Positions 1 through 64,000 of a stretch of DNA of 64,000 nt are shown one piece after another. How positions within the stretch are numbered: position 1 is the stretch's first letter; each line of letters opens with the position of its first letter. The notes under the pieces were generated by a model. The model did not search any database, was not told the DNA's origin, and worked only from the letters and a program-made list of their open reading frames with translations. Origin of the DNA: Bradyrhizobium quebecense (GTDB taxonomy: Bacteria > Pseudomonadota > Alphaproteobacteria > Rhizobiales > Xanthobacteraceae); the NCBI RefSeq assembly GCF_013373795.3, contig NZ_CP088022.1, forward strand, positions 1,674,001-1,738,000. The letters run 5' to 3'. Position numbers and translations under genes: made by a program.

Positions 1-833
1 TTCTCGACGATTTGCGCAACGCTGATCCGCCGTTCGGTCGAGACGCGGGCTTCCTGGTAGCCGGAGACGGTCGTCTCAATCGCGTAGGAAGCGGCAAGCA
101 GCACTGTACCGGTCGCGACGACGACGAGGACTGGGCGCAGTTTGCCGAGCGCCAACGCCGCCAGAACGACTGGCACGGCAAATGCTAGAACGGCTGCACG
201 GCTAACGGCGCCGACCATAACCACTGCCGTGATAAGACAGGCCGTCCAGATCGGAGTTGGCTTGCGCATGCCCGTGAGGATGAACACGGTAGCGCCTGCG
301 AGGTGTGTCGCGACCTCGCCGGCGCCGAGCCAGACCAGGCCGACGCTGGTGCCGGGTACATTCGGTATATAGTCTGCAAAATAGAAGCTGAGCGGAAACA
401 GGATGGGGACGACAGGAACGTAGATATCCAGGAATTTCTGGTAGTAACTAATGATCGTATCGATGCGGCGATAGTCTTCGATCAGAAGGGCGGCGACGAC
501 GAAGGCGAAGACCCCGTACACGAGGATCACGCTGTCGCGCAAGGCGTCGGAACCGTAGGTGTCAAGATAAGGAAAGGTGCGCAACAAGGCCCAGCCCATG
601 GCCGCCGCGAGAAGAAGGCTCGGTCCGGATGCGAATACGGCCACCAGACACCCTGAACGCAACAGCACGAAGAGCCCAGCGACGAAGGCGATCTCGCCGA
701 CGAAAAGCGGCCGATAGCCCCAATAGGCGAAGCCCTTTCCCATCAACGCATATCCTGCCAGGGCGCAGCAGAGCGCGAGGGTGTAGCGGTCGCCCAGGCT
801 TGCAGAACGGGAAGGTGAGAGAGGGGTGGCCAT
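1..833 (-). CDS. O-antigen ligase/EPS polymerase-like membrane protein (partial)
   Basis: The reading frame opens at an ATG at 833 and runs off the left edge, so only the first ~277 residues are present. It encodes many hydrophobic segments separated by short loops, including a basic loop of the Wzy/WaaL type. The likely role is polymerising or ligating EPS repeat units at the periplasmic face; this rests on topology and context, not on a catalytic motif I can see. It lies 24 bp downstream of the methyltransferase gene on the same strand, so the two are probably co-transcribed. Its first ~66 residues (GDRYTLALCCALAGYAL, GEIAFVAGLFVLLRSGCL) are clearly homologous to the N-terminus of the beta-helix protein at 6426-8123, which points to a duplication inside the locus. 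Confidence 0.75.
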   Translation of the reverse strand, partial: MATPLSPSRSASLGDRYTLALCCALAGYALMGKGFAYWGYRPLFVGEIAFVAGLFVLLRSGCLVAVFASGPSLLLAAAMGWALLRTFPYLDTYGSDALRDSVILVYGVFAFVVAALLIEDYRRIDTIISYYQKFLDIYVPVVPILFPLSFYFADYIPNVPGTSVGLVWLGAGEVATHLAGATVFILTGMRKPTPIWTACLITAVVMVGAVSRAAVLAFAVPVVLAALALGKLRPVLVVVATGTVLLAASYAIETTVSGYQEARVSTERRISVAQIVE

Positions 834-857
834 GATAGGTCAGGATTCATCCCTTGC

Positions 858-1646
858 TTACGGCCTGTAGGCGACCATACGCAGACCTCCGTCGATAGCC
901 AGCTTTTGCATCCCGACGTGAAGAAGCGCACGTAACGGAGAAGCCTCAGGATACCGAACATGCCAGCGCTGGCGCTGGACGCGGCTGAATCCATTCTTCT
1001 TCAGGATCCCGGCGAGCGCTGCGGGAGTGAAAAAGACGATATGGCCCGGCCTTGCTGCTTCGCGCCAACGTTGACCCATCAGCCGTGCCGGGAAACCAGC
1101 TGCGTTTGGAGTGGTGATCAGGAGCCAGCCGCCCGGCGACAAGCGCTCGTACAAGCCTGCCAGCACGCGGCCGGGATCACGAAGATGCTCAATGACTTCG
1201 AGGGACACGATCCCGTCGAAGCTCGATCCGTCGGGGAGGTCTGCAAGATCTCGGTAGACTGCAATGCCACGTTCGGCAAGGAACTGATAGCCGAACGGTT
1301 CAACAGCGGCGAGCCTGGCGCCGCGCTTCATCAATTCGAAAGTCATTGCGCCGCGGCCAGCACCGAAATCCAGGATGCGCAAGCCGGAAAGGCCACGTAC
1401 GCCCAGCGCATTTGTCAGTGAATCCACGAGACATCGGGCGACAGCTTCATCCGTAGCGCCGGTTTCGACGGTGTTTTGCTCAGGTTCTTTCCATCCTTCG
1501 CGGTAATAGTTCGCAAGCTCCGACTCGTCTGGATAGGGATCACGAAATATCGTGCCGCATTCACGGCAGCGCAGGAAGCGGGGCGCCTGCCAGTGCACAC
1601 AAGCGTCTCCCTGGTGCCTGCATTGAGGACAGATCGGAGTATTCAT
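858..1646 (-). CDS. SAM-dependent methyltransferase with N-terminal zinc ribbon
   Basis: This 262-residue protein begins with two CxxC pairs (C6/C9 and C27/C30) that look like a zinc ribbon. A class I SAM-binding fold follows: the glycine-rich motif I is LDFGAGRG at about residues 92-99, and the acidic tip of strand 2 (VEP) comes soon after. The sequence SLEVIEHLRDPGRVL and the post-motif PGGWLLITTPN are typical of the Methyltransf_23 family. By context it probably methylates a sugar or capping residue of the EPS. It is the first gene of a minus-strand pair with the partial polymerase. Its promoter region contains the left copy of the conserved EPS module. The family call is firm; the acceptor is unknown. 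Confidence 0.85.
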   Translation of the reverse strand: MNTPICPQCRHQGDACVHWQAPRFLRCRECGTIFRDPYPDESELANYYREGWKEPEQNTVETGATDEAVARCLVDSLTNALGVRGLSGLRILDFGAGRGAMTFELMKRGARLAAVEPFGYQFLAERGIAVYRDLADLPDGSSFDGIVSLEVIEHLRDPGRVLAGLYERLSPGGWLLITTPNAAGFPARLMGQRWREAARPGHIVFFTPAALAGILKKNGFSRVQRQRWHVRYPEASPLRALLHVGMQKLAIDGGLRMVAYRP

Positions 1647-2193
1647 CTTGGTGGTTCACCCTTCGTATGCCCGTGGCGCCGCCGTTCCCGAGTCCAACAT
1701 TCGCTTTCTCCTACGCAACAATTCTCATGACACCGCCGCAGATGGCGTCAGCGCTGGATCAGCGGGAAATTGGATTTTGCTCGAGCCAGAACCGCCTCTC
1801 GCCCGCCTTGCAGGATTGTCCGCGCAAACGCCGCGGCGCGGTATCGGTTTGCGCGAATTGTCGATATCCGACCGGGCTCGTGAAGGATCGATACATCGTG
1901 GCACAGGCTCGCGTTGGTCATGTTGTCGGCCCGACAGACCGAGACTAGTGGTTGCGTACGCCCTGTTGCCAAGAAACACGGGCTATCGGAATGCCTTTCG
2001 GAAGTACTTCGCTGGGGGTACCAGGTTCGCCGTTCCGAGTTCCATACTCGCATCGTCACCAAAGCTGTCCCCGAGCGCCAACGCCACGTGCTTCCCGCGA
2101 AGGCGGGCGCCACGCACGTATGGAGTACACCTGTATTGATGATTGAACCCATGCCTTCTGTGATCCATAATCACAGACGGAGAGGTTGATCGC
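1647..2193. other. Intergenic region between divergent EPS operons
   Basis: I see no credible gene in these 547 bases; the open frames have no family resemblance. The region separates divergent EPS genes and carries the conserved module at 1944-2022, so it is best read as a regulatory region. Confidence 0.6.
1944..2022 (+). promoter_or_regulatory. EPS intergenic module, copy 1 (three boxes)
   Basis: Three sequence blocks recur here and at 9579-9656: box A ACTAGTGGTTGCGT (1944-1957), box B AAACACGGGCTA (1974-1985) and box C AGTACTTCGCTGGGGGTACC (2003-2022). Boxes A and B are 30 bp apart and B and C 29 bp; in the other copy both spacings are 29 bp. Box C has dyad symmetry (GTAC-N10-GTAC inside a 20-bp window), as expected for a dimeric regulator. 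Sequence between the boxes is not conserved, which argues for selection on the boxes. Both copies have the same orientation and precede a plus-strand EPS gene by 130-170 bp. Which factor binds is unknown; the LuxR-type regulators at 20359 and 21815 are candidates. Confidence 0.6.
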
Positions 2194-3360
2194 ATGCGTA
2201 TTGTCCTCACTCGGCGTGAGGCTCTCGACTGGCCCGACGGCGTCAATATTTTCATCGTATCGCTTGCTCAAGCTCTGGCCGATCTTGATCACGAGGTGAC
2301 GATCGTTGTCGGAAGCCTCCAGAGCCATGAGGAGTACCGGCGCCTGCTAGGTCCTCGTCTCGATCTACCGATCGTTGCCCTGAGCCCCACGCCCTTGACG
2401 GGGCTTGCCTCCGCCGCGGCCTGGCTACGCGCGAAGCGGATTATTGATCGCTTGAGGCCCGATCTTGTTGTCCATAGCGAAGCAGTGCCGCTCCCGCTCC
2501 GCGGCACGATCGTCCAGGTTGTCCACGATCTCGAACCTCGCAGTGGCCGGCTTGCTCCATTGTGGCGCAGCATTCGGCGATTCAGCACCAAACGGTGCGA
2601 CTACGTGGTCGCCACGACGACGGAGCTTCGCGATGAACTCGTCCGCGATCTTGGCATGTCACGGCACCAGCTTGCCGTGATCCCCAAATGCATTGAGCTT
2701 CAAGCCTACCGTGGGGGCGACCTTGCAGCGCGTGAGCGGGCGATCCTTCATTCCGGAACCTCGCCCTACAAGGATCCCGCCGCCACGATCCGGGCATTCG
2801 GCGTGCTCGACGATCCCTCGGTAGGCCTCTACGTTGCAGGCGATATCACTCGACAGACGCAAGCAGCGGTGGATGCTCTCCCGGATCGGATTCGCGGGCG
2901 CGTGATCCTCCTCGGGTCCGTGGATGGGCAGACTGTGCGGATGCTACATGGTCGGGTTAGGGTCGCCGCTTTCCCCACGCGCTATGCGGTCCCTGTCGCG
3001 TCTGCAACTGTCATGGAGGCGATCGCCAGCGGAACGCCTATTGTCGGTTCCTCTCGGCTCAGCCGGGATGTGCTCGAAAATGACGTGAACGGGCTTGTGA
3101 CCGATACGAGCCCAGGTGCGATGGCGATTGCGCTTCGATCCATCCTGAATGATGACGCGTTGTGGTTACGGCTGTCCGCCGGCGCCCGCCGAATGGCTCA
3201 ACGGTTCGATGGTTTTCGCGTCGCACGGCAGTACATCGAGCTTGCGTCTGGAGGAGCCCGTCGCAGCTATCGTCATGGCGACCGCGAAAGCGGCTCCGGT
3301 CTAATCGGCTTTCGCCGGGAGAACCCGCATTCGCTGCGGCGGTTATCGAGCAACGCTTAG
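2194..3360 (+). CDS. Glycosyltransferase family 4-like protein
   Basis: This 388-residue protein has the two-domain GT-B layout. The N-terminal half starts MRIVLTRREALDWPDGVNIF, followed by LAQALADLDHEVTIVVG, typical of an acceptor-binding Rossmann domain. The C-terminal half carries the GT4 nucleotide-sugar region VMEAIASGTPIVGSS near residues 272-286, with the usual glutamate. It is cytoplasmic and is expected to add a sugar to the lipid-linked EPS repeat; donor and acceptor cannot be read from sequence. It stands alone on the plus strand, downstream of the conserved module at 1944-2022. Downstream is a recombinase remnant rather than another EPS gene, so this edge of the locus has been rearranged. 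Confidence 0.8.
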   Translation: MRIVLTRREALDWPDGVNIFIVSLAQALADLDHEVTIVVGSLQSHEEYRRLLGPRLDLPIVALSPTPLTGLASAAAWLRAKRIIDRLRPDLVVHSEAVPLPLRGTIVQVVHDLEPRSGRLAPLWRSIRRFSTKRCDYVVATTTELRDELVRDLGMSRHQLAVIPKCIELQAYRGGDLAARERAILHSGTSPYKDPAATIRAFGVLDDPSVGLYVAGDITRQTQAAVDALPDRIRGRVILLGSVDGQTVRMLHGRVRVAAFPTRYAVPVASATVMEAIASGTPIVGSSRLSRDVLENDVNGLVTDTSPGAMAIALRSILNDDALWLRLSAGARRMAQRFDGFRVARQYIELASGGARRSYRHGDRESGSGLIGFRRENPHSLRRLSSNA

Positions 3361-3447
3361 AACCCGACACGCCGAGCACCTTGTCAGAGTGGATACCCAA
3401 AGCTTCGGTGTCCTACCTGGGTTCCCGCCGCATGCCGGACGCGGCCG

Positions 3448-3852
3448 TCACCGTCCGCGCCACCAACCGATGCTCAGATCCCATAGCACAGAACGCAGCG
3501 GGGAAGCGCCAAGCGACCAAAGGGGTGCCGATCCGAGGATCATTCGTCCGGTCGTGGTACTCGTGTCAATCGGCGTACCGAGGATGCGAAGGCCGACGCC
3601 CTTGCGGCCCAGCCGCTCGATGAGCGCCAGCACGCCCCGGGTCGAATGTGCCACGCGATAGGGTTTCGTGATCGCTATCACGTCCCCTTTCCGAGTGACT
3701 TCGATCGCGCGCTCCAACTCCGGCATCTTTCCGAACACGCTGGCCTTCTCGCAAAAATGGTCTTGCGCTCCAAGCGCGGCCAGGTCGCGCTTCTGGGCGT
3801 CAAGTCGCTCGATGGGTTCGAGGGGACCAACGCGACAATAGCCCACGATCAC
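3448..3852 (-). pseudogene. Serine recombinase (resolvase/invertase) N-terminal remnant
   Basis: The first ~105 residues resemble the catalytic domain of resolvase/invertase enzymes (MIVGYCRV, CEKASVFGKMPELERAIE, KGDVIAITKPYRVAHSTRGV, GVGLRILGTPIDTSTTTGRM). The nucleophilic serine of the usual YxRVS motif is missing (YCRVGPLEP), and the conserved lysine-leucine-aspartate-arginine stretch is altered to KPYRVAHS. After GRMILG the resemblance stops and the last ~30 residues look like random translation, so the helical and DNA-binding parts are lost. This is almost certainly inactive debris of a mobile element sitting between two EPS genes. Confidence 0.7.
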
Positions 3853-4010
3853 GGATCTTTCCCCCTTGTTGTCACCTACCTAAAAAACAGGCCTGAAACA
3901 TGTGCCCCTTTGGACGGCGGTTCATGGCGGTCTCGCGGCCACCATCGTGAGTGCTGTCCGCCGCGCTGAACGCGCGCCACAAAGCCGGTTCAAGTGCGCG
4001 GGCTGGCCGA

Positions 4011-5168
4011 CTAACGGGCTCCCTTTGCTCCCAGCACGGCTGGCAGCGTTTGCAGTATGATGTACACGTCCAGCCAGAATGACGAATTGTGGATGTAAGA
4101 GAGATCCTGCTCTTTCAGAACCTGCAGGTCGCCATCGCTGCGGGACGAAACCTGCCACAGTCCGGTGAGTCCCGGCTGAACGCTGGCGCGCACTGACCGG
4201 AATTCTTCATCGAGCTGTTCGATATGGTAAGCGGGGAGGGGGCGCGGGCCGACCAGACTCATGTCGCCGCGGATGACGTTCCAGAGCTGCGGCAATTCAT
4301 CGATGCTGGAGCGGCGCAGGAAGTTGCCGATAATCGGCAGAATACGCGGGTCGTTCCGCAGCTTGAAGAACTGTTGCCACTCGGCGCGCGCATGCGGGTT
4401 ACGATTGAGATGCTCCTCCAGCATACGACTGCTGTCGGCATACATGGTCCGCAACTTGTGCATCTTCACCAGCTTACCGCGGTATCCTACGCGCTCCTGG
4501 ACGAAGAAAGCCGCGCCTGGGTCGATCAGCTTGATCGCTATCACGCCCAGCGCCACGACGGGCAGCGCGAGCAGCCCCAGCGGAACAGCGAATACGATAT
4601 CCAGCATCCGTTTGAGGAGCCAGTTCTGCCGGGAGTATCGTGCAAGGTCGCGGTCTTGACTGGCCGGACCAGCCAGGATGGCTGAGGCATCCCACAGGTC
4701 GAAATGTATCAGCAGAGTTCGCAGCGCGACCTCTACATAATGGCCGATCAGTAGGAGGCAAGCCGCATAGGCGGTCTGAACGAAGATGACATGGACGATG
4801 TTCCAGCCGCTGGCGTTCGCCATCGTGACAATGCTCCACGGCACCATGACAATGCCAACGCCAAGGGCGCGCTGCCGGAAACGCTGGTAGGGTTCCGGGC
4901 CCGGACTGTTGTAGAGTCCGGTTACGAAGAACGCGAAAGCGGCAAGGAGCACTACGGCCCCAAGATGCTCCGGCGTCGGTAGCCCGACCGCTCGCGCGAG
5001 TGAGCTGGTACAGGCGCCTGCGTCCAATGCGGCGGCGAGATCGCCGCTGACCAGCAAGGCCGTCACGATCGACTTGCGATGCCGACGGACGAATGCAGAG
5101 CCACGTTGGCTGCCAGAGGGCAGGTTCGCGCGGCTCGCTTGGCGCAGGTTCAGCCCCTGGTCTGTCAT
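4011..5168 (-). CDS. ExoY/WbaP-type undecaprenyl-phosphate sugar-1-phosphate transferase
   Basis: This 385-residue protein has several predicted N-terminal membrane segments (for example HLGAVVLLAAFAFFVTGLY), then a re-entrant hydrophobic segment LLKRMLDIVFAVPLGLL that starts the catalytic domain. The bacterial sugar transferase signature is clear: FFVQERVGYRGK, KLRTM, RSSIDELPQLWNVIRGDMS, LVGPRPLP, and PGLTGLWQVSSRSD near the C-terminus. Enzymes of this family start repeat-unit synthesis by moving a hexose-1-phosphate from a UDP-sugar to undecaprenyl phosphate at the inner membrane. It is therefore the likely initiating enzyme of this EPS pathway. The epimerase gene lies 69 bp upstream on the same strand. 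Family is near certain; the sugar is not readable. Confidence 0.92.
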   Translation of the reverse strand: MTDQGLNLRQASRANLPSGSQRGSAFVRRHRKSIVTALLVSGDLAAALDAGACTSSLARAVGLPTPEHLGAVVLLAAFAFFVTGLYNSPGPEPYQRFRQRALGVGIVMVPWSIVTMANASGWNIVHVIFVQTAYAACLLLIGHYVEVALRTLLIHFDLWDASAILAGPASQDRDLARYSRQNWLLKRMLDIVFAVPLGLLALPVVALGVIAIKLIDPGAAFFVQERVGYRGKLVKMHKLRTMYADSSRMLEEHLNRNPHARAEWQQFFKLRNDPRILPIIGNFLRRSSIDELPQLWNVIRGDMSLVGPRPLPAYHIEQLDEEFRSVRASVQPGLTGLWQVSSRSDGDLQVLKEQDLSYIHNSSFWLDVYIILQTLPAVLGAKGAR

Positions 5169-5237
5169 GCTGGTACTTGCTTCCGTTCGGTCTAGTGGAA
5201 AACGTCCTCCGGCTGCGATGTCGGAGGACGTCTGCGG

Positions 5238-6230
5238 CTAGGCGGCTGCGATGTTGGAAAGATCGGGCTTGCCGAGAACTCGCCCTTCGATCCAGCGGTA
5301 GGTGGGAACGAGGCCTTGCCGCAGCGTCGTCGCGGGCTCCCAGCCGAGGATCGTCCTTAGTCGCGAATTGTCGCTATTGCGGCCGCGCACGCCTTGCGGC
5401 TTCGATGTGTCGTGACGCTTGATCACGGACTTGCCGGCGATGGCGGCAATGATGTCGACCAGTTCGTCGACCGTCACCAATTCGTCTGTGCCAAGGTTCA
5501 GCGGCAGGGAATAGTCGGACTGCATGATGCGATGAATGCCTTCGACGCAATCATCAATGTACATGAACGAGCGTGTCTGCTTGCCGTCTCCCCAGATCTG
5601 CAGTTCGTCTCCGCTGCGGAGACCGGCGATCTTGCGCGAAAGGGCTGCGGGTGCCTTTTCACGACCGCCGTCATAGGTACCGAGCGGGCCGTAGACGTTG
5701 TGGAAGCGGACGACGCGCGTGGGCAGGTGCCAGTCCTCGGTGAAGTACTGGCAGAGCTTTTCGGTATAGAGCTTTTCGAGCCCGTACCCTTCTTCCGGAT
5801 CGGCCGGAAACGCATCGTCCTCGCGCAGAGGAACGACGTCGGGATTTCGCTGCAGATGCTGCGGGTAGACGCAGGCGGACGAGGAGAACAGGAATCGCTT
5901 GACCTCGTTGCACTTTGCGGCCTGCAGCATGTGCGCATCGATCAGGGTGTTGTTGAGCGTGATCTCAGCGTGCTGCGTGCTGATATAGCCGATGCCGCCC
6001 ATGTCGGCGGCAAGATGATAGACCTCGTCGATATTCTTCGTGACACGCTGGCACTCTGCACGGTCACGCAGGTCAGCAATCATGAACTCGTCGGCGGCGG
6101 TCTCTTCGTATTCGGGAGACTTGATGTCGGCGCCACGGACGAAGTATCCAAGCCCAACCAGATACTTGACCAAATGGTGGCCGATGAACCCACCGGCACC
6201 CGTGACGAGCGCCGTTTTCCTGCCTCGCAT
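5238..6230 (-). CDS. NAD-dependent epimerase, GDP-mannose 3,5-epimerase-like
   Basis: The protein (330 residues from the start chosen here) is an extended SDR. It has the nucleotide-binding motif GAGGFIGHHL at the N-terminus, catalytic SSSACVYP, and the YxxxK pair in GYGLEKLYTEKL. Two stretches, ADMGGIGYISTQHAEI and RFHNVYGPLGTYDGGREKAP, are hallmark sequences of GDP-mannose 3,5-epimerases, so a GDP-mannose or similar substrate is likely. I place the start at 6230 because GGAGG lies 7 bases upstream of that ATG. A longer frame to 6272 adds 14 residues with no recognisable function. The product would supply an unusual nucleotide sugar for the EPS. Confidence 0.88.
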   Translation of the reverse strand: MRGRKTALVTGAGGFIGHHLVKYLVGLGYFVRGADIKSPEYEETAADEFMIADLRDRAECQRVTKNIDEVYHLAADMGGIGYISTQHAEITLNNTLIDAHMLQAAKCNEVKRFLFSSSACVYPQHLQRNPDVVPLREDDAFPADPEEGYGLEKLYTEKLCQYFTEDWHLPTRVVRFHNVYGPLGTYDGGREKAPAALSRKIAGLRSGDELQIWGDGKQTRSFMYIDDCVEGIHRIMQSDYSLPLNLGTDELVTVDELVDIIAAIAGKSVIKRHDTSKPQGVRGRNSDNSRLRTILGWEPATTLRQGLVPTYRWIEGRVLGKPDLSNIAAA

Positions 6231-6425
6231 TTTCGCGCCTCCATGTTCTCTCGGTAGTTGCCTGAGCTGCATCAGTCGCGGAAGGGATTGAGCAACGTCG
6301 AATGCCGACCTTAACCGGACCGTTTCAAAGTCCCGATTGAAACGAGGTGGTAGTCCGAAATCGCAACAACCGTCGAGGATATCGGTCGATGCGCGCGGTT
6401 TGCGAGCGTCGTGGCCCGAGCCCTG

Positions 6426-8123
6426 TCAATGGACGAGGAGACTACCGTTCTGTTCGAGCCCGGCGTGCTGCAAGCGGTCCCAATCGAGGACGGCGCGTCC
6501 CCACGCGAATCTGACCGGCGTGCTTCCGCGAGAGATGCGATAGATATTGTGATCGAACCGGTTGTTGCCGGTCTCGATGACATCGGCGTTAGCGTTGTCA
6601 GGTCCGACGTCGGAGGCGGCGCCGGCACAAACTGCACCCTCGAATTTCATGTCGTTGTCGTGGATGTGGTTGTTGCGGGTCTTGTAAAGCTCACCCGATT
6701 TGGTGCGGCGGCCCTGGTCGACAAGGATGACGCCGCACTTTCCCGCGCTAACGATCAACTCGTTGCCATAGACATCGACGTCTTGCGATGCGGCAATCAG
6801 GAGGTTGTTGCCCCAGAACCCACCCTTGCCGAGGCCGTTGTGTCGAAGCTTGTTGTTGCGGATCACCGCCGCGAACGAGATCTCGTGAAATATTCCGGCT
6901 TCGCTGTTTCCTTCGGCGATATTACCCTCGTAGAGAACGTCGCGGCATTCGATGTCGCACCACAGGCCTGGGCCGCGATTGTCGTAGACGCGATTGTCGC
7001 GCATGACGACGTTTGAGCTGACCGCAAGTTTAACGCCTCCGGCCTCCCAGTTGGGATTGAATTCGCGAGTGTTGTTCGCGAACACGCGGTTGCGTTCGAT
7101 CACAACGTCGCGGCCGACTCCCGTGATCCCGATCTGGCCGTTGTGGTGAATGTCGCAGTCGCGGATCCGGGTGCCGGATCCCACCGCGATCCCTGCCGCG
7201 CTGTTCAGCCGAAGCTCGCAATTCTCGACCACCCAGCCGTTGGCATCCTGGGCCTGGACAGCGCCTTTCTGGCCGACGCTGGCATATTTCTCGATGATGA
7301 GATTCTTGATCAAGATGCCGGGTGCGGTGCTGTCGAATGCGAACGCTGCGACGGTGACTTCGACCTTATGGGCCGATGGATCATTGGCGAGGAATATCTT
7401 TCCAGTCGAATGATCGAAGTAAAAGCGATCGGAAGTGACGTCGTTCTTCGTCAGCACCTGGGCGAGGGGAACGTCGTCGACGAAGACGGCCTCCGGCAGA
7501 TTGCAAGCCGGCGCCGACCTGACACATGATCCGACCCGCCGGCCTTGCTGGTTCTGGCCACCGGCAACCCAGTAGGTGCCTTCCCGGCTGAAGTCGGTGA
7601 GAATGCGGCTGCCGTTCAGAATTGTCCGGCCTTCCCCATAAAACCGCTGGTTCTTGCGTGGCCGGACGGCCTGGCTGCGATGAATGCCATTCTTCAGACA
7701 GAACGCGGCGCCCACTTCGGCACGATCGACGGCCGGCTGGATCGGTTCGTCCGGCAGAATCGAAATGGTATCGGTCGGGCAGGGCTCCTCGACGGGGCCA
7801 GACAGCGCCGGCTGCGCCGAGAGCCAGATCGACGCCGTGAGCCAGGCCGCGAGCTTCAGCGTGCGCCGGATGGCGAGGGCTCGCGATAGGCTGGTGCGTC
7901 GGAGGCACGGAGCAGACGCGGACAGGGCGTTCAAGCAGCCCGACCTAAGCAGAGCAAGCAGCCCTGCGATAAAGGTGAATTCGCCGATGAAGATCGGTCG
8001 GTCGCCAAAATAAGCAAAGCCGCCGTTTCTGAGCAGCGCATAACCCATGAGAACGCAACAGAGCAGGAGGACGTAGCGGTCCGGCCGAGGCAAGGTGCGC
8101 GCGGTTGAGGGGGGTATTGTCAT
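6426..8123 (-). CDS. Right-handed beta-helix protein fused to a polymerase N-terminal remnant
   Basis: This 565-residue protein has two unrelated parts. Residues 1-~66 match the N-terminus of the membrane polymerase at 1-833 (PDRYVLLLCCVLMGYALL, IFIGEFTFIAGLLALLRSGCL). A second hydrophobic stretch at about 89-109 (LKLAAWLTASIWLSAQPALSG) looks like a buried signal peptide. From about residue 130 the chain is a parallel beta-helix rich in repeats such as GILIKNLIIEK, GWVVENCELRLNSAAGI, DVVIERNRVFANNTREF and VVMRDNRVYDNRGPGL. This is the fold of polysaccharide lyases, epimerases and hydrolases, so it probably processes or binds EPS outside the cytoplasm. No alternative start codon lies just before the buried signal peptide, so the remnant supplies the start. 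Confidence 0.8.
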   Translation of the reverse strand: MTIPPSTARTLPRPDRYVLLLCCVLMGYALLRNGGFAYFGDRPIFIGEFTFIAGLLALLRSGCLNALSASAPCLRRTSLSRALAIRRTLKLAAWLTASIWLSAQPALSGPVEEPCPTDTISILPDEPIQPAVDRAEVGAAFCLKNGIHRSQAVRPRKNQRFYGEGRTILNGSRILTDFSREGTYWVAGGQNQQGRRVGSCVRSAPACNLPEAVFVDDVPLAQVLTKNDVTSDRFYFDHSTGKIFLANDPSAHKVEVTVAAFAFDSTAPGILIKNLIIEKYASVGQKGAVQAQDANGWVVENCELRLNSAAGIAVGSGTRIRDCDIHHNGQIGITGVGRDVVIERNRVFANNTREFNPNWEAGGVKLAVSSNVVMRDNRVYDNRGPGLWCDIECRDVLYEGNIAEGNSEAGIFHEISFAAVIRNNKLRHNGLGKGGFWGNNLLIAASQDVDVYGNELIVSAGKCGVILVDQGRRTKSGELYKTRNNHIHDNDMKFEGAVCAGAASDVGPDNANADVIETGNNRFDHNIYRISRGSTPVRFAWGRAVLDWDRLQHAGLEQNGSLLVH

Positions 8124-8176
8124 GGCTCCCGAAGGCGCAATCTCAATTCATGGGCGGCAGTTGGCAACGCTGCTTG

Positions 8177-9517
8177 CTATCGGGAAATCGGGCTGGTGAA
8201 GTCCTGGCCGCTCGCTTGTTCAGTCCCGGAGGGGCGTGATCTAAGCAGTTCCGCGGCGGCCTGGTCGTTCGACGTGATGCCGGCCGGCATCTCAGTCTTG
8301 ATGTCGATGACGTCTCCAGGCTCAACGGGCGTCGTCTCGTCGGCATCCGATACGACGGCGTGACCGTTCCGCATGCGCGTGATGCTGATCAAATGCTTGG
8401 CGCCGGCGCCGCCGCCGACGTTGCGCCATCTGGCGTCGCGGATCGCGATGGCCGCGGGCAGCGTGATGTCGAGGTCGTTGAGCTGATCGCGCGTCTGCTG
8501 CAGTTCGGTCGCGACCTGGCGCTTGAATGCCGCGTCAACCTCCTTGATCCTGAAATCCACGTTTCCCGCATCGACCTGCAGCCGGGAGACGTCCGAGAGC
8601 AATCGCCAGACCGTTGCTTCCTGGTTTGCCTCGAGGACGCGGTAATTGAAGTCGTTGTTCTGTGTCCCCAACCCTTGTCGGAGAAGGTTGCCATATCGAT
8701 CGATTTGCTGACGGATCAGGTCGAGCTGCTTCTTGCCGGCATTGCCCTGTTCGCTGTTGGCCTCGATCTGCTCCTTTAGCAGCGGCTTTTGCGACCGGAG
8801 CAGGTCGATCTGCCCCTGCAGGATCGTAGCCTGGATCCTGAAGACGTCCTGCTCGCTTCCGATGATCCGGAGCGTGTCCTTGTCGTTGGCCGCGTTGCCA
8901 AGATCCGGCGGAGCGAAGCTGTCCTTTCCGTCGCGCTGCGCCTCGAGACGAGCCTGGCGGATGAGCATGGTGCGCTTCTGGTTCGTGAGCTGGCGGACAC
9001 GTTCTTCCGCTAACAGATAGTCGGAGAGTGCGGTCTGGCGCAGTGCGTCGACGGGGCCATATCCTCCAGCGAGCGCCACGGCGCTCTGCGTCGTACTGCC
9101 GTAGCGGAAGGGATAAGCGCCCGGCAGCCGCACGTCGCCCAGCACATAGAGCGGCCGCAGTTCGGCGATGCGCACGCCGACCGATCGTGTCCGAAGAAGT
9201 CCTTCGGCAAGAAGTTTGTCGTTGATCCGCTCTTGGCATTCAAACACTGTCAGGTCCTTGACCTCGATGGCCGCAGCAAGGGGAAGGCTGATGGTGCCGG
9301 CATCATCGATCAGGACGTCACCCGAGAGTTCAGGCTGCCCGAAGACGGTTACCGTGATGCGGTCACCTGGCGCAAGACGGTAGGTTGTCTGTCCTGCCGG
9401 CGCCACACCTGCGCACAACAGGACGGAAAGGCACGCCGCCGACAACGATGTCAGCAAGCGTCGGATCGGCGTCGACGGGCTGGTACCGGAAGCAATCGGT
9501 CGCTGATCACTGTCCAC
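8177..9517 (-). CDS. Polysaccharide export protein, ExoF-like (Poly_export and SLBB domains)
   Basis: After a signal peptide (RRLLTSLSAACLSVLLCAGVA) comes the polysaccharide export motif TTYRLAPGDRITVTVFG, with QPELSGDVLIDDAGTISLPL. An SLBB-like segment follows (PLYVLGDVRLPGAYPFRYGST). A long helical, probably coiled-coil region (about residues 170-360) is typical of rhizobial ExoF proteins and absent from Wza. The likely role is periplasmic and outer-membrane passage of the EPS. I chose the GTG at 9515-9517 because GGAG sits 6 bases upstream. An ATG at 9562 has no clear ribosome site, and the frame to 9613 would overlap the conserved regulatory module. The start remains uncertain; the end is firm. 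Confidence 0.85.
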   Translation of the reverse strand: MDSDQRPIASGTSPSTPIRRLLTSLSAACLSVLLCAGVAPAGQTTYRLAPGDRITVTVFGQPELSGDVLIDDAGTISLPLAAAIEVKDLTVFECQERINDKLLAEGLLRTRSVGVRIAELRPLYVLGDVRLPGAYPFRYGSTTQSAVALAGGYGPVDALRQTALSDYLLAEERVRQLTNQKRTMLIRQARLEAQRDGKDSFAPPDLGNAANDKDTLRIIGSEQDVFRIQATILQGQIDLLRSQKPLLKEQIEANSEQGNAGKKQLDLIRQQIDRYGNLLRQGLGTQNNDFNYRVLEANQEATVWRLLSDVSRLQVDAGNVDFRIKEVDAAFKRQVATELQQTRDQLNDLDITLPAAIAIRDARWRNVGGGAGAKHLISITRMRNGHAVVSDADETTPVEPGDVIDIKTEMPAGITSNDQAAAELLRSRPSGTEQASGQDFTSPISR

Positions 9518-9578
9518 GAATAACTCCACGCGCGGCCAGCTGGATTCGCGCAGACGCTCCATGGCCGGCAGCGTCAAG

Positions 9579-9656
9579 ACTAGTGGTTGCGTGGGCCAAG
9601 TGCAGAAAAACACGGGCTAATGACGCGCGCGTCGGCGGTACTTCACTGGTGGTACC
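9579..9656 (+). promoter_or_regulatory. EPS intergenic module, copy 2 (three boxes)
   Basis: Box A ACTAGTGGTTGCGT (9579-9592), box B AAACACGGGCTA (9608-9619) and box C GGTACTTCACTGGTGGTACC (9637-9656) match copy 1 at 1944-2022. Boxes A and B are identical in both copies. The box starts are 29 bp apart. Box C is a 20-bp dyad with perfect 5-bp ends (GGTAC and GTACC). It lies between the divergent ExoF-like and UDP-xylose synthase-like genes. The even spacing of nearly three helical turns would place all boxes on similar DNA faces. Confidence 0.65.
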
Positions 9657-9790
9657 TCCGGATTCGAGCCGGATAGCTCCTATTCGTTGCGGCTTATCCA
9701 TGAGCGCGACTGTTGGCGGCCTGTCGGCTCCCTCAAGATCGGGAATGCCGGAGACCGTCCGGCGGACATGCAAACCGGCGGAGACGCAGC

Positions 9791-10771
9791 TTGAAAAGAC
9801 GTGTTCTGGTCACGGGCGGGGCTGGATTCCTCGGCTCACATTTGTGCGCGCGACTGCTGAAGCAGGAATGCGAGGTGCTTTGCGTCGACAATTTCTTCAC
9901 CGGGATGCGTCGGAACATCGAACCGCTTCTCGGCGAGCCGGCATTCGAGGTCATGCGGCACGACGTCACGTTCCCACTCTATGTCGAGGTCGACGAGATC
10001 TACAACCTCGCGTGCCCGGCATCGCCAATTCACTACCAGCGCGACCCGATCCAGACCACGAAGACGAGCGTGCTTGGCGCGATCAATATGCTGGGCCTCG
10101 CCAAGCGGCTGCATGCCCGTATCCTTCAGGCGTCGACCAGCGAGGTCTATGGCGATCCAGATGTCCATCCCCAGACCGAGGACTACTGTGGCATCGTCAA
10201 CATCGCGGGACCGCGAGCCTGTTACGACGAGGCAAAGCGCTGCACGGAGACGCTGTTCTACGATTACCGGCGGCAGCATCGGCTGGATATTCGCGTCGCC
10301 CGCATCTTCAACACCTACGGTCCGAACATGCATCCGCAGGACGGCCGCGTCGTGTCCAGCTTCATCGTGCAGGCGCTCAGAGGCGAACCGATCACGGTCT
10401 TCGGGACGGGAATGCAAACGCGATCGTTCTGCTACGTCGACGACTTGATCGATGGCTTGACGCGGTTGATGAACGCGCCGGCGGACGTTGAAGGATCGGT
10501 CAATCTCGGCAATCCTACCGAGATGACCATGTGCGAACTCGCCGAGCTCATCATCTCGCTGACGGGGTCGCGCTCCAGGCTCGAGTTCCGGCCGTTGCCG
10601 CAGGACGATCCGCGTCAGCGTCGGCCTGACATTTCCCGCGCGCGTGAGCTTCTGCATTGGGCGCCGGTCGTGAGCGTGAACGAAGGACTGAGCAGGACCA
10701 TCGCCTATTTCGACAACCTGCTGTCCGACCCGCGCGAAGCTGACAAGCTCGTGTGGAAGATGCCCCAGTGA
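9791..10771 (+). CDS. UDP-glucuronate decarboxylase (UDP-xylose synthase)-like
   Basis: This extended SDR (326 residues) starts with the NAD-binding motif [11 protein letters not shown]. It contains [20 protein letters not shown], the signature of UDP-glucuronate decarboxylases, and [16 protein letters not shown]. The catalytic tyrosine and lysine are in CYDEAKR. It should convert UDP-glucuronate to UDP-xylose in the cytoplasm, giving a pentose donor for the EPS. The start is the TTG at 9791, preceded by GGAG 7 bases upstream and followed directly by [12 protein letters not shown]; the frame is open back to 9713 but that extension is low-complexity arginine-rich sequence. It is the first gene of a plus-strand operon reaching 19850 and overlaps the next gene. 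Confidence 0.92.
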
Positions 10772-11586
10772 GTCCCAGGGCAGACCCAGCGCTTGATCGT
10801 GGCGACGTGCTCGGTGTCAGCGTGAGCGCCATTACCATGGACGACGCAGTTGCAACGCTCGATCGCTGGATCGAAGGGCGACGCCGCGAATATGTCTGTG
10901 TCACGGGGGTGCACGGCGTGATGGAATGCCGATGCGATCCGTCGCTGCGCAAGATCCACGATGAGGCCGGCATGGTGACCCCGGATGGGATGCCGCTCGT
11001 GTACTTCCTGCGTCTTGTTGGCAAAAAGCGCACGCAACGGGTCTATGGACCGGACCTGATGCGAGCGATGACGGCGCTTTCCGCAACGCGGGGTTATCGG
11101 CAATTCTACTATGGCGGGGATGTCGGCCTTGCCGAGAAGCTCAAGGAAACCCTGGTTCGCTCCGCTTCGGGCCTGCAGGTGGTGGGCACCTTCTCGCCGC
11201 CGTTTCGCGCACTGACGCCGGAGGAAGACCGCGCGATTGTCGACATGATCAATGCCGCGCGGCCGGACATTGTCTGGGTCGGCCTGAGCACGCCGAAGCA
11301 GGAGCGGTGGATGGCGGCGCATCGCGGGCAGATCGAGGCGCCGGTGATGATCGGTGTCGGCGCGGCATTCGACTTCCTCGCGGGAACCAAGCGTCAGGCG
11401 CCGCTGTGGATGCAGCGTCATGGCCTCGAATGGCTGTTCCGGCTGTGCTCGGAGCCGAAGCGTCTGTGGCGGCGCTACGCCTACATCGTCCCGGGATTCT
11501 CCTGCCTTGCGGCGGGTGAGCTATTACGACGCGCCATGCAAGGTCGAAAGTCGACCGGCGCGATGCCGTCGCGTGAGGCCGGGTGA
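10768..11586 (+). CDS. WecB/TagA/CpsF-family glycosyltransferase (GT26)
   Basis: The 272-residue protein shows the full family pattern: [19 protein letters not shown] at the N-terminus, [32 protein letters not shown], and [14 protein letters not shown] with [11 protein letters not shown] near the end. These enzymes transfer N-acetyl-hexosamine-type sugars to a lipid-linked acceptor on the inner face of the membrane. I take the GTG at 10768 as start because it overlaps the stop of the previous gene (GTGA) and has GGAAG about 8 bases upstream, so translation is probably coupled. A GTG at 10753 is possible. The specific sugar is not known. Confidence 0.9.
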
Positions 11587-11599
11587 GTCGAAGGTTGGA

Positions 11600-13885
11600 A
11601 TGCAGAAAATCGGAGTGAAAGACCGCCCCTCGGCGCTTGGTGTGGACCGCAATGCGCTCCCGCATCCGGAGCGCCACGTTCTGCAAGAACCCGCAAGCCG
11701 GAGCGCCACAGCGTGGGCGGCGATCACGCGCATCATCTTCGGAACGCACGCCCTGGCGTTGGCGGATCAGGCGGTCGTGAGCGGCACCAGCCTTCTGTCG
11801 ACGGTGCTGGTCGGTCGTTTCACCCAGCCCAGCCAACTCGGCATCTACGCCATTGGTCTGTCCGTATTGGGATTTGTGCTCGCGGTGCAGGACGCCCTCA
11901 TCCTGATGCCTTATACGATTCAGCGGCACCGCTCGTCGCGAACCCCGGCGCAGCATGCCGGGCTCTCGCTGCTGCACAGCGTGTGGTTGTCCGCGGCCGC
12001 CATTGTCGTGCTGGCCATCGTGGCTGTTGCGATGATCGCGCTATGGGCCGCGAACGATTTGACCTGGCTGGTCTGCACGTTGGTGCTGACCGTTCCGTTC
12101 GCATTGCAGAGGGAGTTCAATCGAACGTATGCATTTGCGCATTTGAATGTGGCGAATGCCCTGATCCTTGATGCCGGCGTGGCCGCGGTGCAACTGCCTG
12201 TGCTGGCCTGGCTCGGATGGACCGACAGGATGTCCGCTGTCAATGCCTCCCTCGCACTGGCGGGCGGCTGCGCGTTGACGAGCCTCGTCTGGCTCTACCT
12301 GGCACGACAGAATTTTTCGATTCCGACAGGCCGCGTGCGGCAGGCGACCGCGGAGAGCTGGCGACTTGGCAAATGGCTTTGTGCCGGACAGATCACGGTC
12401 ACGATCCAGAGCTACGTCAGCTACTGGGTGCTGCCGCTGTTGGTCAGCTTGGCGGAAACCGGCGTTTTCGCAGCCTGCAACAGTATCGCGTCTGTGGCCA
12501 ACCCATTGTTGAGCGCATTCCGCAACACGCTGACGCCGCGCTCGGTCCTTGCTTTCAAGGAGGGGGGAGTCGAGAGACTGCGCCGTCAAGCGTCGCGTGA
12601 CGCGCTTCTGCTTGTCGGTGTCATGTCGCTGTTCTGGGTCATGATTCTTTTCAGCGGCGACTTCCTGATGAGGCTGATCTACCACGATCACGGATACGAC
12701 GGGCGGGGCGACGTCGTGACGATCCTGGCGCTGGCCGTGCTTGCGACTGCCGCGGGGGCGTCGGCCTCCAACGCAATGGCAAGCATGGAACGGCCGCGGG
12801 CGGTCGTGGTGGCGACGTCGGTCGGAGCCTTCGTCACGGCGACGGCGGTCTGGGCGTTTACCGCCGAATGGGGATTGCTCGGAGCTGCTTACGGGATATT
12901 GGCCGGGAGCGTTGCGGGATCGGCGGCCCGCTGGGTCGCATTCCTGACGGTCGCAGCCCGGCCCGGTCCTGCGGATCACGTTCGCGCTCCGATCGCGCAG
13001 GTCCTGCAGCAACTCGCGCAACCGAACCCGGCTGTCGATTGGGACATCAGGCAGATCGGAGAAGGATTCCAGGGCCGGATCTACGGCATCCGTACAGGCA
13101 GGGACCATGCGATCTGGCAAGGATATCGCGATCTGGCGGTCAAGCTCTATCCCGACGAGCCGGCCGCGGTCGAAACGGCAAAACGGCAGTTCGATGCCCA
13201 GATGCGGCTGCACGGCTCGGTCGACGGCAGGACGGTTCATGACTGGACGTTACGCGCGCCATTGCCGCTTCATGTCTCCGAAACGCCGCCGGCCCTGGTG
13301 ATGACGATGGCTGCCGGCACCGACCTCAACAAGTTCCTTGCCGCCCTTAGCGATCAGCCTCCCGAAGTGCTGGCGGCCATGGCCCGTGTTCTTGTCACCG
13401 TGTTGCGGCCGCACTGGGCCACGGGGAGTCCCCACGGTGATCTCTGCCTTCAGAACATCCTTTACGATCCCGCGCAACGCATTCTCACGCTCGTCGATGC
13501 CGACAAGCCGGCTTGCGTCGGTGTCGTATTCAACCAACGTTACCCGGCGGCCTATGACCTGGCCGGCCTGCTTTGCGATGTGGCGACCGATATTCGTACC
13601 GTGGATCGGCGCGTGGCCCTGAGCAAGCGGACGTTTGTAGAAAGCGTGTTGTCGGCCTTCCTGACAATGATGGAAGCACCGGAACAGGAGCCGGAGCTGA
13701 TCGCGGAAATCCGCGCCTTTGCGCGAGCGGAGCTCAAGTTGCTCGACCTGCGATGGTCGCCGCGAGGGCTTTTCCGCTTGATTCAGCGAAGCATCGCGAT
13801 GCCCCGCATCGATCGGATGCTCGCCGCCGCTCAGGCGAACGTCCGGATGCGTCATCGCTTGAGCGTGGTGGGAGGCGGGTCATGA
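11600..13885 (+). CDS. Wzx-type flippase fused to a C-terminal kinase-like domain
   Basis: Residues ~50-465 form about 12 to 14 membrane segments (for example LLVGVMSLFWVMILFSGDFLM) in the order expected of the MOP/Wzx lipid-linked oligosaccharide flippases. Residues ~479-761 are soluble and look like a protein-kinase/phosphotransferase fold: a glycine loop GEGFQGRIYGI, a lysine in LAVKLY (~514), a catalytic-loop-like HGDLCLQNILYD (~611), and LVDADKPA in place of the DFG segment. The core residues K, HGD/N and D are present, so the domain may be active. ATG 11600 is chosen as the first plausible start after the previous gene. A flippase-kinase fusion suggests control of, or phosphorylation coupled to, flipping. 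The fusion is seen; its purpose is inference. Confidence 0.85.
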   Translation: MQKIGVKDRPSALGVDRNALPHPERHVLQEPASRSATAWAAITRIIFGTHALALADQAVVSGTSLLSTVLVGRFTQPSQLGIYAIGLSVLGFVLAVQDALILMPYTIQRHRSSRTPAQHAGLSLLHSVWLSAAAIVVLAIVAVAMIALWAANDLTWLVCTLVLTVPFALQREFNRTYAFAHLNVANALILDAGVAAVQLPVLAWLGWTDRMSAVNASLALAGGCALTSLVWLYLARQNFSIPTGRVRQATAESWRLGKWLCAGQITVTIQSYVSYWVLPLLVSLAETGVFAACNSIASVANPLLSAFRNTLTPRSVLAFKEGGVERLRRQASRDALLLVGVMSLFWVMILFSGDFLMRLIYHDHGYDGRGDVVTILALAVLATAAGASASNAMASMERPRAVVVATSVGAFVTATAVWAFTAEWGLLGAAYGILAGSVAGSAARWVAFLTVAARPGPADHVRAPIAQVLQQLAQPNPAVDWDIRQIGEGFQGRIYGIRTGRDHAIWQGYRDLAVKLYPDEPAAVETAKRQFDAQMRLHGSVDGRTVHDWTLRAPLPLHVSETPPALVMTMAAGTDLNKFLAALSDQPPEVLAAMARVLVTVLRPHWATGSPHGDLCLQNILYDPAQRILTLVDADKPACVGVVFNQRYPAAYDLAGLLCDVATDIRTVDRRVALSKRTFVESVLSAFLTMMEAPEQEPELIAEIRAFARAELKLLDLRWSPRGLFRLIQRSIAMPRIDRMLAAAQANVRMRHRLSVVGGGS

Positions 13886-14679
13886 CGTTGCCGGCCTACA
13901 TCACAACCAGTTGGGATGATGGCCATCCCCTGGATCATCGCGTGGCCGCATTGCTCTCAAAGTACGGACTGGAGGGCACCTTCTACGTACCCGCGACGAC
14001 GAGCGAACGACAGACCATGTCCGCCATGCAGCTGCGCGCGCTGGGCAAGGGCTTCGAGATCGGCGCGCACACGCTCCACCATGTCGATTTGACGTCCGTG
14101 ACGACAGAAACGGCCTCGCAGGAGATCGCCGATTCCAAGGCCTGGATCGAAGACAGCACGGGTGTTCGCTGCGAGTGCTTCTGCCCGCCGATCGGCCGCT
14201 ACCGCAAGGAGCATGTGCGCATGGTCCAGCGAGCGGGATATATCGGCCTGCGCACCGTCGAGCTTCTTGCGCTCGGCTTTCCGCGACCGTTAGCCGGCCT
14301 GTTGCAAATACCGACGACCGTCCAGGCGTTTCCGCACCGCCGTTCCACTCTGGCGAGGAACGCGATCAAGCGGATGGCCTTCGGTAACATCTGGCGCTAC
14401 CTCCGTCACGGCCGCGCGACAGAATGGCCCGCGCTCGCGGAATCGCTGCTGTCTCAGGTCGTTGCGCGCGGCGGCGTCTTCCATCTCTGGGGACATTCCT
14501 GGGAGTTGGAGGAGTTCGACCAATGGCAGCGGCTGGACAGTGTCCTGCGCCTCATGGGGCAATTCACGCGGCAGGCGCCGGCTGTCAGCAACGGACAGCT
14601 CTGCCGCTTGCCGATACCGCCCGTCGCTGCGTCCGGTCAGGCGGTGGCCGCGGCGGAAGCTGCAGGAGGACGTCGATGA
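13882..14679 (+). CDS. Polysaccharide deacetylase (NodB homology, CE4)
   Basis: The 265-residue protein has NodB motif 1 as SWDDGHPLD (residues ~11-19) and motif 2 as HTLHHVDL, giving the Asp-His-His metal triad of carbohydrate esterase family 4. CPPIGRYRKEH matches the motif 3 position. It has no signal peptide, so it likely acts on a cytoplasmic or membrane-bound N-acetylated sugar intermediate. The start ATG overlaps the stop of the flippase-kinase gene (ATGA), and the gene itself overlaps the next one, so the operon is translationally coupled. Family call is strong; substrate unknown. Confidence 0.88.
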   Translation: MTLPAYITTSWDDGHPLDHRVAALLSKYGLEGTFYVPATTSERQTMSAMQLRALGKGFEIGAHTLHHVDLTSVTTETASQEIADSKAWIEDSTGVRCECFCPPIGRYRKEHVRMVQRAGYIGLRTVELLALGFPRPLAGLLQIPTTVQAFPHRRSTLARNAIKRMAFGNIWRYLRHGRATEWPALAESLLSQVVARGGVFHLWGHSWELEEFDQWQRLDSVLRLMGQFTRQAPAVSNGQLCRLPIPPVAASGQAVAAAEAAGGRR

Positions 14680-15878
14680 ACATTCTCGTGGCGCACAATT
14701 TCTACAAGCTCGCCGGCGGCGAGGACCAATGCGTCGCGGCCGAGGTTGCGCTGCTCAGGGCGCACGGCCACGAGGTGACGCAGTATTGCCTCTCCAACGA
14801 CACTATCGACGACATGGGGCGTCTGCAGCTCGCGGGCCGCACGATCTGGAGCCGGCAGACCATTGTCGAACTGCGGCGATTGATCCGTCTGCATCGACCG
14901 CAGGTCGTTCACTTCCACAACACGTTTCCACTTATGTCTCCGGCCGCCTATTACGCCGCGCATGCCGAGAGCGTTCCCGTGGTGCAGACGCTGCACAACT
15001 TCCGTCTTGTTTGCGTCAATGCGCTGCTGTTCCGCGATGGCAAGCCTTGTGAGGATTGCCTCGGCAAGGCGACGCCCTGGCGTGGCGTTGCGCACAATTG
15101 CTACCGGCATAGCACGGCGGCGAGCGCGACCGTCGCGGCGATGCTTGCGACTCATCGTCTGCTGGGGACCTGGCAGCACGCCGTCGATGCGTATGTCGCC
15201 CTGAGCGCATTCAGTCGCCGGAAGTTCATCGAAGGAGGGCTTCCCGCGGACAAGATCGTGGTAAAGCCCAACTTCCTTTATCCCGAGCCGCGTGTCGGCG
15301 TCGGCGATGGCGGCTACGCTGTCTATATCGGCCGGCTTTCCGAGGAAAAAGGCATTCAGGCGCTTCTCGAGGCCTGGCGGCGACTCGAAGTGCCGCTGAA
15401 GATCGTGGGCGACGGCCCGCTCGACGGGCTGGTTCGCGAGGCGGCCGCCCGTAACGCGGTGATCGAACGGTTGCACGGCGTGCCCCACGACGACGTCTAC
15501 GAACTGATCGGTGCCGCGGCGGTGTTGATCCTGCCATCGCAATGTTACGAGGGAGCTCTTCCTCGTGTCGTGATCGAAGCGTTCGCCAAGGGCACACCCG
15601 TTATCGTTCCTCGGCATGGCGCGATGGCCGACATCGTCGATGGGCGCAACGGCGCGTGCTTTGCAGCAGGCGATGCAGACGATCTCGCGGCATGTGTGCG
15701 CACCCTCTGGTCAGAGGCATCCGCACTGACTGAGATGCGCCGTGCTGCGCGGGAGACGTTTGACCGGCATTTCACCGCTGAAGCCAACTACCAGGCGCTG
15801 ATGGCGGTCTATGCACGCGCGATCGATCAATATGCCCGACATGATTTGTCCGAAATCGAGGCGGGTTCGGCAGCGTAA
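14676..15878 (+). CDS. Glycosyltransferase family 4
   Basis: This 400-residue GT-B enzyme begins MNILVAHNFYKLAGGEDQCV and continues RPQVVHFHNTFPLMSPAAYY, a pattern of GT4 enzymes of O-antigen clusters. A cysteine-rich segment (CEDCLGKATPWRGVAHNCYR) lies mid-way. The C-terminal donor domain has AVYIGRLSEEKGIQALLEAW and the EGALPRVVIEAFAKGTPVIV motif with two glutamates. An excellent ribosome site (AGGAGG) precedes the ATG, which overlaps the previous stop. It is expected to extend the lipid-linked EPS repeat in the cytoplasm. The donor sugar cannot be assigned. Confidence 0.9.
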   Translation: MNILVAHNFYKLAGGEDQCVAAEVALLRAHGHEVTQYCLSNDTIDDMGRLQLAGRTIWSRQTIVELRRLIRLHRPQVVHFHNTFPLMSPAAYYAAHAESVPVVQTLHNFRLVCVNALLFRDGKPCEDCLGKATPWRGVAHNCYRHSTAASATVAAMLATHRLLGTWQHAVDAYVALSAFSRRKFIEGGLPADKIVVKPNFLYPEPRVGVGDGGYAVYIGRLSEEKGIQALLEAWRRLEVPLKIVGDGPLDGLVREAAARNAVIERLHGVPHDDVYELIGAAAVLILPSQCYEGALPRVVIEAFAKGTPVIVPRHGAMADIVDGRNGACFAAGDADDLAACVRTLWSEASALTEMRRAARETFDRHFTAEANYQALMAVYARAIDQYARHDLSEIEAGSAA

Positions 15879-15906
15879 CCATTCAGGAACCGGAGCCGAA
15901 ATAGCG

Positions 15907-18822
15907 ATGTTGGTGCTGGAGAGGCAGGCGATAATCGAGCGATCGGCGGTGGCGCTGGACCCGTTGCCGGCCGAGACCGAGTTCTATTCCGCCTATGATT
16001 GGTGCCTCGATCCTCATCTGACGGTCGGTGAAGTGAGCGAGCGTCTTGCCGCCGAGCTCGATCGGCTCGGTGATGTCGAACCGGGATGGCAGGCGAGAGA
16101 AGTTGCCACAAACGTATATCTGCTTTCATGCTCGCTGTTGAATGGCGTTGACGAATATCTGCGCGGACACACGCTGCGCATACCCTCGCAGTTGGCAAAA
16201 GGCCGGCTCGGGCGTCTCGCGTTATCGGCCACCGACAAAGTCGCGCAGAAGTGGCCGCAACGGCACAGGACCCAGCTTCGTCGCTGGAAGGAGGAGTGGC
16301 AGAACGGGCTCGAGATACTCCTTGCCGGTCTGATGCGATCGGAGGGCGAGGCGGCACCGTTCGCGGAGGTCATCGGGAAGCTGTCAGCGTTGTTGCGCTG
16401 GCAGCTCCCGTCCGGTCTGCTCGACGTTCGCCTCGGCATACCGTCCGCATTCAACCGGCTTGATCTCACGCCCGTTGACGTGTTCGAGCTGGGGCGACAG
16501 TTCATGCGGGGCGTTGCCGACAGGTCGCACCCGGTTCTCGTGCTCGGGCTACGAACGGCTGGTACCTACTTTTCCGCGCTGTTGTGCTCCTTCTTCAAGG
16601 CCGAAGGTTACGGCCGGATCGCCGCGCTTACGGTGCATCCGAAGAAGGGCCCGAGCGAATGGGAGCGCAGGCAGTTGTCGGAGTACGCCCGCAAGGGCTT
16701 CACGCTCGTAATTGTGGACGATCCGCCCAATTCGGGAGGCACGATCGTTCTTGCCGTCGATATCGCGCGTCAGGCGGGCTTCGACCTTTCCAAGATAAAG
16801 GTGCTGGTGCCGACGCATCCGGCAACGTCCGGTTGGGCTGCGGCGTTGCCTGACGACTTGGTGATCACGCTCGAGCCGGAGCGCTGGCGAAAGCAGCAGC
16901 TACTTGATCCCCGGATGGTCGCGGAAAGATTGGCCGAATATCTTGCGCCGCGCGGGTTCACCGATGTTCAGGTGCTCGATAGCTGGCGGGCGGAGGAACT
17001 CGATGGTGGTCTGCAGCACAGCGCGAGCGGCAAGCGAGGCGCGACGCTGAGGCGGATATTCAAGGTGCAGCTGCAGACTGCGCAAGGCGACCGCGAGGTC
17101 CGTCATTTCGTGGCGAAGAGCGTTGGACTGGGATACCTCGGTTACCCGGCGTTCCTTGTCGCGCAGCGGCTGTCCGAGTTCGTTGCGCCGATCCTTGGGC
17201 TGCGTGACGGCATCCTCTACAGCGAGTGGCTGCCGCAGCAGCAGGCCGCCATGGATTTCGGATTGAATCGCGATTCCTGGATCGACAAGGTGGCCTGCTA
17301 CGTTGCCGCGCGCACCCGTCTCCTGGCCCTGCCGAAGTCGCGTGTCGCTGGCAAGGCCGTGCACGAGAACGGTTGGACGCTGCTGGCCGAGGCGTTCGGC
17401 CGCGCATATGGTGATTTCGTGCTCGACATACCGATGCGGTCATTGATCCAGCAGCGACTTTATCGATTGCATTGCCCGTGTCCCACGCTGATCGATGGCA
17501 ACATGGGAGCTGCCGAGTGGATCGTGGGCAGGACGGGGTTGTTGAAGACGGGCTATTTTGGGCATGGCCTCGGCAAGACCCTGCTGAACAGCGTCGATCC
17601 GGCTTACGACCTCGCGGACGCCATCTTGAGCTTCGAGCTGTCGCCCGACGAGGAGGAGCGATTGGTCCGCCGTTACGTCGAGCATTCCGGCGACGCGTCG
17701 GTTGCAGACCGGCTCTTCATCAATAAGCTGCTGGCCGGCGTGTGGGCAATGGAGACGGCGCAGGAGAACCTCTTCAGTGTCGTGCAGTGCGGCAAACAGC
17801 AGCAGGAGCAGCACCGGCGCTTCCTCGGCGCGTGGGATTTCCTGACTGCACAGACCGCCAAGTTCTGCGGTGCGCGATGTCGGCCGTCGCGAGCGGTGTC
17901 TTGGCACTCGCCGCTTGTCTTCCTCGACATCGACGGCGTCATGGACCGGCGCATCTTCGGTTATCCTTGCACGACGGCGGCCGGCATCGAGGCTCTTTCC
18001 CTGCTGTCGAAGCACGGCTGTTCGGTCGCGCTCAACACGGCGAGGTCGGTCTACGAGGTCAAGGACTATTGTGAAGCGTACGGGCTGGCCGGTGGCGTGG
18101 CGGAGAACGGCGCTTACTTGTGGGACGCCGTTGCCGGGCACGGATTGCCGCTGATCGATCAGGACACGCTGGTTCAGCTCGATGAACTCAGGAGAGCGCT
18201 GCGGGAACTTCCCGGCGTTTTTCTCGACGAGCGCCACAGATATTCCATCCGGGCCTACATGATCGAGAAGAAATCCCAGAGCCTGCTATCGCGGATGCGC
18301 CGCTTCAGCATCGGTCAGGGCGTTCCGGTCCCGCTGCCAACGCTGATCGTGCGTGATCTGATCGCGACGCTGCAGCTCGACCGGCTCTGCTTCCGCCAAA
18401 CCACGAGCGATACCGCCGTGGTGGCAAAGAACGTCAACAAGGGGACGGGCCTGACGGCCCTGCGCGATCGGGTCTTGGGACCGGACGTCGAGACCATTGC
18501 GATCGGCGACACCGAAGCCGACCTGCCGATGTTTCGGTCGGCTACGCGCAGCTTTGCTCCGGCGCAAATCCGCTGCAAGCAAGAGGCGCGGCTGCTCGGC
18601 TGCACGATCTCGCGCTATTCCTATCAGCGGGGTCTGCTCGATATAGTCGGCGCTCTTGTCGACCGAAAGGCTGACGGGAGCGCTGGCCGGATAGAACCAG
18701 CCGGCCAATCCGACGGCGAGCACCTGTTTCTGGATCTGCTCAGGGTAGCCGACCGCCTTCAGGCCCGCGCGCTGGTCGGTGCGCTTTTCAACAGGGCCGC
18801 TTTCAGGATTTTCATACGATGA
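15907..18822 (+). CDS. Three-domain protein: phosphoribosyltransferase, kinase-like, HAD phosphatase
   Basis: This 971-residue soluble protein has a helical N-terminal ~200 residues. A type I phosphoribosyltransferase-like domain follows (VLVLGLRTAGTYFSALL at ~211 and the PRPP-loop-like VIVDDPPNSGGT at ~268). Next is a degenerate kinase/APH-like domain (~380-640: FVAKSV, LIDGNMGAAEW, SVDPAYDLADAIL). It ends with a HAD hydrolase (~668-930: LVFLDIDGVMD, LNTARS, KNVNKGTGLTAL, AIGDTEADLPMF). Known bacterial ribofuranosylation uses a PRTase that adds phosphoribose from PRPP, then a HAD phosphatase that removes the phosphate; the two end domains fit that logic. The middle domain is unexplained. ATG 15907 lies 28 bp after the glycosyltransferase stop. 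The role in ribose addition is inference. Confidence 0.8.
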   Translation: MLVLERQAIIERSAVALDPLPAETEFYSAYDWCLDPHLTVGEVSERLAAELDRLGDVEPGWQAREVATNVYLLSCSLLNGVDEYLRGHTLRIPSQLAKGRLGRLALSATDKVAQKWPQRHRTQLRRWKEEWQNGLEILLAGLMRSEGEAAPFAEVIGKLSALLRWQLPSGLLDVRLGIPSAFNRLDLTPVDVFELGRQFMRGVADRSHPVLVLGLRTAGTYFSALLCSFFKAEGYGRIAALTVHPKKGPSEWERRQLSEYARKGFTLVIVDDPPNSGGTIVLAVDIARQAGFDLSKIKVLVPTHPATSGWAAALPDDLVITLEPERWRKQQLLDPRMVAERLAEYLAPRGFTDVQVLDSWRAEELDGGLQHSASGKRGATLRRIFKVQLQTAQGDREVRHFVAKSVGLGYLGYPAFLVAQRLSEFVAPILGLRDGILYSEWLPQQQAAMDFGLNRDSWIDKVACYVAARTRLLALPKSRVAGKAVHENGWTLLAEAFGRAYGDFVLDIPMRSLIQQRLYRLHCPCPTLIDGNMGAAEWIVGRTGLLKTGYFGHGLGKTLLNSVDPAYDLADAILSFELSPDEEERLVRRYVEHSGDASVADRLFINKLLAGVWAMETAQENLFSVVQCGKQQQEQHRRFLGAWDFLTAQTAKFCGARCRPSRAVSWHSPLVFLDIDGVMDRRIFGYPCTTAAGIEALSLLSKHGCSVALNTARSVYEVKDYCEAYGLAGGVAENGAYLWDAVAGHGLPLIDQDTLVQLDELRRALRELPGVFLDERHRYSIRAYMIEKKSQSLLSRMRRFSIGQGVPVPLPTLIVRDLIATLQLDRLCFRQTTSDTAVVAKNVNKGTGLTALRDRVLGPDVETIAIGDTEADLPMFRSATRSFAPAQIRCKQEARLLGCTISRYSYQRGLLDIVGALVDRKADGSAGRIEPAGQSDGEHLFLDLLRVADRLQARALVGALFNRAAFRIFIR

Positions 18823-18905
18823 CGTCACTGAGCCATCGACTATTGGCCAACCGCCTTGGCCACGCGCAAAGATCGGGAACTCGCACCCGTTCGGGAGATC
18901 AGGAA

Positions 18906-19850
18906 ATGTTTGTCGAGACAGGCGCGATCAACGCCCCCCGCATACATTATGAGCAGGTCGTACATGATGCGCTGGGTGTCGTATGGAGGCACCGGCAGCT
19001 CGTCATGATAACTGTCGTGCTTGCGCAGGCAGCCTTTCTGGTTGCGTTCATGTTTATGGCATCGCGATACACCGGCGAAGCCACCATTCAGCTCGATTTT
19101 GTGCGCAACGAAAATATTGCCGGCGAGAGGCTGCAATCGACAGCGGCCGTCGATGCGGCTGCCGTCGTTGACAGCTCGGCGCGCATCATCCGGTCGCGCG
19201 GCACCGCAAGCGCGGTCGTGTCGGCGCTGCGGCTCGACCAGGACCCCGACTACGCGCGCCCGGGCCGCCTGGAGCGAGCGCTCTCCCATGTCTGGCCGTA
19301 TCTCGGGGCTCATCCCGTGCCAACGCCGCGCGAACTCGCGATCACACGCCTCATGAAGCAGATCACCGTTACCAACGATCCGCGGTCTTATTTGATCGCG
19401 ATCGCGGTGACCACGTCGAACCCGCAGCGCGCGGCCAACCTGGCGAATTGGGTTGCGTCCGAATATCTGCGCGGGCGGCTGCGCGCACAGGCGACGGAGG
19501 CGTACGCTGCGGCCGAGCGGGAATTGGCCGGGCTTTCGGCCGTATTGGGTCCGCGTCATCCCACCTATGTCGGCGCTCAAGCCAAACTCGAACGTCTGAA
19601 GGAGGCAATGGAGGGCGCGGAGAAGAATCCTGCGTTCGACAACCAGGACAGCGCGCCGGCGCGTGACATGGTCAGGTCTGCTGCTGGTCAAACGCTACTG
19701 CCTGCGGAAGCGGTGATGGTACCCTCCGGTCCCAACGGTCCGCTGCTGTTCGCGCTGACGCTCCTCGCTGCACTGGCGCTCGGTGGCCTGCTGTCGCTGC
19801 TCGCCGAAAGACGCCAACGACGACGGCTTGCCGGGCCGCAGGGCCATTGA
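18906..19850 (+). CDS. Wzz/PCP-type chain-length determinant
   Basis: The 314-residue protein has the PCP layout: an N-terminal membrane segment (LVMITVVLAQAAFLVAFMFMA), a long periplasmic region with ITVTNDPRSYLIAIAVTTSNPQRAANLANWV, a helical stretch (ATEAYAAAERELAGL) and a second membrane segment near the C-terminus (LLFALTLLAALALGGLLSLLA). It lacks the cytoplasmic BY-kinase domain present in ExoP, so phosphorylation control would have to be separate. It should set EPS chain length with the polymerase. I prefer the ATG at 18906 because GGGAG lies 8 bases upstream; an ATG at 18819 overlaps the previous stop but adds 29 arginine-rich residues and lacks a ribosome site. Confidence 0.82.
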   Translation: MFVETGAINAPRIHYEQVVHDALGVVWRHRQLVMITVVLAQAAFLVAFMFMASRYTGEATIQLDFVRNENIAGERLQSTAAVDAAAVVDSSARIIRSRGTASAVVSALRLDQDPDYARPGRLERALSHVWPYLGAHPVPTPRELAITRLMKQITVTNDPRSYLIAIAVTTSNPQRAANLANWVASEYLRGRLRAQATEAYAAAERELAGLSAVLGPRHPTYVGAQAKLERLKEAMEGAEKNPAFDNQDSAPARDMVRSAAGQTLLPAEAVMVPSGPNGPLLFALTLLAALALGGLLSLLAERRQRRRLAGPQGH

Positions 19851-20358
19851 GGAGGTTGCTTCTATCAAGCAATCACCACCTCGCATGGCCCGGTGACGTC
19901 AACGAGCGATGAACGCCCAAGGTCAGTTCCGACGACTATCATTGAGCGATCCTGATCGCCGTTGATCGTCGCATTGAGTCCGCGTCCGTCGGCGGGGGAT
20001 AGATCAAATCGAGGCGAACGGGGCTCGAGCGCGGGCGATGCGTTGGTGCGCGGTCATTCGTGAATCTCGCTTGCGTCGTTCGGCCGCACGCAGATGCAGG
20101 TGGAGGATAAGCTGGTCAAGCTCGGTCCTGGCATGCTGACGGTTGAGATCAAGACAGGCAGGCGCCGGATCATCGGTTACCTGCTTCTTGCCGCCGGCGA
20201 GGCAACAGCATGAAACATTGTGGGAAGGATAGACGAGCCGTCTGCGCTGGCGCTGACCTCGGCATCGGTCATCGCGCATCGCATTCCGTTGATGCGGCTC
20301 GCAGGCCGAGGGACATCCCGCCGGGGTTACCCGGGGAGATGTCAACGGGAAGGTTCAG
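19851..20358. other. Intergenic region holding the HlyD remnant
   Basis: Apart from the remnant at 20064-20213 I see no gene, RNA or clear terminator in these 508 bases between the convergent Wzz-like gene and the LuxR-type gene. Confidence 0.5.
20064..20213 (+). pseudogene. HlyD-family type I secretion adaptor, C-terminal remnant
   Basis: Fifty codons ending in TGA translate to a recognisable HlyD/PrtE-type C-terminus: RTQMQVEDKLVKLGPGM followed by LTVEIKTGRRRIIGYLL. Upstream of about 20064 the resemblance vanishes, and there is no start codon in a sensible place. The expected valine between M and T is also missing. This is the tail of a deleted periplasmic adaptor gene of a type I secretion system, which suggests that a protein-export gene once lay beside the EPS locus. 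Confidence 0.6.
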
Positions 20359-21279
20359 CTATTTGCGAAGCCGGATCGCCTCGTCGATCTTCGAACTGCC
20401 GTTGTGGGCGTGACCGTTCGTAATCGGCACTTCAAAATAGTTCGCCGTGTGGTCGAGCGCGCCAAGTGGCGCCGGCCGGCCCGCTCTTGCGATCTTGGGA
20501 ATTTCCCGCTTCGGCCGGAGAGGTCGTTCGGCATCGTTCGCGTGGGGCGCCGACCCGTGGCTATTCGGCCATGCCGCAGGGCGATGGTGCAAGCCCCAGA
20601 TCGCGGCCTGCGTTCTGTTCTGGACCCTGATCTTGCGAAGGATCGCCTTGATGTGAACCTTCACCGTGGCTTCGGCAATATTGATCTTGCGGGCGATGCA
20701 CTTGTTGGAATCGCCCTCGATCAGGCACTGCAGAATCGAGATTTCCCGGGGCGAAAGTTGCCGAGCAAGCCTGTCGTCCGGTTCTGCGGCGGCAGGATCG
20801 TCATTATTGGGGGCGGGCGTATCCTCCGCATCGCGTTCTTCGGCGTCGAGTGCGGACGTCAGGAACGCCGGCGGGAAGACGGTGCCACCCATCATCACGA
20901 GTTCGATGGACTTGATGAACGCGTCGCAATTCATCACGTCGATGAAGTATCCGGTGGCACCGGCCCGAAGTGCGACAGCCAGGTCGCTCACACGATATTG
21001 ATCCGCGACTACGGCGACGCGCCCATCGGCGTGACGGCGCCTGAAGGACTCGATTTGCTCGATTGTCGGGCGGAAATCGTCGCCGGTGTGAACAATGAGG
21101 AGCAACAATGCCTGATTGGTTGCGGCCTTCTTGGGCGTGTCGTCGCCAAGCAAATCGTCGGCATCGGATATCGAAGTCAGGACTTGAAAACTCTCCGAAT
21201 TCAGAATTCTGGCAAGACCTTCCTTACGAAGACTATTTTCACCAACAAGTACAATAGCAAAAGGATATCGTCGTCTCAT
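20359..21279 (-). CDS. LuxR-family regulator with atypical receiver domain
   Basis: The 306-residue protein has a receiver-like domain (FAIVLVGENSLRKEGLARIL) and a LuxR/FixJ DNA-binding domain at about 170-235 (LSPREISILQCLIEGDSNK, then CIARKINIAEATVKVHIKAI). In the receiver the position that normally holds the phosphorylated aspartate reads ALLLLIVHTGDDFRP and has no clear phosphoacceptor, so phosphorylation may not be the switch. A ~70-residue tail follows the DNA-binding domain and is unusual for the family. It lies back to back with another LuxR-type gene across an AT-rich region and beside the EPS operon, so EPS control is a reasonable inference. Confidence 0.85.
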   Translation of the reverse strand: MRRRYPFAIVLVGENSLRKEGLARILNSESFQVLTSISDADDLLGDDTPKKAATNQALLLLIVHTGDDFRPTIEQIESFRRRHADGRVAVVADQYRVSDLAVALRAGATGYFIDVMNCDAFIKSIELVMMGGTVFPPAFLTSALDAEERDAEDTPAPNNDDPAAAEPDDRLARQLSPREISILQCLIEGDSNKCIARKINIAEATVKVHIKAILRKIRVQNRTQAAIWGLHHRPAAWPNSHGSAPHANDAERPLRPKREIPKIARAGRPAPLGALDHTANYFEVPITNGHAHNGSSKIDEAIRLRK

Positions 21280-21660
21280 GGAAATTCTCCCGGACGCTAC
21301 AATGAAACAATGGGCGGGTCGGTTGAATCCGGCTCATTTGTTGATCATCACCCAGCTAAAAAGAACGACGTATGCAAAACGCTTCCTCGGATTTGTCCGA
21401 TCGGACCAACGAATCTGAGGACGAAAAAGTCTTGAGCGCACTCTAAATATTTAAGAATGTTAGATGCTAATCCCCAATATCCCTATATACCTTTGGTTAT
21501 AGTCATTGCCTCAGATGTCGTCCGTCGTTTCAGATGTCGATCATCATGAGAAAGAGCCGCCACCACCCTTAGGGCGCGCGCGCGGGGCACCTTTGAGAAA
21601 CACCCGCTCTGGGTGAGTAGGTCAGGCGCTGCGATCATGCGTTGCTGAAACTATGCCTGT

Positions 21661-21676
21661 TGGCACGCTTAGGGCA
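21661..21676 (+). promoter_or_regulatory. Possible sigma-54 (-24/-12) promoter
   Basis: TGGCACGCTTAGGGCA keeps the invariant GG-N10-GC spacing and a perfect TGGCACG -24 half. The -12 half (GGGC) departs from the consensus TTGC. It lies 139 bases upstream of the LuxR-type start at 21815. One such match can arise by chance. Confidence 0.3.
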
Positions 21677-21755
21677 GTAAATTCACGGGGCGTCCGCGAC
21701 AACAAAACCTTACGGAAAAGTGTCATATTGGAGTAGCTTATTAATCAATTGGGCG

Positions 21756-21799
21756 CGGAGCTGATCTGGAGGGGCTACGGAGCTGAACTGGAGGGACTG
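21756..21799 (+). repeat. 22-bp tandem repeat upstream of the LuxR-type start
   Basis: Two adjacent copies match at 19 of 22 positions (CGGAGCTGATCTGGAGGGGC and CGGAGCTGAACTGGAGGGAC are their first 20 bases). Each carries a GGAGGG block like a ribosome-binding site, but both sit too far from the ATG at 21815 to serve it directly. Confidence 0.7.
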
Positions 21800-21814
21800 A
21801 GGGATTGGTCGTAA

Positions 21815-22459
21815 ATGCATTTCAGTCGTGTGGTGATTGCTAGCAGATATCCAGTTGTTTTATTGGGTCTGAATTGCCTGCTCGAAGCAGAACGTGATTT
21901 CAAGGTTGTTGCTCGTTGCAATGATGCTGCGAGTTGTTTCGAAGCAGTACGGGGTCTAGCGCCCGACATAGCCATTTTGGACATGTCGATGCCTGACATT
22001 TTTGAACAGGCAACGATCGACATTGGAAATTCCGCGACGTGTGCCGCGCGCCTCGTCTTTCTCGCTACCTCGGTTGAGGATCGGGATCTGGCGATGCTGG
22101 CGGCGGCCGGAGCGTACGGCGTTATGCTCCACGACGAGGAGCCAGAGACGCTTATCCAAACATTGCGGCAGGTCGCGGACGGTCAGAAGATGCTGCCGCC
22201 GCCCTCGTGCGAGGAAGCGATCTCCCGTGCTCAGACCGCGATGCCGGAGAAGTATCTTGCAATGCTGACGGAGCGCGAGCGTCAGATCATGAACCTGGTT
22301 TCGGAGGGGCTGTCGAACAAGGAGATCGGCCGCCGTCTGAAGGTGGCCGACGGCACCATCAAGGTTCATTTGCACCACATCTTCCGCAAGCTCGAGATCA
22401 GCAACAGGACAATTCTGGCGACGCTCGCCGTCCACTATGCCGGGCCAGGCGGCGTGTAA
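21815..22459 (+). CDS. NarL/FixJ-type response regulator
   Basis: The 214-residue protein has a full receiver domain (RVVIASRYPVVLLGLNCLLE, then APDIAILDMSMPD with the phosphoacceptor aspartate) and a LuxR-type helix-turn-helix at about 147-205 (LTERERQIMNLVSEGLSNK, EIGRRLKVADGTIKVHLHHI). No histidine kinase gene lies next to it, so its partner is elsewhere or it answers to small phosphodonors. It is divergent from the atypical LuxR regulator at 20359, and by position it probably regulates the EPS locus. The ribosome site is weak (GAGG about 12 bases upstream). Confidence 0.88.
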   Translation: MHFSRVVIASRYPVVLLGLNCLLEAERDFKVVARCNDAASCFEAVRGLAPDIAILDMSMPDIFEQATIDIGNSATCAARLVFLATSVEDRDLAMLAAAGAYGVMLHDEEPETLIQTLRQVADGQKMLPPPSCEEAISRAQTAMPEKYLAMLTERERQIMNLVSEGLSNKEIGRRLKVADGTIKVHLHHIFRKLEISNRTILATLAVHYAGPGGV

Positions 22460-22753
22460 CGGTCGCGCGTCCTTGCAACTGAAACTGCCGCGGGCACGTC
22501 ATCGCGATCGCCCGATCGGTGGCGCATCGATGGTGACCGCCCTGGATCGTCAGCTGGGTCGGCCGTCCCCGTAATCCAAAAATATTGCAGCCCGAGCCGA
22601 GGGCGACCGCGCTCAGTTGTCGTGCGCATCCCGCGATTTTTCGCAGGGGCGGCGATCGATGGCGGCTTGCCGGCCGAACTGACTGTGCGCGCGACGAACG
22701 CGGCGAACTGCTTGCCTTGGCTCCCCAGTTCCGGCCCTCCGCCGGGTCGGCGA
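22460..22753. other. Intergenic region upstream of the catabolic operon
   Basis: I see no gene or RNA here. The only clear signals are at its right end, where the promoter and operator of the oxygenase operon begin (22754 onward). Confidence 0.5.
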
Positions 22754-22804
22754 TTGACAGGTAATTATTACATGTATAAAAATATGCAAATTCATATAAT
22801 ATGA
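22754..22804 (+). promoter_or_regulatory. Promoter and operators of the ring-hydroxylating oxygenase operon
   Basis: A consensus -35 TTGACA lies at 22754-22759 and a -10-like TATAAA starts at 22775, 15 bases later. Between them is the palindrome TACATGTA (22769-22776), within TTACATGTATAA. A second perfect dyad, TCATAT-A-ATATGA, is at 22792-22804, just before the start codon. TACATGTA also sits between -35 and -10 of the opposing operon promoter (32744-32755), so both are probably controlled by one repressor, most likely a MarR protein encoded at 27987 or 28469. Confidence 0.65.
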
Positions 22805-22813
22805 GCTGCCCGA

Positions 22814-23764
22814 ATGGACGCGCATCCGCTCAAGCTCAAAGTGCAGTCGATCGTTGCGGAGACGCCTGTCATTCGCAGCGTCGTGTTCGGTGTGGAGGGC
22901 GGTGCTGTTACGGAGTGGCAAGCGGGCGCGCACATTCGCGTGTTGCTGCCGGGCGGGGGAGATCGGCCGTACTCCCTGATGGCATTGCCGGACCTGCCTG
23001 AGGGCGCTGTTGCGCTGGGGGTGCTGCGCGAGGAGACGTCGACCGGCGGCTCGCAGTTCATGCATGCCCTTCAGGTCGGCGACGTCGTCAGCGCGACCGC
23101 GCCGGTCAACAATTTCGGTCTTCATGAGGGCGCCGCGCCGGCGTTGCTGTTTGCCGGCGGCATCGGGGTTACGCCGATCCTGTCCATGGCGGCGGTGCTG
23201 AAGGCGCAGGGAACCTGGTTTCGCCTGCACTATGCCGGACGAATGCCGGGGCTGCTGGCGTTCCTGCCGCAGTTGCAGGCGATCTGTTCGGACGGCCTGG
23301 CGGTCCACTACGACAGCGATGCGTCCCGCCTCGATATCGCGGCAGCGCTTGGCGAGGCGCCCGCAGATGCCCACGTCTATGTCTGCGGGCCTGCCGGCAT
23401 GATTGACGCAGTGAAGGCAGCGGCGCTCGCCAGGGGCATCCCGGCAGGCCGCATCCATTTCGAGCTGTTCAATGCGGGGCCGGCCAGCTCCCCGAACCAA
23501 CCGTTCGAGGTCGAGGTCAAGTCGACCGGGCAGGTCATCACGGTCGCGACCGATCAGAGCATCATCGAGGCGCTCGAAGCGGCGGGGCTCGACGTGCTCT
23601 ATGATTGCCGGCGGGGCGATTGCGGCATCTGCCAGTGCGGTGTGATCGCCGGCGTGCCCGATCATCGCGACGTCATTCTCAGCGACGACGAGAAGGCGTC
23701 CAACAAGGTCATGCAGATCTGCGTGTCGCGTGCGAAGTCGGACCGGCTGGTGTTGGATCTCTGA
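22814..23764 (+). CDS. Ferredoxin reductase component of a Rieske oxygenase (VanB/PDR-type)
   Basis: The 316-residue protein runs FMN/FAD-binding domain, NAD-binding domain, then a plant-type 2Fe-2S ferredoxin. Visible motifs are RPYSLM for flavin binding, LLFAGGIGVTPILSMA and VYVCGPAGMIDAV for NAD binding, and the cluster ligands in CRRGDCGICQCGV with a last cysteine in MQICVSRAK. It passes electrons from NAD(P)H to the terminal oxygenase encoded immediately downstream. It is the first gene of a five-gene plus-strand operon that starts at the promoter at 22754. Confidence 0.92.
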   Translation: MDAHPLKLKVQSIVAETPVIRSVVFGVEGGAVTEWQAGAHIRVLLPGGGDRPYSLMALPDLPEGAVALGVLREETSTGGSQFMHALQVGDVVSATAPVNNFGLHEGAAPALLFAGGIGVTPILSMAAVLKAQGTWFRLHYAGRMPGLLAFLPQLQAICSDGLAVHYDSDASRLDIAAALGEAPADAHVYVCGPAGMIDAVKAAALARGIPAGRIHFELFNAGPASSPNQPFEVEVKSTGQVITVATDQSIIEALEAAGLDVLYDCRRGDCGICQCGVIAGVPDHRDVILSDDEKASNKVMQICVSRAKSDRLVLDL

Positions 23765-23782
23765 GAGGAGGCAAGAGGCGCC

Positions 23783-25123
23783 ATGGCGAAATACGGAAAG
23801 AATCCCCGCGCGATCGGCGGGCTTGTGCGCGACGCCGAGGTGCATCGCGACGTCTATGTCGATCCCGAGGTCTTCGATCTCGAGATGGAGCATCTGTTTC
23901 CCAACAGCTGGATCTATGTCGGGCATGCCAGCCAGTTGTCGAAGGCCGGCGACTTCATCACCGCCAATATCGGCCGGCAGCCAGTGGTGGCCAGCCGCCA
24001 TACCGACGGTTCGATCCACCTGTTCTACAATCGCTGTCCGCACAAGGGCGTCAAGATCGCCTCCGAGCCGTGCGGCAATACCGGAAAATTCTTCCGCTGT
24101 CCCTATCATGCCTGGTCGTTCAAGACCGACGGCTCGCTGCTCGCGATCCCGCTGAAGAAGGGCTACGAGGGCACCGGCTTTACCGACACCCAGGCCAACG
24201 ACGGGCTGTCGCGGATCAAGAATGTCGTCGTTTACCGGGATTTCATTTTCGCGCGCCTGAGCGAAAGCGGCGTCGGCTTCGAAGACTATTTTGGTGAAAG
24301 CCTCTCGACCATCGACAACATGGTCGACCGTTCGCCGGAGGGGAAGCTGGCCGTCGAGGCCACGCCGATCCGCTACATGCACACCTGCAATTGGAAGATG
24401 CTGGTCGAGAACCAGACCGACACCTGCCATCCCATGGTGGCGCATGAGAGCTCGGCCGGCACCGCCATCAAGGTCTGGCAACGCGAACAGGGCAATTCCA
24501 CGGAGACGCCGATGGCGGTGCAACTCTATGGGCCGTTCATGAGCCCGTACGAGTTCTACGAGCAGAGCGGCATCCGGATCTGGCCCAACGGTCATGGCCA
24601 TACCGGCGTCGCCAATTCCATCCATTCGAACTATTCGGATGTCGAAGGCTATCTCGGCCAGATGGTCGCAGCCTATGGCGAGAAGCGGGCCCACGAGATC
24701 CTCGGAGAGGTCCGGCACAACACCGTCTATTTCCCGAACATCATGGTCAAGGGCGCAGTGCAGATCCTCCGCAATTTCATCCCGATCGCGGTGGACCGGA
24801 CGCTGGTGGAGAGCTGGGTCTATCGTCTGGTCGGCGCACCCGACAAGCTCTACGAGCGGGCGCTGATGTACAATCGCTTCATCAACGCACCGACCTCGAT
24901 CGTCGGGCACGACGATCTCGAAATGTATGAACGGGCCCAGGAAGGGCTGAAGTCGAACGGCAACCAATGGGTCAATCTGCGCCGGCTCTACGAGAGCAAC
25001 GAAGCGCCTGACGTCACCGCCGTCATCAACGGCACGTCGGAGCGCCAGATGCGGAACCAGTTTCATGCCTGGGCCAAATTCATCACCATGGACATGGACC
25101 AGCCGGTCGAGGCCGCGGAATGA
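23783..25123 (+). CDS. Aromatic ring-hydroxylating dioxygenase, alpha subunit (Rieske)
   Basis: The 446-residue large subunit has the Rieske 2Fe-2S ligands as CPHKG and CPYHAW in the N-terminal third. The mononuclear iron site is in the DTCHPMVAH segment (Asp-x2-His-x4-His). It should catalyse dioxygenation of an aromatic ring with electrons from the reductase upstream. GGAGG lies about 11 bases before the ATG. The gene overlaps the beta subunit by 4 bases. In this gene setting the natural substrate may be indole-3-acetate, as for iad-type auxin oxygenases, or an anthranilate-type acid; sequence alone does not decide. Confidence 0.92.
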   Translation: MAKYGKNPRAIGGLVRDAEVHRDVYVDPEVFDLEMEHLFPNSWIYVGHASQLSKAGDFITANIGRQPVVASRHTDGSIHLFYNRCPHKGVKIASEPCGNTGKFFRCPYHAWSFKTDGSLLAIPLKKGYEGTGFTDTQANDGLSRIKNVVVYRDFIFARLSESGVGFEDYFGESLSTIDNMVDRSPEGKLAVEATPIRYMHTCNWKMLVENQTDTCHPMVAHESSAGTAIKVWQREQGNSTETPMAVQLYGPFMSPYEFYEQSGIRIWPNGHGHTGVANSIHSNYSDVEGYLGQMVAAYGEKRAHEILGEVRHNTVYFPNIMVKGAVQILRNFIPIAVDRTLVESWVYRLVGAPDKLYERALMYNRFINAPTSIVGHDDLEMYERAQEGLKSNGNQWVNLRRLYESNEAPDVTAVINGTSERQMRNQFHAWAKFITMDMDQPVEAAE

Positions 25124-25596
25124 TCAGCGAAAAGACCATCACCGATTTCATCTATCGGGAAGCCGACCTCCTCGACACGATGCAATGGCAGGCGTGGCTC
25201 GATCTGTTCCATCCGGAAGGACGCTACTGGATGCCGCTGGAATGGCAGCAGCAGGATCCGGTGCTGCAGCCGTCGCTGATGTACGAAGACCTGTTGCTGA
25301 TGAAGGTGCGCATCGAGCGATTGGCCGGCGAACGCACCTTCAGCCAGAAGCCGAAGAGCCGCTGCCATCACCTGCTGCAGGCGCCGCAGATCCTGGTGTG
25401 CGACCCGGCGGCCGGCACATTCAAAGCACGGACGTCCTTTCTCTACACCGAGACGCGCGGCGACACGCTGGAACGCTTTTCGGGATGGGCGTCGCACGAT
25501 CTGGTTCCGGTCGGCGATGAACTCAAGATCAGGCTCAAGCGCATCGATCTGGTGAATTTCGACGCGCCGTTCGGCAATATCCAGCTTTTTATGTGA
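25120..25596 (+). CDS. Aromatic ring-hydroxylating dioxygenase, beta subunit
   Basis: The 158-residue protein has the cone-shaped beta-subunit sequence pattern, with ITDFIYREADLLDTMQWQAW at the start and FHPEGRYWMPLEWQQ soon after. It lacks metal or cofactor motifs, as expected for the structural small subunit of an alpha3beta3 oxygenase. Its ATG overlaps the stop of the alpha subunit gene, so production is coupled. Confidence 0.9.
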   Translation: MISEKTITDFIYREADLLDTMQWQAWLDLFHPEGRYWMPLEWQQQDPVLQPSLMYEDLLLMKVRIERLAGERTFSQKPKSRCHHLLQAPQILVCDPAAGTFKARTSFLYTETRGDTLERFSGWASHDLVPVGDELKIRLKRIDLVNFDAPFGNIQLFM

Positions 25597-25603
25597 GTGC
25601 GCC

Positions 25604-27220
25604 TTGACCTCAGCGACCACCGTCTACGCCCGCTTCCGCGAGACCGCCCTGCGCCGCGGGGAATCCGGGTTTCTCAACGTGCTGCCCGAGACGGCCGAGA
25701 TCTACGGCATCGCGGCCGGGGAGATCTCGTACCGCGCCATGCTCCAACGCGTGGAGCGCTGGCGCGCGGCATTTGCAGACCGCGGTTACGGTGAAGGCCA
25801 TCGGGTCGGGTTGCTGCTCCAGAACAGGCCGGTGTTCGTCGAGCTGTGGTTCGCGCTGAACGCGCTCGGCGTTTCCGTGGTGCCGATCAACACGGATCTG
25901 CGGGTCAGCGAGCTCGAATACATCATCGCGCATTCCGAGATGAATGCTGCATTCGTGCTTGCCAAACGACGCGACGAGGTCGAGACGGCGGCGCGCCAAG
26001 CCGGCCGGCCGATTCCGGTCGCGACCGACAGCGACGATGTTCCAGCCCCGTTCGGTGGCGCGCGGCCGGCGAACGCCGGCGACGGTTCGAGCGAATGCGC
26101 GCTGCTCTATACGTCGGGGACGACGGGCCAGCCCAAGGGCTGCGTGCTGACCAACACCTACTTCCTGTATTCCGGAGACTGGTATCGCGATGTCGGCGGA
26201 TTGATCGATCTCAGAGGTGATGGCGAGCGCATGATCACGCCGCTGCCGCTGTTCCACATGAACGCGATGGCGGTGTCGCTGATGGCGATGCTGTCGGTCG
26301 GCGGCAGCCTGACGATGCTCGATCGCTTCCATCCGCGTAGCTGGTGGAAATCGGTGCGCGACAGCCGGGCGACCTGCCTGCATTATCTCGGCGTCATGCC
26401 CTCGATGCTGATGAGCGCGCCGCCGGCGCATGAAGACCGCGCGCACAGCGTGCGGTTCGGCTTCGGCGCCGGCGTCGACAAGCTGCTGCACGCGCCGTTC
26501 GAGGAGCGCTTCGGTTTTCCGCTGCTCGAGGCCTGGGCGATGACCGAGACGGGAAGCGGCGGCGTGATCGCCGCCAATGTCGAGCCACGGAAAGTCGGCA
26601 CAAGCTGTTTCGGACGTCCGGCGCCCGAAGTCGAGGTGCGGATCATCGACGACGGCGGCAACGATGCGACGGTCGGAATACCGGGCGAGCTCTTGGTGCG
26701 GCGGGCGGGGGATGATCCCCGCTACGGCTTCTTCAGCGAGTACCTGAAGAACCCGGAAGCCACCGCCGAGGCCTGGAAGGACGGATGGCTCCATACCGGA
26801 GATATCGTGTCGCGCGATCATGATGGCGATCTTCATTTCGTCGACCGCAAGAAGAACGTGATCCGCCGCTCTGGCGAGAACATCGCCGCGGTCGAGGTCG
26901 AATCCGTCCTCAACCGCCATACGGCGATCCGGCAGGCCGCGGTGGCGGCGACACCCGATCAGGTGCGCGGCGACGAGGTCGCGGCGGTCATCATCGCGGA
27001 GCAGCCGGGAGCGGACCGCGCGCTTGCCGAGGACATCCTGCGCTGGAGCCTGGAGCAGATGGCCTATTACAAGGCGCCGGGCTGGATCTCGTTCGTCGAT
27101 CAACTGCCATTGACCGCGACCGAGAAGATCCAGCGCGGCGGATTGAAGGATTTCGTCGCGAAGCTGATGCGCGATGGCGCGTTCTTCGATCTTCGCGACC
27201 TCAAGCGGCGGCAGGAGTGA
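25604..27220 (+). CDS. AMP-forming acyl-CoA ligase
   Basis: The 538-residue enzyme of the ANL superfamily has the phosphate-binding motif LLYTSGTTGQPKG, the adenine region EAWAMTETGSGG, the hinge GWLHTGDIVSRDHDGDLHFV and the C-terminal catalytic lysine in TATEKIQRG. It should convert an aryl- or indolyl-carboxylic acid to its CoA thioester. The start is TTG at 25604, 7 bases after the beta-subunit stop. By position it acts on the product of the oxygenase, for example an oxidised indole-acetate, but this is inferred. A short remnant of a different ligase C-terminus lies at 47557. Confidence 0.88.
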   Translation: MTSATTVYARFRETALRRGESGFLNVLPETAEIYGIAAGEISYRAMLQRVERWRAAFADRGYGEGHRVGLLLQNRPVFVELWFALNALGVSVVPINTDLRVSELEYIIAHSEMNAAFVLAKRRDEVETAARQAGRPIPVATDSDDVPAPFGGARPANAGDGSSECALLYTSGTTGQPKGCVLTNTYFLYSGDWYRDVGGLIDLRGDGERMITPLPLFHMNAMAVSLMAMLSVGGSLTMLDRFHPRSWWKSVRDSRATCLHYLGVMPSMLMSAPPAHEDRAHSVRFGFGAGVDKLLHAPFEERFGFPLLEAWAMTETGSGGVIAANVEPRKVGTSCFGRPAPEVEVRIIDDGGNDATVGIPGELLVRRAGDDPRYGFFSEYLKNPEATAEAWKDGWLHTGDIVSRDHDGDLHFVDRKKNVIRRSGENIAAVEVESVLNRHTAIRQAAVAATPDQVRGDEVAAVIIAEQPGADRALAEDILRWSLEQMAYYKAPGWISFVDQLPLTATEKIQRGGLKDFVAKLMRDGAFFDLRDLKRRQE

Positions 27221-27246
27221 CACGTGGCGTTCGCAGGGAGCCGATC

Positions 27247-27975
27247 ATGAGCCAGACCCGCACCACACTCATCACCGGAGGCAATTCCGGCATCGGCGAG
27301 GCCTTGGCAAAAAAGCTCATCGACGAAGGACAGCGGGTCGTGTCGGTCGGCCTTGAGAAGCCGGACTGGACCCACGATCTGCTCACCGCCTATCGCGCAG
27401 ACCTGACCAGCCTCGAGGAGACGCGGGCCATTGCCGAGGAGATCTGCCGGGATCATGCGGTCGATTGCCTCGTGCACAATGCCGGAATCATCCTGCCGAA
27501 CCTGCTGGCCGATGCGAGGCCGGAAGACATCCTGACGCTGGCGCAGTTGCACCTGGGCGCACCGATGCTGCTGACCCAGGCGGCGATGGAGGGGATGCGA
27601 TCGCGGCGGTTCGGCCGAATTGTGTTCGTGAGTTCGCGCGCCGCCATGGGCGCAGCGACGCGCTCGGCCTATTCCGCGACCAAGGCCGGCGTGCACGGCA
27701 TGGCGCGGACATGGGCGCTGGAGCTGGCGTCGAGCGGGATCACGGTGAACGTGGTCGCACCAGGCCCGATCCTGACCGACAATTTCTGGGGCATCATCCC
27801 GAAGGACTCCGAGCAGCAGGAGCGGATGGCGCGCAACGTTCCGGTCGGGCGGCTCGGGACGCGCGAGGACGTGGCGCACGCGATCAGCTTCTTCCTCGAC
27901 GAGCGCTCGGACTTCGTGACCGGACAGGTGCTCTACGTCTGCGGCGGCACCAGCCTTGCCGGCCTCAGCCCTTGA
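27247..27975 (+). CDS. Short-chain dehydrogenase/reductase
   Basis: The 242-residue classical SDR has the cofactor motif GGNSGIGEAL, the NAG motif in LVHNAGIIL, catalytic serine in VFVSSRAAMG and the YSATK pair. The C-terminal GPILTDNF and FVTGQVLYVCGG are family-typical. I take the ATG at 27247 because GGGAG lies 7 bases upstream; a GTG at 27217 overlaps the previous stop but would add 10 residues. It probably oxidises an alcohol intermediate of the pathway. Its stop lies 11 bases from the stop of the convergent MarR gene. Confidence 0.88.
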   Translation: MSQTRTTLITGGNSGIGEALAKKLIDEGQRVVSVGLEKPDWTHDLLTAYRADLTSLEETRAIAEEICRDHAVDCLVHNAGIILPNLLADARPEDILTLAQLHLGAPMLLTQAAMEGMRSRRFGRIVFVSSRAAMGAATRSAYSATKAGVHGMARTWALELASSGITVNVVAPGPILTDNFWGIIPKDSEQQERMARNVPVGRLGTREDVAHAISFFLDERSDFVTGQVLYVCGGTSLAGLSP

Positions 27976-27986
27976 TCGTGAGCGGA

Positions 27987-28469
27987 TCAGATCTGATTCT
28001 GGCGGATGTTCTCGACCATCTTGGCGAGCACGCGGGCGCACACCTCGATCTCGTCGGGATCGATACCGACGGTCAGCCGGTCGTAGTTGTTCTCCATGAT
28101 GGGCCAGATCTTTCGCAGCAGGGCCTCACCGTCCGCCGTCAATCCGACGACGCGGCGACGCTGGTCTTCTTCCGCGATCTCGCGCTTGACGAGACCCGAT
28201 GACACCATCGACTCGACCATGCGGCTCGCGGTCGACTGCTCGGTGACGGCCAGAACGGCGATCTCGTTGACGGTCAGGGTCTTGTAGATGAACAGGACCG
28301 ACAACGTCCGGAACACGACGTTGTTGATGTTGTGCTCGCTGAGATCACGGTTCTGATCGAGGTTCCAGCGATTGGCGAGCCGGTTGAAGAGATAGGGAAT
28401 GTAGCTTTGCAGCTGGTCCCGCGTCCGCGGTGGACCGGATTTCCATCTGCTCCTGGAGTCTTTGGCCAT
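27987..28469 (-). CDS. MarR-family transcriptional regulator (second of pair)
   Basis: The 160-residue protein has the winged helix-turn-helix of MarR regulators, seen in LTVNEIAVLAVTEQSTASRM followed by VESMVSSGLVKREIAEEDQRRR, with the usual wing and a downstream dimer helix. It is the last gene of the minus-strand operon and overlaps the stop of the other MarR gene by one base. Such proteins typically repress catabolic operons until a pathway aromatic acid binds. With the other MarR it is a candidate binder of the TACATGTA operators. Confidence 0.88.
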   Translation of the reverse strand: MAKDSRSRWKSGPPRTRDQLQSYIPYLFNRLANRWNLDQNRDLSEHNINNVVFRTLSVLFIYKTLTVNEIAVLAVTEQSTASRMVESMVSSGLVKREIAEEDQRRRVVGLTADGEALLRKIWPIMENNYDRLTVGIDPDEIEVCARVLAKMVENIRQNQI

Positions 28470-28966
28470 TATTTCTTGCGACCCTGCTTCTTGCTTTCGC
28501 TGCCAAGTTTCGAGGAGAGGGACCGCAGCACCGATAGTGCAGCCTCCAGCTCCTGGGCGGGGATACTTTCGAGCCGTTCGCTGAGATGCCTCTTGTGCAC
28601 GTCGGCTGCCTTCCTGAACAGTGCTTCGCCCTTCGGCGTCAGGCGCACGATGAACGACCGGCGGTCCTCGCTCGACATCTCCTTGCTGATGAGGTCGTCA
28701 GCCAGCAGGCGCTGCACCAGGCCCGAGACGTTGCCGCCCGACACTTTCAGGTTCTGCGACAACTGGCCGAGCGCCATTCCGTCCCGGTAGCGATCGAGCT
28801 GGGCCAGCACGTCGAACTTTGCCAGCGACAAGGCGAATTCCGAGCTCAGCATGGAATTCAGCGACGCAAACAGCTCGCCATGCAGGGACAGCAGTTGCAG
28901 CCACAGCCGGGTTTCAATCTGCCCGAACACGGGAGCCGTGCTCTCTTTGAGTGCTGCCGGCATCAT
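28469..28966 (-). CDS. MarR-family transcriptional regulator (first of pair)
   Basis: The 165-residue protein shows a MarR core: FALSLAKFDVLAQLDRYRDG, LGQLSQNLKVSGGNVSGLVQ as recognition helix region, and DRRSFIVRLTPKGEALFRKA as the wing. The ATG at 28966 overlaps the stop of the upstream oxidoreductase gene (ATGA), so it is translationally coupled. MarR regulators paired with Rieske oxygenase operons include the auxin-responsive IadR-type proteins. Two different MarR paralogues in one operon suggest two ligands or a hetero-regulation. Confidence 0.88.
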   Translation of the reverse strand: MMPAALKESTAPVFGQIETRLWLQLLSLHGELFASLNSMLSSEFALSLAKFDVLAQLDRYRDGMALGQLSQNLKVSGGNVSGLVQRLLADDLISKEMSSEDRRSFIVRLTPKGEALFRKAADVHKRHLSERLESIPAQELEAALSVLRSLSSKLGSESKKQGRKK

Positions 28967-30528
28967 GCAAAGCTCTTGATGGTCTGGATCACGCCGTCGA
29001 GCTCCTTGCCTTCGCTGTCCTTCAGCGCGGCTTCCCGCAGCCGGCGCGCCCAGTCGGCGGCATCGTCGCGCGGTGCGACCAGCTTGATCGCGGCCAGCGT
29101 CTTGTCGAATTTCGACAGGCCGCGGCTGTGGGTGTCGGAATAGCCCTTGACCAGGCGCCGGCATTGCAGGATCTCGACGCCCAACTGATAGTTGGCTCGC
29201 ACTGCCTCGGTCGCGGCCTTGAGCCATTCGTCCCGATGAGCGGTCTCGATGGCGTGACGCAGCGAGCGGCGGCGTATGCCGCGGAGTCCGCCGACGACAT
29301 AGAGCGCGAGGAACCAGGGCAGCGAGTAGGTCCGCACCCGGCGTCCCTTGTTGACGCGACGGTCGAGCCAGCCGAGGAGGCGCGGCTTGGCGCCGAGCCA
29401 GCGGCCAAAGCCCACTGGGAGCATGCCCATGACCTCTTCCATGCGGGGATGCATGAACTCGGTGGTCTGGAGCACCTGGCCCTCGGACAATTCGAGTTCG
29501 CCCTCGATCCGCGCACGGCGGCCGGATCTGGTCTTGAGGTCGGCAACGCGGATGACGTCATCATAGGCCATGGCGTTGGCAAGATATTTTGCGGCGGCCT
29601 GGGTGAAGGCAAAACCTCGCCCGGCGCCACCGCAGCTGCGATCGGCGGCGTGGAGCTTGCCGAGGATGTCGAGATATTCGCCGCCATAGGCGACGTCCTG
29701 GAAATCGACGACCTTCTTCAGCCCGGCGCGGCCCATCGCCTGCACGGCCTCCGGCAACTGCTGCGTCAGCCGGGCGGCGAGGCCGGCAAGACGGGGATCG
29801 AGGGCTGCCGGGGAGGGAGGCGCGTCAGTCACCTCCGATTGCGCCGGCGGCGCCGGGTCGGGAGATTTCGACTGCACCCGGTCAAACGCAGCCTCGAACG
29901 CGCGGACGCTGGCCTGCGCGCCTTTGTCGCCGGCGCGGATGACGTCGAGATAGCTCTCGCGACTAAAGCTCAGCACGCCGGCGCCCGCGAGCGCGCCGAA
30001 CATCGCCGCCGAGATCACGCTGCCATTGGCGATCGCCAGCGCGTTCATGTCGAAGATGATCTCGGTCTTGGCGGCGACCCCGATGGCGCCGGTCACCGCG
30101 CCCCCGTCGGCGATGCCGTTGCCTGGCGCGATCTTCTCGCCGATCGCGAACGTCCGGTGATTGGATGCGATCAACGTGGTGCGGTCAGGCGTTACCAGGC
30201 CGCGCAAGATCGAGCGGCCGGCTTCCATGAATTCCGCCGCCATCACCACGTCGACGTCGCCGGGCGTCGGCATCAGCGACAGGATCGGCTTGCGGCCATC
30301 GAGCGGCGGCATCGCCTCGATATAGTAGATCGTGGCGCCGGTGCGCTGGGCGACGCCGGGCACCGATGTCGACTGCGCGACCCAGCCATGGTTCTCGGCG
30401 AGCTGGACGATCCAGTCGGTCAGGACGCCGCCGCCCTGGCCGCCCATCGCGACGATCGCGATCGAGATCGGCCGCTCGGTCGCGTCACCTGCGGCGGGAA
30501 GCGCCAGCTGGACCGTTTCGTCTCTCAT
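28963..30528 (-). CDS. 2-oxoacid:ferredoxin oxidoreductase, IorB-like subunit
   Basis: The 521-residue protein has a gamma-type pyruvate ferredoxin oxidoreductase domain in its first ~210 residues (AIVAMGGQGGGVLTDWIVQL, STSVPGVAQRTGATIYYIE). The last ~300 residues are the extended C-terminal domain found in large proteobacterial IorB proteins. It partners the thiamine-diphosphate subunit encoded just upstream to oxidatively decarboxylate a 2-oxoacid to a CoA ester. In this cluster isatinate (2-aminophenylglyoxylate) is a plausible 2-oxoacid, giving anthraniloyl-CoA. Its start codon follows two tiny coupled frames described at 30525-30557. Confidence 0.88.
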   Translation of the reverse strand: MRDETVQLALPAAGDATERPISIAIVAMGGQGGGVLTDWIVQLAENHGWVAQSTSVPGVAQRTGATIYYIEAMPPLDGRKPILSLMPTPGDVDVVMAAEFMEAGRSILRGLVTPDRTTLIASNHRTFAIGEKIAPGNGIADGGAVTGAIGVAAKTEIIFDMNALAIANGSVISAAMFGALAGAGVLSFSRESYLDVIRAGDKGAQASVRAFEAAFDRVQSKSPDPAPPAQSEVTDAPPSPAALDPRLAGLAARLTQQLPEAVQAMGRAGLKKVVDFQDVAYGGEYLDILGKLHAADRSCGGAGRGFAFTQAAAKYLANAMAYDDVIRVADLKTRSGRRARIEGELELSEGQVLQTTEFMHPRMEEVMGMLPVGFGRWLGAKPRLLGWLDRRVNKGRRVRTYSLPWFLALYVVGGLRGIRRRSLRHAIETAHRDEWLKAATEAVRANYQLGVEILQCRRLVKGYSDTHSRGLSKFDKTLAAIKLVAPRDDAADWARRLREAALKDSEGKELDGVIQTIKSFA

Positions 30529-30557
30529 GCCAGAGCTTTCATGCCAAAGTTCTCATG
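30525..30557 (-). repeat. 14-bp tandem repeat making a chain of coupled mini-frames
   Basis: On the minus strand the motif GCATGA occurs three times at 14-bp steps. The upstream gene ends GCA-TGA; ATGAGAACTTTGGCATGA is a 5-codon frame; ATGAAAGCTCTGGCATGA is another; the third GCATGA opens the IorB-like gene. Each ATG overlaps the preceding stop by 4 bases. Because 14 is not a multiple of 3, each repeat unit shifts frame and recreates the same stop-start overlap. Confidence 0.85.
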
Positions 30558-32712
30558 CTAAGGCCTCGAGCGCCGGACGCCGGCGATCACGCCGCCGTTG
30601 CAGCCAGCCGATCACGGCCATGGCGACCCTCGACTTGAACTTGTCCCAGCCGGTCGGATTGTGAATGACGTCTGCGCGATAGAACGACGGACACAGCACC
30701 GCCGCGTCCGCGACCTCGCCGCAATTGCCGCAACCGACGCAGGAATTGTCGATGGCCGCAACGGGATCGTCGCGCAAGGGATCGTCGAGCTGCTTGACCG
30801 AGAGCGACGGGCAGCCGGAGAGGCGGATGCAGGCGTGGTCGCCGGTGCAGACGTCCTCGTCGACGCCGAAACGTTCCTTGACGGTGCGAACGCCGTCCTT
30901 GATCGCCTTGCTGATCTGCGGCCTCACGCGGCGCTGCTTGTTCAGCATGCATTCGGAGGACGCGACGATGACCTTTGGGCCTTCCTCCTTGGTCGTCAGC
31001 GCCTCTTTCAGCGTGTCGCGCATCCGGCCGACATCGTAGGTACGGTCGATCTGCCGCACCCATTGCCCGCCGATGCCCTTCACGGCCTGCACGATCGAGT
31101 TGTTGGTGTTTCGCCGCTTGCTCGTCGCGCGCGACGACAGGATGTCCTGACCACCGGTCGCCGAGGTGTAGTAATTGTCGACGATGATGAAGACGCCGTC
31201 ATGCTTGTTGAAGACGGCGTTGCCGATGCCGCTGGTCAGCCCGTTGTGCCAGAAGCCGCCGTCGCCCATCACGGCGATCGAGCGCTTGTCGGCCTTGACG
31301 TTGAAGGCCGAGGTCGAGGCCGGGCCAAGGCCAAAACCCATGGTCGTCGCGCCGATGTTGAAGGGCGGCAGGATCGAGAACAGGTGGCAGCCGATGTCGG
31401 CGGAGACGTGGTGCTGGCCGAGCTCGCTCTCGACGAGCTTCATGGCGGCGAAGATCGGCCGTTCCGGACAGCCGGTGCAAAGGCCGGGCGGACGCGCCGG
31501 CACGACGTGCTTCAGCTTCTCGACCTCGGGGTGGCTGAGCACGGGGCTCGCGTCCGGCGCCGGTGGCCGATTGCCGAGCAGCCTCGGCTCGGTTTTCTCG
31601 ATGAACTCGCGCACGCCGCCGAGCAGCACCTGCGCGGTATAGTCGCCGCCCATCGGCAGCACGTCCTTGCCGTGGATGCGCGCCTGGATATCCTTGCGGC
31701 GCAGCACCGTGTTGATCGCCTGCTCCAGATATTCCGGCTGGCCTTCCTCGACGATCAGGATGGCGTCCTTGTCGAGGCAGAACTCGGCGACCTCCGTGTC
31801 GATCACAGGGTAGGTGACGTTCATGACGTAGAGCGGGACCTGCGTGTTGCCGTAGGCATCCGACAGCCCGAGATATTGCAGCGCGCGGATGACGTTGTTG
31901 TACATCCCGCCCTGCATGATGATGCCGACCTTGCCCTGCTTCGGCCCCATCCATTCATTCAGCCTTTGGTCGCGGACGAAGTTGATGGCCGCGGGCATCC
32001 GCGTCTTGATCTTCTCCTGCTCATGCTCGTAGGCCGCCGGCGGCAGCACGATGCGGCCGACGTCGCGCTTCGGATTGTTCAGGGCGTCCTTGATGGTGTG
32101 GGCCGGCCTGACATTGTCCTTGCAGGCAAAGCTGCCGTGCATGTGGCAGGCGCGGACGCGCACCTCCAGCATGACAGGGGTGTTCGAGGCTTCCGAGAGC
32201 TCGAAGCCCTTCTCGATCAGGTTGACGATGCATTCATGGTCAGGACGGGGATCCAGCAGCCAGATCTGCGATTTCATCGCAAAGGCATGGGTGCGCTCCT
32301 GCATGATCGAGGAGCCTTCGCCGTAATCCTCTCCGACGATGATCATCGTGCCGCCGGTAACGCCGCCGGAGGCGAGATTGGCCAGCGCGTCGGAGGCGAC
32401 ATTGGTGCCGACCGTCGACTTCCACGCGACCGCGCCGCGCAGCGGATACATGACGGAGGCCGACAGCATCGCCGCCGCTGCCGCTTCATTGGCGGAGCTC
32501 TGGAAGACGACGCCGAGATCGTCGAGCACGTCCTTGGCGTCGGCCAGCACGTCCATCAGGTGCGAGATCGGCGAGCCCTGATAGCCGCCGACATAAGCAA
32601 CGCCGGATTGCAGAAGTGCCTTGGTGATGGCGAGGATGCCTTCGCCGCGGAAGGTGTCGCCGTCGCCGAGCCGGAGATCCTCGACCTCGCGAGCAAAAGA
32701 CCGTTCAGCCAT
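30553..32712 (-). CDS. Indolepyruvate ferredoxin oxidoreductase-like, IorA-type subunit
   Basis: The 719-residue subunit has the pyrimidine-binding domain first (GGYQGSPISHLMDVL), the TPP pyrophosphate domain in the middle (AVMGDGGFWHNGLTSGIGNA) and a C-terminal ferredoxin-type region (CVGCGNCGEVADAAVLCPS). CTGCPERP is also characteristic. The family decarboxylates aromatic 2-oxoacids. The gene starts 32712 with a TGGAGGG ribosome site and its own strong promoter at 32736-32764. It heads an operon with the IorB-like subunit and both MarR genes, so the regulators probably control their own synthesis. Use on isatinate rather than indolepyruvate is an inference from the isatin-hydrolase-like gene at 45537. 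Confidence 0.9.
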   Translation of the reverse strand: MAERSFAREVEDLRLGDGDTFRGEGILAITKALLQSGVAYVGGYQGSPISHLMDVLADAKDVLDDLGVVFQSSANEAAAAAMLSASVMYPLRGAVAWKSTVGTNVASDALANLASGGVTGGTMIIVGEDYGEGSSIMQERTHAFAMKSQIWLLDPRPDHECIVNLIEKGFELSEASNTPVMLEVRVRACHMHGSFACKDNVRPAHTIKDALNNPKRDVGRIVLPPAAYEHEQEKIKTRMPAAINFVRDQRLNEWMGPKQGKVGIIMQGGMYNNVIRALQYLGLSDAYGNTQVPLYVMNVTYPVIDTEVAEFCLDKDAILIVEEGQPEYLEQAINTVLRRKDIQARIHGKDVLPMGGDYTAQVLLGGVREFIEKTEPRLLGNRPPAPDASPVLSHPEVEKLKHVVPARPPGLCTGCPERPIFAAMKLVESELGQHHVSADIGCHLFSILPPFNIGATTMGFGLGPASTSAFNVKADKRSIAVMGDGGFWHNGLTSGIGNAVFNKHDGVFIIVDNYYTSATGGQDILSSRATSKRRNTNNSIVQAVKGIGGQWVRQIDRTYDVGRMRDTLKEALTTKEEGPKVIVASSECMLNKQRRVRPQISKAIKDGVRTVKERFGVDEDVCTGDHACIRLSGCPSLSVKQLDDPLRDDPVAAIDNSCVGCGNCGEVADAAVLCPSFYRADVIHNPTGWDKFKSRVAMAVIGWLQRRRDRRRPALEALA

Positions 32713-32735
32713 TGCACCCTCCAGAAATATGCGAT

Positions 32736-32764
32736 AGCATACGTTTACATGTAAAGTAAGTCAA
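32736..32764 (-). promoter_or_regulatory. Sigma-70 promoter with TTTACATGTAAA operator
   Basis: On the minus strand TTGACT (32764-32759) and TATGCT (32741-32736) are separated by exactly 17 bases. The spacer contains the perfect 12-bp palindrome TTTACATGTAAA (32744-32755). Placement between -35 and -10 is the classic position for repression. The core TACATGTA is shared with the promoter at 22754. Confidence 0.75.
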
Positions 32765-32934
32765 CGCTGCGCCTTCGCTGTCAGGCTTTGCGGAGCTCTG
32801 CTCCGGTCGGCGAGTATGAGCCAGCGACAGGGTAGGGCCAATGCTGAAGCTGCCGCGCTTTAGAGCCGCCGCCGTCCAGGCTTCTCCTGTCTATCTCGAC
32901 GCGAGCGCTACGTCACGAATCGCGAACTCTCCTC

Positions 32935-33060
32935 ACCGTCGTCCTGGCGAAAGCCAGGACCCATTACCCCGAATGGTCATTGTCGAGCGGTCCAGGGCCG
33001 CGATCCCTTTCACAATCAAACGCGGTGGTTATGGGTCCTGGCTTTCGCCAGGACGACAGT
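32935..33060. repeat. 126-bp palindromic intergenic repeat, copy 1
   Basis: The element is bounded by 30-bp inverted arms (32935-32964 and 33031-33060, one mismatch). Each arm is itself a hairpin: GTCCTGGC-GAAA-GCCAGGAC. The second copy at 33231-33356 has the same length and orientation. The structure resembles intergenic palindromic repeats common in Bradyrhizobium. Confidence 0.85.
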
Positions 33061-33230
33061 TGTCGATGTGGCGACACGACTGCTCTGGAGTTGAAGGCAC
33101 CGCTCGGCCTCGCGAAAGGCGAACGTCCGGCGACCGATGCCGCGGAGCAGGCGAGCTTCACATCAATTCCCGGCAGGACGGAATGATGGGACGTGTCGAT
33201 CCAACGACGCGGCGAGTCGCGAACCCTTCT

Positions 33231-33356
33231 ACCGTCGTCCTGGCGAAAGCCAGGACCCATTACCCCGGATGGTCATTGTCGAGCGATCTTGGGCCACGAT
33301 CCTTTTCACAATCATATGCGGTGGTTATGGGTCCTGGCTTTCGCCAGGACGACAGT
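33231..33356. repeat. 126-bp palindromic intergenic repeat, copy 2
   Basis: It has the same arms as copy 1 (33231-33260 and 33327-33356) and a nearly identical centre. Similarity extends about 25 bp to either side of both elements, so this is probably a local duplication rather than two insertions. The region 32713-33437 holds no gene; besides the promoter and these repeats I see nothing in it. Confidence 0.85.
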
Positions 33357-33382
33357 TGTGGATGCGGCGACAGGACGGACTG

Positions 33383-33427
33383 CATGAGACAGGACGTCAT
33401 GAGATAAGACGTCATGAGCCAAGACTT
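33383..33427 (+). repeat. 15-bp tandem repeat (three copies) across the start region
   Basis: CATGAGACAGGACGT, CATGAGATAAGACGT and CATGAGCCAAGACTT follow one another directly. Each contains an in-frame ATG; the first two run into TAA after a few codons. The third opens a frame that is continuous with the dioxygenase gene, but a better start lies at 33438. Confidence 0.85.
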
Positions 33428-33437
33428 GGAGGACAGG

Positions 33438-34544
33438 ATGGGCGAGAACGTCATCGGCCGGGCCAATGTCGAGGATACCCCGGAGCTCAAGGCCTACTAC
33501 AAGGACCTCGACAAGTTCGACGCGGCCGCGCTGTGGACGGTCGCCAACAAGATCGAGCCGTGGCAGCCGCAGTCGGCGTCCATTCCCGTGCTCTGGCGCT
33601 ACAGCGATCTGCGCGAGCACGTGCTGCGCTCGGTAGAACTGGTTTCGCCGGAGAAGGCGGGACGGCGGGTGATCTATCTCAACAATCCCGGTCGCCGCGA
33701 CGTGTCGGCCGCTGTCGGTTGGCTCTATTCAGGCTTGCAGGTGATGCACCCGGGCGAAGTGGCATCGGCCCATGCGCATTCGGCCTCCGCCCTGCGCTTC
33801 ATCATGGAAGGGACAGGCGCCTACACCATTGTCGATGGCCACAAGATGACGCTCGGCGCGCGGGATTTCGTGCTGACACCGAACGGCACCTGGCACGAGC
33901 ATGGCGTCGAGGCAAGCGGCTCGGTCTGCATCTGGCAGGATGGGCTCGACATTCCGCTCGTCAACGCGCTGGAGGCGAATTTCTTTGTCGTGCACCCGAA
34001 GATCCAGCAGGAGGAGTCGGGCTATCCCGTCGACGACATGACCAAGACCTGGGGCAATCCGGGCCTTCGGCCGGTGGGCTCGCGATGGTCGAACGGTTAT
34101 TCACCGATGTTCAAATATGAGTGGGAGCCGACTTACGAGTCGTTGCGGAAATATGCCGCCGCGACCGACGGATCGCCCTATGACGGCATCCTGATGAACT
34201 ACGTCAATCCGATCACCGGCGGACATGTGATGCAGACCATCGGCGCCAGCATGCAGTTGCTGCGGGCGGGCGAGAAGACCAGGTCGCACCGGCACACCGG
34301 AAGCTTCGTCTATCAGGTCGCCAAAGGACACGGCTACTCCGTGATCGGCGGCAAGCGGTTCGAGTGGCAGGAGCGCGACATTTTCTGCGTTCCGTCCTGG
34401 GCCTGGCATGAACACGGCAACGCCTCCGGGAGCGAGGACGCCTGCCTGTTCTGTTTCAACGATCTGCCCGTCATCGAAGGGCTCGGTCTCTACCGTGAAG
34501 AGGCCTATGGCGACAATGCCGGCCATCAGTCGGTCGCGGCCTGA
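33438..34544 (+). CDS. Gentisate 1,2-dioxygenase-like cupin ring-cleavage enzyme
   Basis: The 368-residue protein is a bicupin. The first cupin carries the metal ligands in ASAHAHSASALRFIMEGTGA and the second has EKTRSHRHTGSFVYQVAKGH, as in gentisate, salicylate and 1-hydroxy-2-naphthoate dioxygenases. It should open an aromatic ring between a carboxylate and an adjacent hydroxyl group. I start at the ATG at 33438 because GGAGG lies 5 bases upstream; an ATG at 33414 in frame belongs to the 15-bp repeat and lacks a ribosome site. It heads the plus-strand operon to 36662. Confidence 0.88.
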   Translation: MGENVIGRANVEDTPELKAYYKDLDKFDAAALWTVANKIEPWQPQSASIPVLWRYSDLREHVLRSVELVSPEKAGRRVIYLNNPGRRDVSAAVGWLYSGLQVMHPGEVASAHAHSASALRFIMEGTGAYTIVDGHKMTLGARDFVLTPNGTWHEHGVEASGSVCIWQDGLDIPLVNALEANFFVVHPKIQQEESGYPVDDMTKTWGNPGLRPVGSRWSNGYSPMFKYEWEPTYESLRKYAAATDGSPYDGILMNYVNPITGGHVMQTIGASMQLLRAGEKTRSHRHTGSFVYQVAKGHGYSVIGGKRFEWQERDIFCVPSWAWHEHGNASGSEDACLFCFNDLPVIEGLGLYREEAYGDNAGHQSVAA

Positions 34545-34588
34545 CATTTCCCCGCAGAATTTAACCCGAATAATCGGATCAAGCTTTC

Positions 34589-35497
34589 ATGCGTCTTGTC
34601 ACGTACACCTTGGGCTCCAGCGGAGCTCGGCTTGGGGTTATCGTCAATGGTTTGGTTGTCGATGTCGAGCGCCTCGGTGCGTCACGCGGTCTCGTCTGGC
34701 CGGGCGATATGCTCTCGTTGATCGATAACGGCGTCACGCTGCTGCCGGCGCTGAGGGAATGCCTGGATAGCGCCAACGGGGCGCTGCCGGTCGGCGCCGC
34801 CGTTCCGCTCGAGGACGTGAAGCTGCAGGCACCGATCCCGCGCCCGCGGAAGAACATCTTCGGCATCGGGCTGAACTATCGCGCGCATGTGGCGGAGTCC
34901 GCCAAGAACCTCGACACCGACAAGGATCTGCCGAAGCAGCCGGTGGTGTTCTCCAAACCGCCGACCGCCGTAATCGGACCGGGAGCGGCGATCCAGCACA
35001 ATGCCAGCATCACCCGGCAGCTCGACTGGGAGGTCGAACTCGCCGTCATCATCGGCAAGACCGCGACCCGCATCCCGGTCGAGAAGGCGATGGATCACGT
35101 CTTCGGCTATTCCGTGATGATCGACATTTCCGCGCGCGACAATCGCCGCGCCGGGCAGTGGATCTTCTCCAAGGGCATGGACACTTACGCGCCGTTCGGC
35201 CCCTGCATCGTCACTGCGGACGAGATTCCCAATCCACACGATCTCAGGCTTTGGCTGACCAAGAACGGCGTCGTGAAGCAGGACTCCAGCACCAAATACA
35301 TGATCTTCGACGTTCCGGCCCTGATCGCCGACATCTCGTCCGGCATGACGCTCGAGCCGGGCGACATCATCGCGACCGGAACGCCGGAAGGCGTGGGCGC
35401 CGGCATGAATCCGCAGGAATGGCTGTGGCCCGGCGATGTGGTCGAGGCCGGCGTCGACGGCGTCGGCGTCATCCGGCACCCCGTTGTCGCGATCTGA
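34589..35497 (+). CDS. Fumarylacetoacetate hydrolase-family protein
   Basis: The 302-residue protein has the FAH fold: PRPRKNIFGIGLNYRAHV, metal-binding acidic residues in RQLDWEVELAVIIGKTA, a conserved RDNRRAGQWIFSKGMDTYAP, and the C-terminal GDIIATGTPEGVGAG. Members include fumarylpyruvate hydrolases, which act after gentisate-type ring cleavage. It follows the cupin dioxygenase in the same operon, so hydrolysis of the ring-cleavage product is likely. Isomerase or decarboxylase activity is also known in the family. Confidence 0.9.
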   Translation: MRLVTYTLGSSGARLGVIVNGLVVDVERLGASRGLVWPGDMLSLIDNGVTLLPALRECLDSANGALPVGAAVPLEDVKLQAPIPRPRKNIFGIGLNYRAHVAESAKNLDTDKDLPKQPVVFSKPPTAVIGPGAAIQHNASITRQLDWEVELAVIIGKTATRIPVEKAMDHVFGYSVMIDISARDNRRAGQWIFSKGMDTYAPFGPCIVTADEIPNPHDLRLWLTKNGVVKQDSSTKYMIFDVPALIADISSGMTLEPGDIIATGTPEGVGAGMNPQEWLWPGDVVEAGVDGVGVIRHPVVAI

Positions 35498-35934
35498 TGA
35501 CGTTGTTCTCGTTCGATCGCGAGCTGAGGTTCGGCGACTGCGATCCCTCGGGGATCGCCTATTTCCCGTCCTACCTGAACATCCTCAACGGCGTGGTCGA
35601 GGAGTTCTGGGCTGTGATCGGATTTCCCTGGCCGGAGTTGATCACGGTCCGCAGGATCGGGACCCCGACCGTGCATCTGACCTGCGACTTTTCGCGGCCG
35701 TCGAAATTCGGCGATCGCCTGACGTTTGGCCTCTGCGTCGTCAAGGTCGGCCGCGCCTCGCTCCATCTGGCGCACGTCGTGACGGCCGCAGATGGCGTGC
35801 GCTGGCGCGCGCGCCAGATCCTTGCCGCGACGTCGCTGGTCGATCATCACGCAATTCCGTGGCCCGACGACGTTCGTGCTGCGCTCGAATTGCATCGACA
35901 TGCGGACGAAGACACGCAGGTGGCGTCGCTATGA
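35497..35934 (+). CDS. Acyl-CoA thioesterase, 4-hydroxybenzoyl-CoA thioesterase-like
   Basis: The 145-residue single hot-dog-fold protein has FGDCDPSGIAYFPSYLNILN, which is the active-site signature with the catalytic aspartate. It should release free acid from an aromatic CoA ester. The ATG overlaps the preceding stop (TGATG) and the gene overlaps the next. In the proposed pathway it could turn anthraniloyl-CoA into anthranilate. Confidence 0.88.
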   Translation: MTLFSFDRELRFGDCDPSGIAYFPSYLNILNGVVEEFWAVIGFPWPELITVRRIGTPTVHLTCDFSRPSKFGDRLTFGLCVVKVGRASLHLAHVVTAADGVRWRARQILAATSLVDHHAIPWPDDVRAALELHRHADEDTQVASL

Positions 35935-36662
35935 TCTCGCTGTTCATGACGTTCTCCGATCCGAAAGGCGAGCGGCGAATTCACGCGGACGATCTTGCTG
36001 CTGCGGCTGTCCTCGTGGGGTCTACTCCGGGGATGGCCGAGGGCCTGCTGTTCACGCCGCTGGAGCAATCGGTCGATCATCCCTACAAGGCCGACGGGGC
36101 CGGACCGGTATTTGTGCTCCAACTGCGGTTTCCGAACCTGTTTGTGTGCGAGGCCGCGATGGATCGCGGTGGCGTGCTCGCAGGTCTTGCGGCGGGTCGC
36201 GGACTGTCGAGCCTTGCCGGACTGGACGTGACGCATCAGGCGATGGTGACGCGCGCCTTTCCTGTCGACGACGCCACGCATGTGAACGGTACGGTCACGC
36301 CGTGCAGCTATCTCGTGCATTATCCCGGGCCGGCCGACGACATGAATGCCTGGAATTTGCATTATCTGGAGCATCATCCGCCGATCATGCGGACCTTCCC
36401 CGACGTCCGCCAGATCGAGATTTACACGCGCATCGATTGGGTCGACCGGCTGCCGTCGCAGCGGGTCGAGTACATGCAGCGCAACAGACTGATGTTCGAC
36501 AGCCCGCAAGCCCTTGCGCGAGCGCTGAGCTCCGACGTGATCAAGCGGATGCGCGCGGACTTCGTCCGGTTTCCGCCGTTCGCGGGCGGCAACAAGCATT
36601 TTCCGATGCTGACGAGGATCGTCCCGGCCAGGGAGAGCGACGAGGGCGGAACGCCGCGATGA
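35931..36662 (+). CDS. EthD-domain protein
   Basis: The 243-residue protein has an EthD-type dimeric alpha/beta barrel in its second half (SYLVHYPGPADDMNAWNLHY, LEHHPPIMRTFPDVRQIEIY). The first half is weakly similar in layout and may be a diverged duplicate of the fold. EthD proteins occur with aromatic and ether degradation genes but few have known activity. It is the last gene of the operon that begins at 33438 and overlaps the thioesterase gene by 4 bases. Function is not assigned. Confidence 0.75.
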   Translation: MISLFMTFSDPKGERRIHADDLAAAAVLVGSTPGMAEGLLFTPLEQSVDHPYKADGAGPVFVLQLRFPNLFVCEAAMDRGGVLAGLAAGRGLSSLAGLDVTHQAMVTRAFPVDDATHVNGTVTPCSYLVHYPGPADDMNAWNLHYLEHHPPIMRTFPDVRQIEIYTRIDWVDRLPSQRVEYMQRNRLMFDSPQALARALSSDVIKRMRADFVRFPPFAGGNKHFPMLTRIVPARESDEGGTPR

Positions 36663-36827
36663 TGGCATTGTGCCCCTGATTTGCCCGACGGAGCAAGCGG
36701 ATTCTGAAAATCAGCATACGTTGCTTCGGGCCAGCAAGCCATTGATATTGCGGTGGCCGGCTACTGTGCATGGGGTTGTTTTCGATGTTTTTGATGTGCG
36801 GCTCGGCGGGGCCGACCCAAACGGGTC

Positions 36828-37541
36828 TCAGTGTCCGCCGAGATAGGCCGTGATCAGCCGGGGATCGTGGATCAGATCCTTGGCAGGGCCGGACTGCACG
36901 ATCTCGCCGGTCTCCAGCACGTAGCCATAGTCGGCGGTCTCGAGCGCGGCGCGGGCGTTCTGCTCGACCAGCAGGATGGACACGCCGAGGTCGCGCAAGG
37001 ACGCGATGGTGCGAAAGATCTCGCGCACGATCAGCGGCGCAAGACCGAGACTGGGTTCGTCGAGCATCAGCAGCGCGGGCCTTGCCATCAGCGCGCGTCC
37101 CAGCGCGAGCATCTGGCGCTCGCCGCCGGAGAGCGTGCCTGCGGCCTGGCGCTGCCGCTCCCTGAGCCGGGGAAAGCGATCATAGACCTCGTCCAGCGTC
37201 TTTCGGACACCGGAACGATCGCGCAGGCTGTAGGAGCCGAGCAGCAGGTTGTCGGCGACCGACATGTCGGAAAACAGCTCGCGCTTCTCCGGAACAAGGC
37301 AGAGCCTGCGCTCGACGCGATCCTCGACCGACATCTTCCGGATGTCGTTGCCACGGAATGCCATGCGACCACGCGATCCGAGCAGCCCGATGGCTGCCAT
37401 CAGCAGCGTGGTCTTGCCGGCGCCGTTCGGACCGATCACGGTGACGATCTGGCCCTCGTCGACCGACAGCGAGACGTTGCGCACGGCCTCGACGTTGTCG
37501 TAGCAGACGGTCACGTCGGTCATGGAAAACATCTCGCTCAC
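36828..37541 (-). CDS. livF: Branched-chain amino acid-type ABC transporter ATPase LivF
   Basis: The 237-residue ATPase has Walker A GPNGAGKTT, signature LSGGERQMLALGRAL, Walker B LLMLDEPSLGLAP and the LivF-typical LLVEQNARAALETADYGYVL. It couples ATP hydrolysis to uptake of a hydrophobic amino acid or aromatic acid. It is the last gene of the minus-strand transport operon and overlaps the LivM-LivG fusion by 4 bases. In this cluster the cargo is more likely an aromatic or indolic acid than leucine. Confidence 0.93.
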   Translation of the reverse strand: MSEMFSMTDVTVCYDNVEAVRNVSLSVDEGQIVTVIGPNGAGKTTLLMAAIGLLGSRGRMAFRGNDIRKMSVEDRVERRLCLVPEKRELFSDMSVADNLLLGSYSLRDRSGVRKTLDEVYDRFPRLRERQRQAAGTLSGGERQMLALGRALMARPALLMLDEPSLGLAPLIVREIFRTIASLRDLGVSILLVEQNARAALETADYGYVLETGEIVQSGPAKDLIHDPRLITAYLGGH

Positions 37542-39307
37542 GCGACGCCCCCGAGATAGGCCTCTTGAACCCGCTCATCGCTGCGGATCGCGCTTGGGAC
37601 GCCCTCGCAAAGCTTGGAGCCGAAATCGAGCACCACGATGCGGTCGACCAGCGACATCACGAACTCCATATCGTGCTCGACGATGAGGATGGTCAGGTGA
37701 TCCGCCCGCAGCGCGCGGAGCAGCTCGGCCAATCTCAGCTTTTCCTGGCGGCGCAGGCCAGCCGCCGGCTCGTCCAGCACCAGCAGGGCGGGATCCGCGG
37801 CGAGCGCGCGTGCGATCTCCAGGATGCGCTGGTTGCCGAGGGGAAGATTGCCGGCGAGCTCAAACGGCTTGTCGCCGAGCCCGACGCGCTCGAGCTGCAT
37901 CAGCGCCTCGTGCCGGGCGCTGGCTTCCTCGCGCTGATTGAGGCGAAAGGCGCCGGCGAACAGGCCGGTGCGGGTTCGGCTGTAAGTGCCGAGCATGACG
38001 TTCTCGAGCAGGTTCATGCGCGGCCGCAGCTTCACATGCTGGAAGGTCCTGGCGACGCCGGCCTTGGCGATGCGGGATTGCGGATCACGCGTGATCCGGC
38101 GCCCCGCAAAGACGATCTCGCCCTTGTTGACTCGCAGCGCGCCGGTCAGGCAATTGAACATCGTGCTCTTGCCAGCGCCGTTCGGGCCGATCACGGCAAG
38201 AATCTCGCCGGATCTCACCTCGAAGCTGACATTGTTGACCGCGACGAGGCCGCCGAACCGGCGCTCGGCGCCGTCAACCTTCAGAAGAAGCTCGCCCGGT
38301 GCCGGCTGCGGCCGGCGCGGCAGCGGCGGCGCCGGCTGCGGCCGCTCGCGCCTGGTCTTCGGCAGATAGCGTGCGATGGAGGGGACGATGCCCTGCCGCG
38401 CCCATTGCAGGAACAGGATGAACAGCGCGGAGAAGGCGACGATCTCGAGCTGCCCGGATGCGCCCTTGGCGATCAGCGGCAGATAGTCCTGCACGCTGTT
38501 CTTGAGCAGCGTCACGATGGCGGCGCCGACGACACCGCCGAGCGGGCTGCCGGCGCCGCCGACCATCGTCATCATCAGATATTCGATGCCCATGCTGGCA
38601 TCGAACGGACCCGGGCTGATGAAGCGGCTCATATGCGCGTAGAGCCATCCGGAGAGCGAGGCCAGGAACGCCGCGATCACGAAGGTCACGAGCTTGATCC
38701 GGAAGGCGTTGATGCCGAGGCTCTCGACAAGCGTATTGCCGCCGCGCAGTGCCCGCATGGCGCGGCCGAGCCGCGAGTCCAGGAGATTGTAGCCGAGGAA
38801 GAGTACCAGAGCGACGATGCCCCAGATCAGATAATAGATCTGTGCGCTGGAGACGAGCGCGAGCGAGCCGAGACTGATCGGCGGGATCGACGAGATACCG
38901 TTGAAGCGGCCGAGCCCCTCGACGTTGCCGAACAGGAAGCCGATCGCAAGGCCCCATGCCACGGTCGAGAGCGAGAGGAAATGGCCCTGGAGGCGCAAGG
39001 TGACGACGCCGAGGACGGCTGCGACGCCGCAGGTCAGCGCCACCCCGAACAGCAGGCCGAGCCAGGGCGATTGCCCGTTCAGGGCGGAGACCCAGGCCGT
39101 CGCATAGGCCGCGATGCCGACGAACGCCGCCTGTCCAAACGATACGATGCCGCCGACGCCGGTGAGGAGCGCAAGGCCGATGGCGACCAGCGAATAGATG
39201 CCGATATAGTTCATCAGCGTGACGCTGAACGGGCTCAGGACGAGGGGCGCGAGTGCGAGGCACGCCAGTGCCGCTACTGCTGCGAGCTGCACATGAAGGC
39301 GCGTCAT
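37538..39307 (-). CDS. Fused ABC permease (LivM) and ATPase (LivG)
   Basis: Residues 1-~310 form the inner-membrane permease (SLVAIGLALLTGVGGIVSFG, GHFLSLSTVAWGLAIGFLFG). A proline-rich linker (about 320-338: RRERPQPAPPLPRRPQPAP) leads to the ATPase at ~340-589, with Walker A GPNGAGKSTM, Walker B LLVLDEPAAGL and LIVEHDMEFVMSLVDRIVVL. LivM-LivG fusions are frequent in Bradyrhizobium. The start overlaps the stop of LivH, and the gene overlaps LivF. No break is seen, so the fusion is real. Confidence 0.93.
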   Translation of the reverse strand: MTRLHVQLAAVAALACLALAPLVLSPFSVTLMNYIGIYSLVAIGLALLTGVGGIVSFGQAAFVGIAAYATAWVSALNGQSPWLGLLFGVALTCGVAAVLGVVTLRLQGHFLSLSTVAWGLAIGFLFGNVEGLGRFNGISSIPPISLGSLALVSSAQIYYLIWGIVALVLFLGYNLLDSRLGRAMRALRGGNTLVESLGINAFRIKLVTFVIAAFLASLSGWLYAHMSRFISPGPFDASMGIEYLMMTMVGGAGSPLGGVVGAAIVTLLKNSVQDYLPLIAKGASGQLEIVAFSALFILFLQWARQGIVPSIARYLPKTRRERPQPAPPLPRRPQPAPGELLLKVDGAERRFGGLVAVNNVSFEVRSGEILAVIGPNGAGKSTMFNCLTGALRVNKGEIVFAGRRITRDPQSRIAKAGVARTFQHVKLRPRMNLLENVMLGTYSRTRTGLFAGAFRLNQREEASARHEALMQLERVGLGDKPFELAGNLPLGNQRILEIARALAADPALLVLDEPAAGLRRQEKLRLAELLRALRADHLTILIVEHDMEFVMSLVDRIVVLDFGSKLCEGVPSAIRSDERVQEAYLGGVA

Positions 39308-40347
39308 TCCTCGATCTCCTCCTCGGAATGCAGCGAGGCGAGGGATCGCCAGATCAGAACCGGAATCAGCAACGAGAACACGATCACGTCTTTGAGCGCA
39401 CTGCTCTGGAAAGATGCGAAGCTTTCGAGGATGCCGACCCCGACCGCGCCGATCGCGGCACCGGGATAGCTGGTCATGCCGCCGACGATGGCGCCGACGA
39501 ACGCCTTGAGTCCGATCAGAAAGCCGGAATCGTAGAACACGGTATTCACCGGCGCGATCAGGATGCCGGATACGCCGGCCATCAGCGAGCCCAGCAGGTA
39601 GGCGATGGTGCCGGCCCGCGCCGGCCGGATCCCCATCAGCCGCGAGCCGGTCCGGTTCACTGCCGTGGCGCGGAGCGATTTGCCGACCAGCGTGAAGTCA
39701 AAGAAGAGATAGAGGAGGCCGCTGAAGACGAGCGCCGCGATCACGATCAGCATGGTCTGGCCCGAGATCAGGACGCCGGCGAGCTCCGTTGAGAACGACG
39801 TCAGCGGCTCGGTACGGACCCCTTCGGGGCCGAAGAACAGCAGGCCAAGACCGACCAGCGCGAAATGCAGCGCCACCGAGACCGTCAGCAGCAGCAGCAC
39901 CGTGCCGTCGGCGATCGGGCGGAAAACGATCCGGTCAAGCAGAGGGGCGATCGGCGTGATCAGCATCAGCGCGAGCACGAGCCGGACGGCGAGCGGCGGG
40001 TCCAGGCGCATGGTGAGCCAGGCGACGCCGACCACTGCCAACGGAAGGGCGAGATAGAACAGAAGCGCGCGCGGCAAGAGTCGAGTGTCGCCGTTGCGGA
40101 TGAGCGAAGTGATCTCGATCAGGGTCGCAAGGCACGCCAGCACCACGACCAGTGCGCCGGTTCCGGGAAAGCGCTTGGCATCGAGAGCCGCAAGCGTCAG
40201 TGCGGTGAAGGCGGCGATGTCACCAAAGGGAATGAAGATGACCCGTGTCACCGTGAAGATGAGCACGGTCCCGATCGCCACCAGCGCGTAGACCGCGCCG
40301 GTGGCGATCCCGTCGATCGCAAGGATGGCCGCGATATCGCTGGTCAT
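39304..40347 (-). CDS. livH: Branched-chain amino acid-type ABC permease LivH
   Basis: The 347-residue membrane protein has the LivH pattern: GIATGAVYALVAIGTVLIFT at the N-terminus, RATAVNRTGSRLMGIRPARA as the cytoplasmic coupling loop, and GLKAFVGAIVGGMTSYPGAA near the end. It is about 50 residues longer than typical LivH because of an extra central membrane segment (ALLFYLALPLAVVGVAWLT). It forms the channel with LivM and overlaps the fusion gene by 4 bases. Confidence 0.92.
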   Translation of the reverse strand: MTSDIAAILAIDGIATGAVYALVAIGTVLIFTVTRVIFIPFGDIAAFTALTLAALDAKRFPGTGALVVVLACLATLIEITSLIRNGDTRLLPRALLFYLALPLAVVGVAWLTMRLDPPLAVRLVLALMLITPIAPLLDRIVFRPIADGTVLLLLTVSVALHFALVGLGLLFFGPEGVRTEPLTSFSTELAGVLISGQTMLIVIAALVFSGLLYLFFDFTLVGKSLRATAVNRTGSRLMGIRPARAGTIAYLLGSLMAGVSGILIAPVNTVFYDSGFLIGLKAFVGAIVGGMTSYPGAAIGAVGVGILESFASFQSSALKDVIVFSLLIPVLIWRSLASLHSEEEIEE

Positions 40348-40390
40348 TGAGACGCCGTTCCCCCGTTCTGACCGCTGGCCATCGTCCCGC

Positions 40391-41541
40391 TTATGGCGCG
40401 TACTTCCAGGCGCCGCCGGTCAGGCGGACCACCACCAGCGAGCGCTCGTCGACGCCGGTGACCGCACCGGGCTTGAAGTTATAGACGGCATGAACGCCAG
40501 GCAGTTCCTTGGTGCTGAGGATGGCGTCTCGCAGCGCCGCACGGAATTCCCTCGTGCCGGGTTTCGCGGTCTTCAGCGCCCGCTCGGCGGCGTTGGCAAA
40601 GATCAGCCAGGCATCGAAGGAGTAGGCGGAGAAGCCGTCGGTGGTCGGTATGTTGTGGGTCTTCTGGTAGACCGCGCGGAAATCGAGCGCGATTTTCTTG
40701 GCAAAGTGCTCATCCGGAAGCTGTTCGGCCACGATCACAGGCCCGGCGGAGACCTGAATGCCCTCGGCGGCCTTGCCACCGACCGTGACGAAGTCCGGAT
40801 TGACCAGCGCCACGGTGCCGTAGGTATTGCCCTTGAAGCCGCGCTCGGAGAGCGTGATGAGAGGCAGCGCGCCTTGCGTGCCGGAGCCGCCGATCAGCAC
40901 GGCGTCGGGACGTGCAGCCATGACCTTGAGGATCTGCGCGGTCACCGAGGTATCGGTGCGGGCATAGCGCTCGTTGGTCTGGACCTTGATGTCGTCAACG
41001 GGCTCGGCGGCCTTGGCCCCGTTGTAGACGAGGTCGCCCCACGCATCGGAGAAGCCGATATAGCCGATGTTCTTCATGCCGTCGCGCTTCATGCGGTCCG
41101 CGACGATCTTGACCAGGAGCGAAGCCGGCTGTGGCACCGCGACGACCCATTGTTCCGGCGATTCCGGAAGCTTGCCGATGGGCGAGATCGAGATCATCGG
41201 CACCTTCAATTCGCTGGCGACGGCCGCCATGGCGATGGTCGAGGGGGTCGTCGCGGTGCCGATCAGGAGGTCGACCTTCTCTTCCTCGACGAGCTTGCGC
41301 GCGTTGCGCGTCGCGGCCGACGGATCGGAACCGTCGTCGAGCTGGATCAGGCGGATGGTCTCGCCGTTGATCGTCTTCTTGTATTCATAGCGGCATTGAT
41401 GCCGCGCCCATAGGGGATGCCGATCGACGCGCCGTTGCCGCTCAGCGAGGTGACAAAGCCGATCGTGATGTCGGCTTGCGCAGCTGGTGCTGCGAAGACG
41501 CCGGCGACAAGTGCGAATAAGCCCAGGGTCTTCTGCCGCAT
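40391..41541 (-). pseudogene. ABC substrate-binding protein (LivK-like) with frameshift
   Basis: A complete binding-protein gene is present but broken by one missing base. Frame 1 starts at ATG 41541 (GGAGG 9 bases upstream) with a signal peptide, MRQKTLGLFALVAGVFAAPA, then ITIGFVTSLSGNGASIGIPY. At about 41389 it leaves frame; the second frame resumes with YEYKKTINGETIRLIQLDDG and continues to the end. Comparison with the intact paralogue at 46377 (385 residues) shows that adding one base gives 383 residues with no other gap. Either the gene is a recent pseudogene or the sequence has an error. The intact paralogue may serve the transporter. Confidence 0.8.
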
Positions 41542-42166
41542 TTGCGTTGTCCTCCGTTGATGCTGGATACGAATGTCTGGAAGCCGGGCAGGAGCCCGAG
41601 CTGTGCACGAACCGGTTGAAGGCATTGCTGCAGCGCCTGACGCCGGGCGCGGCGAGAGGGAAGTTCGCTTGGCCGGGGCGTCAGCGGCCATGGCGAGGCG
41701 TGCTGCTCGAATGGCAGGCGGGTCTGCGGCAACCGGCGTGCATCTGTCGAAGCGAAGGAAGACGAATGCCGCAGCCGCGATGCGCGACCGGCGACGATGC
41801 TGCCGGCCAATCAGGCCCGACGATAGTCCACGCGATTGAGTTTCTCAAAATCGGTGCCCTGCAACATCATCGTCATGGCCACCGCAGTGGCCGGTGGTCG
41901 ATTACTTAAAGCCTAAAGTATTCTCCGTGGCGCCGTCAACACGTGTCACGGGGCTGCCCGAAAAAAATGTTGCTGCATACAATTCCGTCAGAGTGCGCCA
42001 TTTCCTTCATCTTCTTCTCCCGAAAAATGGACCTTCTCGTCGCGATGGAGAGGGCCCCTTGGGGGCTCCATCGTGCGCATTTGACGGGTCAATTAGTTTA
42101 TGGTTGAAATATATTGGTCGGCAGGCCGACGGCCGATGCTCCTGTCACCGTTTGAGGAGAAGGGCG
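41542..42166. other. Intergenic region between the Liv operon and the racemase-family gene
   Basis: These 625 bases hold no gene I can support; the open frames are compositional. A small dyad TACTT-N8-AAGTA at 41903-41920 lies in an AT-richer stretch and could be an operator for one of the divergent operons. The TACATGTA palindrome seen at the other two promoters is absent. Confidence 0.5.
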
Positions 42167-42949
42167 ATGCGCATCTTCTGGCAGAGTTTCGTCGATGCGA
42201 GCGTGAACGCGCCATATATGGCGCGGCTGTCGGAGTACCTCAACAAGATCGCTGCGCCCGGTACGACGGTTCACGTCGAGGGCATTTCACCGCCGGATAG
42301 GGAGTTCGGTCGGCTTGCCGAATTACGCTGCGCGGTTCAGGCGATCGACAATGGCATCGCTGCCGAAGAGGCCGGGTTCGACGCCTTTGTGATGGGCCAC
42401 TTCCAGGATCCCGGACTCTATGAACTCCGCTCGACGCTCGACATTCCCGTGATCGGGACCGGCGAGGCGACGTTGCTCGCGGCCTCGCAACTCGGCCGGC
42501 GCCTCGGCCTCGTGACGCTCAATCCCGTCTTCGAGATCTGGCACTACGAGCAGGCTGAACGCTACGGCCTGGGTGATCGCGTCGTCCACGTGAGCGGGCT
42601 CGGTTGCAAGCCGGAGGATTTTGCAAGCGCGTTCGCCGGCGATCAGGCGGCCCACGCCCGAATGATCGAGGATTTCCTGGCCTGCGCCCTTCCGCTGGTG
42701 CAGCGCGGAGCCGACGTGGTGATCCCTGCCGGAGTGCTGCCGGGCCTCTTGATCGGGCGGGAGCACGGCCTGAAGGTCGGGCACGCGCCGGTCGTGAACT
42801 GCGCTGCGGTAGCGTTGAAGAGCGCCGAGATGTGGGTGCAGCTCAGACAACTCAATGGCACCGAGCCGAGCCGCGGGCCGAGCTTCAAGCGTGCCAGTGC
42901 GCTGGCGCGTGACGATTTCCGGGCGATGCTTGCGCGCAACAAGCGTTAG
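42167..42949 (+). CDS. Asp/Glu/hydantoin racemase-family protein
   Basis: The 260-residue protein has the family layout, with AEEAGFDAFVMGHFQDPGLY near the first active-site region, IPVIGTGEATLLAASQLGRR, and a C-terminal region GADVVIPAGVLPGLL followed by VVNCAAVALKSAEMW with a cysteine. Members racemise amino acids or isomerise maleate. A role as maleate or maleylpyruvate-type isomerase beside a gentisate-like pathway is possible; hydantoin-type activity on a nitrogen ring is another option. GAGGAG lies 7 bases before the ATG. Substrate unknown. Confidence 0.85.
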   Translation: MRIFWQSFVDASVNAPYMARLSEYLNKIAAPGTTVHVEGISPPDREFGRLAELRCAVQAIDNGIAAEEAGFDAFVMGHFQDPGLYELRSTLDIPVIGTGEATLLAASQLGRRLGLVTLNPVFEIWHYEQAERYGLGDRVVHVSGLGCKPEDFASAFAGDQAAHARMIEDFLACALPLVQRGADVVIPAGVLPGLLIGREHGLKVGHAPVVNCAAVALKSAEMWVQLRQLNGTEPSRGPSFKRASALARDDFRAMLARNKR

Positions 42950-43085
42950 CACCCGAACAGCCGCCCAGCTCTGGAGAGCCAGACGTGACGAGACCCGAGA
43001 AGGTGACCCTGTTCGAATACGACTCTTGGCAGTATCGATGTGTGGCTGGAGATGATCTGAGGCGGGCAGGCAAGGCAGGCGGCTG

Positions 43086-44264
43086 GTGAAAAATTCGCTG
43101 CGCACACCGTATGAGGGCATCGTGATGGCGGCTCCCGTCACGATCCCCTATGCGCGCTATTCCATCGAGAGCGCACAATGGTGGATTGGCCGCGCGCTGA
43201 GCGCGCTGGTCGCGCGGGCCGGCATCAAGGCCTCCGATATCGACGGCCTGTGCGTCTCCAGCTTCACCATGGGGACCGACAGCGGGATTGGACTGACACA
43301 GCATTTCGGACTGTGCGTCAGATGGCTGGACACTATCCCGCTCGGCGGCGCCAGCGCCATCGCGGCATTGCGGAAGGCGGCGCGCGCGGTGCAGGCACAC
43401 GATGCCGACATCGTGGCTTGCGTGGCCGGCGATACCAACCACGTCGATTCCTTCCGCCTGACGCTCGAGAATTTCTCGCGCTTCAATCAGGACGCGGTCT
43501 ATCCTTATGGCGCAGGTGGCGCCAATGCGAGTTTCGCGCTGATCGCGCGCAACTATATGCGGACCTATGGCGTCACGCGCGAAGACGTCGGCAGGATCGC
43601 GGTCGCCCAGCGCGCCAACGCGCTGCGCAACCCGCATGCGCTGATGAAGGCGCCGCTGACGATCGAGCAGTATCTGGCGGCCCGTCCCATTTCCGACCCC
43701 ATTCATCTGTTCGATTGCGTCATGCCGTGCGCCGGTGCCGAGGCCTTTCTTGTGATGCGGGACGAGACCGCGGCATCGCTTGGCTTGCCGGCGGCACGAT
43801 TGCTGTCGACGATCGAGCGGCACAACGCCTTCGCCGACGATCCGATGCAGGTGCGTGGCGGCTGGGCCATGGATCTCGGTGAACTCTACGCGATGGCCGG
43901 CGTGAAGCCTGACGATCTCGATTTCGTCCAGACCTATGATGACTATCCGGTCATCACGATGATGCAGTTCGAGGATCTCGGCTTCTGCAACAAGGGCGAA
44001 GGCGCGGCTTTCGTTCGTCAGCACGATCTGACGGTTGACGGCGACTTTCCGCATAACACCTCGGGCGGCCAGCTCTCGGCAGGGCAGGCCGGCGCCGCCG
44101 GCGCCTATCTCGGGCTCGTCGAAGGATTGCGGCAGGTCCTGGGAGAAGCCGGTCCCACACAGGTGAAGGATGCAAAGCTCGGTTTGGCCTCGGGCTTCGG
44201 TATGATCAACTACGACCGCGGCCTGGCATCGGGCGCGGTGATCTTTGCAGGGCCCGCGCGATGA
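43086..44264 (+). CDS. Thiolase-fold protein lacking thiolase catalytic residues (aldolase-like)
   Basis: The 392-residue protein has the SCP2/thiolase fold, but the reactive residues are replaced. The nucleophilic cysteine position reads LGGASAIAAL (~85). The GHP histidine motif reads SAGQAGAAGA (~331). The C-terminal cysteine position reads ASGFGMINYD (~368). It is directly followed by a DUF35-containing gene. This matches steroid-degrading aldolases of the Ltp2/ChsH2-DUF35 type, which cleave tertiary beta-hydroxyacyl-CoAs to a ketone and acyl-CoA. On that model it could cleave dioxindole-3-acetyl-CoA to isatin and acetyl-CoA. The residue changes are seen; the reaction is inference. The start is GTG. 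Confidence 0.82.
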   Translation: MKNSLRTPYEGIVMAAPVTIPYARYSIESAQWWIGRALSALVARAGIKASDIDGLCVSSFTMGTDSGIGLTQHFGLCVRWLDTIPLGGASAIAALRKAARAVQAHDADIVACVAGDTNHVDSFRLTLENFSRFNQDAVYPYGAGGANASFALIARNYMRTYGVTREDVGRIAVAQRANALRNPHALMKAPLTIEQYLAARPISDPIHLFDCVMPCAGAEAFLVMRDETAASLGLPAARLLSTIERHNAFADDPMQVRGGWAMDLGELYAMAGVKPDDLDFVQTYDDYPVITMMQFEDLGFCNKGEGAAFVRQHDLTVDGDFPHNTSGGQLSAGQAGAAGAYLGLVEGLRQVLGEAGPTQVKDAKLGLASGFGMINYDRGLASGAVIFAGPAR

Positions 44265-45502
44265 TCGATCCGATTGAGCCACCCCGGCGCAAGAACCCGC
44301 TGCTGCGGACGCGGCTTCCGACGTCGCCGCCGCGAGCGCGCAGCAGGACATCGCACGGGTTCACGCGCGCCGCCGCCGAAGGCCACTTCATGCTGCAGCG
44401 CTGCGAGGCCTGCGGCGCCTTTGCTTATCCGGCACGCGAGGCGTGCCCCGCCTGCCTGTCGGCGGGTCTCGCGTTCGTCGATGCGCCGCGCCGCGGCGCG
44501 CTGCTGGCCGAAACGACGGCACGGGTGCCGAGCGACGTTTATTTCCGCGAGCGGGCGCCGTGGCGCATCGGTCTCGTCAAGATGGACTGCGGTCCGACGA
44601 TGGTGGCGCATCTGCACGCGGACTGCGTCGAGGGCGCGCCCGTTCTCATGTCGTTTCAGCTCGACAAGAGCGGTCAGGCGGTGGCCTTTGCCCGACCCGA
44701 GGGGGAGACTCCCAACATGGCAGACGACAGGCAGTGGCGGGAAATGACGGCTGATCCGAAATTCCGGCGGGTGCTCGTGACCAACGGCCGCAGCCTGATC
44801 GGCCAGGAGGCCGTTGCGGCGCTGAAGGCCGCGGGCGCAAAGACGGTGTTCGTCGGCGTTGCCGAACCGTGGCGGCCGTTTGCCGGCGAGCAGCTGTTGC
44901 GCGGACAGCAAGGGATCGAGGTCGTCACGCTCGACGCGGCCGACGAAAAGTCTGCGACGGATCTTGCGGCCGACATCGGCGGCAAGGTCGATATCCTCGT
45001 CAACACGACGGAATATGTGCGGCCTGGCGGCCTCCTCGACCGCAGGGGCACGAGCATCGCGCGGGACGAGATCGACCAGGCCTATCTCGGCTTCATCAAC
45101 CTCGCGCAGGCCTTCGGTCCCGCGATGCGGATGCGGGGGGCGGATGGCGTCAACAACAGTGTTGCCTGGGTCAATATCCTGTCGGTCTATGCGCTGGCGA
45201 ACTGGCCCGCTTTCGGCGCCTACTCGGCATTGCAAGCCGCCTGCTTGTCGCTGTCGCATTGTCTGCGCGCTGAACTCAGGCCCGGTGGCGTCAAGGTGCT
45301 GAACCTGTTCACGGGGCCGGTCGACACCGAGTGGTTCCAGACCGTGCCGCCACCCAAGGTCGCGCCGCGCGCTGTCGCGCAGGCGATCGTGTCCGGCCTC
45401 CGGGGCGGGCTCGAGGAGATGTATGTCGGAGACGTCGCCGAGGAAATCAGGCAGCGCCTCGCCGCCAATCCGAAAGCGCTCGAGCGCGAGCTCGACAGGT
45501 AA
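44261..45502 (+). CDS. DUF35 (Zn ribbon/OB-fold) fused to an SDR-like domain
   Basis: Residues ~40-155 are a DUF35 domain: zinc ligands C48, C51, C62 and C65 in CEACGAFAYPAREACPACL, then an OB-fold. Residues ~165-413 are SDR-like (RRVLVTNGRSLIGQEAVAAL, VNILSVYALANWPAFGAYSA). The SDR catalytic lysine is replaced: the YxxxK position reads YSALQ. The glycine motif is also weak, so the SDR half may not be an active dehydrogenase. DUF35 proteins form complexes with thiolase-fold enzymes and bind acyl-CoA. The ATG overlaps the stop of the thiolase-fold gene, supporting a shared complex. Confidence 0.82.
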   Translation: MIDPIEPPRRKNPLLRTRLPTSPPRARSRTSHGFTRAAAEGHFMLQRCEACGAFAYPAREACPACLSAGLAFVDAPRRGALLAETTARVPSDVYFRERAPWRIGLVKMDCGPTMVAHLHADCVEGAPVLMSFQLDKSGQAVAFARPEGETPNMADDRQWREMTADPKFRRVLVTNGRSLIGQEAVAALKAAGAKTVFVGVAEPWRPFAGEQLLRGQQGIEVVTLDAADEKSATDLAADIGGKVDILVNTTEYVRPGGLLDRRGTSIARDEIDQAYLGFINLAQAFGPAMRMRGADGVNNSVAWVNILSVYALANWPAFGAYSALQAACLSLSHCLRAELRPGGVKVLNLFTGPVDTEWFQTVPPPKVAPRAVAQAIVSGLRGGLEEMYVGDVAEEIRQRLAANPKALERELDR

Positions 45503-45536
45503 GATCAGGGTTTCAACCAAGCAGGAGGACGTGACG

Positions 45537-46319
45537 ATGCAAAGCAAAAATCTCCTGGAGCTCGCAGGTGCGATCTCGTCTGGCGCGGTGCGCGTTGTCG
45601 ATCTGACCTTCACGCTCAGTCCGGATTTTCCGGTCATCGTGCTGCCGCCGGAGTTCGGCCAGGCAGCTCCCGTCCGGATCCAGGAGATCTCGCGATATGA
45701 CGGTCGCGGTCCGGCCTGGTACTGGAACAACGTGACATTCGGCGAGCACACCGGCACGCATTTCGACGCGCCGATCCACTGGTTCACAGGCAAGGATCTG
45801 CCGAACAACGCCGTCGACACGATGCCTGCCAAGGACATGATCGCTCCGGCGTGCGTCATCGACTGCTCGGCTGGCGCAGCGCAGGATCCGGATTTCCTGC
45901 TGACCGTTCCGCTCGTCGAAGCCTGGGAGGCGAAGCACGGGCGAATTGCCGCGCGGCACTGGGTTCTGCTGCGTACCGACTGGTCGAAGAAGGGCTGGCG
46001 CGACTACGCCAACCTCGGGGATGACGGCGCGCACACGCCGGGTCCGAATCCGGCCGTGATGAAATGGCTGGTGGAGGAGCGCGGCATCATCGGCTTCGGC
46101 ACCGAGACGATCGGCACCGACGCGGGGCAGGCCGGCCATTTCGAGCCGCCTTATCCGGCGCATCACTTCCTGCACGGCGCCGGCCGATATGGCCTTCAAT
46201 GTCTTTGCAATCTCGATCAGCTTCCCGCCACCGGCGCCGTCATAGTGGCTTCACCCCTGAAGATCCAGAACGGTTCCGGCAGCCCGCTGCGCGTGATCGC
46301 GTTAGTTTCAGCAGACTGA
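45537..46319 (+). CDS. Cyclase-family metal hydrolase, isatin hydrolase-like
   Basis: The 260-residue protein has the metal-binding motif GEHTGTHFDAPIHW (~70-83), typical of the PF04199 family that includes kynurenine formamidase and isatin hydrolase. The C-terminal pattern (GIIGFGTETIGTDAG, then RYGLQCLCNLDQLPATGAVI and KIQNGSGSPLRV) is closer to isatin hydrolases than to formamidases as I recall them. It should open the lactam of isatin to isatinate. AGGAGG lies upstream of the ATG. It follows the DUF35-SDR gene by 34 bp in the same operon. Confidence 0.82.
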   Translation: MQSKNLLELAGAISSGAVRVVDLTFTLSPDFPVIVLPPEFGQAAPVRIQEISRYDGRGPAWYWNNVTFGEHTGTHFDAPIHWFTGKDLPNNAVDTMPAKDMIAPACVIDCSAGAAQDPDFLLTVPLVEAWEAKHGRIAARHWVLLRTDWSKKGWRDYANLGDDGAHTPGPNPAVMKWLVEERGIIGFGTETIGTDAGQAGHFEPPYPAHHFLHGAGRYGLQCLCNLDQLPATGAVIVASPLKIQNGSGSPLRVIALVSAD

Positions 46320-46376
46320 AGCGAGCGGATGGCGCTTGCCCGATAGAATAAACGCAAATCAAGAAAGACAGGTGCC

Positions 46377-47534
46377 ATGATCTCGATGAAGACCCTGCTG
46401 GCTTCTGCCGCGCTGCTTGTCGCCGTTCCGCAGGTCGGGCAGGCGGAGATCCTCGTCGGATTCGTCACCGGCCTCAGCGGGCCGGTGTCGTCGATCGGGA
46501 TTCCGAATGCAAAAGGATTAGCGGCGGGCGAAGCCTATATCGGCGAAGTCGGCGGTGAGAAGCTCCGCGTCATTCAACTCGACGACGGCTCCGATCCCAC
46601 GGCGTCGGCGCGTAACGCGCGCAAGCTCGTCGAGCAGGAGAAGGTCGACATCCTCATCGGCACGTCGGGTGCGCCGCAGACGCTGGCGATGGCGACAGCC
46701 GCGATCGAGATGAAGATTCCAATGATCGCGGTGTCGCCGATCGCGGCGGTGCCATCAGGCGATGGCGGGCCTTGGGTCGTGCAGACGCCACAACCGACGC
46801 CGCTTCTCGTTCAGGGCATCGTCGATCATATGAAGGCGCGAGGGTTGAAGACCGTCGCGTTCATCGGCTTCTCCGATGCCTTCGGCGACCTCATGTACGA
46901 TTCGCTGACGCAAAGCGCCAAGGCGGCCGACATCAAGGTCATCGCCAACGAGCGATACGCCCGATCGGATTCGTCGGTGACCGCCCAGGTGCTGCGCGCG
47001 TTGGCGGCCCACCCCGACGCCATCATGCTCGGCGGCACGGGAACGCCGGGAGCGTTGCCCGTGATCGCCTTGTCCGAGCGTGGCTACAAGGGACCGCTCT
47101 ACGGCAACCACGGACTCATCAGCGCCGATTTCCTGCGGCTCGCCGGCAAGGCGGCCAACGGAATTATCTGCCCGACCGGGCCGGTGACCGCGGCCGAGCA
47201 GCTTCCAGCCAGCAATCCGATCCAGAAGGTTGCCTTGGCGTTCCGCGCGGCCTTCGAGAAGGCGAATGGCGAGGCGCCGACCGACTCGTTCTCATCCTAT
47301 TCATTCGACGGTTGGCTGGTGTTCGTCGATGCAGCCAAGCGCGCGCTGGCAACCGGCGCCAAGCCGGGCTCGCCGGAATTCCGCACCTCGCTTCGCGAGG
47401 CGCTGTTCACCACCAAGGAGCTGGCCGGGACCCAGGGCGTCTACTCCTACACGCCCGCGGATCGCCACGGAGTCGATGCGCGCGCGCGGATCCTGGTTCA
47501 GATCGAGGACGGGAAGTACAAGCTGCTGCCCTGA
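46377..47534 (+). CDS. ABC transporter substrate-binding protein (LivK-like, intact)
   Basis: The 385-residue protein starts with a signal peptide (MKTLLASAALLVAVPQVGQA) and has the periplasmic binding protein fold of the LivJ/LivK family (ILVGFVTGLSGPVSSIGIPN, LRVIQLDDGSDPTASARNAR). It is a close paralogue of the frameshifted gene at 40391-41541 and shares YARSDSSVTAQVLRALAAHP-type segments with it. It probably delivers the pathway substrate to the LivH/LivMG/LivF transporter. It ends the operon starting at 42167 or 43086. Confidence 0.9.
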   Translation: MISMKTLLASAALLVAVPQVGQAEILVGFVTGLSGPVSSIGIPNAKGLAAGEAYIGEVGGEKLRVIQLDDGSDPTASARNARKLVEQEKVDILIGTSGAPQTLAMATAAIEMKIPMIAVSPIAAVPSGDGGPWVVQTPQPTPLLVQGIVDHMKARGLKTVAFIGFSDAFGDLMYDSLTQSAKAADIKVIANERYARSDSSVTAQVLRALAAHPDAIMLGGTGTPGALPVIALSERGYKGPLYGNHGLISADFLRLAGKAANGIICPTGPVTAAEQLPASNPIQKVALAFRAAFEKANGEAPTDSFSSYSFDGWLVFVDAAKRALATGAKPGSPEFRTSLREALFTTKELAGTQGVYSYTPADRHGVDARARILVQIEDGKYKLLP

Positions 47535-47556
47535 TTGAGCGGCGGGATGGCGTCGT

Positions 47557-47715
47557 AGGTTTCACTCCGGCGATCGGGTGGTCTGCGATCCCGGCGGTCA
47601 TTATCGCTTCACCGATCGCATGAAGGACTCGATCCGCGGCCGCGGGGAGAATGTGCGCCCATGCGAGGTCGAGCAGGCCATCCAATCGCACACGGCTGTT
47701 GCGACGTGCGCCGGC
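47557..47715 (+). pseudogene. Acyl-CoA ligase C-terminal remnant
   Basis: About 50 codons read RFHSGDRVVCDPGGHYRFTD followed by RMKDSIRGRGENVRP and CEVEQAIQSHTAVAT. This is the hinge and start of the C-terminal domain of AMP-forming ligases. There is no start, and homology stops where the palindromic repeat begins (47735). It is not a copy of the ligase at 25604 (which reads GWLHTGDIVSRDHDGDLHFV), so a second ligase gene once lay here and has been deleted. Confidence 0.7.
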
Positions 47716-47734
47716 CGGCATTCTCTTTCCAGGT

Positions 47735-47815
47735 GTCGTCCCTGCGAAAGCAGGGACTCATACTCCGCGGCCCGAATTGTGAACGGGACTCGTCGTTCCA
47801 CGATCGCACAACAAT
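47735..47815. repeat. Truncated palindromic repeat (left arm only)
   Basis: The arm 47735-47761 contains the hairpin GTCCCTGC-GAAA-GCAGGGAC and the flanks (GTC...TCAT) of the 126-bp elements at 32935 and 33231. The matching right arm is absent, apparently cut off by the IS630 element that begins near 47820. The span of the remnant to the right is approximate. Confidence 0.65.
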
Positions 47816-47833
47816 GACTAGAGCAGATTCTGA

Positions 47834-48400
47834 TCAGACACGGTCATAACCGGCTGCGGCGAAGAAGTTCAGGCACTCTTGGGCGGTGAAGGCGGTCAGG
47901 GCGGTGGCAATAGCGTTGTCCAAAGCCTCGATTGATCTGGCGGCGGCCTTTCGAAGTGCGGCTTTGAGCTTGGCGAAGGCCATTTCGATCGGATTGAGGT
48001 CGGGCGAATAAGGCGGCAAATAGAGGAGCTGGGCGCCCACGGCATCGATTGCGATGCTGACCTCGGCGCGCTTGTGTGCTGCGAGATTGTCCATCACCAC
48101 GATGTCGCCGGGCCTGAGTGTCGGCACGAGGACTTGCGTCACGTAAGCCTCGAACGCCAGACCATCCATGGGACCGTCAAGGACCATCGGCGCAGTCATG
48201 CCGGTCGCTCTGAGCGCGCCGACGAAGGTCGTCGTCTTCCAATGACCATGCGGGAGCGCTGCGACACAGCGCTGGCCGTACGGCGAGCGGCCATAGCGCC
48301 GCGCCATCTTGGTCGAGGCTCCCGTCTCGTCGATAAACACCAACCGATGGATGCCGATCTCAGGCTGAGATGCCTTCCACGCCGCGCGTTCAGCGGCCAC
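47834..48400 (-). CDS. IS630 transposase, catalytic part (second frame)
   Basis: The frame holds the DDE catalytic triad: [20 protein letters not shown] (first D), [13 protein letters not shown] (second D) and [19 protein letters not shown] (E). Reading back past the ATG at 48400 the same frame continues as [20 protein letters not shown], which belongs to the transposase. The true product is therefore a fusion with the frame at 48390-48785, joined at the A8 run (48433-48440 on the minus strand). Confidence 0.85.
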
Positions 48401-48785
48401 GTCCGGCCGATCCTGCTCGCTGGCGTGCGATGTTTTTTTTGAACGTGATGTTGCGGCGATCGAAGAATCGCCAGACCACGCTCGGCACGAAACGCTCGCC
48501 GTGGACTTTGAGGAGATGGTCAGCGATCTCGGCCAGCGTCATGTCAGGCGTAGCCTTGACCAGGGAGAGGATCTCCGCAGCATGACCCTCGATCCGAGCT
48601 GAACGTCTGTCTCCGCCCTGCGCTCCCGCCTCACAAGCGCCGGTGCTGCGCCATTCGTTGACCAGTTCGATCGCTGTCGATGGCGCTACGCCGAACCGGC
48701 CGGCGGCGCCCCGACAGCTCATGCCTTCCTCTTCCACAGCCCGAATAATGCGAAGGCGAAGGTCCGGCGAGAGCGGCTTAGCCAT
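48390..48785 (-). CDS. IS630 transposase, DNA-binding part (first frame)
   Basis: The 131-residue frame contains helix-turn-helix regions ([40 protein letters not shown]) and the linker [20 protein letters not shown]. It reaches RRNITFKK at a run of eight A residues, then leaves the family sequence and stops. Seven A residues would give an uninterrupted transposase ([13 protein letters not shown]), so the split is a one-base insertion, repaired at most by slippage on the homopolymer. Confidence 0.85.
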
Positions 48786-48840
48786 GGGGGCTGGCCTCCA
48801 TCACCAGCCCTCAGGGTGAATCACGATTTGCCTCACAAGG

Positions 48841-49203
48841 GAATCTGGAGGGTTCTGTGAGGTCGCGCTCACGCGAGGGCGCGGCAGGCGCTTATGACGC
48901 GACCTCATTGAAGCCGGATTGAACGAAGGCGCGGGAGGCTATTCGCGGTTTTGCAGCTATGGGGATTGTTCGAGATCGCCATGCCCGATCTGCTGGCTCG
49001 GCGCGTGAGGCAGAGACACAGGAGTGCGCATCCTGGAAGAGTTGAGATCAGACGCGCTTCGCCTGAGATCGCGATAGGCCTTTTGCTGCATCGGACGGTT
49101 GTTGTCGCGCAGTGTGACAGCACGGATTCGACATCGTCCGCGATGATCGAGACGCTGGGAGCGAAATGACGAATGATGATCGTCGTGCACGACATGACTT
49201 GGC
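48841..49203. other. Junction between IS630 and the IS91-type element
   Basis: No gene is supported here. A GC-rich hairpin-capable stretch (GCGCTCACGCGAGGGCGC near 48867) and the terminal sequence of the IS91-type element probably lie in this interval, but I cannot fix the end. Confidence 0.4.
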
Positions 49204-50454
49204 TCACGATGTGTCGCATCGGAACGGTGATGTTCGAGGGCTGGGGCGTCTGAAGCTATGTCGAAAGCGCTCAATGATGCGCATGACGCCACCACAATCG
49301 GGACAGGCAGGAACCTCGGCCCGGGTTTGAGCCTCCGAATCCACAGGCGACGGCTGGCCATCGTTTGGGGCTGTTCGCTCATGATCGAGAAGTTCGCGGC
49401 AAAGGGCGAGCTTGGCAGCGCGATGGCGGTTGGCCATGAAGCCGAAGTGGCGGATGCGGTGGAAGCCGTCAGGCAGCGTATGAAGCAGGAAACGGCGAAT
49501 GAACTCATCGGGCTTGAGATTCATGATCTTTGTCGCGCTGTTTTGGCGATAGTCCTTCCATGAGAAGGCGACATGATCGTCGTCGAGTGCGACGAGCCGG
49601 CTGTTGGCGATCGCGACGCGATGGGTGTAGCGGCCGAGATAGGCCAGGACCTGTGCGGGTCCGCCGAAGGGCCGCTTGGCGTAAACAACCCAGTTGATGC
49701 GTCGCATGGCGTCGAGGTGGGCCGCAAAGGCAGCCGGCTCGGCCAGAGCTCCGAGATCGCCGAAGAAACGCAAGGCACCGGAGTTGAAGGCTGCCGACAG
49801 ACGTTTGAGAAAAAGTGTGCGAAATAGTCTGGACAACGGTTTGACGGCCAGGAAGAAGTTCGGTCGGCAAGCGGTCCAGCGCGCGCCATCGGGCGAGAGG
49901 CCGCCACCCGGAACGACGCAATGGACGTGGGGATGATGCATCAGCGTCTGTCCCCAGGTGTGGAGGACGGCGACGCCGCCGATCGCACCGCCGAGCCGGC
50001 GTGGATTGGCGGCGAGCGTCGTCATCGCCTCGGCGGCAGCCTTGAACAGGATGGCATAGACGACGGCCTTGTTCTGGAAAGCGATCGCGGCGATCGGTGC
50101 GGGAAGTGTAAAGACGACGTGGAAATAGGGAACCGGAAGCAGGTCGGCTTGACGCGCGGCGAGCCACGCGGCTCGGGCTCTCCCCTGACACTTCGGACAG
50201 TGCCGATTGCGGCAGGAATTATAGGCAACGCGTGTCGTGCCGCAGTCGTCGCAAGCCTGCATGTGGCCGCCGAGCGCCTCGGTCCGGCACGCAACGATCG
50301 CGCTCATCACGCGCCGCTCGACCCGCCCCAGATGACCGGCATGTACACGGCGATAGGCGTCGCCATGCCGGCACAGAATATCGGCAATCTCGATGGCGGG
50401 CCTGTTGGAGCGGATGTCGGAGCGGGTCATGACCCGCATCCCGCTGCGGGTCAT
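49204..50454 (-). CDS. IS91-family (HUH) transposase
   Basis: The 416-residue protein has the N-terminal zinc finger (CDDCGTTRVAYNSCRNRHCP), the HUH metal motif in LMHHPHVHCVVPGGG, and the catalytic tyrosine region YLGRYTHRVAIANSRL. It acts by single-strand nicking and rolling-circle transposition. Its ATG overlaps the stop of the tyrosine recombinase gene (ATGA), so the two are made together. It looks intact. Confidence 0.92.
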   Translation of the reverse strand: MTRSGMRVMTRSDIRSNRPAIEIADILCRHGDAYRRVHAGHLGRVERRVMSAIVACRTEALGGHMQACDDCGTTRVAYNSCRNRHCPKCQGRARAAWLAARQADLLPVPYFHVVFTLPAPIAAIAFQNKAVVYAILFKAAAEAMTTLAANPRRLGGAIGGVAVLHTWGQTLMHHPHVHCVVPGGGLSPDGARWTACRPNFFLAVKPLSRLFRTLFLKRLSAAFNSGALRFFGDLGALAEPAAFAAHLDAMRRINWVVYAKRPFGGPAQVLAYLGRYTHRVAIANSRLVALDDDHVAFSWKDYRQNSATKIMNLKPDEFIRRFLLHTLPDGFHRIRHFGFMANRHRAAKLALCRELLDHERTAPNDGQPSPVDSEAQTRAEVPACPDCGGVMRIIERFRHSFRRPSPRTSPFRCDTS

Positions 50455-51311
50455 CCAGGTGGCGTCACCTCCAGCGACAGGCGATCGAGCGGGCTCTGCG
50501 TCGCTCGGATCGTATCGGTGGCGACCTGCGTGTAGCGCGCTGTCGACGACAAATTATTGTGCCCGAGCAAGACCTGGATGATCCGGATATCGGTTCCGTT
50601 CTCGAGAAGATGTGTCGCGAAGCTGTGGCGCAGCGTGTGCAGCGTGACGCGCTTGGTCAGGCCCGCAGCCTTCACCGCCGACCGGCAGGCGGCATGCAGC
50701 ACGGTCTGATCGATCGGATGATCTTCGTCACGACCAGGGAACAGATAAAGCCGCGGCCGGGCGAGCCGCCAGTAGGTGCGCAGGATGCCCAGCAGCTGGG
50801 GCGACAGCATCACGTTGCGATCCTTCGCGCCCTTGCCGTGGCGCACCTGGATGACGCCGCGGGCGCTGTCGATGTCTTCGATCCGCAGTCCCGCAACCTC
50901 CGAGGCCCTGAGCCCGGCCGCATAGGCGGTGGTGAGCGCGGCGCGGCTCTTCAGGCTCGATACCGCTTCAAGAAACTGAACCACTTCGTCGGCGCTGAGA
51001 ACGACCGGCAGCTTGCGCGGTTCTCGCGCATAGGGAATGCGCTCTGGGATGAGCGCCTCGCCGAGCGTGACGCCGTAGAAAAACCGTAGCGCACAGACGA
51101 TCTGGTTCAGCGCCGGCCATGAGATGCCGGTCGAGACCAAATGCACCTGGAAGGCGCGGACGTCTTCCAGCTCTAACCGGTCAGGCGATCGGCCAAAATA
51201 GCGGCTGAACTTCGAAACCGCGCTGATGTAGGATCTTTGCGTCGCCGGCGACAGATTGCGGACGGTCATGTCTTCGATCATGCGGCGGCGAAGAGGGCTC
51301 AAATCGGCCAT
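50451..51311 (-). CDS. Tyrosine recombinase associated with the IS91-type element
   Basis: The 286-residue protein has an N-terminal SAM-like core-binding domain (LSPATQRSYISAVSKFSRYF) and a catalytic domain with arginine in YAAGLRASEVAGLR, HTLRHSFATHLLENG and the nucleophilic tyrosine in SSTARYTQV. AGGAG lies 7 bases before the ATG at 51311. It is coupled to the HUH transposase rather than to phage genes, so it is probably part of the element and not the prophage integrase. Confidence 0.9.
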   Translation of the reverse strand: MADLSPLRRRMIEDMTVRNLSPATQRSYISAVSKFSRYFGRSPDRLELEDVRAFQVHLVSTGISWPALNQIVCALRFFYGVTLGEALIPERIPYAREPRKLPVVLSADEVVQFLEAVSSLKSRAALTTAYAAGLRASEVAGLRIEDIDSARGVIQVRHGKGAKDRNVMLSPQLLGILRTYWRLARPRLYLFPGRDEDHPIDQTVLHAACRSAVKAAGLTKRVTLHTLRHSFATHLLENGTDIRIIQVLLGHNNLSSTARYTQVATDTIRATQSPLDRLSLEVTPPG

Positions 51312-51594
51312 CTCGATACTCCTGTCTGAGGGGGTGGGCTCCAACACCCACATCCTCTCAGCCAGGAGGCGATCTATGTGTAGCGCGCAAAATCGAATGG
51401 CACCGCGCGCAAGTTCGTTTGTCACCCCATTGGTTAAGGCTCGTATACCCCGTTCATGGCGTCGACATGGGGTGCCAGAAGGCCACAAACGCGGGCTTGA
51501 CCGCGGTTGGCACACGGATCTTCAGGCTGTTATCGGACTCTACATGGCTGTAGAAAACGGCTAGGATCAGAGTATTCAGCCAAGGTGCTTCTGA
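51312..51594. other. Right flank of the IS91-type element
   Basis: No gene is supported in this stretch. The right end of the IS91-type element should be here, but I see no diagnostic terminal sequence that I can name with confidence. Confidence 0.4.
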
Positions 51595-52082
51595 TTGCCG
51601 CCGTTACAGTATTGGTTTTCCGGCGCCGCTATAGGCGCATTCTTGGCGCTCGTCGTCAGCGTCACGACGTTGAGCTGGGCTTGGTTTTCGGCAGCACGGA
51701 ACGAGCATAAATCGTCCCAGTCTACCGAGGCGGCCGATCGTGAAAAGGCCCGTCTTGCCGTAATCAGATCCCACCTTCAAAGTTTTTACATCGAGGGCGG
51801 CTCGCTCATGGATAAGCCGGTGCCGCCCAATGCGTCGCCAGAGCTGATCGCGCAATACACAGCGGAAGCCGAGACATGGGCAACCAAGGCCAATACCTGG
51901 ATAGGCACAGAACTGGGCAAGGGGCTTCAGCTAGGTTTGTCGATCGCACAGCCTATCCTTCGAGGTTCATGAGCGGCGTTGCTCCTGAAGTCGGTAACGC
52001 CAAAATCTTTATCGCAGATCTCCGTCAAAACCTTGCAAAGATGATCGAGACCGATGCTTGGGACTCAGGAGCGGCGAGATAA
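51595..52082 (+). pseudogene. Small membrane protein gene, probably frameshifted
   Basis: The first frame (51595-51972) starts at TTG and encodes one membrane segment (GAAIGAFLALVVSVTTLSWA) and a helical soluble part ending AQPILRGS. The neighbouring frame then continues naturally as FMSGVAPEVGNAKIFIADLR and QNLAKMIETDAWDSG to 52082. A one-base change near 51968 would join them. There is no in-frame codon upstream of the TTG before a stop, so the 5' end may also be damaged. I do not recognise the family; a holin- or spanin-like phage role is possible but unsupported. Confidence 0.4.
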
Positions 52083-52154
52083 CCTTGCTGAGCAAGGCGA
52101 AGCGTGCCCGTGAAACGTCGCCGGAGTATCCGCTTTTGTGGCCACAAGCGGTTC

Positions 52155-52514
52155 CTAGACTAGGGCATTGGCACGGACCAGCAGGCTGTCGACCTGGTCG
52201 TCGGACAGGCCCACGACGGTGATCATGTGCTGTACTAGGCTGTCGGACCGCCTGATCTCCGTCGCCAGGTCCCATTCCTCCTGCACGTTCGCATCCGCCG
52301 CAATCGCGGCCTTCACGGAAGCCCAGGTGCCAAGCTCATCAAAGGCCCGCTTCAGGCCGAGCTTGGTGCAGGAACTCGGCACACGGGCCGGTGGTTCAAG
52401 GAACGCAATCACCGCCGGGTCGTCGTCGTCGACTTGCTCAGTCTCGAAGCCGGGCTGCTCGCAGGCGAACCATCCAACTATTTTGCCTGCATCGTCTCGT
52501 ACTACAAATCCCAT
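52155..52514 (-). CDS. Small hypothetical prophage protein downstream of the tail fibre
   Basis: The 119-residue acidic protein starts at ATG 52514, with AGGAG about 13 and AGGA 5 bases upstream. It begins GFVVRDDAGKIVGWFACEQP, has an acidic stretch (EQVDDDDP), and ends in a helical region. It lies 11 bases after the tail-fibre stop on the same strand, where phages often encode tail-fibre partners or tail assembly chaperones. I do not recognise the family. Confidence 0.65.
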   Translation of the reverse strand: MGFVVRDDAGKIVGWFACEQPGFETEQVDDDDPAVIAFLEPPARVPSSCTKLGLKRAFDELGTWASVKAAIAADANVQEEWDLATEIRRSDSLVQHMITVVGLSDDQVDSLLVRANALV

Positions 52515-52525
52515 GCTGTCCTCTC

Positions 52526-54388
52526 CTATTCGAACGGATCGTACCAACCGCGCGTGACGAGTCGCAGGGTCGTGTTTGCAACGGTCGAGCGCGCCGCGAC
52601 TTGCCGCGCGGTATCCGTCCAAACGCGGACTTCGGTCATGTTGCCGCTGGTTGCAGCTGATGCCTCAACACCAGTGCCGCCGAGGGAATAGCTGGGGGCG
52701 TTGTCAACCATAGCGGTCTCGTGAACCCACCAAACCGTATTTTGCGCTGTGTTCCAGGCGATAACCGTCAGAATCGCTTGCACTTGCACGCCGGGCGGAA
52801 TGCTGGCCAGTGCGAACGTTTGCAGCGTCGTTCCGATTGTGGTGTTGACGTCAAGAGAAACTCCGGGCCACCAGAATTCGCGCCCTCGCTGCAGCAGTGG
52901 CGAGAACGTGCTCGATGCCGTTGACCACCAAACCGCACCGATGCGCCTGCAAAGCGTGTAACCAGATGGAAGCGTCGGCGCTGTCGCACTCAACGAAATA
53001 AGAATATCGGTGTTGCCGCTGCCTACCGGATTTCTGATGATGAATACATGATAGAAGCCGGCCGCGATTGCTCCGGTATCCAAAGCACCGTTGCCGTTTC
53101 CGGGATTCCATGCAGCGCTCGTCTTGCTGAGCGCGGCGCCAAGGCTAATCATGTCGGCTTGATTGCGATCACACGCCACACCAGCTGATACGCTGAAACT
53201 CGCGATGCCCGTCGACGTGATCTTCAATCCTGCCAAGGGCAGCCCGCGCAGCAATGCGGGAATGCCGAGATTGACCACCGCAGCCGGCTTGTTCGTAAGA
53301 TCGGCAAGATTAAGGCTCGACGTCAGATCGCCCGCGCCGGGCTGACCAACGTGGTTAAAATTCCAGTCTCCGTACGTGCCGACACCATTCGCCTTGTCGA
53401 CCGTCATCGTAATGACTTGCACAACAGGATCGTAGAGACAAACGCCCTCCATCCAATTGGTCGGCGAGGCATTCGACGATGCGCGCAGCCGGACGCCGTT
53501 CTGATACGAGAACCCCGTGACCGCCGAGAACACTTTCGTTCCCGTGCCGATCGCCAGTGCCGTCGCGCTCGTTGCCTCCGTTGCACTCTGACCGATAAGC
53601 AGCCATTTGCCGGCCGCCAGGTCGGTTGCGAAGTTACCGGACAGATGCGGCACGACGCACTGATAGGTATTTTTGTTGATCGGGTGCACGACGATCGACG
53701 CCGGCGGACCCACGACGTAATTTTGGCCGGTCGCCCATGCCGCAGTTTGCAGCCACGGCAGCGGCCCCGTCGGACCTGTATCGCCCTTGCTGGCGAGGAC
53801 TTGCCAGTACGTCGCGTTGGGCGGCACATGCCCCGCGCCTGGTGTGTCGTTAATCCAGATGTAGGACGAGCCATTCAGCGTCGCCACGTCCATCAGGCCG
53901 TAGGTATGTGCGTTGTCGTATGGTGCGGGCTCGCCGAGCGGCTTGGAGATGCCCTGGTAATTCCAGACGCCTGACTCCTTTACCCATTCCTTTCCGCTCG
54001 ACGCCTGCCGCGCATACTGCCCTTCGTCGCCTTTGGACGGATCAGGCGTCGCCCGATCGGAGCGCACGAACACAAAGAAGCCGTCAGTCTCGAGCGCGCC
54101 GGTCAGGCGGATGACCTCGGCCGATGTCTGCGATCCGGAGAAGCGCAGCGGACTGCTCTGCAGAATTTGATACGCAGTGCCGGCCGGCACATTTGCATAG
54201 GGCCATTTCGCAATGCTGAGATGGGTGTCGTCCGTCACGTCGAGCAGAGTGACAGGACCGAAACCGTCGACCACCAGCGTGTCGAATCTCATGACGTTCG
54301 AGGCCCATAGCGGACCGCCGCCGCCCGTCACGACTTGGCCGCTGCTGGCGACCGATACGGTTCCGGTCGAATATATCAAATCGGGCAT
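52526..54388 (-). CDS. Phage tail fibre protein
   Basis: The 620-residue protein is rich in Ser, Thr, Gly and Ala with low charge, as in trimeric fibres. It contains a short collagen-like run (KGDTGPTGPLPW), a carbohydrate-binding-like segment around VGPPASIVVHPINKNTYQCV, and LTNKPAAVVNLG, a segment type common in phage fibres. The C-terminal ~150 residues are probably the receptor-binding tip. I start at ATG 54388 because the longer frame to 54565 overlaps the upstream gene heavily. It probably sets host range. Confidence 0.82.
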   Translation of the reverse strand: MPDLIYSTGTVSVASSGQVVTGGGGPLWASNVMRFDTLVVDGFGPVTLLDVTDDTHLSIAKWPYANVPAGTAYQILQSSPLRFSGSQTSAEVIRLTGALETDGFFVFVRSDRATPDPSKGDEGQYARQASSGKEWVKESGVWNYQGISKPLGEPAPYDNAHTYGLMDVATLNGSSYIWINDTPGAGHVPPNATYWQVLASKGDTGPTGPLPWLQTAAWATGQNYVVGPPASIVVHPINKNTYQCVVPHLSGNFATDLAAGKWLLIGQSATEATSATALAIGTGTKVFSAVTGFSYQNGVRLRASSNASPTNWMEGVCLYDPVVQVITMTVDKANGVGTYGDWNFNHVGQPGAGDLTSSLNLADLTNKPAAVVNLGIPALLRGLPLAGLKITSTGIASFSVSAGVACDRNQADMISLGAALSKTSAAWNPGNGNGALDTGAIAAGFYHVFIIRNPVGSGNTDILISLSATAPTLPSGYTLCRRIGAVWWSTASSTFSPLLQRGREFWWPGVSLDVNTTIGTTLQTFALASIPPGVQVQAILTVIAWNTAQNTVWWVHETAMVDNAPSYSLGGTGVEASAATSGNMTEVRVWTDTARQVAARSTVANTTLRLVTRGWYDPFE

Positions 54389-54921
54389 GGGATACCGGGC
54401 TCCGAAGTCAGGCTGGATTGAGAGATCGCGTCGATGCGGGCCAAGTGCTGGCGAAGGTTCGCCGGCGTCTCCGCGCCCGTCGGATGGCACGGCCAGTTTC
54501 GCACCATAGATGGCGCGTCGGGTTGCTTGGATAGATCGCGAAGCTGCTGCCGATATACCGCCCACGTCTCACGGTTCGCGACATTGCGGTCAGTGACCAT
54601 GTACTGGTCGGTCGCCGATAACTCGGCAGCCACCGCCAGCTTCACAAGAAGCGCTAGCCGCTCGATCAGAAGCACCGCCTGGTCTGCCGCAGGCCGTTTG
54701 ACGATCGTCAGCGTGGCCAGGTCCACCATGTCGACGAACGGATCGATCTCAACGACGGATGCAACGCCGCTACGAGCTAACCCAGGCACATCTGGCCCGT
54801 AGAGGGCATCTTGGATTCGAAGGATGGCATGGTTCGGCAAGTGGCTCTTGCCATCGACTGGTTCGAGCGTTCCCCACGATCGGATGAACCCCGTCGCGGT
54901 GCAGTAGTGGATAACGGTCAT
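54376..54921 (-). CDS. Phage tail assembly chaperone-like protein
   Basis: The C-terminal third of this 181-residue protein reads NRETWAVYRQQLRDLSKQPD followed by RNWPCHPTG, the pattern of Phage_tail_APC proteins (W-x2-YRQ-x2-RDL and a final WP-x2-P). The N-terminal part is unrecognised. The gene overlaps the tail tip gene by 4 bases and lies directly before the fibre gene, the usual place for a fibre chaperone. Confidence 0.65.
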   Translation of the reverse strand: MTVIHYCTATGFIRSWGTLEPVDGKSHLPNHAILRIQDALYGPDVPGLARSGVASVVEIDPFVDMVDLATLTIVKRPAADQAVLLIERLALLVKLAVAAELSATDQYMVTDRNVANRETWAVYRQQLRDLSKQPDAPSMVRNWPCHPTGAETPANLRQHLARIDAISQSSLTSEPGIPCPI

Positions 54922-57900
54922 CGCTTCGCACCCATCACAAAGAGCGAACCGGACACGACCCCCCAGAATCCCGGATTGCTCATCGTGATGGCAACCGGAA
55001 TCGTCATGACCCCACCGTTGGCTATGACCTGGACTGACCCTGAAAGCGTCGGCGTGAACGAGACGTTCTGTCCGCTAAACGTATAGGAGTTGACGGTCGA
55101 GCCGTTCACGAACGCGGTGAATGCGCAGCTTGTGGCGATGTTGCCGCTTTCGTAAACCACCATGGGGCAGCTCAGGTAGAGCGTCATGATCTTGCCGGAC
55201 AGGCCCGTCGTATCTATCGAGAGATTGCCGCTGTAGATCGTGGTTGAGGAGCCGCCGGGATTGATGGCGGCGATGCTCTGGACGATAGGCACGATGATGG
55301 CGTTGTCCGCGATCTTCAGCGACTGGACCGACAGGTTCTGGATGGCACCATTCGTTGCCGTGATCGAGTCGGCGGCCATGTGTCCCGCAATGATCTGCTG
55401 CCCAGCGATCATGCGCGCGAAGATGCCGCCATCAAGATACATGTTGCCGACGAACCCGAATGCCGGAACACCGTTGACGGTACCGACAGTGAGTGCGGCG
55501 ACGGGGTTGCCGCCGTTGACCCCCGGTAATTGAAATTGGAGCTTGTTTGCCTGGATGGTGAAAGCCGACCAATTCGCTCCGCTGTCAAGCCGGATGGCGC
55601 CGGTGATGACGCCGTTCACAGTGATATCGACACCCCAACGCGCACCGACGTAGCCGTCAAGCGTAGCAATCGCTTCGGAATGCTCGGTGACCGAGGCGTC
55701 GAGCGCGCCGAAATGCGCGTTCGTCGTGAGCTGGTAGCTGGCAAACGCATTCTGAGTGTCAAGGGCGACGGTGCGGACGTCGTCGATCGACGCGCTAATT
55801 CCGTCAGTCGCGACCTGGATCAGGTTTTCGACTTGTTGGAGCTGATCCCAAGATTGCTGGTTGAGCGTGCCCTTCGCCAGCGACAGCCGCGCCGCGATAC
55901 TCTGCATCTGGTCCGCAATTCGGGCGTCCAGCTCGTCGATCTCGCGCCGATACTGCTGCTGTAGGGTCGAAATTTGATACACTATTCCGGCCGCCAGATC
56001 GGCCATCGTGAACCTAGCGTCGGGCGTCGAGAAGTTGCGCCACTCCGTCCACAGCATCAGACGCGGCGAACTCGGCACATATTGCACGCGCGCCTGATAA
56101 GCCGTTAGAGGCAGCAGCGACTGCGTCACGATCATTGCGCCGCGCCCGTATGACCCTGGTGGCGTCGCGCCCGATGTGACGAACGACTGATCGCTGGCGA
56201 GGCGAACCTCGTACTGCAGCGCATCGATACCCGAGAGCGTGCCGTCCCATTCGAGCTGCATCGCTGGCCGGCGTTGAACATGGTCGGCGTCGAGCTGCGC
56301 GATGCCCTCGACGCTCCAATCATTCACCGGCTGCGCCGGGGGATAGATGATGACGGTCGAGCCGCCGATGACGGGCTTGAAATCGGTGCCCTGGTCCCAA
56401 TCGTAGTCCGATGGATCGACTTCTGTCAGTGCGACACCGACGTCGAGATTGGCCTTATCGGTGACCGTATCGACCCGAAACAGCTTATTCTGGTAGCCGT
56501 TGCGCACCGACGTCCATGCGGCAACATCGCCCGGTTCGAGAAGCCAGAACGCCGGGGGCAGCACCAAGGCGTGAGTGCGCGCGCGTTGCGCTTCCTCGAT
56601 CGCCGACTTCTGCAGCCGTTGCACTTGGGCTGGATACGGCACCATGTCGAACTGAGGCGATGCCATGAGGCGACGATGGCCGTCGATCACTTCCAGATCG
56701 GTGCGGTAATACGCCGGCGCGGTGGCCGTTTGCCAAGCCTGCGACGGATCAGGATATGTGGCTTGAATGCCGTTGACGCTGTCGGCGAGCGCAAAGAACG
56801 GCCGGAACACTTGCTGCTGATCCGACACGATGTCGTCGTCGGTGAACGACATAACCGGCGCATCGGGCGCACCGAGGTGAATCTTGTAGAACCCGCCGAT
56901 CTCGGAAAGGCGACCCTGACAAGCGGTCAATATGCTCTCAAGCGCGTTCGCTGGCTGGGTGTTGACATTGATTTGCGCGCCCGAGCGATAGCTTGGCTCC
57001 GGCCCGGTCTCACCAGCGATCGACGCGCGGCACTTCTCGATCTGGGTGATCCAGTTCGCAACAGGCAGGCGGCCGGCCGGGGCGTTCTGCAAGCCGTAAA
57101 GCCACGCACCCTGATAGGTGATGCCGCGCAGGATGTTGTAGGCCTGCACTGCCGGCATATCATCTCCGTCGCCGCCCCAGGTCGATGGATCGGCATAGCG
57201 TTGGCCGCCAACGCCGCCGGCCGTCGAATCCCTAGACACGTCGTAGAGCGGAATGCTCGAAAGCTCGAACAGGAACGACGGAAACCCGGAGAAGACGCTG
57301 GCGTTCACGAGGGTCGTAACGATGACATAGGCACATCCCACGCCGACCCGCGTGGCTTCATAAGGCCGATCTTCGGACGAGACCGAGTTTACCAGGTAGG
57401 GATCGGCGATAGTCTGGGTGCCATCGTAATATTTGATCCAAACATGCGGGACGATGTTGGCATCAGGATGGTTGGGATCGCGGGGCTTCACGAACTCTGG
57501 CGGCTCATAGCCCGCATCGGTTCCACCGGGTGCACCGACCAGACCTCCGCTCGGGATGGTGATCGCTTGCCCATTAATTCGCATACCGACTAGCCGAGCG
57601 CGCGGCATATCGGAGACCTTGATCACCTGTACAAGGTTTGCGTTCGGGGTATCCTGGTCGCCGCCCCAGGTGTTCGCGTAGACCAGTTGGCCCGCTGTCG
57701 CGCTGAAGCCCAGCGGGAATGACCGGGGCACCGCGCCGCCCGAGGTGAGCGTGCCCTGGACGCCGAAGTTGTCCGTCTTTTGCTGCTGCGCCTGATTGCC
57801 GGAGACCGCCTTCGCCGCGTACGACAGGCCGATCGAGCCAGCAAGCGCAATTGCGGTGTTCAGCGTGAAGGCAACGGCGGTCGCGATGAAGCCCGCCTCA

Positions 57901-57944
57901 ATGCCGAGAAAAGTCGCAACCGCAGCAGCGGTGAAAACAGGCAT
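54918..57944 (-). CDS. Phage tail tip protein J-like (host specificity)
   Basis: The 1008-residue protein starts with a hydrophobic N-terminus (ATFLGIEAGFIATAVAFTLN) and has the order found in siphophage tip proteins: an N-terminal hub region, a domain with GITYQGAWLYGLQNAPAGRL and FYKIHLGAPDAPVMSFTDDD, a fibronectin-like region (~560-660), a coiled coil (LQQQYRREIDELDARIADQM), and a C-terminal fibre-like part with repeated GNIATS-type beta segments. It forms the distal end of the tail and contacts the receptor. It is the longest tail gene after the tape measure. Confidence 0.88.
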   Translation of the reverse strand: MPVFTAAAVATFLGIEAGFIATAVAFTLNTAIALAGSIGLSYAAKAVSGNQAQQQKTDNFGVQGTLTSGGAVPRSFPLGFSATAGQLVYANTWGGDQDTPNANLVQVIKVSDMPRARLVGMRINGQAITIPSGGLVGAPGGTDAGYEPPEFVKPRDPNHPDANIVPHVWIKYYDGTQTIADPYLVNSVSSEDRPYEATRVGVGCAYVIVTTLVNASVFSGFPSFLFELSSIPLYDVSRDSTAGGVGGQRYADPSTWGGDGDDMPAVQAYNILRGITYQGAWLYGLQNAPAGRLPVANWITQIEKCRASIAGETGPEPSYRSGAQINVNTQPANALESILTACQGRLSEIGGFYKIHLGAPDAPVMSFTDDDIVSDQQQVFRPFFALADSVNGIQATYPDPSQAWQTATAPAYYRTDLEVIDGHRRLMASPQFDMVPYPAQVQRLQKSAIEEAQRARTHALVLPPAFWLLEPGDVAAWTSVRNGYQNKLFRVDTVTDKANLDVGVALTEVDPSDYDWDQGTDFKPVIGGSTVIIYPPAQPVNDWSVEGIAQLDADHVQRRPAMQLEWDGTLSGIDALQYEVRLASDQSFVTSGATPPGSYGRGAMIVTQSLLPLTAYQARVQYVPSSPRLMLWTEWRNFSTPDARFTMADLAAGIVYQISTLQQQYRREIDELDARIADQMQSIAARLSLAKGTLNQQSWDQLQQVENLIQVATDGISASIDDVRTVALDTQNAFASYQLTTNAHFGALDASVTEHSEAIATLDGYVGARWGVDITVNGVITGAIRLDSGANWSAFTIQANKLQFQLPGVNGGNPVAALTVGTVNGVPAFGFVGNMYLDGGIFARMIAGQQIIAGHMAADSITATNGAIQNLSVQSLKIADNAIIVPIVQSIAAINPGGSSTTIYSGNLSIDTTGLSGKIMTLYLSCPMVVYESGNIATSCAFTAFVNGSTVNSYTFSGQNVSFTPTLSGSVQVIANGGVMTIPVAITMSNPGFWGVVSGSLFVMGAKR

Positions 57945-58415
57945 TTAGAGCGCCTTGACGTAGCTGGTTTCCATGCGGACGAAGCCGCAGCGCTGGTAGA
58001 TCACCGCGACGGCCGGGTCGGCGCCGAGGCCGGACATCTCCGCAACGCGGCAACCCTGCGCGCGCGCCCAAGCCAAATAAGCAGCGATCAGCCGCATGGC
58101 GGACGGACCGCGCTGCGCCGGGTCGATCCACCAAGCGTTCTCTTTCGCGATGCGAACCGGCCCAAGCAGGTGATCGATGGCCACCGCGAGTAGCAGCCCG
58201 TGTGCTGCGCCCTCGATGTCGAGCACCAGCGCGCAGGCGCGCGTGCTGCGCAAGTGGGCCGCGAACAGCCGCTCGGCATAGTCAGGATAAAATTCCAGTG
58301 CTGGATCGCCAGCAGTCAGCAGTGAAGCGCCCGCACGCGCCAGCCACTCCGCGTGGAAATCGCGCAGCATCTCGATCACACGGCTCTTATCGGAAAGGCA
58401 GGCCGGCCGGATCAT
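57945..58415 (-). CDS. GNAT-family acetyltransferase in the tail module
   Basis: The 156-residue protein has GNAT features: an N-terminal IRPACLSDKSRVIEML, a central acyl-CoA-binding strand-loop (ENAWWIDPAQRGPSAMRLIA), and the C-terminal VAVIYQRCGFVRMETSYVKA. It sits between the hub-type gene and the tip gene J, where lambdoid phages usually place the NlpC/P60 peptidase gene K and gene I. I see no Cys-His peptidase motif. It may modify a host or tail protein. The start at 58415 lies 1 base after the preceding stop. Confidence 0.78.
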   Translation of the reverse strand: MIRPACLSDKSRVIEMLRDFHAEWLARAGASLLTAGDPALEFYPDYAERLFAAHLRSTRACALVLDIEGAAHGLLLAVAIDHLLGPVRIAKENAWWIDPAQRGPSAMRLIAAYLAWARAQGCRVAEMSGLGADPAVAVIYQRCGFVRMETSYVKAL

Positions 58416-58416
58416 G

Positions 58417-59106
58417 TCATCCCCACAACATGTGTGCGCCCATGGCGCCGAGCGCAGAGCCGGACAATGGGTTGGTCCTGATCGGCCCGCCGGCTTTGCC
58501 CCAGAACTGCTGCCACTGTCCGACGACGGCGACGTCGGCGAAGAAGTTGTCCGTCGAGCTGCGCAACCGCTGCGACGCATCACAGGCCGTGTCCGGATTG
58601 GAGCGGGTCAGTTCCTGGGTGTTCGACGTGCAAGACAGGCTGACGTCGCCAATCTCGCCCTGCGGTGGCGTGGTGATGGGCGCCTCGTCGATCGTCCCCG
58701 CAAACCGCGGAGCAGCGGGACCGACCATGACGTTTGTGTCCGGATCGAACAGGCCGCGGAAGATCTGCACTTTCCCTTGCTTGCAGTCGTAGCCGCGCAC
58801 CAACTCGTTAACGCGATCCGATACCTGCGATAGCTTGACGGTGACATTCTGCACCGTGAGTGTGGACACTAGCGGAATGTCCGAGATCGAGATCATACTG
58901 CTGGCGCCGGCGAACGTGCGGTTCGCCACCAGCCCGGACTCGGGGTCGATCACGTCGACTGTCGTGGAGCCGAGGTCTGACCAATAGCCGTCCGACACCG
59001 GCGCGCCAGTCGTGCGGTCGCGCACCACGAACCAAATGAAGTCCCGCGCGACCAAGCGGCCGGCGGCGAGCGCGGTGCGATAGTCTGAGGGAATCCCGAT
59101 CTTCAT
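58417..59106 (-). CDS. Phage tail protein, minor (L-like position)
   Basis: The 229-residue protein starts MKIGIPSDYRTALAAGRLVA and contains a beta-rich core (TLTVQNVTVKLSQVSDRVNE, LVRGYDCKQGKVQIFRGLFD, GEIGDVSLSCTSNTQELTRS). Together with two cysteines in the central part this resembles the hub/DUF2163-type proteins between tape measure and tip gene. Its start overlaps the previous stop by 4 bases. Structural role is inferred from position. Confidence 0.65.
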   Translation of the reverse strand: MKIGIPSDYRTALAAGRLVARDFIWFVVRDRTTGAPVSDGYWSDLGSTTVDVIDPESGLVANRTFAGASSMISISDIPLVSTLTVQNVTVKLSQVSDRVNELVRGYDCKQGKVQIFRGLFDPDTNVMVGPAAPRFAGTIDEAPITTPPQGEIGDVSLSCTSNTQELTRSNPDTACDASQRLRSSTDNFFADVAVVGQWQQFWGKAGGPIRTNPLSGSALGAMGAHMLWG

Positions 59107-59738
59107 TCGATGTATTGCCCTGCGGAAAAGGAAATCTGGCCGAACTTGTCGCGCGTTTGCTTGGGCTGCACCGAGCCCGGTAGCAGGGTGAACAAGCCCC
59201 GCGGCGCCTTCACACTGACCAATGCTGACAGGCTGAATCCTGAGCGGACGAACGGCCGCACCTCGAACTCCGGCGTCGTTCCCGACCCGTTGGCCGCAAC
59301 CGACTCCATTGCCTGATGGAGCGCACGGTTCGTCCCGTAGTTGAACGACATGTAGTCGCCGCGCGAGATGATCTGCCCAGCGGTCAAGCCCGACAGCGAC
59401 AACCGCTTGCTGTTGGCGTTGACGGAACGCAGCACGCCGTCGTTGGCGCCGACGCCGCCCGGATAGGCCCTTGGGCTGGCGCGGCGAAGATCGAACGCCT
59501 CGAACAGCCTGGTCACACCATCGAGCGAGTTGATGACGGCCTGGTAGTCGACCGCATCATCATTGCGTAACTCTTCAGTGGTGTATGTCGCGACCCAAAG
59601 CGGCGGCCCCATATCCTTCCCGATCGTCTTGCCGCCGGCGAGCGTGCTCAGCTCCTGTCTTTGCTGCAAGTCGAAGCTGAAGGGCGGCGAGAAGCCGACC
59701 AGCGTGAGGATGTCAGTCCGTGGATAAAGGACTCCCAT
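59103..59738 (-). CDS. Phage minor tail protein (M-like position)
   Basis: The 211-residue protein is beta-rich (PFSFDLQQRQELSTLAGGKT, SLSGLTAGQIISRGDYMSFN, PEFEVRPFVRSGFSLSALVS) and lies directly after the tape measure gene, where lambdoid phages encode distal tail proteins such as M. The family is not recognised with certainty. It overlaps its neighbour at both ends, consistent with coupled translation. Confidence 0.65.
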   Translation of the reverse strand: MGVLYPRTDILTLVGFSPPFSFDLQQRQELSTLAGGKTIGKDMGPPLWVATYTTEELRNDDAVDYQAVINSLDGVTRLFEAFDLRRASPRAYPGGVGANDGVLRSVNANSKRLSLSGLTAGQIISRGDYMSFNYGTNRALHQAMESVAANGSGTTPEFEVRPFVRSGFSLSALVSVKAPRGLFTLLPGSVQPKQTRDKFGQISFSAGQYIE

Positions 59739-61780
59739 CAGAGCTGTTTCCAGGTCTTGGCCTTCTTCGAGGCGGCGCCGACGTGCGAGACGAATGCCGG
59801 CGAGCTGACGTATTGGCCGATGCTGTCACTCGCGACTGAGGTCGAGATGTTCTTCACCACGGCTTTGAGATTGCCGTCATCGTCGACCGACACGCCGACG
59901 CTGACGTGAACCGCCTGCGCGCCGACGCTGGCCGAAACGCCGCTGCCCGTCGCAGACATGCCGGACCACGGCGTGCTGCCGCCAGTGAAGCCGCCGTCTG
60001 CGAAGCCATCGCCCCGGCGCAACCGCTCTAGGTTGGCAATGCCGATACGCCTGGTCGGCTCCTTGTCGAAGACGAACTCCGCCCGGTGGACGACGCCGGC
60101 CACATCATACTTGCCGCCGGCGCCAGTCCATCCGCCGCCATCGAAGCCGATTTTCGGCATGGCATAATTGCCGACGTTGATCATGCTGGACGAACCGAAG
60201 CCAAGATTGAAGCCGCCGAACAGGCTCGACAAGCCGGCATCGAGCGTCTTGTCGAGAAGCTTATCTGCAATCCTACTGAGCGCATTGATGCCGGCCTTTT
60301 CCAAAGCCTGGAATGCGCTCGCGCCGCTCATCAGCTCATTCCGGAAATCGCGGAAGGCGCCGCTCCCGAGTTCCTGCGTGGTGGACTTAAGCTCCTTCAG
60401 GTCGTTGTTGAGGCGGATGGTGTTGGCGATTGCGCTGTCCATGTCGGCGTTGTCACCGAACGTGCCGCGAAGCTGCGACGCGACGGCCTGGTCGTCAGCG
60501 GTCCGGCCGAGCTGGGCGCGATCGAACGCGACGTCGGACCGCAGCCGGGCCTCGGCGAGCTTCTGAGCAGCATCGCCGGCACGCGCGGCGACTTTCGCAA
60601 CCTGATCCGCGTACTTCGCAGCCGTGTCAGCACCGGCCTGCTGCGCGGCCTCCGTGAGCACGGATTCCGCGCGCAGCTTCGCGATGGCGCCGGCAGAGCC
60701 GCCGACCGCACGGGTCTCCGCCTCAAGCGACGCGGATTGCCGGTCGGCCGATCGGAGGAATCGCTCGAATGACGCTGATGCATCATTCGTTGAGGTCGTT
60801 ATGCCGAAGAGCTTCTTCTCCTGGTCATTCAGGTTGGTCGCGCCATCCTTGGCGATTTTGCCCGCCTGCGCGATGGCCTTCTGCGCCTCGGCCAGCGGCT
60901 GGGTGACCTTGATGATTTCCGCAGCGGCCGCGGCCAACTGCGGATTTGAGGTCGCGGCAGCTATGCCGAGCGCCGCGATGTCATCCCGGAACTTCGCAAA
61001 GTCGGGTGTGCCGGCATTGATGCTCTGCCGCAATTGCTCGAACTGCGCACTGAACGCCGCGAACCGCTGATTTGTCTGATCGGAGAAGAGCGTCCCAGCG
61101 AGCCCTCCGGTGAAGTCCTCACCGGGGATCGAGCCGGTGAAGGCTCCCGCAGCGCCCGGCTGATACTTGTTGAGGAATGTGCTCGCGTTCTGTTGCTGCA
61201 CATTCTGCAGAGATACCAATGCCTGCTGCGCCTGGAGCTGCGTGATCTTCTGGCTTTGCGTGTAAAAGTCGTACGCCACCTTGCCCGCGTCCCGGTAGGC
61301 GTCGCGCACCACGCCCACCAGGCGCGCCGTTTCATCGAGGTCCTTCTTGGCCCGCTCGTTCCCGCTGTTGATGACAGAGTAGAAGGTCGATGCGACGGTG
61401 GTGGCGAGTGAGATGGCAGAACCGATGACGCCGAAGACGCCGACCGATTTGACCGTATCAGCGATGCCCCTCGCAACGCTGACGGCGCCGGCCGCGACCT
61501 TTGAAAGCGAGCCCTCGGCGCCGGCTGCCTTCGAGGCCAGATCGGTTAGTTTTCCCGACAGACCGATGGCTGCACTGGCGACGTTGTCGTTTGCGGCGCC
61601 GGCGGCCTTCCCGGAATCCTTCAGACCGTCGAGCGCGCCGGTGGCCTTCTTCAAGGCGTCTTCAATGCCTGTCGAAGTCGAGCCTGTCCTTTGACCGAGG
61701 TCAGAGATTGCCGACGATGCCTCTTCGGCAGCTTGCTTCGCGCCGCTGGCGTCGCCGTCGATCTGAAGTGACACGCGCAT
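59738..61780 (-). CDS. Phage tail tape measure protein
   Basis: The 680-residue protein is mostly helical and alanine-rich with coiled-coil stretches (DASGAKQAAEEASSAISDLG, AQAKIAKD-type repeats) and a hydrophobic segment (VGVFGVIGSAISLATTVAST). The C-terminal part holds FRDFRNELMSGASAFQALEK, typical of tape measure C-domains. It sets tail length; 680 residues predict a relatively short tail. It overlaps the T-like frame by one base. Confidence 0.88.
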   Translation of the reverse strand: MRVSLQIDGDASGAKQAAEEASSAISDLGQRTGSTSTGIEDALKKATGALDGLKDSGKAAGAANDNVASAAIGLSGKLTDLASKAAGAEGSLSKVAAGAVSVARGIADTVKSVGVFGVIGSAISLATTVASTFYSVINSGNERAKKDLDETARLVGVVRDAYRDAGKVAYDFYTQSQKITQLQAQQALVSLQNVQQQNASTFLNKYQPGAAGAFTGSIPGEDFTGGLAGTLFSDQTNQRFAAFSAQFEQLRQSINAGTPDFAKFRDDIAALGIAAATSNPQLAAAAAEIIKVTQPLAEAQKAIAQAGKIAKDGATNLNDQEKKLFGITTSTNDASASFERFLRSADRQSASLEAETRAVGGSAGAIAKLRAESVLTEAAQQAGADTAAKYADQVAKVAARAGDAAQKLAEARLRSDVAFDRAQLGRTADDQAVASQLRGTFGDNADMDSAIANTIRLNNDLKELKSTTQELGSGAFRDFRNELMSGASAFQALEKAGINALSRIADKLLDKTLDAGLSSLFGGFNLGFGSSSMINVGNYAMPKIGFDGGGWTGAGGKYDVAGVVHRAEFVFDKEPTRRIGIANLERLRRGDGFADGGFTGGSTPWSGMSATGSGVSASVGAQAVHVSVGVSVDDDGNLKAVVKNISTSVASDSIGQYVSSPAFVSHVGAASKKAKTWKQL

Positions 61781-62193
61781 CAGCTATCCTCGTTGAGCGC
61801 CTGACCAGCCGCGGTTTCCATGATCTGCAGGCCGCGCCACAATGCAGGCGTAACGGTCATACCGATCGCGTCCAGGGAGACCCGCACGCTCGCGTAGTCG
61901 AGGCCGATGAACATCGGCAACGCCGGCGCGAAGCCAGCGCCGCCGATCGACACCACGCGCCACTGGGTCGATACGGCAAGGAAGGCCTGCACCGTCGCGA
62001 CATTCTCCGGCCACACGCCTTCCTCTCCGTCCGGTGTCGGCTCGGCTTGCAGAGCGGCGGTTAGGTGACTGAGCGAGGCCGGGTCCATGTTGAACCGCCG
62101 TGCATCCTCGATCACTCGCGCTGTGTCTTCGGAGATCTGCTGCGGGGGCGCCGACCTGGAGCCGCGCGCCCACTTTCGCGCGGCCCATTCTAG
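61780..62193 (-). CDS. Tail assembly protein T-like part (made by -1 frameshift)
   Basis: The frame from 62193 to 61780 has no good start of its own before a GTG at 62115. It reads on from the slippery site as LEWAARKWARGSRSAPPQQI, then SEDTARVIEDARRFNM, and ends in a DUF1799-like region (GVWPENVATVQAFLAVSTQW, GLDYASVRVSLDAIGMTVTP). In lambda the equivalent gpT is made only as a G-T fusion. The 138 codons fit that arrangement. The DUF1799-type part probably binds the tail tube protein. Confidence 0.8.
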   Translation of the reverse strand, partial: LEWAARKWARGSRSAPPQQISEDTARVIEDARRFNMDPASLSHLTAALQAEPTPDGEEGVWPENVATVQAFLAVSTQWRVVSIGGAGFAPALPMFIGLDYASVRVSLDAIGMTVTPALWRGLQIMETAAGQALNEDS

Positions 62194-62519
62194 TTTCCCT
62201 CTTTGGCCTTGGTGACGGCCTCGCCATAATGCGAGAGAAGCGCCGAACGAACGTATTGACGCCGGATGAGCCGGTTGCGCAGCTCCTCGCTGTAGGGCAC
62301 CGGCCCGCCGTCACCATCGACCAGATCGTGGAAACTCGCCACGATAGCGTTGAGGAAAGCAGTCGATCCTTCGAGCGTGCGAAGATCGAAGTCCTTCAGT
62401 TCTTCGGTATCGAGGAAGTTGAAGGTGGTCTTGAGCGTCTGCTCCTCGTGGCCGGCGTCGATCGGCACTAGCACGGCCACGTCATGGGTGAAGGTGCGCT
62501 TTGGCGAGACGTTGAACAT
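62190..62519 (-). CDS. Tail assembly chaperone G-like protein
   Basis: The 109-residue protein lies between the major tail protein and the tape measure, the position of lambda gpG. Its sequence (FNVSPKRTFTHDVAVLVPID, EEQTLKTTFNFLDTEELKDF) matches the small tail chaperone pattern. The frame ends GAG-GGA-AAC-TAG, directly at the GGGAAAC slippery site, so a fraction of ribosomes should continue into the T-like frame. It guides tape measure folding and tail tube assembly. Confidence 0.82.
   Translation of the reverse strand: MFNVSPKRTFTHDVAVLVPIDAGHEEQTLKTTFNFLDTEELKDFDLRTLEGSTAFLNAIVASFHDLVDGDGGPVPYSEELRNRLIRRQYVRSALLSHYGEAVTKAKEGN
62193..62199 (-). other. Programmed -1 frameshift site GGGAAAC
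   Basis: On the minus strand G-GGA-AAC is an X-XXY-YYZ heptamer in the correct phase, followed at once by the zero-frame stop TAG. Slipping back one base reads CTA-GAA-TGG into the T-like frame with no stop for 138 codons. Lambda uses the near-identical GGGAAAG. Confidence 0.85.
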
Positions 62520-62554
62520 GGATGATCCCTCCTGACTAAGATCGATTGGCGCAA

Positions 62555-63487
62555 CTACGTCAGCGTGATCGTGAACTGATCATTGCCGGCGGAAGGCTGC
62601 GGAGTGAGCGAAAGCGGCCACTCCGCAATGCCCTGGTTCTGCTGGTAACCTGTCGGTCGCTCGATCTGGCATGTTGGCGCGGACAGCGTGATGATGTTGC
62701 CGGCGGTGACGCCGTGAACGATGCTGACTGGAACCTGCGTCTGCGCATTGGCGATCCCGTAGACATCGAGCGTCGTGACCGGCACCGCCTCGCAGACCAC
62801 GTCGATCTTTTCGTTTCGATCGCTGATCAGGACGGACTCGCTGCCGACCAGGAGACGCGGCTCGATCTTGCAGCCGAGATCGAGGCTGAAGCTCCGCATG
62901 ACTAGCGGCACGGCGTTCACCGTGAAGGTTGGCGTGTTGGCCTTGCTCGCGATCAACGGCTTCTTGAATGCTGTCAACGTCGGCACGGCGGCCGCGACTT
63001 CGGACGGCGCGACCCAAAGGCCGGTAAATGTCCAATGAATGTTCGGGATGCCCTGGGCGTTGATCGTGGCCTTGCCAGTGCCGCGCGCGCCTTTGAGTGC
63101 GTGAAGCGTCCCGCCCATCCAGAACTTCATGTACAGGCTCTCGAAGCCCGACGAGATCGGTGAGTAAGCGACCGAGACGTCAGCGGTGACCACTTCCGCC
63201 AAGCCTACGCCTCGCGCCAACGTTCCCCAGGCAGGTGCGGTGCCCGCGGTGCCCGAGCCGGCCAGCTCGGTATCGAACTCCATCACCACGTTGAGGCCGG
63301 CCGGGATCGAACCCTGATTGCCCAGGTACGGCACGATCAGGTTACGATTGACGTCCTGACCTTCCATCGGCCGGATCGAGACGTTTTGCGCGAGGATTGC
63401 ATCGGTCGCGCCAGTCAGCGTCGGATCGACGCCATACGTGACCTCGCGCTTCGCAAGCAAAACCATGAGGCGGTAGAAGATCGCCAT
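62555..63487 (-). CDS. Major tail (tube) protein
   Basis: The 310-residue protein is beta-rich with few charged stretches (EVTYGVDPTLTGATDAILAQ, GLNVVMEFDTELAGSGTAGT, YMKFWMGGTLHALKGARGTG), as in siphophage tube proteins. A C-terminal half with VYGIANAQTQVPVSIVHGVT may be a surface Ig-like domain. Position before the G/T chaperones fits lambda gpV. Confidence 0.8.
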   Translation of the reverse strand: MAIFYRLMVLLAKREVTYGVDPTLTGATDAILAQNVSIRPMEGQDVNRNLIVPYLGNQGSIPAGLNVVMEFDTELAGSGTAGTAPAWGTLARGVGLAEVVTADVSVAYSPISSGFESLYMKFWMGGTLHALKGARGTGKATINAQGIPNIHWTFTGLWVAPSEVAAAVPTLTAFKKPLIASKANTPTFTVNAVPLVMRSFSLDLGCKIEPRLLVGSESVLISDRNEKIDVVCEAVPVTTLDVYGIANAQTQVPVSIVHGVTAGNIITLSAPTCQIERPTGYQQNQGIAEWPLSLTPQPSAGNDQFTITLT

Positions 63488-63493
63488 GTCAGG

Positions 63494-63649
63494 TTACTCC
63501 TTTGACCTTTTCGACCGCGGCGACGCCGGGGCTTTGTGATCGGCGGGCGCCGGCGTCGCGGTGGGCGCACTGTCGTGGACGCGCTTCAACGAACCGTCGG
63601 GCTGGCGCAGATAGCTGCCGCCCTCGCGCGGGATTTCATGGTCGGTCAT
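63494..63649 (-). CDS. Small basic phage protein (51 residues)
   Basis: The frame starts at ATG 63649 and stops at TAA 63494. The product begins TDHEIPREGGSYLRQPDGSL and ends in a lysine- and arginine-rich tail (SPRSKRSKE) with an Ala/Pro linker. The ATG overlaps the stop of the upstream gene. Short tail-region genes of this type are common in phages of Alphaproteobacteria; function unknown. Confidence 0.6.
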   Translation of the reverse strand: MTDHEIPREGGSYLRQPDGSLKRVHDSAPTATPAPADHKAPASPRSKRSKE

Positions 63650-64000
63650 GTCACGATCCTGAGTTGATCCAGCAGCTCGAAATCGAGCTGGTAGACGATG
63701 AGGCCGGACGCGCCGGGAATGAGCCGGCCGCGCAGCACGCGGAAGACACCAACGGATTGGTTGGGTGTCCAGCCGGCCACAGCATCGACGATCTCGTTGA
63801 CGATCTCGTCGACCTTCGGCACGGCCGACTTGGCCTTCACATCGCCGCGGGCCTTAATGCAGATAACGACGCCGACCATGTCGGCCAATGTTTGCGTGTA
63901 CGCATTGGCGGCGGACGATCCGCCGCGATCGTCGAAGCCGAGTGGCACGACGAAGGCCGCAAGGTCACGCTGCGGAAGTGCCCCGGCTTCGACCAGCGCG
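63646..64000 (-). CDS. Tail terminator-like protein (partial, runs off right edge)
   Basis: The frame is open through the right edge, so the start is outside the window. At least 117 residues are present: LVEAGALPQRDLAAFVVPLG, then NAYTQTLADMVGVVICIKAR, VDEIVNEIVDAVAGWTPNQ and a C-terminal IVYQLDFELLDQLRIVT. This pattern and position (before the major tail protein) fit lambda gpU-type terminators. A GTG at 63948 could be taken as a start but would cut off conserved sequence. Confidence 0.7.
   Translation of the reverse strand, partial: ALVEAGALPQRDLAAFVVPLGFDDRGGSSAANAYTQTLADMVGVVICIKARGDVKAKSAVPKVDEIVNEIVDAVAGWTPNQSVGVFRVLRGRLIPGASGLIVYQLDFELLDQLRIVT

Follow-up and report, generated by a model that had tools for sequence, protein, structure and literature searches.

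A predicted thiolase-fold acyl-CoA retro-aldolase, IadG, and its DUF35 partner with a probable pseudo-dehydrogenase domain in bacterial auxin degradation

The gene at positions 43086..44264 (+) of the stretch of DNA analysed here, a window of 64,000 nucleotides (1674001-1738000 of a 9.17 Mb genome whose closest named relatives, among the matches listed, are Bradyrhizobium), is the iadG gene of an iad-type auxin-degradation locus. Its product, which databases list as a thiolase, is very probably a retro-aldolase that cleaves dioxindole-3-acetyl-CoA to isatin and acetyl-CoA, as an earlier note made from the DNA sequence had proposed. The aldolase reading is based on fold, relatives, residue conservation, gene order, the loss of catalytic residues from the SDR domain of the partner protein, and purifying selection, from which we infer the substrate, the product, and what individual residues and the SDR half do.

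Membership of the iad type is indicated by Pfam matches for IadC-F, IadG-J and IadK genes, accompanied by MarR and IorAB. The reductase, the Rieske subunits, the AMP-forming ligase, the SDR, MarR and IorAB lie approximately 10-20 kb upstream of iadG. They comprise IadC, the oxygenase's ferredoxin-type reductase (22814..23764, +; Fer2, NAD_binding_1), IadD, the Rieske oxygenase large subunit (23783..25123, +; Rieske, Ring_hydroxyl_A), IadE, the oxygenase small subunit (25120..25596, +; Ring_hydroxyl_B), IadF, an AMP-forming acyl-CoA ligase expected to make dioxindole-3-acetyl-CoA (25604..27220, +; AMP-binding, AMP-binding_C), IadJ, an SDR dehydrogenase with intact motifs (27217..27975, +; adh_short_C2), a MarR-family regulator of uncertain start (28469..28960, -; MarR), an IorB-like subunit of a 2-oxoacid ferredoxin oxidoreductase (28963..30528, -; POR, DUF6537), and an IorA-like subunit, a ThDP enzyme (30553..32712, -; TPP_enzyme_C). 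They are followed by an ABC-transporter solute-binding protein (40391..41608, -; Peripla_BP_6) and an Asp/Glu/hydantoin racemase-like protein (42074..42949, +; Asp_Glu_race). Downstream of iadG are iadH (44261..45502, +), iadI (45537..46319, +), whose product matches isatin hydrolase A (5nnb) with 397 bits and E 2.9e-118 over residues 6-258 of 260, and a second, IadK-like solute-binding protein gene (46377..47534, +; Peripla_BP_6). The two solute-binding proteins are related and flank the cluster on opposite strands; in loci with a single such protein, the other query matches that same protein at ~49-56% identity. To the right of the cluster, at 47834-58000, translations read by eye suggest transposase-like and integrase-like frames, then long phage-tail-like frames.

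The IorAB-type 2-oxoacid oxidoreductase (28963-32712) belongs to the cluster. Isatinate is a 2-oxo acid, and a direct route to anthraniloyl-CoA via IorAB is therefore conceivable; iadC-K2 are enough for anthranilate in Variovorax (PMC12633357). In B. japonicum, bll3410/bll3411 (IorAB) are induced by IAA, as is blr3428 (17.1-fold), which is annotated as an organic hydroperoxide resistance protein (PMC3788728) and is numbered just before Blr3429, the name given in one source to a 93%-identical Bradyrhizobium homolog of IadG (P0036). An OsmC-like gene is found directly 5' of iadG in two other loci (L063, 9548-9976; L093, 9522-9983), and is absent from the interval 42950-43085 of the window, which spans just 136 bp.

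The iadG reading frame is uninterrupted, starts with GTG and encodes 392 residues; its assignment as a thiolase-fold acyl-CoA aldolase is predicted from the frame itself, Pfam, structure and fold searches, and residue counts. Thiolase_C_1 is matched with 118 bits, and Thiolase_N with 22.2 bits, below the cut-off of 26.4. The catalytic columns were located by aligning IadG with the HDxF thiolases 7yvy and 6esq, two classical thiolases of the same genome, CtSal and TcLtp2. In this alignment, Gly88 occupies the column of the thiolase nucleophilic Cys, Gln334 that of the GHP His, and Ala368 that of the second Cys (CxG), in agreement with the claim of the earlier note that all three thiolase catalytic positions are changed; the alignment check that the note had named revealed no intact Cys-His-Cys at the aligned positions. 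Tyr284 (codon at 43935-43937, +) is found in the HDxF His column, and Asp286 (43941-43943, +) in the Cys column of the SCP2-type HDCF motif.

These changes are not due to chance or sequencing error. Conservation was counted in 102 IadG rows, a set composed of the window and the fetched loci at a minimum of 55% identity, from which L113 (one internal stop), L123 (partial) and the same-gene repeats L009, L022 and L028 were left out. Gly88, Asn147, Tyr284, Asp285, Asp286, Tyr287, Gln329 and Gln334 are invariant in all of them and Arg200 is conserved in 101, and no row has a Cys at position 368, where A, V, I or T is found and one row has a gap. The 119 database homologs compared (of 120 listed, P0072 being dropped for length) have the same invariant residues, except that a single one has Gly at 286. 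Seven paralogs of IadG were identified in the window's genome. Their motifs are YDCF, YDSF, YDSF, YDAF, YENF and, in two cases of thiolase type, HDCF; none of the seven has the YDDY motif. More distant YDDY relatives at ~40-45% identity (L017, L018, L019 and L126) may be further aldolases. In L126 (~41-43% identity) the gene adjoins a stand-alone OB-fold gene, together with CoA transferase, AtuA-like and ornithine cyclodeaminase genes, and in the other three a frame that is zinc-ribbon-like by motif only adjoins it.

By both sequence and fold rank, the solved structures closest to IadG are Sal and Ltp2. IadG falls with these aldolases rather than with thiolases by sequence score, fold rank and tree, the fold score alone barely separating the two groups. 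The second check named in the note, for grouping with proteins of known non-aldolase function, thus also favours the aldolase reading. The Ltp2-type kinship put forward earlier holds for the aldolase class, but the closest characterised relative is Sal. The best match is CtSal-CtShy(DUF35), the bile-acid side-chain aldolase of Comamonas testosteroni (PDB 9MYR; PMC12329534), with which IadG has in common a thiolase fold devoid of the Cys nucleophile and a DUF35 partner. The Tyr of the CtSal YDxY motif, Gln347, Gln352, Gly89, Asn162 and Arg216 all have matches in IadG, and 102/102 rows retain the catalytic Tyr, the two supporting Gln and the Gly standing in for the thiolase Cys. CtSal releases acetyl-CoA from a β-hydroxyacyl-CoA, as is expected of IadG. 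On the other hand, the catalytic Cys304 of CtSal is replaced by Asp286 in 102/102 rows, so that the Cys of the Sal YDC(Y) signature is not found in IadG; Gln161 is replaced by Ala or Pro and Tyr165 by Phe. The systems also differ in the domain fused to the partner (MaoC hydratase for CtSal, SDR-type domain for IadG), in the substrate (steroid versus indole), and in the expected product, an aldehyde for CtSal and a ketone for IadG.

TcLtp2-ChsH2(DUF35), a steroid aldolase of Thermomonospora curvata (PDB 6OK1), similarly has the thiolase fold, the DUF35 partner and the Tyr of the YDxx motif. Its motif reads YDHF rather than YDDY, and nothing in the aligned IadG stretch, GQLSAGQAG, which contains no Tyr, corresponds to its general acid Tyr344. 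TcLtp2 cleaves the C17-hydroxylated acyl-CoA side chain and yields a ketone, a chemistry equal to that proposed for IadG. SCP2-type and classical thiolases have the fold in common with IadG, which lacks their Cys nucleophile, GHP His and second catalytic Cys. A non-steroid precedent is provided by IpfD/IpfE, of which IpfE is a DUF35 protein. In ibuprofen degradation, these thiolase-type genes were assigned to the release of propionyl-CoA from an aromatic acyl-CoA diol, termed a retro-aldolase step, with propionyl-CoA and a catechol as products (PMC9195938).

IadG appears to be translationally coupled to the next gene, as had been claimed, since the iadG stop and the iadH start overlap by 4 bp (ATGA, 44261..44264, +). 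The partner was initially described as a DUF35 gene, which is correct for part of it; rather than being a single-domain protein, IadH (413 residues) is a DUF35 protein fused to a C-terminal SDR domain without catalytic residues, as indicated by matches to PF12172 (zf-ChsH2, zinc ribbon), PF01796 (OB_ChsH2_C, OB fold) and PF00106. Its structure model has a pLDDT of 85.5. Conservation was followed in 319 IadH sequences (96 from the loci and the window, and 103/120 and 120/120 from two protein searches), after L013, L016 and L040, together with 17 database rows, had been removed because of their length or because they were truncated. The TGxxxGxG glycine motif was found in 0/319, and the catalytic Tyr and Lys of YxxxK are kept together in one sequence only, L118. 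The Tyr is kept in 146/319, including L118 and the window, where Ser308 and Tyr321 are present and the Lys position is Gln325; besides L118, 48 rows keep the Lys with another residue at the Tyr position. In all 120 sequences found with the Aromatoleum query, the Tyr position is Trp, and in the aligned Ruegeria pomeroyi protein P, T and A stand at the positions of Ser, Tyr and Lys. The SDR of the same cluster, IadJ, used as a control, has both TGGNSGIG and YSATK intact, and the solved SDRs 3m1a and 1cyd retain YSATK and YSSTK. Some caution is called for by the solved SDR nearest to IadH, 5u4s, which has Leu at the Tyr position and yet is titled as an NADP complex.

The SDR half is nevertheless under purifying selection, with dN/dS of 0.043-0.297 against seven loci, versus 0.081-0.234 for the DUF35 half, in which all four zinc-ribbon Cys are kept in 88/88 IadH. 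Because the SDR residues are lost while this half stays constrained, IadH is read as a DUF35 scaffold with a pseudo-SDR, and, judging from its residues, a role as scaffold subunit is more probable for it than one as reductase or dehydrogenase. Such a protein would account for the similar phenotypes of iadG and iadH deletions without a redox step being needed.

The association of these genes was followed in 80 loci collected with an IadG profile. The IadH gene is next to iadG in 75 of them, and in the other five (L040, L053, L077, L092 and L113) the contig ends just after or inside iadG; where both genes are present, 67 of the 75 loci have a 4-bp overlap. An isatin hydrolase gene lies beside the pair in 73/80 loci, of alpha- and betaproteobacteria. 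In L104 the contig ends just after iadH, and L112 is the sole locus of the 80 from which isatin hydrolase is missing despite ample sequence. The Aromatoleum loci L107 and L108 have the full order A-B-C-D-E-F-G-H-I-J-K, which is matched by the consecutive gene identifiers of Variovorax (C, D, E-F, G, H-J, K2; PMC10374108). The Aromatoleum evansii record (the L107 genome) has one TAG within the match of an IadD-like frame (G767 C264:132918-134231). A plasmid search gave 37 records, 36 at a minimum of 57% identity and one at 41%, including Roseibium aggregatum and Ruegeria pomeroyi DSS-3. The former is the species previously named Labrenzia aggregata, a source of solved isatin hydrolases. R. pomeroyi DSS-3 degrades IAA, and its MarR binds IAA (PMC9613470).

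In a chosen, non-random set of 20 genomes, no IadD relative at E 1e-60 was found in 17 that have the G-H-I module (L082, L083, L084, L085, L091, L093, L094, L097, L100, L102, L103, L105, L111, L112, which has G-H only, L115, L063 and L081). In L082, genes for a copper amine oxidase, aldehyde dehydrogenases and an amino-acid permease accompany the module. In L063, an AMP ligase and a bifunctional flavoprotein (FAD_binding_3 and Oxidored_FMN) are encoded downstream of iadI (16926-19244 and 14458-16119), followed by an acyl-CoA dehydrogenase frame. The architecture of the flavoprotein is presumably that of 2-aminobenzoyl-CoA monooxygenase/reductase, and these genes fit anthranilate as the product.

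The iad locus of Variovorax (PMC12633357, PMC9613470, PMC10374108) is of the same type as that of the window. There, IadG and IadH are essential between DOAA and anthranilate, and genetics assign IadG to the part of the route that leads from dioxindole-3-acetic acid to anthranilate. When iadF, G, H or I is deleted, C10H9NO4, the formula of dioxindole-3-acetate, builds up and anthranilate falls (PMC12633357). Isatin, dioxindole, isatinate and anthranilate have been detected in Variovorax cultures (PMC9613470), and published deuterium tracing indicated that four ring deuteriums are retained downstream. A C8H7NO3 compound in the Variovorax work was shown not to be N-formylanthranilate and, on our reading, has the formula of isatinate. 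A retro-aldol reaction would explain the genetic and deuterium results, because the CH2 would depart with acetyl-CoA and redox chemistry would be unneeded.

The following mechanism can thus be proposed. IadF would make dioxindole-3-acetyl-CoA, a tertiary β-hydroxyacyl-CoA, on which IadG would act together with the DUF35 half of IadH. By analogy with CtSal, Tyr284 would deprotonate the C3 hydroxyl, the bond between C3 and CH2 would break, and C3 would become the ketone of isatin, while Asp286, which is aligned with the catalytic Cys304 of Sal, would protonate the acetyl-CoA enolate. The cleavage should require neither free CoA nor a nucleophilic Cys nor NAD(P)H. IadH would be structural, its DUF35 domain completing the aldolase and its SDR domain being a conserved pseudo-dehydrogenase. 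By opening isatin, IadI would pull the aldolase step, and as isatin is a reactive ketone this step should be reversible, which would explain the build-up of dioxindole-3-acetate when iadI is lost. We are somewhat less confident of what exactly Asp286 and the SDR half do than of the reaction itself.

The published view differs from this reading. In a 2025 preprint, Variovorax IadG was called a 'ketothiolase' from annotation alone, and its main text mentions neither aldolase nor DUF35 (PMC12633357). According to the annotation-based proposal of Jiang et al., a ketothiolase (EC 2.3.1.16) and an alcohol dehydrogenase, IadH, would reductively remove the side chain to yield dioxindole, the substrate of IadI. 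This agrees with the build-up of C8H7NO2, the formula of dioxindole, in the iadI deletion and the iadCDEFGH_JK2 strain (PMC12633357), and the fact that mutants accumulate this compound and not isatin is a point against the aldolase reading, which might be due to side reduction of isatin. However, a ketothiolase is very improbable: none of the 102 rows has the thiolase Cys or His, and the second Cys is missing from 101, the remaining row having a gap; the SDR site of IadH is degenerate, including in the IAA-degrading R. pomeroyi; and IadI is an isatin hydrolase by sequence. Moreover, a tertiary alcohol is no thiolase substrate.

If IadG is an aldolase, two variants have to be weighed. In some lineages, the SDR half of IadH might function as an isatin/dioxindole oxidoreductase, and the complex would then interconvert the two compounds. 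The dioxindole of Variovorax cultures (PMC9613470), the dioxindole formula in mutants (PMC12633357), the Tyr and Lys of L118, the 48 rows with Lys only, and the titling of 5u4s as an NADP complex would all be compatible with such an activity; it is nonetheless unlikely, given that the glycine motif is gone in 319/319 and the Tyr-Lys pair in 318/319, while IadJ keeps both motifs. Alternatively, IadG might cleave another 3-hydroxyacyl-CoA, its adjacency to isatin hydrolase being incidental, as might be surmised from the genomes in which no close IadD was found and from the different context of L126. This is the least probable of the readings considered, in view of the recurrence of isatin hydrolase beside IadG-IadH in two proteobacterial classes and of the Variovorax genetics that place IadG in IAA breakdown (PMC12633357).

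The enzyme class is already known from steroid breakdown, and a retro-aldolase step by a thiolase-type gene pair from ibuprofen breakdown (PMC9195938). The new use suggested by the earlier note thus stands for indole catabolism, as far as the open-licence literature searched goes, but not as the first outside steroids. New are the assignment of an aldolase in indole catabolism, the Tyr/Asp pair and the pseudo-SDR partner, no earlier statement of which was found in the portion of the literature available to that search. Taken jointly, and tentatively, with slightly less than even confidence in the whole, these features suggest that the thiolase-fold acyl-CoA aldolases include a third branch (YDD), with IadG at its head, that evolved to act on small and heteroaromatic substrates and has a Tyr/Asp pair in place of the Tyr/Cys or Tyr/Tyr found elsewhere; that the redox-dead SDR of its obligate IadH scaffold gives the active site its shape or passes isatin on to isatin hydrolase; and that the G-H-I module functions without IadCDE and could let its hosts consume plant-made dioxindole-3-acetate.

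The C-C cleavage of the isatin route in bacterial auxin breakdown has so far been assigned from annotation alone. If the present assignment is true, two enzymes are misnamed in a pathway that is being engineered into root bacteria, IadG being an aldolase and IadH no dehydrogenase, and an enzyme would be available for making or breaking C3-quaternary oxindoles. The steroid-type switch from thiolase to aldolase would then have been put to use again on a plant hormone, another residue serving as the catalytic acid.
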